Shown here one piece after another: positions 1 to 36,895 of a DNA stretch of 36,895 bases; position 1 is the first letter of the stretch, and each line of letters starts with the position of its first letter. Origin of the DNA: Spirogloea muscicola (taxonomy: Eukaryota; Streptophyta; Zygnematophyceae; Spirogloeales; Spirogloeaceae). The stretch is taken from positions 322,385-359,279 of the forward strand of contig WELB01000091.1 of the NCBI GenBank assembly GCA_009602725.1. Reading direction: 5' to 3'. The notes beneath the pieces are model-generated. The model was not told the origin of the DNA. It saw only the letters and a list, made by a program, of their open reading frames with translations, and searched no databases. A program made the position numbers and the translations under genes.

Positions 1-2
1 GA

Positions 3-1669
3 TCTCCGGCGGCGCCGCTGGCGCTGTGGGGAGCCGGCTGGCGGCGGCGCGAGGCGTTCGTGCCGACCGACCACCGCGTCGGCGCGCTGCTGCAGCCCTC
101 CGACGACGGCGGCGCCTCCGCCGCCGTGGTCGTGGAGCTGCAGGAGCGCGACATCTTCCGCCTCCTGGAGGCCCGCATCCTCGGCCTCCCCCGCGCCGCC
201 GGCCCGGGCTTCGCCGCCTGCCATCCCGGTTAGCTCCCCGAAGCCCAAGGCTAATACCCACTATTTTCCACTAACCACAAAGTCATAGGTACCTTGAATC
301 TAATCTTTGGTGCCAATGCGGGACTTGTGTTTACATGCTTCCCTTTGGCCATGGTCATCGTCCGGCAGCAGCTGGCCTCATCTTCAGGAGCCAGTTGTCA
401 GCCAGTCGTGAGCACCTCAAGCAATGTTCCCGAGTGACCATGCCGACGACCGGACGGCCCTCCTGACGACCATCCGCTTGGCTCTGCAGACCTGCGGCTG
501 GGCGGCCTGCTGCACCTCGTGAGCGTCGTGCTGGCGGTGCCCGCGGCGTGGGACGTGGAGCTCGGGACGCAGTTCCGCGAGGGCGCCGCTGGCGGGCCCG
601 GGCAGCGCTTCTACCGCACGCGGGTCCTCGCCGCGCTCCTCGACGCCGCGCGCACGAGACACACTGCGCAGGTGCGAGCCCGTTCGGATCAGCCACCAGA
701 CTATCCCCCGACTCTTGGGAGCCGTAACACATTGGACGATCAAGCAGCAAGCAGCAATCGTTTGTTTTTGTCAGCAACTGTCATGCCTTGTGTTGCCATT
801 GCTGCTGGCTGTCTGACAGTGCTATCTCTTGATCTCTGTTGGTGGCAGCCACTCCCACCCGATGCAGGGGGCATGGAGGAGGACTCGCCACGGCAACGGG
901 CGTGCTTCTCTATGCTTGCAGGCGGCAGCAGCGCCGCGCGCTTGAATGCTGAGCTCCATCAGCTCCGGCGGGCGGCACTGGAGGCTGACGGTCACAGCAG
1001 CGGTGAAGGCGATGAGACCGACGGGGAGAGCTGCCTGGACGAGCTCTTGTCGCTAGACAGCCGAAGCGGCAGCTTCCCTGACCTCAATGATGCCGCCGCC
1101 GCCATCAGCGGCCTTGGCGATGCTGGCGAGGGCGGCAGCCCGAGCTCTGCCGATGCGATGCCGCTCGGCGCGCACATCGAGCCTCTGCCACTGGGCCTGG
1201 AGATTGGCGAGGACGCCGTGGCAGCCGCAATCGAGCGTCTCCATTGCCTGCTGCAGCGGCTCCTGCTCGAGCGTGATCAGAGAGCTGGCTTCTGCGTCGA
1301 GATCAACGCACTCGAAGGCACACCGCGCTGCAGCCGCAGCGCCAGCCGCCACCAGCTCGACGGTAAGTTTGTCGTCTCGATCCTGAGACTGCCTTTGCCT
1401 GCCCAATGACTGGCTTGTTGCTCGTCATGACCTTGGCAGAGGTTTGAAGCCCCGGCATTTTCTTGCCCTGCACTCGCGCAGATCTGAGTGGGAGTGACAT
1501 CGACAATGGTGACGAGTACGACCCATTTCGAAACGGCGGCCTATGCGAGGAGGACGACTACGAATCCGATCTGGCCGGTGGCTACGAGGATGGCGGCGAC
1601 CTCATGGACCTCATGGCCGTCCGCAACATCTGGGCGGAAGGGTGTGCCGCCGCCACTGCTGCTGGCTGA
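3..1669 (+). CDS. Unrecognised protein, C-terminal four exons (5' end outside window)
   Basis: I do not recognise this protein. Four exons join in a consistent frame: 3-228, 490-671, 849-1362 and 1482-1669, giving about 369 residues and a TGA stop. Introns 229-489 and 672-848 are GT-AG, in phases 1 and 0. The third, 1363-1481, has a strong GTAAGT donor and a CAG acceptor, phase 1. The first two exons encode a compact segment with an aliphatic stretch ([15 protein letters not shown]) and a motif [15 protein letters not shown]. The third encodes a Ser/Asp/Glu-rich, probably disordered region with a leucine-rich helix ([18 protein letters not shown]). The last is very acidic (many D, E and DY pairs). 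Exon GC is high and intron GC lower, as in the other genes here. The acidic tail suggests a soluble nuclear or cytosolic protein, but that is inference. It converges on the complex I gene. Confidence 0.6.
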
Positions 1670-2557
1670 CTAAGATCGAATCTGCTGAGCAGTGCTTGTA
1701 TCCTGCGTGTATACTATGTAGCAGCTGACTAGAGTTCACCTGCATTAGCGAGAGCCCTGCCCACACGACGTTGCAGCCATGGAGCTGTTTTCTGGCAATG
1801 GCTCTCACCCAACTCCTTTTACTGAGCCTGTCGGTGCGCGCCGGCAGTGCACAGCTGCCACTTTTAGCTCTTAGTGGCGGTTGCACAGCGGGCGCTCTCC
1901 GACAGTCTGCCTGTATAATGTGGACACTTGCTGCAAACCTGCGAACCTGTACAAGTCAACCTCAGACCCAGGCCCGGTTCGCACTTTTGACTCGTTGTTC
2001 TCTGTGATATATTTGTTGCAACTTGTCATCAATTTGTCGGTCACACTATTTCACGGACTTGAATCAGCACATGAGGTGGCCTAAGCACCTGCGCCATAAG
2101 ATTGGCAAAATTGAGCAGACGGATATAAAAGTGACGAGGCTGGAGCCTCAGGACCACTGCCCACGCTGTCAATGGTGGCTGTAGAGCCGCCAGCCCAGTC
2201 CCAAGCCAATCTTTGGCATTGATAACTCACAAAAAGCAGTTTCAATGACAATCGCCGACGAGACTTGGTGCCTGGCCAGCTCCAGCCCCCGGCCTGCCCA
2301 GGCTAGCAGTCACAATGGGCTGAACGACACGCTTGAAGATGCAAGGCATGTGCCAGACAACGCTGCATGATGGGACATTTGAAAGCCGCAATGGCTTCCT
2401 CAGCGCGCTCTGCTACTGACACGATGAGCTCCCACCACTCCACGCGGCAACCGCCGCAGTAAACCCTAAACCCTTAGCCCTGAACCCAAACAACGAGGCC
2501 ACTGAGGGCGCCGCCCAAGTGGTCTCGCTCCTTAGTATCACCGGTACAAACGATTCG
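1670..2557. other. Convergent intergenic region, no gene seen
   Basis: This stretch lies between the stop codons of two convergent genes and probably holds both 3' untranslated regions. Open frames are short and lack the GC-rich composition of neighbouring exons. The only structure I see is a short telomere-like tract near 2460-2485. Confidence 0.5.
2460..2485. repeat. Short interstitial telomere-like motif (CCCTAAA type)
   Basis: The sequence AAACCCTAAACCCTTAGCCC contains one clean copy of the Arabidopsis-type telomere unit CCCTAAA plus degenerate flanks. It is too short for an internal telomere. It could be a telo-box, an ancient repair scar, or chance. A similar degenerate stretch occurs at 16807-16850. 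Confidence 0.5.
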
Positions 2558-2801
2558 TCACCGGCGGAGGCGGGCCACCTCGGCGTCGTTGGGTTTGAAG
2601 CCCATGAGGCGGCCGGCGGAGGCCTGGTACGCCAGCATGAAGCCGCCGATGGCCCCCAGCGTGGCCGCCGCGTACATGGACGGGCCCCGCACGTTGCTGC
2701 TGGCGCCTGTGCTCTTTGGTGGTTGGAGAGGTCACATTGCCCGGCGGAAACGCTGCGTTAGCGGCGGCGGCAACGCGGCGGCGGCAGTGAAGGAAGCGGT
2801 A

Positions 2802-2832
<31 letters not shown>

Positions 2833-2990
2833 GCGGGGCGCTCGCCTGCCAGGTAGCCGAAGGGCAGCGAGGCGGCGGTGAGGCCCGCCCACTTGGCGTA
2901 GTCGGCGGCGCCGAAGTTGCCGATGGCGGTGCCGAACGACGGCGTCCCGTCCACCACTGGGAACTTGGGCTGCTCCAGCGGCACGCCCAT
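2558..2990 (-). CDS. Small plant complex I subunit (ESSS/NDUFB11-like), two exons
   Basis: Reading the minus strand, exon 1 is 2990-2846 and exon 2 is 2706-2558, giving a 97-residue protein. It begins MGVPLEQPKFPVVDGTPSFG and ends MGFKPNDAEVARLRR. The pattern (MG-P-QPKFPVVDG at the N-terminus, then a glycine-rich hydrophobic helix ATLGAIGGFMLAYQ after RGPSMY, then RLMGF-PN) resembles the small plant mitochondrial complex I proteins annotated as the ESSS subunit, in the membrane arm of NADH:ubiquinone oxidoreductase. One transmembrane helix is visible at about residues 60-76. The start is the first ATG after a long GCC-repeat leader. The intron appears to use a GC donor (CAG|GCGAGC): this join, phase 1, restores YLAG-ASSNVRGPSMY. 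Family assignment is from memory of the motif, so moderate; the reading frame is well supported. Confidence 0.7.
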
Positions 2991-3125
2991 GGCCGCCGCC
3001 GCCGCCGCCGCCGCGGGAGCCGCCGCGAGAGCCGCCGCGAGAAGCGGGGGACTGTTGCAGCGGCGGCCGCTTCCTGCGGCGGCTCTCGCGGCGGCTGCGG
3101 CGGCGGCGGCGGCGGCAGCGGCACG
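2991..3125 (-). repeat. GCC/GGC trinucleotide-rich leader of the complex I gene
   Basis: Imperfect GCC/GGC repeats run upstream of the minus-strand ATG at 2990 and also fill much of the intron (about 2790-2840). They create long spurious alanine- and arginine-rich reading frames on both strands. They most likely form part of the 5' untranslated region. Confidence 0.55.
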
Positions 3126-3159
3126 ACGAGGCAGCCCGTGTCGAGGAATGCCTTTTCCT

Positions 3160-3225
3160 TTGATCTTTGTCCATTCTTTTTGGGCTGGCTTTTCGCAGCC
3201 CTTGCCCCCATTGGGAGTGCCACTT
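3160..3225 (+). repeat. Dispersed repeat, Q module copy
   Basis: It contains a TTTGTCCATTCTTTTTGGG core followed by CTGGCTTTTCGCAGCCC. The same pattern recurs near 6110, 14525 and 14930 and in reverse near 6240, 21710 and 26475. The core GGCTG...CAGCC can pair with itself. Confidence 0.6.
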
Positions 3226-3359
3226 CTCCTCGACGTTGTTCTCATTGACGCTTTCCAACCAGAGGCACCCACACCGACTGTTGGGTTCAGGTTGTGTGTG
3301 TGTTTGGGCGACACATCATGCGGAGAGGAAGAAAGAGAGGCACTAATATGACCACCCCC

Positions 3360-3426
3360 GGGGCGACCACTTCTTCCCGTGCGCCGTGGACATACACGGC
3401 GGCTACGGAACGAAGTGGTCTTCCCC
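3360..3426. repeat. Long imperfect inverted repeat (hairpin)
   Basis: GGGG (3360-3363) faces CCCC (3423-3426). GACCACTTC (3365-3373) is the exact reverse complement of GAAGTGGTC (3412-3420). TTCC (3374-3377) faces GGAA (3407-3410), and CGCCGTG (3382-3388) faces CACGGCG (3395-3401). Together they can form a stem of about 24 pairs with internal loops and a small terminal loop. It directly precedes the R module of the dispersed repeat at about 3425. Confidence 0.6.
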
Positions 3427-3606
3427 TCGTTAGCTTGTCAGATTTGTTTGTGCTCACCCGTGGGTACTAATGTCATCTTAGGTACCTTAGATTAGGTCTC
3501 CGTATTATGTAGCATTGTTTAGTCTGCACTCGACTCTGCCTGAACAATGTATTGGCTTGAATTGGCCTCCCTTTCAATTCATGCGCCCCGCGCGCCTTCT
3601 CTCTCC
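3425..3606 (+). repeat. Dispersed repeat, near-full copy (R then P modules)
   Basis: The R module (3428-3480) contains GTGCTCACCCGTGGGTACTA. The P module (3541-3606) contains CAATGTATTGGCTTG, then TTGGCCTCCCTTTCA, then CATGCGCCCCGCGCGCC. The same order and spacing recur, reverse-complemented, at 26090-26262 and 4060-4255. No coding capacity is visible. Confidence 0.75.
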
Positions 3607-3607
3607 A

Positions 3608-5884
3608 TCGCCTGGCACTGCATGTTGATGTGCATGTGATCACTCGGGGATATTAGTGTCCCCCCTAGCCAGCTCATTACCTAGTTAACAGGACATTTGT
3701 AAGGCTAGGATTTGCCTCCCTTTCAATTTCATGCGCACCGCGCGCCTTCTCTCTTCCACTAGCGGGCGATGGCTGTGACTGGCCAGCCGAGAAAAGGAAA
3801 GAATGCAAGTGGCTTTTAGTTAAAGGCAATGGATATGAGAAGAAAGCTCTATCAGAGGAGAGTGAGGGCTGTGAAAGCCAGCCCCATAAGAAAGCGCTGT
3901 CTCTTCATAAAAAAGCTCTTCCATAAGGTCTGAGGACAGGGACAATCTTGCCACTTCCCACCTCACTGGCACGCCCCGCGCAGCCGCGCAAGGATGTGCC
4001 TCTATCCAAAGAAAACAAATAGCGCCTCCAAAGTAAGGCTGTGGCTGTGAGAGGCCAGTCAAGAAGAGAGAAGGTGCGCGGTGCGCATGACATGAAAGGG
4101 TGGACGCTGCAAGCCAATACATTGTTCAGGCAAAAGCAGTGCAAGAAGTGAGGCTACATGACATGAAGCCCTATGCTAAGGTGGCTAAGGAAACAGTGTG
4201 ACTTTAGTACCCACAGGTCGAGCACATGCAATTTCGACAGGCTAAGTTGGGGAGCTGGAGCGCGCCGCCACGGAAGGCAGAAGAAGCAGCTCTCTTAAAA
4301 GGGGGGCGAGGTCTGTCAAATGCCAGCTCAGAAGGAATGGAACAAGGTCCGAAAGAATTTTCGTGTATTTGAAACAAACGAAGGCCAAATGGCCAAGTAC
4401 AAAGGCAAGCACATCTAAGAAAGGGCCGGGAGGGGCTGAGGGCTGCAAAGGGCCAGCCTGTTATAAGTATAACAAAGTCCAAAGAGACGGAAGCAGATAG
4501 CACGCAGGAAAAAGAGGGATCACCAAGGGTTGCCGCTCAGTTACACCTACTTTGCAGCTGCTAGCCGGCAATACTAGCAGCCGGAAACACCAGCAGTCGT
4601 AGCCGCCGCCGCCTGAGGACGCCATGCAATTCAAGCTCCTAGATTCTGAAGGACAGACATTTCCACGAAGGAGGCGATACTGCGATAGGCCAGCCGGGAA
4701 ACGAAGAGAAGGACCATGACATGGAGCCCTCCACGATCCTGTTTGTGGTGTCCGTGCAGTAAGAGCTAGCTGAGCCCTTCAGTTTGTCTGTTTGTTGGTG
4801 GCCACATATTAGAAGTTGTTCAAGGAAAGAAAGAAAAGTGGCCGTAGCAGCTTATTGTGCATAGAGCTGATCAGGTCGCTCGGGCGCACATGACATTCCC
4901 TATCAGTGCATACTTGCAGCTCTCAGCTGAAGAATTACAAGCATCTTCAAGTGCCCTCCAAACCAGCAGAGGAACATGAAGCAATGACAATTTGGAATAC
5001 TCTATGTAGAATTGTACCTAGCGATGGCAAAATCCAATAGGGCTGTTCATATGTGCATCCTTGACGGGTCTTGATATTCTGCAGCTATGCTGATCTAATT
5101 TGACATATCTGACTAGGCATGCATGGAGCTAAGGTTCTAGTTGTCAAGCTTTCAAACAAGCTCGTAGAATCCATCCAACTATGATGTACGATGTGCAAGT
5201 ATGCATGCGAGCTTGTAAGATCCATCCAAGTAACATGACCTAGAACCAAACTTCTACCACTTCACTTGCTATATCTGATCCTCTGTGGTCGGTGCATGTG
5301 TGGGTACTGCTACCTGATGTAGGCGGCAGCGATGATGGATCCACATGGGCACATTAGAATTGTGTGTACTATCGAGTTTAACATCACCAATGATATTCAA
5401 TGCAACAAGGATAATCAAGGATTGGAAGTAAAGTAAAGTCCATCATGGAGCTGTCATGTGACTGCTTCCTCGTGTCCTGCTTCCTCCGAATGTGATTCTG
5501 AAAAGAGGAGCCATCAGGCTTGCGCACTTGTGGATTGGGCAGTACCTCTTTGTGCCCTTTCAGACCTTTTTCATTCCCATTGGGCTGGCCTCTCACATGA
5601 TCGCCTAAGTTGAAGAAGCAAGAGGGCTTTTCCTCTTGTAGCCGGCCGTGGAGCACCTTCAGCCTGCTATTTGTCCGAGCTCTCGTATATCCTTCCCTAA
5701 GATTGCCGCTGTAATGTCGTGTGGGCCGTTCACTAAGCCGTTGGCTCCAGTGAGGGAAAATAAGCAAGGCCGTCGGGCTTCCATGCAGCTCCAGAGCCCA
5801 GAGCCACAAAGCGTGGTTGGGGGCCTTCTTGGGGCATCGCTTTGTCTAAAGCTACATCCTTTGCTCTAGCTTTGCCTGGAAAGT
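3608..5884. repeat. Repeat-rich intergenic block: P, Q and R module copies, no gene seen
   Basis: A P+Q copy lies at about 3708-3795 (TTTGCCTCCCTTTCAATTTC, then GGCTGTGACTGGCCAGCC). A reversed Q-P-R copy lies at about 4030-4255. Q fragments are at about 3865-3885, 4325-4350, 4435-4475, 4685-4720 and 5545-5597. At about 5156-5177 and 5209-5231 there is an imperfect direct repeat ending GATCCATCCAA or GAATCCATCCAA. No open frame here has coding character or a recognisable family. Confidence 0.55.
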
Positions 5885-6275
5885 GTTTGGCTTGATCTGG
5901 CCGCCCTCGCATTGCATGCGCACCGCGCGCCTGCTTCACAATACCATCGGCAGCCCCGCTCTGGAGACTGCGAAGTTCGGCATTTGGGCACGGCTAGTCT
6001 TGTGTCTAGCTGTGTAATTTTATTTCTCGGCTAGAGTCTTCGAGCTCATAATCTTGAGGGCTGGCATTCTCTTCTACTTTCACGGCTGGCCCCTTCGAAC
6101 CTTGTCAATTATTTTTTGGGCTGGCTTTTCACAGCCTTTTCTTCGCTTTCACAGACCTTGTTCATTTCATCGGGCTGGCCTCTCACGGTCACGGCATTAC
6201 ATTGAAAGCACAAGCGCGGCCAGAGTGACTGGTGGCTGGGAAAGGCCAGCCCAAAGGAATGGACAAGGTCTTGTC
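5885..6275. repeat. P module copy and inverted pair of Q modules
   Basis: A P copy (5885-5938) has CATTGCATGCGCACCGCGCG. Three or more Q copies follow at about 6083-6275. Those at 6154-6192 and 6225-6270 face each other: the left reads GACCTTGTTCATT then GGGCTGGCCTCTCAC, and the right is its approximate reverse complement ending GGAATGGACAAGGTC. They could fold into a stem of about 40 bases. Confidence 0.6.
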
Positions 6276-7193
6276 GTGCGATATCCCGTCGGTGGCTCAT
6301 TGGTGTCGGTGTTGACAAGGACGCGGAGGTGGCTGCTCACGTGGATATTCGAGGGTGAGTAATTTCTCAATTTGGTGTGAAGGTGGGTCGCGAGCGCGGC
6401 ATCTCCAACCCGCTTCGGTCAGAATCAGAAAAGATACGTTTCGATCTGGTCGGCGTCGGAGCATCATCCGGATCCCGGCGCCAGTGCCTCGCCATCAACG
6501 GTGCTTAGGCTTCCTCGCCGCCATGGTCAATCAGTGCCTCGGCGTGCAGCGCATTGCCCTCTTGCCACCTTCGCCACACAAAGCCCTGCTGATTTATCTA
6601 AGCCAAGAAAGCTCACGAAAGCACGTCGAAGGTGTGATATGCCTCGATAAGCCGTGAGGGACCAGTAGGGCAGTGGTAGGGTAATGGTAGGTAGTGGTAG
6701 AAGCGAGTCTCAGGCCTTGAGGCTGGGGAACCCAAATGGGCCAAATGGCCCACCCCAACAAAACAATGTCATTCTTTATTTGACCAGGCATAAAGGGTGT
6801 GGAGGGCCGGGGGCCGAGCAACTCGCTCGGCCTAGTCTCTTCCTTTTGGCTGCTGCCAACCTTTGCCGCCGCCGCTGCCGCTGCCGCCGCCGCTGCTGCT
6901 GCCACTGCACAGTAAGCGTAGCGCGCGCGCCCAGGGCCACGCCACGAAGGCGTGGGCACAGGCAAAAAGCACAGACCTGCAAAGAGCCTCACCCGACGAG
7001 CCCCGCATCCGGTCGCAAAAGACCGAGCGTGCACTTGGTAAGCCGTGCGAATCATCCCCAAGTCCAAGCCTAACCTTGGACCATCAGAGAGCCTCGCCGA
7101 ACACGCGCGAGCGACTTTCATCGTGCTCCATTGCATCTACTGCATTGTGAGCTTGTTTCTCCGGCATCTTGTCATTGTTACTCGAAGTTTCCA
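6276..7193. other. Intergenic, no gene seen
   Basis: Short overlapping frames occur on both strands, without splice-consistent continuation or a recognisable motif. A GCC/GCT-rich patch at about 6866-6910 produces alanine- or arginine-rich frames. Nothing here supports a gene call. Confidence 0.4.
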
Positions 7194-7333
7194 GTTACTG
7201 GGGCCACTCCCCTTGGTTCGAGTTCGCTGTTACTGGGGCCACTCCCCTTGGTTCGAGTTCGCTGTTACTGGGGCCACTCCCCTTGGTTCGAGTTCGCTGT
7301 TACTGGGGCAACTCCCCTTGGTTCGAGACACTG
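7194..7333. repeat. Tandem array, four copies of a 35-bp unit
   Basis: Copies start at 7194, 7229, 7264 and 7299. The first three are essentially identical. The fourth has one internal change (GGGGCAACTCCCC) and a diverged last few bases. Each unit carries GGGGCCACTCCCC, which can form a four-pair hairpin. As 35 is not a multiple of three, the array shifts frame with every copy, so it is unlikely to be coding. Confidence 0.9.
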
Positions 7334-7908
7334 TTACTTTTGAAACTCTCTCTGAGGGTACTTTTGGGCTCATTCTGGTTTCTTGTTCGTACGCTTTGCT
7401 TGTGACTTGTCCATTCGATCCCATTTTACTAGTAAATTGATCATTTCCATTCCAAGTTCTTAATTGCCAACCATGTCATCTGTTGGTTACTCCTATTCTG
7501 TTATTTTCTGTTGTGTTGTTTTCAATTGATATCCAAGTAGCTCCTAAATTCCTCGCGGACCTATTTCCACCTCAATTCATTGAGTGCCCACCACGCCAGA
7601 CTGATTTCTTGCCTGCTTCCGTACTAATCTGACTTCTCGACGCTTATCTGGCAATTGACGCCCTGTGGCACGACAGTCTGAAGGAAGCAAGCGCGGCCAG
7701 ATTGACTGGTGGCTGGGAGAGGAAGGAGCCGGACTGCGAAAAGAGCTGTTTCCTTGCTGAAGGTCAAGGGCTCAACAAACCAAACCGGCGATTGGCTTTG
7801 TTGAATGCTAGCTTGACGGCAGCTCGACGGCACTTCGGAAGAATCCAGGCAAGAGCGGGGGAGGGGCGTAGGGGGTACGTACATCTCCTGGCTGCCCGCC
7901 GCTGCGAG
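7334..7908. other. Intergenic; Q-type repeat fragment at about 7688-7725
   Basis: The fragment AAGCGCGGCCAGATTGACTG followed by GTGGCTGGGAGAGG closely matches 6211-6246. Otherwise this stretch is T-rich and shows no gene. Confidence 0.45.
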
Positions 7909-8050
7909 CCACGTGTCTAGCCGAATCTGCCACGTCAACGTGGGGCCCGGCTGCAGGACACGCGTCGCCCAATCTACATGCAAGGCTGGCGCGTGCTGCC
8001 ACGTGGCGGCAATGGCCGCGCCCTTCGCTGCGAGGGCACCACGTGGCGCC
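7909..8050 (+). promoter_or_regulatory. Cluster of ACGT-core / G-box (ABRE-like) sites
   Basis: Within about 140 bases are CCACGTGTC (7909-7917), the inverted pair CCACGTCAACGTGG (7930-7943), the palindrome GCCACGTGGC (7998-8007) and CACCACGTGGCGCC (8037-8050). In plants, CACGTG and ACGTGKC cores are bZIP (ABF/ABI5-type) binding sites in ABA- and dehydration-responsive promoters. They lie about 260-400 bases upstream of the ATG of a dehydrin-like gene. Confidence 0.7.
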
Positions 8051-8067
8051 ACGGCACTTGGCAGCAG

Positions 8068-8197
8068 GTGCCTGGCTTCCCCCCCCTCCTCCCCCTCCCT
8101 CCCCGGTGGTCGCCCGTAGGTGATTCCAGCCCCTCGCTTTTCGGCCTCCCTCCCTCCTCCCCCCCCCTCTTCCCCCACTTCCCCAGCCGATATAGTC
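8068..8197 (+). promoter_or_regulatory. C/T-rich core promoter with possible TATA element
   Basis: Dense C/T tracts at about 8070-8100 and 8145-8180 precede CCGATATAGTC, a possible TATA element at about 8189-8195. The ATG is about 115 bases further on, behind a CCGCCG-rich leader. The TATA call is tentative. Confidence 0.4.
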
Positions 8198-8309
8198 TAC
8201 CTCGGCAGCTCCCCATTACTTACTTCCATCTTCCTCACGTCTCCACTCATCAATCTTAGCTTCCTTACCCTCCGCCGCCGCCGCCGTCGCAGCCGCCGTC
8301 GCCGCCACC

Positions 8310-9265
8310 ATGACGCTCGGCGATAAGCTCCACCAGATGGAGGACAAGGTCATGGGCATGATCCACAAGAAGAAGGCGAACGACGGCACCGACGGCACTG
8401 GCGCCGGCACTGCCAGCACTGGCAACACCTCCAGCGACATGTACAACAGTGCGTTCAGCCGCCGTTGCCGCCCTTGTAGTCTGCGGCTGTCGCTGCTGCA
8501 GCTGCTGCTGATGCATATATGAGAGTATTGTCTATGGTGAAAGATAAGACCTGCATGTAACAGGAACTAAGCCGGATTGCAAAATTGAGAATGGTCAGTC
8601 TAGTTCAGCTTAGCTCAGCTCAGTTGAATCAGCTGAATTATACTGAGCTGCGTGTTGACTACAATTGAGCTAAGCTAAGCTAAGCTGAGCTGAACTACCA
8701 TTGTCAATTATGCAGTCCAGCTCTGCTTGTTGGAAGGCCTCTTTGAGGTTCTTCTGCTGCAGCAGTCATTGTTGTGGACCTTGCATCAACAGATTGTCCT
8801 CTGAGAGAACAATGCGATGTTTGTTAAGCTTCTTGAGATGCATAATGTGCAGGTGGCACTGGCACCGGTACCGGCATGGGCACCGGCACTGGATACAGCG
8901 CCGGTGGCACCGGCATGGGCTCTGACTCCACCGGCATGGGCACTGGCATGGGCACTGGCATGGGCACCGGCACTGGCATGGGCAGTGACTACAGCACCGG
9001 CACCGGCACCGGCATGGGCACCGACACCGGTCCCGGCATGGGCACTGACTACAGCAGCACAACTGGCACTGGCATGGGCACTGGCATGGGATCCGACCCC
9101 AACTCTGGGACCGGCATGGGTCAGGGCATGGGCACTGGCTATGACTCTGGTGTCATGGGTGCCCAGACTGGTATGGGTGGCGGCCAGGGCAACATGGGTG
9201 TCGGTGGGTACCAATCTGGAGCCAACACTGGCGCGTTCAACAACAACAACACCAACACCTACTGA
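8310..9265 (+). CDS. Dehydrin/LEA-like Gly-Thr-Met repeat protein, two exons
   Basis: Exon 1 is 8310-8448 and exon 2 is 8853-9265, joined in phase 1 across a GT-AG intron, giving a 183-residue protein. The ATG has a strong context (GCCGCCACCATGA). Residues 1-25 form a basic amphipathic stretch (DKLHQMEDKVMGMIHKKK) that loosely resembles a dehydrin K-segment (EKKGIMDKIKEKLPG). The rest is low complexity: many copies of GTGMG or GTGTG, with D, S and Y interspersed (GSDYSTG, GTDYSS), then a tail of GGYQSGANTG, asparagines and TNTY. No transmembrane segment or signal peptide is visible. The composition suggests a disordered, hydrophilic stress protein, and glycine/threonine-rich phi-segments are known in some dehydrins. 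The upstream ABRE-like cluster fits desiccation or ABA induction. The function is inferred; there is no clear Y- or S-segment, so a generic glycine-rich protein is the alternative. Confidence 0.75.
8601..8697. repeat. Inverted-repeat element inside the dehydrin-like gene intron
   Basis: The left end begins TAGTTCAGCTTAGCTCAGCT and the right end finishes GCTAAGCTGAGCTGAACTA. The ends are near-perfect inverted repeats built from AGCT-containing steps. The size (about 97 bp) and structure fit a tiny MITE-like insertion or an intronic hairpin. Confidence 0.6.
8886..9185 (+). repeat. Coding minisatellite (GGCATGGGCACTGGC-type units)
   Basis: Exon 2 of the dehydrin-like gene consists largely of 6-bp-phased variants of GGC ACT/ACC GGC ATG GGC. 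The repeat keeps frame, so copy number can vary without disrupting the protein. Confidence 0.8.
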
Positions 9266-10922
9266 AATGTACACTGCCATTAGCTTCGCTCGTAGGGGTC
9301 AGCTCGCTGTATTCAATTCTGAAACATACTTTTGACTTCGTTGATGCAAATGTAACATTCTTTGTAGATTCCTGTCTCTTTGCAACCTCACCAAGTGGCA
9401 TGCTGGAGGCCAAAGTCTCTCTTGCCTGACATTGAAAAATGCTCTCAAATTCTCAAATGCCTCTTTAGTTGAAAAGCCTCGTCAAAATCTTAAAGTGAGT
9501 GGCTTTGTATGTTACAACTCTTCTTACACACTCGCATTTATGTCACTGTAACGACTGCCGGGGAGTTACTGGGGGAGTTACCTTCTAAAACTTACCTCAG
9601 AGTGATAAATTACTGCTTAGTTGTGGCTTTTAAGAATGCAACAATGATTTAAGTCAAATGTGCAAGCTATTTGATTGAAATGCGCAAACTGACAGAGATA
9701 GTAATATTGAAAATTTGAATGCTACGAATCTATGAGTTTGACAAATCCGAACGCCATGACAAATTTGCAATGATGTTGCCATCAACATTAGAGATAACGG
9801 CCGAGTTACGCTTGGACGGATAGACACAATCTAGCCTCGAGTTGGCCTCGACTCTCAGGCTTTAACCTCGGGGACATTGACACGTATCCCTCGGCCTAGT
9901 TCGTGTCTACATTGTAATCGGCCCTTAAGGTACTTGAACAGACCTCATTATCGCAAATTTTAAATCTCTGAATGCTTTTCACACCAACGCCCTTAGCGAT
10001 TAGAAAGAAAGCTCGCACACTGTCACTGGAGGGAAGTAAGAGAAGCTAACTCACATATCATTTCGCAATTTCTCAACTTTTGTGACAGCTACTTTAAACG
10101 TATGCCTGGTCTTCACTTGCCTGGTCAAAAGTCGTTTTGCAACTACATCTACAGTTGCGAACGTTTCCGGTCCTCTTCTTACTTCAGCTTAAATCTCCAT
10201 CCTGCGAATAAACTTCTGCAGGCCTTTACAAAGAATATTGGACTGGCTGCTTACTCTTGTCCACATCCACTATCCTCGCGTTTTTACCACTAATCTCTCA
10301 TGTCTCATACCTGTTGCTCACATCATCTGCTGCTTCTCGCAGATCATTTGCTCTGCTTGACAGACATTGAACACATTCTTCTGATACTGGTAGATATTTT
10401 CATTGATAGGTACGTGACCAATGGAAAACCTAGTGTAGTTGCGTGTGAATGGTGACATGTGTGTTTGGACTGCGTTCTCAACTTACTGTTAGCATTCTTC
10501 GTCATGGAGTACCCAACTTGTGCACAGGAGTGACGATGTGTCTGATATACAGCCCACTTGCAATCTGAATGTTTCTCTACAAAGAATTGTAAGACAAATG
10601 AAGCTTTGAGTTGAAGGGCAATTTACAGTACCAAGGCAAGCTTTGGCACGAGAAATTACTGCGGCATCCATTGGACAATTAAGCCTACCCTAAACAAGAC
10701 GGGAGTGTGGTTGAACTACAATTGACCTACACTTCGCATGCAGTGTGCTCAGTGGCAGCATACAAGTGATGCTGATGCAAGTGCATGAGGCCGAATTGTT
10801 CACCACATCAAAGGGCACCAATGCATCTACAAAACCAGGCTCTTTGCCTAGCAAAATGAGATTGGGTCGCATGCAATCTGCTTTTCCTGCTTCAGCACCC
10901 GCACTCCCGCTCCCATCTACTA
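9266..10922. other. AT-richer convergent intergenic region, no gene seen
   Basis: This stretch separates the dehydrin-like gene from the convergent methyltransferase gene. It has short frames only, with no recognisable motifs or clear repeat copies. Both 3' untranslated regions should lie at its edges. Confidence 0.5.
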
Positions 10923-13251
10923 TCAGTCCACCCGAGCGGGCTTCTCGATGACACAGTTGAGGTAAACATGTGGCCCAGGGCGCTCGCCCTCATCGGGCTT
11001 GGGTGTGAGATTCCAGTAGAGGCGGCGGTACTGCAAGAGCTCCAGGATGGTGATATAGAGCGGCATCTCAGGCTCGGGCGTGTAGAACATCTCGAACCAC
11101 ATGATGCCGCCGGGCCGTAGCACGCGGTCCCACTCGAAGACCAGCTCCTCAAAGTCGGGCAGCGTCAGGTACTTGATGCTGCATGCGTGCAAGATACAGA
11201 AAGGGTGAGTGCCCAACAGACACGGATGCAGAATGGCGAAGAGGGCGGAAGAGCTGGAAAGATGAGCCAAGGAGGTGAGGTAAGGGAAGAGGGGTACTGG
11301 CATAGTCAACATGTATAGCTGCCATTGCAAGTAGCTACATGTATACATATGCACACATACATCTACGTGTGTATATATGGATGAAGAGCTATATATATGT
11401 ACTTGCATACGAATATGTGTATCTATACACACATATGTATGTGCATGTACGCATATGATCTTAGAGGAGTCCCAAATGTAGCAGAGAAGGAAGAGGGTAG
11501 AGAGGGAGGGGGTTGGGGGGGAGGGTTGGACCGAGAACCCAGATGCCAATGCAGCGATTACCATAGCTGTTCATGCAACGCACTGTGCTGCAGAGTCGCT
11601 GGCCGCCACAGTATGAGCACTTAGAGAGTAAGTGTGCACCTGTTAACGCTGTGAATGACGTCAAGGGTGTTGTCGAAGAAGGGCAGGCGGGCCTTGTGTG
11701 GGACGTGCAGCGGAATAAGCCCCCTGCGCGCAATCGTCTCCATGTACGGCAGGCCCTGGTAGCGCCCATACACGGTTTCGATGTTCATCGCCGTCGTCAT
11801 GATCGTGACGTTGTACGATGCCATGCGCGCCGCGAACGAGCCTGTGCCGCCGCCGGCGTCCAGTCCGATCCTCAGCGTCCCATTCTTCAATGCAATGACG
11901 TCCGCCATCTTGGGTGCCCCGCGGTAGTTCGACCGCCAGCGGCTCGACTCCAGGCTGCGCAGTCCCAGCACCCCAGTGTGTCAAGTGCAAGGCCTAGGTG
12001 GGCAGGCTACAACTTGGTGACAAGCAAGGCTGCCGCTCGGCGACATGACGATTTGCCACCTGTGAGCTGCCTCTAATGTGCAGTTGCCGACCTGAGGTTG
12101 AAGCAGTTGCGGCAGTCGCCGGCGTCGCGCGTGTTGAGGCAGCCGAAGGTCTTGCAGTAGTGCAAGTCCCAGCGGATGGCGCCGTCGCCGAGGGTGCTCT
12201 GGTCCCACAGCGAGCGCGGGAATGGCACCGGCTCCACGATCCGGCGCGGCGTCGCGGCCAGGCACCGCCGCTTGGGCAGCGCGAAGCAATTCTGCGCAGC
12301 ATAGAGGAGGAGGCCTTTGGGCTTCTGAGCGGGCTGCATATGTGGTGGGCTTCAGCTGAATTTGCTGGAGCTGGCAGCTGGGGGACTGAAAGTGGGGAGA
12401 GGTGAGTGAGGAAGAGCAAGGGAGGAGAGCAGATAAGTGCTAGTCATGGTGAATAAGCATGACGTGGTACACATATATACACAACTTGTGTATGTGTAAC
12501 ATTTACAAGGCAGAATATTAGGTGGGGTGAGGATGTAGATGGAAGAAACGAGCGAGGCGAGCGAAAGGGGCGAGAAAGGGATAGACAGAGGTACATAGAC
12601 GGGACTGATAGAGGACAAGGTGGGAGGCCTGCAAGCACCACTGTGTACCTTGACAAAGATGAGGTCCTGCACGAAGAACCAATCGTCGGGGCAGGGCGCG
12701 CGTGCCGTGTAGTTCAGGTAGCGCACCATGTCTGCGGCGCTCGCCTCGCACTTGCAGGCCTGGCCGGTCGCTGGCCCCACTGCGGCCACGAGCTGCTGCT
12801 TGCCGCACTCCTCCACCGCCCGTTTGGCTACGTCCATGGCTTTTGCGCTGAGGACGCGGTCTTCGGCCGTGCCGGCACCGGCGCCCACTTCGGCGGCGGC
12901 TCGCTCAAGGTCAGCATTCTTGGCGCGCAGGCCGGCCACCTCGGCTCGCAGCGCCGCGAGCTCCAGCGCCAGGTCCCCGCCCTCCAGCGCGCCGCCGTCG
13001 GACCTGCCGCCGGCGCCACCTTCCGGAAGCTGCTGACCCCGGCAGGCGGCGAGGGCAGCGCGCTCCTCCCGCAGCTGCGTCGCGCACTGGGTGGCCTCCT
13101 GCCATGGCTCCGCCGCCAGCACGTGCATCGCCTCCACCGCCTGCGCCGTCTCGAGCTGGGCATATTCCATCCGGTGCTGGCTGTCAGTCGCAATCCCCTC
13201 TGGCGCCGTCGTATCCTTCTTGCTTATGAGAGGAGGAAATCTGTCTCCTTG
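10923..13251 (-). CDS. SAM-dependent methyltransferase, plant At1g29790-like, N-terminus unresolved
   Basis: Minus-strand exons are 13251(or 13170)-12649, 12291-12092, 11954-11640 and 11178-10923. Junctions are in phases 0, 2 and 2, all GT-AG. The C-terminal catalytic part carries SAM motif I, GLDAGGGTGSFAARM, then a post-motif acidic strand (TTAMNIETVYG) and a late motif RVLRPGGIMWFE. The preceding region has YTARAPCPDDW and a cysteine-rich patch (PKRRCLA, YCKTFGCLNTR, CRNCFNL), as in the plant family of probable methyltransferases around At1g29790. The N-terminal exon encodes a helical, probably coiled-coil region (ALEGGDLALELAALRAEVAG). Relatives often start with a membrane anchor; none is seen here. 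The frame stays open upstream of ATG 13170 to an acceptor at 13252, so an earlier exon probably exists. Substrate unknown. The gene is convergent with the dehydrin-like gene. Confidence 0.78.
11330..11460. repeat. TA/TG/CA-rich low-complexity tract in methyltransferase intron
   Basis: Alternating purine-pyrimidine stretches (GTATACATATGCACACATAC and similar) fill part of intron 11639-11179. They are self-complementary and prone to cruciform or slippage. Confidence 0.6.
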
Positions 13252-13314
13252 CTAAAGTCGAGGACAGGAGAGGAGGGAGACGACAAGGGAGGGAAGGGGG
13301 GTGCAACACAGAGA

Positions 13315-13318
<4 letters not shown>

Positions 13319-13377
<59 letters not shown>

Positions 13378-13378
13378 N
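13319..13378. repeat. (GA)n microsatellite ending at an ambiguous base
   Basis: About 29 uninterrupted GA units are followed by N at 13378. On the minus strand this is a (CT)n run about 65 bases upstream of the probable acceptor at 13252 of the methyltransferase exon. The N suggests the repeat length is not resolved in the assembly. Confidence 0.9.
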
Positions 13379-13510
13379 TAAGAGTTCATTCTGACCAATT
13401 TACAGCCATGGCCCCTCCACTGGAAAGAGTCCCCTACTCTCCACGTACAACTGACACTGTTCTTTCTCAAGCTGGGATTCCGGATGGCTTCGCTGATGCC
13501 CGCGGATCAC

Positions 13511-13683
13511 ACCACGTCAGCATCAGTCCACGTCTTTGATCCACGTGGCGACCAGCCGGAGGGCCCTCCGGATGAGGACGGGGGGAGAGAAGCCAATCTC
13601 AGCCTGCCACGCCGCCGGGCTCTGCCACGTGGCGAGCACTCGGCGCGCATGCTGGGAGGGCCCCGCCCCGTCCGCCACGTGGC
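13511..13683. promoter_or_regulatory. Second cluster of ACGT-core / G-box sites
   Basis: Sites include ACCACGTCAG (13511-13520), TCCACGTC (13527-13534), CCACGTGGC (13541-13549), GCCACGTGGC (13624-13633) and GCCACGTGGC (13674-13683). A C-rich tract follows at about 13684-13730 and a GCC-repeat leader at about 13770-13815. This layout copies the promoter of the dehydrin-like gene. It could serve a plus-strand gene starting at 13821 or the minus-strand methyltransferase. Confidence 0.6.
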
Positions 13684-13783
13684 CACCCTCCCTCCCCCCC
13701 TCCCAAGCCCCCCCACCTCCCCTCTAACGCCACATGTTTAGCTCCTGATTTGCCGCTACACACACCCGCCTTCACCGCCGCCT

Positions 13784-13814
<31 letters not shown>

Positions 13815-13820
13815 AGCCGG

Positions 13821-13876
13821 ATGGCGCTGGCCGAGGCGGGGGGGGCGGGAGTGGCGGAGCTGGGCCAGCCCCCCCG
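13821..13876 (+). CDS. Possible first exon of an unidentified gene downstream of the G-box block
   Basis: The ATG at 13821 follows a GCC-rich leader and opens a short frame, MALAEAGGAGVAELGQPP, that ends at a possible GTGACC donor. I found no convincing next exon, and a dispersed-repeat copy begins about 155 bases later (14032). It may be a genuine first exon, a relic truncated by repeat insertion, or chance. The support is the promoter-like context only. Confidence 0.2.
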
Positions 13877-14031
13877 GTGACCAACACTCACCCACTCCTG
13901 GCGGGGGGGGTGCTCCAGGAGTCCCCAGCAGCGACAGGGAGATCCCGGCTAACGCCACCCTGCTACCCACCCGTGCGCGTCCGCATCTCTGTTCCTGGAG
14001 CCTGCAGGGTGCCCGCCCCTGCTCCGGATGA

Positions 14032-14105
14032 GCGGAAACTCGCATGAAATGGAATGGAGGCCAATCCAAGCTCCAATACATTGTTCGGGCGCGCGAAAGG
14101 CGCAT
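14032..14105 (-). repeat. Dispersed repeat, P module copy (reversed)
   Basis: It contains CATGAAATGGAATGGAGGCC and CAATACATTGTTCGGGC, the reverse complement of the P module at 3541-3606, with a rearranged CG-rich end. Confidence 0.6.
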
Positions 14106-16627
14106 GATCTACTGGAAGATGGAATGTTGGCCTCCCTCAATGACAAGGGAGCCGGACCGGGCAATCCGGACACTGCGCGTCTTGCAAGCTGGTGCAAGAA
14201 GTCCAGCCTACCAAGCCCCATCAGGGCACTTTTACTTCCTCGCCTTTGGTGGCGCCGACAATGACGTGCCCTGCCTTCAAGGGCGAGAAAAGTGGAGTGC
14301 ATGGGTGGGATGCGGCTCAGTCTCGTTCCAGCGCTCCCTGGCTCACGCAGTCCACTTGCGAGCAGGCCGCGGTATGGCTGCTGCTTCTGGGTCTAGGCGG
14401 GGTGCCTCTTTCCAGCTGCGAGTTACTCTGACTTGCTGCTGCTCACTCGTGGTTACAGAGCTTCCATCTGCGGTGGTCTTGTGTCTAGCTGTGTGGTTTT
14501 AGGCGCCTTCCGGCTCGTTGCACCTTGTCCATTCTTTTTGGGCTGGCCTTTCCCAGCCCCTACGTTCTATGGGAGGGCACTTCCTTTCTGATGCGTCTGT
14601 GGTGATCACATCCCCAATGTTGCCGGCCCCTTGGCCACGCGTGACAGCCAACAGGTCGACCCGCTTGTGGGGGGCCGTCTGCCCTTATCTATATGGGTAT
14701 CACTGATCGTTTACCACTGCCATCATGGCGTCCGGCGGTAAATTGCCAAACATCGCATCTTGGAGGAGGTCAAGAGCTGCCGGTCCTCGCCCCTGTTAGA
14801 AGGGCTGCTCACAATTTCACAGCTCTCGCCCCGTTTGAAGCCTGTTCTGTGGGCTGGCTTTCACAGCCATCAAACAAGCTGCTTCAACTCTTTACGTGTG
14901 ACCCTTGTGAGTTCTTTGGACCTTGTTCATTGAGGGTTATTTGGCTGGCCTTTTACGACCATCGGCCCCTTTTGAGGAGCTGCTTCTCTTTGATAGCCTC
15001 CATCTAAACCTTCAACACGAAATTCATAAATGTCCCCAGTGAGAAGCAACAAGTATTCATCGGCCCTCCCCCAATGCATCAGAATGATAGAAAGTATATT
15101 AAATTTTCCATATCCTTGAAGGCCTAAGCCTTGAGTACCAAAGAAGTGAAGATCTTCATACCTGCAATCGTTTCAACGATGTCGAGTTGCAACTAGTGCG
15201 CAAAGTTTTGAGGAACGGCTTGCATGTTGCATATTCTCAATGCATGACCCACGACCCAGCTTTGCTGGTCAATATTGCACGCTTCCTGGGTCTCTCTCTA
15301 GCAGTGGCAGAAGCTGCCTGGCTTGCAAATGTGCACCCCCATAGGCCGCCAGTTGGAGCACTGATGCACAACCTACCTTGTGAAAGGTAGGTTGCAGTAT
15401 GATGCTCGCATTGCTTCACTGGGCATCTCACCTGATCAGTGCTCGAATCTCTGGCTGAACACTTGCTGGCGCGAGCTGCAATAACCTTTTTCTGAAAAAA
15501 TGGGAAGTGACGTAAGAGGCATTGATGTTTCCTATCAACATTGTCTAGCAGTACTTATGTCCACGCATCAAAGTGGTCACTACACCTGCTTGTCCATGGC
15601 AGTAGAAACAAAGCTTAAGCAGAAGTGGCATGCAGACACATAGTCACCGCTTGTCCGGGCCTCCACTTACATACTTGGCAAGCTCTTGCACATGGTTTGC
15701 TGAATCATAACATCGGCCTTCACGTTTGACCAACGAGATGGTTGGAATGTATATATTGTGCTACTCGAGGACGAATGCACGAGCAAGCAGTCTGTGCTCA
15801 CTTCATCTATTTGCATGCAGCCTAGATCATGCAGCCTAGCCTAACCTTACTGTCGACCAACAATTTCACTCTTGCTGTGACGTCCAACAGTGAAACTTCT
15901 TTTACTCCAAGAGCCGTGCAAGCTTTCAAGCTTTGCAGCCTCCAACAGCAAAGTGAGGGTCGCAAGACTCCTCAGGCACAGCTCGGACCTCGTCGGCCAA
16001 GTGGCCGCAGCCTATGTCCCTAAGCTTCTGCACCAACAGCCTTGCCATGCTTTGCCATGGCACCTCCTTGCAACCTGCTGCGCATGCGCAGCAGAATCAA
16101 CTAAAGTCTAGTGGTAACCAGAGCGCGCCGCCGCTGGGCCCCTTGCTGACCAACTCGAGCTGGTGCATGGCGAGCGAGCTCCAAGGCAAGACTTAAGCGC
16201 TCACCACGCCGCCGGCGCCATCGCCGCTCCATGAGGGGCGCCGACGGCGAGCAACACCTTGCCGCGCGACGCCTGCTGCTGCACCGCAAGGCCGTCAGTG
16301 GGACTTTGCAGCTCCGCCCGGTACGCCCGCCCCAAATGGCGACTTGTCTAGATGGGCTCTGCTCTACAGCCGCCACTGCCATCACAAGCCTAGCGAGTCG
16401 GCCGCCAGTCGCCGAGCTGGGCTTCAGCTGCCAACAGTGCAGCCTGCGCTAGTACTTGGGCTCTCCAGCTTATGGACGGGCGCGAAAGAGGATCCAGACG
16501 TTGGTAAGGACAGGGGTAAGGACTTGATGTACAAATCAGAATCTGGAGCTTGGAGAATGTACGATGACCTGAGCCACAGCGACAGGGAAAAGCTCATGCT
16601 TCGTTGACACCCCCGCCGGTTGTCCAG
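14106..16627. other. Intergenic region with Q copies; upstream exon(s) of WDR13-like gene may hide here
   Basis: Q modules lie at about 14515-14566 (CACCTTGTCCATTCTTTTTG, then GGGCTGGCC) and 14845-14965. The phrase GTCTTGTGTCTAGCTGTGTG at about 14474-14493 also occurs near 5997. A GC-rich, exon-like island at 16122-16323 ends at a possible GTACGC donor and could be an upstream exon of the WDR13-like gene. Another candidate is 16445-16505, with a GTAAGG donor. I could not connect them in frame with confidence. Confidence 0.4.
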
Positions 16628-20640
<4,013 letters not shown>

Positions 20641-21509
20641 TGAGATGAAAATTTTGCAACTCAATGGGCAGAGGACTTTGGGAGGCTCCCTGTGCATACG
20701 GCCGTATCAACGTGGCTGTGAGTGACGCTCCTTGGTACAACTTCAGTTGCTTATGCTACTCTCCATCTTCTTGTCATGGTCTCTTAGCAAAGCTTACCAT
20801 GCAACGAGCCCGTGCAATGGCTAGCCAACCTTACACAAGATGCTGATGCAAGAAAGGCAGCTGGTGGGCTTTGCGCAGCGAGAGAGAATCGAGAGGGAAG
20901 CAGCAGAAGCCTTATGTATCCGAGAGTATCGAGAGGGGTGCACTCGCCCACCCTGCTGGCCACCTTGGCCAAGCCTGTCAAAACCCCACAGGTCCAGGGC
21001 AGGCAGCGGCCGCTCGGGGGCCAGGCACTGTAGGACAAACAAGACCTTGACTGACACACGCGCTTCATCTATAACTCCTTGGACCTTAATTTTTTTTTTT
21101 AATCATTTCTTTTATACTTGGTTATGGTTTGGACAGCCATTGCCCCCTTTGCGTGTGCTTCCTCTCTACGTCCTCGACAAGCACAGGTAAGTCATCCGGG
21201 GGGTTTGGTTGGGGGGGAAACAGATCAAGGGGTGAGGCTGGGGAATGGCACGGGAAGGTGCGGCGACTGCTGGTTGGGGGGAGGGGGCAGTGTGACAGAC
21301 TTGTCATACTTGACCCAACAGCCCAACCTCGCTCAGCAACTCGAGAACTTACGGGCTTGTCTCGACGACATTTCTAGTGCCATGCCTGGAGCCTGCAACT
21401 GCTGGCAAATCAAGTGAGAGCTGCAGTCTGTGACGAGCAACCAATGCTGGCGGGACGCTGGGGGAGTGTGAAACAAGACGGCTAAAAGTGTGGCGCCCCG
21501 GATCAGTCT
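20641..21509. other. Intergenic region with one coding-like island
   Basis: The island at about 20800-21030 is open in two plus-strand frames (one has QLVGFAQRERIEREAAEALC, the other NLTQDADARKAAGG) and could be an exon of an unplaced gene, but neither frame has a recognisable family or clean flanking exons. A T-run lies at about 21090-21101. Nothing else is supported. Confidence 0.35.
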
Positions 21510-21780
21510 ACCAGATTTTGTATGTGCTCACTTGTGGGTACTAGAATCCCCCTTTCAATTGTAATCGTCGTCACTGTTACCTTAGCCCCTTCAAGACCGT
21601 CTTTGTTCTTCTCACGATGACATTACTGATTTGATTTGGCCTCCCTTTCATTCTCTTTGTTTCCTTTCCAGTGGCAGATAGACTCTTCCAGTAGATGAGC
21701 GATGGCTGTGATGGGCCAGCCCAGCGGAAAGAATGAATTTCGATTCATGCGCACCGCGCGCCTTCTCTTTGGCCGTTCCT
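21510..21780 (+). repeat. Dispersed repeat copy (R and P) interrupted by a Q-containing segment
   Basis: R is at about 21515-21545 (GTGCTCACTTGTGGGTACTA). The left half of P is at 21630-21650 (GATTTGGCCTCCCTTTCATT) and the right half at about 21740-21772 (TTCATGCGCACCGCGCGCC). Between the halves is about 90 bases containing GGCTGTGATGGGCCAGCCC and GGAAAGAATGAA. In the other copies the two halves are contiguous, so this looks like a Q element inserted into P. Confidence 0.6.
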
Positions 21781-21825
21781 GTGGGGAGAGCAAAGACGGT
21801 GGGCCTGGTGTGAACGCAACACTGC

Positions 21826-21953
21826 CACGTCAGGAAATGCTGGACAGTGTGAACGCCCGGCAGCCCGTCGCACGTTTCGGGCGCGGTGGGCGACGTCGCC
21901 TGGCGACCCTTCCCGCCCAAACGGCCAGCCTCAGGGCGCCAAGGACACGTGGC
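21826..21953 (+). promoter_or_regulatory. ABRE-like ACGT sites upstream of the GRAS gene
   Basis: Sites are CCACGTCAG (21825-21833), a GACGTC palindrome near 21892 and GACACGTGGC (21944-21953), the last a canonical ABRE/G-box. They lie about 340-470 bases before the most upstream candidate ATG (22294). Confidence 0.5.
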
Positions 21954-22256
21954 GCTTCACCACCTACTCAATCGTGGCCAGCTGGCGCCGATCGGCGCCG
22001 TACACGCGGCACCGCCGCCTGTCTGCCAGCTGGCAGCCTGCCAGTGAGGCGGCGCCGACGGTCCGGAGTGGCGGTGGGTTTGTCCGCTAGCGGGGGGGAC
22101 ACTGCTGAACCGTCAGATTTAGCTAGCGGGGCGCGGGGCGCCGGTGGAAAAGGTAACTTGTCTCTCGACATCTTCCGGGTAGTCACGAGGCGGGGGGCTC
22201 ATAGGGCTACCAGCCGCGGCTAACCGCCCTAGGCGCCTCCACAGCCCGTCGACGAG

Positions 22257-22293
<37 letters not shown>

Positions 22294-22294
<1 letters not shown>

Positions 22295-22337
22295 TGGCCA
22301 TGCTGGATAATGGGCGCCTGCGTGGCGGCGCCAATGG

Positions 22338-22368
<31 letters not shown>

Positions 22369-24940
22369 GGCGTGNNNNNNNNNNNNNNNNNNNNNNNNNN
22401 NNNNNNNNNNNNNNNNNNNNNNNNNNNNNNNNNNNNNNNNNNNNNNNNNNNNNNNNNNNNNNNNNNNNNNNNNNNNNNNNNNNNNNNNNNNNNNNNNNNN
22501 NNNNNNNNNNNNNNNNNNNNNNNNNNNNNNNNNNNNNNNNNNNNNNNNNNNNNNNNNNNNNNNNNNNNNNNNNNNNNNNNNNNNNNNNNNNNNNNNNNNN
22601 NNNNNNNNNNNNNNNNNNNNNNNNNNNNNNNNNNNNNNNNNNNNNNNNNNNNNNNNNNNNNNNNNNNNNNNNNNNNNNNNNNNNNNNNNNNNNNNNNNNN
22701 NNNNNNNNNNNNNNNNNNNNNNNNNNNNNNNNNNNNNNNNNNNNNNNNNNNNNNNNNNNNNNNNNNNNNNNNNNNNNNNNNNNNNNNNNNNNNNNNNNNN
22801 NNNNNNNNNNNNNNNNNNNNNNNNNNNNNNNNNNNNNNNNNNNNNNNNNNNNNNNNNNNNNNNNNNNNNNNNNNNNNNNNNNNNNNNNNNNNNNNNNNNN
22901 NNNNNNNNNNNNNNNNNNNNNNNNNNNNNNNNNNNNNNNNNNNNNNNNNNNNNNNNNNNNNNNNNNNNNNNNNNNNNNNNNNNNNNNNNNNNNNNNNNNN
23001 NNNNNNNNNNNNNNNNNNNNNNNNNNNNNNNNNNNNNNNNNNNNNNNNNNNNNNNNNNNNNNNNNNNNNNNNNNNNNNNNNNNNNNNNNNNNNNCCGACC
23101 GGCAGCCAGGCCACGGCCGCCGCCGAGGCCGCCGGCGCGACCGCCCGGCGCGGCCGCGGCCTGCAGCTGCGCAGCCAGCTTGTGGCCTTCGCCGAGGCGA
23201 TCGCGACCGATGATTGGCAGCGCGCCAAGTTCCTGCTCAGCCTCCTCAAGCGCGAGGCGCAGCCCAGCGGCGACGCCTCGCAGCGCACCGCCTACCTCTT
23301 CGTCGAGGCGCTCAAGGAGCGCATCGGCTTTGGCGAGGGCTCGGCGCTCATCGCCGGCGGCAGCCGCCCAAGGCCGCCGCCCAAGGAGCTCGGCGCCGCC
23401 ATCGGCGCCGTCTGCGACGCGCTGCCGTTCGTGCGCTTCGCCCACATGTCCGCCGGCGTGGCCATGCTGGATGCGTTGCGCTCCGACTGTCGCGTGCACA
23501 TCCTCGACCTCTCGTCTTGGCAGGTAGGTCGCAAGCACCCGCCTCGTGTCTTGGCCAGGATCTCAGACTCTTCAAATACTGTAACAGTCAAGTACTGTAA
23601 CAGTGTACCTATGAGATTGTGTCGAAAGTGACCGACCCTACTTGGGTGACCTGCGCAGGGCGGGCAATGGGAGTCGGTGATCCGCGCGTTTGCAGCGAGG
23701 CCGCAGGGCCCGCCGCGGCTGCGCATCACGGTGCTGCCATGCAGTCCCGACGCCAACTTCAACAAGCCGCCCCGCATGGCGTACGAGGAGATGCAGCGCC
23801 AGCTGTCGCTGCTCGCCGCCTCGCTGGCAGTGCCGTTCGAGTACCGCATCCTCGGCGGCGCGCTCGAGGACCTGCGTCCCGAGACGCTGGCGCTCGAGCC
23901 CGGCGAGGCGCTGGCTGTCAACGCCGTCATCCGCCTGCACACGGTGCCGGATGAGAAAGTGCTGCACTCGAACCCGCGTGCCAAGGTCCTACGATTGCTG
24001 CGGTCCCTCAACCCCGCCATCTTGGTCGTGGTGGAGAAGCACAGCAATGGCAGCAGCCCATTCTTCCTCCAGCGCTTCCAGCAGGTCACACCACTAGCTC
24101 TACATGCACCTGTGAGCTTGTGACTAGCATTCATAGGTGACGATGTTGCAATCATGACATTGGAAGCTGTTGTGAAGCTGACCGCTCTAGCACGTGTATT
24201 CTGGTCATTTGCACTCCAATTCTAAATCAATGTCTGCGCTGAAGCTTGGCAAGTTGGCCCCACATGGCTGCAACTCTCACCAACACTGGGCCGCCCACGC
24301 ACTTGTGTCCTGCAGTCCCTTGACGCCATGCAGGTAGTCATGGCGGCAGTCGACTCATTCTTGCCGCGCACGAGCAAGGACCGGTACGTTTTTGAGAAGC
24401 ATGCGCTGGGCGCGGAGATCATGAACCTGGTGGCGTATGAGGGCCTCCAACGCACGCGGCGGACCGAGTATCTGCCCAAGTGGCAGTGTTGCCTGCGTGA
24501 GAGCGGCTTCTGCAGCAGGTAGAATCTTCAATCTCGTGCTCCTGGCATATAATATGTCACTGTCTAAACAGCAGTAGCCCCTTACTATCCCCTTCAATAA
24601 GCCTGTCAATGAAGCATTGTTACAATGGATCTACTTTGAGAGCAGGCACTATGCATTTGCATGCAACTTTCATTACTATCAATAGAAATAGAGCTGGTGA
24701 ATGGCTGCTTGTGAATATCGTAGCAAGGGTCCAGCAGTCTGTTGTGTAGAATCGAGGATGCTGATCATCTGCAATCGCACGGCGTGGAACAGGCCATACT
24801 CACCGGCGGCACTGAGGGAGGTGAAAGCATTGGTGGAGCAGTTCACGGGCACAGAAGTGAAGGACCAGGGCGGCGCGCTCATGCTGTCCTACAAGGACTT
24901 CCCCATCATGCACGCCACTGCGTGGCAGCCCGCATTCTGA
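22294..24940 (+). CDS. GRAS-domain transcription regulator, N-terminus lost in assembly gap
   Basis: Certain coding exons are 23095-23523, 23659-24084, 24316-24518 and 24793-24940, about 401 residues with junctions in phases 0, 0 and 2, all GT-AG. The GRAS domain is essentially complete: a leucine-rich region LRSQLVAFAEAIATDDW; the VHIID motif as VHILDLSSWQ-GGQW, with the intron exactly between Q and G; a GEALAVNAVIRLH segment; NPAILVVVEKHSNGSSPFF; EIMNLVAYEG; and a C-terminal SAW motif ending MHATAWQPAF. GRAS proteins are nuclear regulators of development and hormone signalling (SCR, SHR, DELLA and SCL groups). I cannot place this one in a subgroup, although the GEAL-VN and PFF blocks recall SCL/LISCL types. 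The start is uncertain: ATG 22294 lies before 720 Ns in a GGC-rich tract, and an intron could hide in the gap. It is tail-to-tail with MSH6. Confidence 0.88.
22375..23094. other. Assembly gap, 720 N
   Basis: An uninterrupted run of N sits inside the presumed first exon of the GRAS gene, directly after a (GGC)n tract at about 22258-22374. It is likely a scaffolding gap caused by GC-rich low-complexity sequence. Any frame spanning it is an artefact until filled. Confidence 0.98.
23566..23612. repeat. Tandem duplication in the first GRAS intron
   Basis: AAATACTGTAACAGTC is followed directly by AAGTACTGTAACAGTG within the 135-base intron 23524-23658. It is probably neutral slippage. Confidence 0.65.
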
Positions 24941-27191
24941 TTCACCCCTTGCTCAGACACTATCCTTCTCTTATGCAATGGGGCAATGCAGCTCCCCAGC
25001 GAATGCTGGCTTTCAGCTTGTGTCTATATGTCAAGGTATTAGACTCCTCATGTCTGCTCCATGCACTTACTGCTGGACTGAACATGGCTCGGGCATGTGT
25101 TTGGCCGGCTGCCGTACTCTTCGGTCTTGCCTCACGTGCTTTGGCCCTCACTGAGCAGAGTACTCGCATCTGGTTGCTATATCCGCAGCCTTGGAGAAGA
25201 CTGGGGAAAGGTTTGACAGCAGTTGAGACAAAGAGGCGTCAGCTGTAGCAAGGCTGCCAGGGACGCCGCCCATAGAGTGATAGAGGCCCAGTTTTTGCCA
25301 AGCACAAGATAAGCACATCAAGAATGTAGGCTGCCTGCTGAAAACCCGAGCTACTCAGCAGCCGCTGGTCAACCTGTAGGATTTGTATATCTGATTCTTG
25401 AGTATATGATGGCAATACCAAAGCCCCTGATACCCTGCCGGAAGGAAGTGGAATATGCTGGGTGGGGGTGGAAATCACGGTGGGGGACTGAAGCTGGAGA
25501 CTACATACTTCCATTTCGCACAACTGAGGCATGGAGAACTTCTGAATGCCTCTACTATTTGATGCTATCCAAAGGAAACGAAAGCACACCTGGTCAAGCG
25601 CCAGAGGTCTGAAATAACTTGAATGTCCTCTATGATGCTAATGTGCACTCTAATGTGCGCCCCATCATGCAGGTGCAAGGTAGTGGCGGCTTACATTTGC
25701 TGGCAGAGAGGCCACCACCGAAAGCCTTGCATGGCCTTCAAAGCAGAGACCAGATAGCCTGCGCTCCTGTGTCTGAGAATAGGCAGCAGCTGGAGCGTGC
25801 GACGCCCGCGTTTAGTGGGTCTGACGCGGATATATCAGCTTGCAGCCCTATGCTCTATGCTCCGTCAAGTTGATCAAAAGGAAGAACTTCCTTAGTACAC
25901 CTAGCAGTGCAGTAGATGGACTTTACGCGAGTTTAAGCTATTTGGCGGGCCCAGCAACACCACTCTTTTCTTCCTAAGCAAACTTCACTTCCTCAACACC
26001 ACAACTGCATCACATCTTCCACGCACCAACGGCCAGGTCATTGTGCTGCATATTGCCGCCTGAACTGCTACTACTGACCTGTTGCAAGGAGAGAAGGCGC
26101 GCGGGGCGCATGAAATGAATGGGAGGCCAATGCAAGCCAAAACATTGTGCAGGCAAAGTCTAGTGCAAACTAAACAAGGCTACATAATACCTAAAGTTAG
26201 GTGCCTAGGGTGACATCAGTACCCACGGGTGAGCACAAACAAATTTGACAAGCTAACTTGGGGAGCTGGAGCGCCAATATGCAAATTGCAATATGTCCAG
26301 TCTTTACTACTACACTATGCTGAGGCGGTCGAGGTTTTCCAGAAACGACACAGATTTCAAAGGCACACCATTGACGCCACTTGCCTTTCATTCTCGTCAT
26401 TCTGCCATTCTCTTGAATTGAGAAGGCGGCGACAAGGGGGTGGACAAGAGAAACAGCTCTTCGAATGCAAGGCAATGGCTGTGAGAGGCCAGCCCAAAGT
26501 AATGAATCAGGTCTGAAAGGGCCATGTTTGTCCGTGCCTCATGCAAGTGGAGTCTCAATAAGCTCTAGTCGGCAAGTGCAGATCCGAATAACTAGAGGGC
26601 GGAGAAGCGTCGCCCTGTTTGTTGGAATCTAAAAGCAGCAGCCAAGGCGCGGAGGAGAAGTACATTCTCAAGGAGGGCGTGCGGTGCGCATGCATCGGAA
26701 GATAGGCCCGAGCCGAGCCAACACAAGCAAAGGGTATAAAGGGAGTGGAAGCAATGGGGCTCCACAAAGCGAAGCTCTGGTCTAGGAGGGGCTACCGAAG
26801 AATCAAAAGCATGGCTGGAAGGGGGCTTAGGGCAACAGTGGCTGTTATTGCTAACGGAATGATGCCCCACCAACTGCATTGCTGATGGACCATGCCCCTG
26901 TAGCACCTGCTGTCTGGCAGGTGTGCAACTGAACATAATTCCAGCTTCAAAGCTCATTGGCTTTGCATAGATGCCAAGTGGCCTAGCGCATTCCCAGCGA
27001 CCGGTCTTTGCGCTTGCCTTTACAGCCTGTCTACCTTGTGGGGCCCAGTTATGTACTGCATGATGAGATAACACTTGACTGACCAATCTGTCGAGTTGCA
27101 TCAATTGCAGGAGCATTAACTTTGGGCTTGAGCTTGGCGAACAAGTATAGTGGATGAGACCCTAACCTGATTCACCTGACGTGCTGATAAT
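24941..27191. repeat. Convergent intergenic region with three dispersed-repeat copies, no gene seen
   Basis: A reversed P-R copy lies at 26090-26262 (GGAGAGAAGGCGCGCGGGGC ... GTACCCACGGGTGAGCAC). It is the best reverse-complement match to 3425-3606. A Q copy lies at about 26470-26520 (GGCTGTGAGAGGCCAGCCCA, then GAATCAGGTCTGAAAG). A degenerate P end lies at about 26672-26700 (GGGCGTGCGGTGCGCATGCA). The rest has no supported gene. Confidence 0.6.
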
Positions 27192-30100
27192 CTACGCCAA
27201 CCCCTCTGGCCACTTTTCATCGTTCCATGTTCTTGCAAGTTGCCAAGCTCGCTGCCAGCCCTCACTATTGCTGGTGGCACCTCTACTTCTACAACCCAGA
27301 ACATGGTGGACAAGCTCTCGCTCCCTCTCACTGAGGCTCCTATGCACTTGCAGTAATTTTGCATCGAGCCCCTCGCTAAGGCACTCGCCATCAACACCGA
27401 CGGTGCGTGCAGATGCAGACTGAGCTTCCTCCCCATCCTTCAGCTCAAGCTCTGCAGCCCGCAAGGCCGCCCTGCTAATGACAGACTCAGGCATGCCTGC
27501 ACACATCCATTCAGAAGAATGAGTTCCTTGCCAAGAGACGAATGAAGACACCTCCAAATGCACATGCTCTTTGCACAGATACAACGCACATTGCACTTGA
27601 CCCTGATATTGAGGTCAGGTCAATGCTGTTGCTGCGTTGTTCCCACGTAGTTAAGCGCTTGAGTAGCAAACTCAAACTGAAAGGGGACAAATGGTGGGAA
27701 CAACATTGGCTCTTGAGACAACCAACCAACTGTGTCAAGGACATCATACTACGTACTGATAATGAGGCAGAGGCAACCCAAGGAATGGAGATTCAGGAGA
27801 AGGGGCACTTAAGGATCTTGGCTTAAGCTGACGGCTGCTTTGGTATGTAGACGACTGCTTTGGTATGTAGGGGTTTGGTATGTATGGTCAGGGTCTGGGG
27901 CCAAGGCCTACCAGCAAGTCGAGCAACGTTGATGCCGTAGCTCTTGGGACAAGCTCCATCGGCCAGCTTGTACAAGAATGTGACCTCTGGGGCACTACTG
28001 CTGACATGACCCTCACCAGAGTCGCGCACTTTGCACGCCATGTGGTACAGCCCGACCTGGAGGTTGCAGAGCAGCCATTTGAGGGTTTGCATGAAGGCCC
28101 ATCTAATGCTGTTTTGGTTGCAGTGGAAGGGCATCTGAATGAGAAGATGGAGATCCAAGTAGGACTAGGTCCACTCATGACGGTGCCTTAGCTTGTTAAC
28201 ATACTTTAAACTTTGCATACAAAGTTCTGAAGCTGCTATACTTCAAGCCTAAGTCAATTGATACCTTATGGTCGTCCGAGTGGTCGTCGGCCAGTCGATG
28301 GTAGTGCGTGGAAAAGAGCCCGAGGCACTGTGTCTCGTGCGCCAGATAGTGTAGCACAGCGTGGCTGTCGACAAGCAGTCGAGGTCACACACGAAGAAGC
28401 AAGCCTGAAGCTGTCAGGATGACATCAACTATCGAGAGCACAAGCCCTCCTTGCCTTTCACCTAATCGGGAGAATAAGTGCAGCTAGTAAACGTTGTGGA
28501 GGACCGACTTTGAGGCAAGGCCAGTTGGACATAAGGCAACATCCCAGCTTGTACTGATGCTTGTTTAGAGTACAAAGAGCTTGGTTTAAGCAATGTCAAT
28601 GTATTTGGTAGTGTCACCCAGCTTCCACTCAGCTACGAAACTGAGGACTTCAGAACCCTCCTAGCGAGCGGGCATAAGCGGAACTTACGCAATCGCCTGC
28701 CCATCCGACGTCGCCGTACCTCGCCCTAGCTCGTCCAGAGCTACCAGCGACCTCGCTGTGGCATTCCTCTGCTCAAATACAGGCACGTGTCGTCAGCGCC
28801 CCTTCCGCTTCCCGCAATTGTCTCCTGACCCTTAGCAAGCCCATACCGAGCTGTATCCTCATCTGGGTGTGGCTTTTGCATGGGTTTGGATACATGAGTC
28901 AGTGTAAAATGATAATGTAAGTTTCTCTACCAGCATTGTGGCAGTCTCTGAGAGTTCCAAGAGGAAGGTGGACTGGCCGGCCATGATGTGATCCTTGGCC
29001 CCCATGCGCACAAAGAGGCGGTCCACCGGGGTGAAACGAAATGACTCAGCCGGGACGTCTGCTCCAACCTTCACAGCAGCAACTCATGTGCAGTCCTTGT
29101 TAATGACATTGTGAAGCTTAGAAGATAAAACTAACTATAAAACTAACTACAGATCATGTGCGCCCAGTCAGAGTGCCTTGACTACAAGCTGACAATTGTA
29201 GGACACCTGCTGCTTGGTCTAGCCTTACCCTTTGCATTCCATGTAGTACATCAGACTAAGTAAATAATGTCATATTGCGGAGTATCCCTCCTAAAATACC
29301 TTCTACACACTCTGCTTAGACCATTAAACCAATACCAAAACCACCATAATATGTAGTTCGCGTCTGTGAACAAGCAGATGATCAAGGGAACTCTGTTGTG
29401 TGCGTAGAACCTGGGCCATCACAACGGCGAGGCAGAGCTGCCGCAGCAACGTGGACTTCCCGCCCATGTTTGGACCAGTTAGGAGCATGAAATGGGGGCG
29501 GCACCCCAGCTCCTCGTCTTCGGCTCCCCCCAGGAACGTGTCGTTTGGCACAAATGAGCCACCGCCGGCCAGGCCGCCGCCCAGGACGGGGTGGCGCAGG
29601 CGCTCGGCATGCAGCTGCTGCGAGCCCAGGCCGGTGGGGTTGGTGATGACAGTCGGCCGGCACATTGGCCTCTCGGAGTAGGCGCTCACCAGCGCCAGGC
29701 TGCTCAGTACGTCCAACTCTGGCGAGCAACAAGAGATTCTCAACATGGGTACCTCCGAGTCATGACAGCAGCAAAAAGGTGCAAAGTATGGTGTCATGGC
29801 TGCAGCATTATGTGCTCACAGGACACAAATGCGCAATTCAATTAGAATCTTAAGTCCCACCAGCGACGCAGCTGGCCAAGGATGTCCACTTGTCCATCTC
29901 TACTGCAAACGCGGCTCGCAGGCGAGCCAAGATGCCGCCCAGCGCCTCTTTCCTCTGCTGCTCAAATTCACCCAGCTCAAGCAGGAGCTCCTTGATCTCC
30001 GACGTCCAGTAACGCTTGTACCCCTACAAGATGCGAGAGCTCGAAGACATCAATGAGCAAAAGGATGAGAGCAAGCCAAACGCCTGAGACCAGGCAAGTG

Positions 30101-33100
30101 GACTTAACACCCTCAATGCTGACATCTATTCGTGTACCCCAAGCTCCCAGTATTCATGATGCCACATCACGATGAGTGCCAGCTAACTTGCTTAACTCTG
30201 ACTTTCCAAGCTGCAGAACAGTCAAGGTTGCAGCAATTGCTCAGGGTGCTAACCTCCTTACCTTTCTTTGGGAGCGAAGCTCGTAACTGCGAGGCACCTT
30301 CGAGTGAAGCCTCTCAGGCACTTCCATGACATACTGGTCCTTCCCAACGGTTTGGAAGGTCATCTGTCAGCATCACAACATTGTCAAATGCAGTGTGCTT
30401 TTCTTTCTGCACAGACTGTAAAAGTCTTTTGATCAATAAGTAGTCCCACGTGAGAACATTCCAATACCTGTCAACGTGTCACCTGCAGACATGCATCAAG
30501 AAAAATGTGTAGTTGTTCTGTCCTGGACTTAGCTGGATACGGCTTGCAAGAGGGCAGCTTACATCTGCCGGCTTGCCGAGCAGCTCATGCTGGCTCTTGA
30601 GAAAGGTGCTGAGCTTCTTCTGTACGTTGTTTAGGCCTTGATCGGCTGAGTCAAAGTCGTTGTCCAGGCCAGAGCTGCGAGGAGTTATCATGCCTGTGTT
30701 CTCGGCCTCCACCCAATCAAACGCATCTTCAAAGTGGCCTATCAAGTCACGTAGTCCCGGCGGCAAGCCTTGTCCTGCCAAAACAGATCATCAACAGCAC
30801 CTGCCTTCTTATATGTCATAGAGGACTTTCAGTTGGGTACAATCAAGCACGTGCAAAGTAAAGTGCTCTATGCTTTCTGCGTAAACAATTTGGGATCTGT
30901 GTGCAGGCCCTGCAGACAGATTGACTTTACATTGAAATACAATAAGCAATTTGATTTGTCGACAAGGTCAGCTGGCTTCTTATAGCTAAACACGGCCAAT
31001 TGGTTGGGACTCAATGATACCGGGAGTGAGGAGCCATCTGAGACGCAGCGAGGTGAGTGATGACAAGGTGGGGCCAAACACGTCGACAAAGTGGACCATG
31101 GCCCTGCATCCCTTCAGCGCCGATGTGAACTCCAGAAGGGAGCGCCTGGCGCTGTCCTCATAGAGGACAACATGCGCTGCTTCTCGTCCTCCACCTATGA
31201 AACTGGAGATACATACACATGACTCTCCTGCCCTTGATCCAAGCAACACGTATTGCTCTATTCCAACTACTAGATCAGTTCTACAAATGCATATATTGAC
31301 TAGAGGGACCTCAAGTTGCTGACCTGCAACTTAAAATCTTTGTTTGGATCTGCAATGCAAATTGCTGGCTCAGGCAAGAGCCTGTCAAACTCGTCAAGGG
31401 GTGCACATAGACGCACTGATGAGAAACCAGACCTGCTGGCGCAGATCCGAGAGAGCAGCCGCTCCATGTCCGGGATGCCAACGAGGAGCCTCCTTGCCTC
31501 AGCCATGGGCCCTGCTGCCACTCCCTGAAGGAAACATGAGGGCGTCATTTGATGTTATTACGCTTGTAGTGGATCAATAAAAATACCTTGAGTCCATGTA
31601 ACACATCGTGTATTTCAATCGGGTGTGCATGGCGGTACACATTCATTGCCCAAGCACCAGCCTGAGGTGCCTATGAATCCGTGAGCACCTTCAGATCAGC
31701 GACGGCATTCTGGCGATCAACGATGGCAGATGCCTGCAGCAGCGGCCGGATGAGCCACCTCCTCAGCAGCTTCCGTCCCATCACGCTCGCACACTGGTCC
31801 AGTTGCATGAGGAGCGTCCTGCAGGCTTGCCTTTGAACCTCAGGTTGTGCTCCCAAAGGACAACGATGGTAATAACAATCTCTCCAGACACACTTCAATC
31901 ACTGCCACTCACTTCCACTACATGTCCACTTATAACTTCCTAGATGGCGGATCTGGGCGACATTAAGAAGATGGCAGTGAAATCAGGGGGACAGTAAGCA
32001 AACATGGCGTGGCTACTGAGTTGCGGTTAACTTCTGCAACCTCCTGGGCCAGACTGAGGCTCACCCATTAGGACCGCCATCGATGCTGTTCTCCAGGATC
32101 TCCAGGTTCTCCAACGCGGCACTGTCCATGGCCATGCAGGCCTCCGCTCCACCTCTGGCGACCTTGCTCCAGGCCGTCACCTCACTGCCCTCGCCTCCAT
32201 CCATTTCTGTCGGTCCTGATTGTTCATTGCTGGAGACGGGCAACGGGTCGGCGCCCGGCAGGCTCTCAATGTGGCCAAGGCCCAGGATGCGCCGGTCGAG
32301 CAGGGACTCGCGCAGGTAGCCGATGGCGCCGCCGAGCGCCGTTAGCGCCGTGCTGCTGCCAGACGCAGCGAGCTCCTGCAGGACCGGCGGCAGCCCAGAG
32401 TTGCTGTGGCACAGCCGCCGGCATTCTTCAAGGGCTTTGTCGGCCTGCCAGGTTTCGGCACTCGAATGGCTGACAAGGGGCTTGCGGGTGCCGTCCCGCA
32501 GAGCTCGCTGCGTGGCTTCTGACAGAGCGCAGCTTCGTCCAAACAGCAGCGCTGCTTCCGTGCCATCGCCGGCGGCGCGAGGTAGCACGAGTTCGGCCGG
32601 CCGAAGCTCCGCCAGGACGCACGACAGGCGCGTGCGGGCTGCATCATCCAGAAACTTCACGGCCACGGTGAAGCACATGAGTGCTGACTTCGCCGCAAAG
32701 CAACGAGATATAGATATTTTGGAAGATTAAGGAAGCGAGTTACATGGCAGCCATCCACAAATATAAGGTGGAGATTGGCAGGAAAAAGACCGGAGACTTT
32801 GCCAAGCTTGCTTGTCAGAGATTGTCAGCACAACTCGCCTGAGTTGGTGGAACATGTTGGCATGTTCCATCAACTAGACATCAATGCAAGGAGAGGGCTA
32901 ATAACCTGAGGCTTCTGAATTATGTACGTAACGGTGTAAGCTTTGAGTCAGCAGTTAGAGCCTGCAACAAGTGGAACCAAGGTAGGAGGTGACAGGTGAT
33001 GGCGGCTTACTTGGCCAACCATGACGAGGCTCGTGGCGCAGTCGATAGCACAGGCGCCCACCATGGCCTGGCCTTCGTCTGGTGTGCCCGGACTCGACTG

Positions 33101-36100
33101 GGGCGGCGGGCCCTCAGCCACTGCGAGCAGGTAAGACGGCTCCGGCGTGGCCTCCAACATCTCACCATCCACCATGGTGGCCCTGCTGATGACTGCACAG
33201 ACCTCCCTCTTTACCACCTGCAGCAGTAGACAGCGCCGGTGCTTGTCAGCGGCAGCGTCTCTGCATAGGCAACAAGCTGCCAGAAAAATGAGCATAAATT
33301 GCAACTAATTGAGCTTGTAATCCTTTATACCTGACTGTTATATCCTGGGTAACTATCTCAGGTATTTGCTGCGGCACTGCTTCTGACCTTGTCCTTGGTG
33401 CCTGCCTCCAGGTTGCGCTGCGCCAGCTGCCCTGGCGTCTCAACCTGCTCAACCACCAGCACTCTGTAGCCCTGCAGCAGTTACCAAACCACCGAGTGCA
33501 GCTGTCTATCAGGATTGAGCACCAAAGCATGAGGACTGTTGGAGCTGCAACATAGCACATAATTACAAGCTACACTTCAGTGTGAGCGGACAAGCACTCC
33601 ATTCAGGATAATCTTGGAGATTTACACCCGCCCGCCACAATCTCAACAAGCGCAGCTCATGCCTACCCGCAGTGCAAAGATCTCCAATCCTTGAGCCCCT
33701 TGCAGTACAGTGCTCGTGGTCTAGGGTTAAGATTAGCGGTTGGCGGCATGAGTCTAAGCTTGTTAAGGCTTGAGTTGCCAAATACCTTGCGGACGAGCCT
33801 CCCAGCAAATTCGGTGTATGCCTTCTCAGGGAAGCCACAGTGCGGCTGCTCTCCCTGCAAGCAGTGTAGCAGCATGCAGACATCACGCTCACTTGGTGCG
33901 TTGATCTTACACAGGCGGGCTGGTGGCACCATCAAGTGGCGATTATGAGTAATATTGACGAAGAACGAGAATATACCGAGTCCATTTTGGGGGCGGAAAA
34001 GGTCTTGGTTGACAGGGAACTCAATCTCTTATAAATCCTTTTTCTCAGCTCTGGTTATGGTACCTGAGGGCCTGGTTAGGACTGGACACTTGCCTTCATG
34101 TATTGCAGGTCAAGGTCGCGCACGCCGATGTGGGCATCCATCTCAAACATCTCATAGAACTTGCCCATCTGGGTGGCAGGCAGAGCAGGGTCCAGGACAG
34201 CCATGTCAGTCACTCTTACTGCATGGAACAGCGTGCGCAAGCAAGCCAGGCTTGGCAGAGCCCATTTCTGAATTTTGAGCTCTATGCACTGGGGGTACGG
34301 TAAAGGTTGCACATTTAGCAATGGTATTCAGTGTTTGACCTTGAAAAGTAGGACCTTGTCCATGTGCTTGGACTTGAATTGCCACCATTGCCGCTGGCGA
34401 CCAAAGAAGAGGATGCTGAGTCAGAGTCACATTGAGAGGAATGGAGGGGCAGATGGATCTGACTCAGGCACAGCAGTCTCGACTTTGGGCAGACTCCACA
34501 AACATCACTATCTGTTCACAGCGCTATTACTTCATCTAGGGGCCACAACTTATGGCAAGGATTCAGGAATTTGTGATGTCTCTTTCGAAGCGGCTGAATG
34601 CTTCACCTGCCCACTGCTGAAGGATTTGAGCACGTCGTCAGGGATGTGCAGTGTGCAGGCGTCGTAGTCAGGGTGGTCGGGCCTCCGCCGCTTTGCATCG
34701 CGCCGGTCCCTGTTGCAAGTCGAGCGACGGGCTGCTAAGTGCAAGGGGATCTCGAACTTCAGGAAATCGATATCCGATTCTGACAGCTCTGACGTTGAAA
34801 ACAAGTTTTAACCTTGCCCGTAACAATGTGCGAATTGGTGAATTATTGCAACTGCAGACACGGTGGGGAAGGGCTGCTTGCGCAGCTTGAGTCACCGAGC
34901 TCCTGCCCGACTGCAGGTCAGCCATCGATCAGCCGTGCGGCCCCGCCGAGGATGGCGCAAATACCACCAGGCATGCTGACAATTATGAGGTCACAGATCT
35001 AGTTTGATAGTTAGAAGGTGATTGATGAGAATGATGGCGTGGAGAGTGCAGGCTGTACTGCTCAAGGAAGCGGAAGAGCTTGGCGTTGCGGTTGCCAAAG
35101 CGCTCCGCCGCCTCCGCGGCGAGCATGCTGTTAACAGAGACACCTGGCAGCGAGCACGGGGCCAATGTCAGGCAGCGCTGGCGGCCGTGCTTTCCTCTAT
35201 CAGCATCCGCAGTGCCTCCTTGGCACGCGCAGAAGCTTTGCTGACCACAGCCAAAGTCAAGCGGCTGTTCACACTGTTCACACTGGGGTCGCTGACTGCT
35301 ACCTGGGCCGCCACGAGCATCGACTGGGGAGCTCCGCCTCGCCGCCTCCACGGCCCCCGCTGTGCAAGAAGGGCTGGCGATGTCAGGTCGAGCACTGGAG
35401 GACCTTCCCGCGTGCTCTGACTGACCTCCGCATTGGCTGGCTCAAGACCGCATGAGCCAGCCAAGCTGTGAATCGGCTCCATGACATGCGTGTTGAGAGA
35501 GCAGGGTTCAAGACGCAGGAGGGTGACGAGTCAGAGTTTGTCAGAGTTTGTCAGGGTTTGGGCCTTGCCGGTAATGAGTGCCGGCTCGCTGAGGTCGTGG
35601 ACGGCACCGTGAATGGCGCGACCATTGCCAGCCGCCGCTGGAGCCGGCATTTGCGCCCGGCCTCCGGCACTGCCTCTGCCACGCTTCCTCCCACCAGTCA
35701 GGTTGCCGGTGGCAGCCCGCCGCCTCCCTCGCTTGCTTTTCCCTGCGTCCTCGTCCTCCTCTACATCCTCCTCACTATCGGCCCCGCCCTCGTCCTCGTC
35801 GGTGTCCTCGTCCTCACAATTGCCATCGCTGGGACTGCCGTCGCCCTCGACGCACCCAGCTGCCGCTGCGAGCTTGCGGTGCTGAGTGGCCGCCGCCTCA
35901 GCCTCAGCCCAGTCGTCATCGCCACTGCCAGCGGCGGCGGTCTGGTCCACCCTGCCTTCGGAGGGGAAGCCCTCCCCATCGTCATCCGACTCGGCATAGA
36001 CAACGCACCGCCGCACGCGGCCCGTCCGGCCCCTTGCCAAGAGGGACCCATTGCCACGGCCGTTGCCACTGCCGCAGGTGCCGCCACGGCCGCCGCTGAC

Positions 36101-36895
36101 GCCGCTGCTGACGCTGCCCGCTCCAGAAGCAGCCTCCAATGCCATGTCTGACAGGTAGCGCAGCTCGCCCAGAGACCACTTTGGCACTCAGAGGCTCGTC
36201 GTGGGCTGTACTGCATGCCGCAGAACGAGATGATCGAGCATGGCGGCTCTGTCGGCTCTCACCTCGGCTGTCTGGGGGTGCACCGTCTGGAAGCCACCGC
36301 ACGGCCTCCCGCTTCAACACGATCGCCTCGCGCTCGCCGTCATCGTACAGCACCGTGTGCCGACCAGAGCGGCGCTGGTACGCCACGATCGTGCCCTGCC
36401 CAGAACGGGCGCTGCTGCAGTCGGCATTGGTCACTGGAGGAATGGCAGCCATCGAGGATCCTCGCAGCCGGGGGGGTAATGCCTTTGGCGGCAGCGACGC
36501 AGCGACGGCGGCAGCGGTGACGGTGGCAGCGTCTCTAGAGCTCAACTTTTCTGTTCTGTATTCGCTAATTGAAACATCTTACACAATTGTATTCCCAATG
36601 TGACATTCACTTTTAACATGGCAAAAGTTCTCCACTGATTGCGAAACTATCTTCGCAGTTTACGTATACTTTTGGGCAAAATGGCAGCATGACGAGTTAT
36701 AGCTATGTGGCAGCGGCGCTGGAGCTCACTTTATACCAGGCGTCGTCCTTAGGCCAGTGGACCTCCAGCGTGCGGCCAACGAGGGCCGCCGCGGCGGCGG
36801 CGGCCTCGGCCGAGCTGCCCGAAGGCGAGGGCGACGAGAGCCTGCTGCCCGCCACGCCGGCCTTGCCGGGGGACGGCGTGGCGACGGCGTCGCCG
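27192..36895 (-). CDS. MSH6: DNA mismatch-repair ATPase MSH6, plant type with N-terminal Tudor domain (5' end outside window)
   Basis: At least 24 minus-strand exons: 36895-36730, 36395-36263, 36186-35608, 35436-35303, 35177-35059, 34709-34607, 34393-34340, 34168-34094, 33854-33786, 33471-33388, 33217-33011, 32654-32065, 31818-31689, 31524-31310, 31202-31021, 30774-30563, 30363-30262, 30023-29861, 29718-29411, 29068-28931, 28768-28689, 28364-28265, 28056-27912, 27496-27192; about 1463 residues. Domains in order: Tudor ([17 protein letters not shown], then [20 protein letters not shown]); acidic basic-patched linker; [15 protein letters not shown]; mismatch-recognition loop [12 protein letters not shown] (Phe-X-Glu present); connector; lever and clamp ([12 protein letters not shown]); ATPase with Walker [22 protein letters not shown], Walker [14 protein letters not shown] and [11 protein letters not shown]; helix-turn-helix [12 protein letters not shown]. 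With MSH2 it forms MutSalpha, recognising base mismatches and small loops in the nucleus. Linker splice sites (exons 3-5) and 31310/31202 are less certain. The intron after exon 8 uses a GC donor (AAG|GCAAGT). Confidence 0.93.
27828..27890. repeat. Short tandem duplication in MSH6 intron
   Basis: Two adjacent copies of GACGGCTGCTTTGGTATGTAG-like sequence and a third partial copy (TTTGGTATGTA) lie in the intron 27911-27497. It appears to be a local slippage duplication. Confidence 0.7.
35529..35562. repeat. Triplicated TCAGAGTTTG motif in MSH6 intron
   Basis: TCAGAGTTTG occurs twice, followed by TCAGGGTTTG, in the predicted intron between the third and fourth exons listed for MSH6. It is a small tandem repeat with no coding role in the model used. 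Confidence 0.6.

Follow-up and report, generated by a model that had tools for sequence, protein, structure and literature searches.

The window, that is, the whole stretch of DNA that was analysed (36,895 bases, G+C 55.6%, 721 N), contains two real families of repeats, here called RP and Q. With a probability of roughly 0.55 these are old, decayed and as yet unclassified non-autonomous transposable elements, or the ends of larger ones, that were inserted into streptophyte-like nuclear spacers. The preliminary description of this DNA had listed three modules, R, P and Q. The repeats it described are real, but R and P are the two ends of one repeat of ~185 bp (RP), and Q is a second, separate family with a length of ~50 bp, or up to ~76 bp where copies are better preserved.

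The setting looks eukaryotic and streptophyte in appearance. Pfam identified a GRAS domain split across two plus-strand frames (23650–24120 and 24226–24519; E 3e-36 and 8e-11), the complex I 21-kDa subunit (frame 2541–3437, minus strand; E 5e-10) and, on the minus strand, MutS domain V (29327–29815; E 2e-8) and domain III (31674–31898; E 5e-12). We take a GRAS protein in an intron-bearing genome to point to streptophytes, and the genome is called streptophyte-like for this reason. A Tudor-like match (35985–36578, E 0.006) and WD40-type matches (17910–18227, best E 3e-4) fell below their cut-offs. The open frame 8846–9262 is rich in GMGTGTG-type repeats, has no Pfam match at E 0.1 and looks like it encodes a low-complexity protein. 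No transposon protein domain was found in the 20 open frames of the window scanned with Pfam. The earlier claim that all repeat copies are intergenic fits the genes recognised with Pfam; the gene models behind it are rough and come from the 20 frames scanned.

At E ≤ 1e-3 the window contains 36 self-pairs vs. 2 in total across 20 block-wise dinucleotide shuffles, and the repeats are therefore no chance effect. By our count, 10 of these 36 pairs are palindromes or tandem arrays outside RP and Q. Models were built from the window's own copies (three for RP, six for P and seven for Q), and the best score in 20 shuffles set the limits at 5.0 bits for RP, 11.4 bits for P and 12.3 bits for Q. Above these limits the RP model gave nine matches at eight loci and the P model eight loci; a marginal RP-model match at 1388–1417 (5.7 bits) was left out of the RP count. 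Both self-BLAST and profile matches are above the shuffles, in agreement with the dispersed, apparently non-coding repeat family first proposed.

RP extends from about GGCGCTCCAG to CTTCTCTC, and its eight loci comprise three near-complete copies, one shortened, one split and three that are mainly P. The near-complete copies A (3422–3606, plus strand, 224.5 bits), C (4051–4278, minus strand, 213.4 bits) and G (26075–26290, minus strand, 229.9 bits) went into the RP model and score by construction; the other five were outside it and are independent. Identity among A, C and G is 73–86%. The best pair is A and G (3422–3603 on the plus strand against 26264–26089 on the minus strand; 182 columns, 86%, E 4e-57). 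Copy C aligns with A over 192 columns (4253–4065, minus strand, against 3422–3604; 73%, E 1.5e-24) and with G over 201 columns (4066–4263 against 26089–26274; 75%, E 6e-30). The length of RP agrees well with the ~180 bp that had been said to fit a non-autonomous element.

Among the independent copies, the shortened copy B (3627–3759, plus strand, 43.4 bits) had been taken for a single P at 3710, but the RP-model match at 3627–3756 (43 bits) also takes in a worn R. Copy D (5860–5943, plus strand, 40.3 bits) consists of the P part only. Copy E (14029–14092, minus strand, 29.4 bits at 14041–14090) has the inner P without the 3′ core; the P reported at 14046 stops at CATGCG and is without most of the core ascribed to it. 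The split copy F (21492–21769, plus strand) scores 21.6 bits at 21492–21552 and 19.1 bits at 21738–21769. Copy H (26673–26784, minus strand) is weak and mainly P, with 14.4 bits from the RP model and 17.2 bits from the P model (26673–26725). R and P had been described as keeping the same spacing in four places. Three of these have core starts 130, 136 and 124 bp apart, but at 21.5 kb a Q-bearing stretch intervenes and the distance is 222 bp.

The P end of RP is constant and the R end is variable. At seven of the eight loci the match reaches RP-model position 204 or beyond (copy E is the exception), and R is recognisable at five (A, B, C, F, and G). This pattern is one reason for reading RP as a mobile element. 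The aligned copies A, B, C and G differ by 0.14–0.37 substitutions per site, as would copies that arose at different times; this is another reason, and the little sign of a functional RNA (see below) is a third. In copy F, P is split in two by the Q-bearing stretch. With the P model its first half (21627–21652) reaches 9.0 bits, less than the 11.4 bits of the best shuffle, though it aligns with copy A at 19 of 20 bases. The Q-bearing stretch itself is similar to the sequence after P in copy B (80% over 56 columns), which suggests that the order of the modules has changed at least once. The left boundary of copy A falls within an imperfect palindrome (3360–3425), which may have removed the R end of that copy.

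Q had been counted ten or more times in both orientations, and with the first Q model we likewise found 13 loci (six plus, seven minus) above the best of 20 shuffles. Seven of these went into the model and score by construction, namely 3157–3206 (minus strand, 36.8 bits), 5554–5599 (minus, 41.6 bits), 6089–6139 (minus, 41.0 bits), 6148–6195 (minus, 41.6 bits), 6230–6278 (plus, 45.6 bits), 14517–14563 (minus, 43.3 bits) and 26471–26522 (plus, 48.2 bits). The last contains the exact 19-bp core given in the preliminary description (26477–26495), which occurs only once; the other Q copies have diverged from it. Outside the model set are copies at 4306–4355 (plus, 20.6 bits), 14914–14964 (minus, 19.0 bits) and, within RP copy F, 21699–21737 (plus, 15.4 bits), together with partial copies at 3862–3892 (plus, 15.3 bits), 4038–4060 (plus, 14.6 bits) and 14847–14871 (minus, 13.2 bits). 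An extended Q model from 11 copies, scored without a shuffle control, adds 21098–21167, itself among the 11, and gives 15.4 bits at 3751–3800.

A coding role for Q seems unlikely, as on our reading the internal spacer differs in length by at least one base between copies, which would shift the frame. A common origin of P and Q was not established either: over the two orientations tried, the alignment of the consensus sequences was matched by 712 of 2000 shuffles with reverse Q and by 30 of 2000 with forward Q. Four of 11 reverse Q ends share CTTCTCT, which has a background frequency of 2.9% per 20 bp; this was not counted because the Q ends are related to each other. A 26-bp stretch is shared between 5997–6022 and 14476–14501 (92%, E 1e-4), each time shortly before a minus-strand Q, and is perhaps one more module.

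RP and Q together cover 2,171 of the 15,886 bp of spacer DNA (13.7%), with the spacers delimited roughly from the recognised genes. The repeats are thus a minority of the gene-free sequence and not much of it, as had been suggested. By spacer the coverage is 23% (3010–8190), 12%, 19% and 9%, with none in two further spacers, for a set of 17 Q places, four of which were below the shuffle maximum or not matched by the first Q model. Each of the eight RP loci has a Q at a distance of no more than 423 bp, which was equalled in 4.5% of 20,000 random placements; this is a weak sign that RP clusters with Q, with the same four Q places included. We also considered Q pairs of similar length around RP (3157–3800 and 21098–21740) as the ends of a larger element. 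This was rejected, as the inner sequence is not collinear, and the alignment score of the 21-kb pair (18) is below the 95% point of the control (22). As terminal repeats, three candidate Q pairs score 48, 35 and 18 (control 99% point 28, maximum 94), and opposite Q copies match by nature.

The main rival explanation is local duplication, by which pieces of spacer would have been copied within the region through unequal exchange, replication slippage or repair and then decayed. All observed copies are from one 37-kb window, and the part from 3.0 to 8.2 kb holds four of the eight RP loci and eight of the 13 for Q. Tandem arrangements occur for RP (copies A and B) and for Q (6089–6195), and the absence of any transposon hallmark would also be as local duplication has it. 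Nevertheless, RP and Q copies occur in four separate spacers, up to 23 kb apart and in both orientations, and the closest RP pair, A and G, is inverted and 22.5 kb apart, without longer similarity in the flanks. Local duplication as the source of both families seems unlikely to us, though it deserves to be taken seriously. The presence of copies in four spacers and both orientations, whose similarity ends at short boundaries, is a further reason for reading RP and Q as mobile elements.

The usual ends of MITEs and SINEs had not been recognised in the preliminary description, and our tests of target-site duplications and terminal inverted repeats (eight RP loci) and of the B box (six loci) were likewise negative. 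The best target-site duplications at the eight RP loci score 4–7, not above 300 random intervals (median 5, 90% point 7, maximum 15); old copies may have lost them. Terminal inverted repeats score 3–7 at the same loci, also not above the control of 300 random intervals (median 5, 90% point 6, maximum 9); copy E, with a score of 7, is over the 90% point and inside the control range. The A and B boxes are the consensus motifs of internal pol III promoters, and no B box was found at up to two mismatches in the six RP loci scanned. A-box-like matches at up to one mismatch occur three times on the plus and five times on the minus strand of these loci, at inconsistent places and counted without a control. 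A-rich or simple-repeat 3′ tails are absent; the RP copies share the CTTCTCTC end and then pass into unrelated flank. A tandem repeat of 35 bp at 7194–7338 (4.2 copies, 96% matches) contains GGTTCGAGTTC, which we take to resemble a pol III B box.

Searches of the whole window for known RNAs gave no Rfam family that reached its gathering score and no tRNA gene with ARAGORN. A relaxed Rfam search of 3100–6400 gave four sub-threshold matches, up to E 5, of which none was tRNA, 7SL or 5S. RP was rejected as a SINE, being without B box (six loci scanned), A-rich tail, target-site duplications above control or a tRNA, 7SL or 5S origin, and as a MITE, since its terminal inverted repeats are not above control. 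A conserved RNA is likewise not supported for RP: none of the 15 predicted pairs in the alignment of four copies shows a compensatory change, and on neither strand is the fold of copy A more stable than those of shuffles (z −1.2 with 27 of 200 as good, and +0.5 with 146 of 200). We counted against the reading of RP and Q as transposable elements that target-site duplications and terminal inverted repeats above control, an A-rich tail and a B box are all absent, and that copy E is without the 3′ core.

Two of the Q copies form the arms of a hairpin at 6146–6280 (left arm 6148–6195, right arm 6230–6278; −66.6 kcal/mol, z −7.1, 0 of 200 shuffles as good). A G+C-corrected scan with 2,385 stretches, each 135 nt long, places it seventh for the plus strand (residual z −3.7) and about twenty-first for the minus strand (residual z −2.3), and it is thus strong, but not alone. 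The Rfam match to MIR4387 at this hairpin is sub-threshold (29.7 bits vs. a gathering score of 84, E 0.003). The group at 6089–6278 is the only one among the 13 Q loci with opposite-strand copies within 150 bp, and the hairpin therefore does not define the Q family. The best-folding place in the scan is a G+C-rich inverted repeat at 2992–3122 (arms of 56 nt, 91%), directly upstream of where the match to the complex I 21-kDa subunit lies. At 8570–8722 a strong foldback that has no relation to Q (arms of 33 nt, 79% complementary) is among the best-folding stretches on both strands, and an A+T-rich stretch at 11311–11475 (G+C about 0.34) also folds unusually well on both.

RP and Q might instead have a function, cis-regulatory or as RNA, for which they were retained next to genes; Q could for instance be a plant promoter element. 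Q contains AGCCCA, which we take to be the complement of a TGGGCT “site II” type motif, all copies are near genes, some ~1 kb or less upstream of a recognised gene, and the Q hairpin with its sub-threshold MIR4387 match would suit an RNA role. However, short spacers put any repeat near a gene, and the copies occur in both orientations and variable order, with large divergence and truncation. Together with the lack of compensatory changes in RP and the single close inverted pair among the Q loci, this makes such a role improbable.

Five pattern scans for the repeats had no match in a viral collection (viral_contigs), and the P pattern had none in a prokaryote collection of 257 billion bases (genome_contigs). 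The R pattern matched one locus of the latter, in a bacterial MAG, where about four would be expected by chance on a rough estimate; no P or Q lies beside it, the best P-model score being 3.2 bits, below the top of the shuffle range. As these collections are viral and prokaryote, absence from them is expected and says little. That no copy was seen outside the window, and no transposon protein in its 20 frames, was nevertheless counted against RP and Q being transposable elements. Among the open-licence papers listed, titles and abstract openings contained no report on these repeats, and three repeat strings did not occur in the open-licence literature. For comparison, PMC11096116 gives MITEs as 4.3% and 11.6% of two Zygnema genomes, and 33.2% of the Mesotaenium genome is affected by transposable elements, as cited in PMC10505561.

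If RP and Q are indeed transposable elements, the preserved P end and variable R end of RP are the only hint of how it spread. RP would most likely have been copied through RNA by target-primed reverse transcription. The P end would then be its fixed 3′ end, 5′ truncation would be frequent and a partner element would have supplied the enzyme; we infer the movement of RP and Q, the RNA intermediate, the sense strand and the partner enzyme alike. A long shot would be that RP and Q represent lineage-specific 3′-anchored short retroelement families of streptophyte algae, without pol III boxes or A-rich tail and ending in the CTTCTCTC tract, with Q pairs that at times form hairpins feeding small RNAs. 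On present evidence RP and Q are ordinary in kind and change no idea of how such repeats work. Should many copies exist genome-wide, they would be useful entries when a repeat library is made for a lineage close to land plants, so that they are not annotated as genes or promoters.

Compared with known systems, RP resembles SINEs and the 5′-truncated ends of non-LTR retrotransposons in being short, dispersed, apparently non-coding and present in both orientations with one end kept. Unlike these it lacks a B box (six loci scanned), an A-rich or simple-repeat tail and target-site duplications above control. The repeats are in the size range of MITEs and one Q pair is a foldback, but terminal inverted repeats above control are absent from RP and only one close inverted pair occurs among the 13 Q loci. 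From the unclassified interspersed repeats reported by de novo repeat finders we found no difference: like RP and Q, these lack known ends or proteins, and are repeated and diverged.
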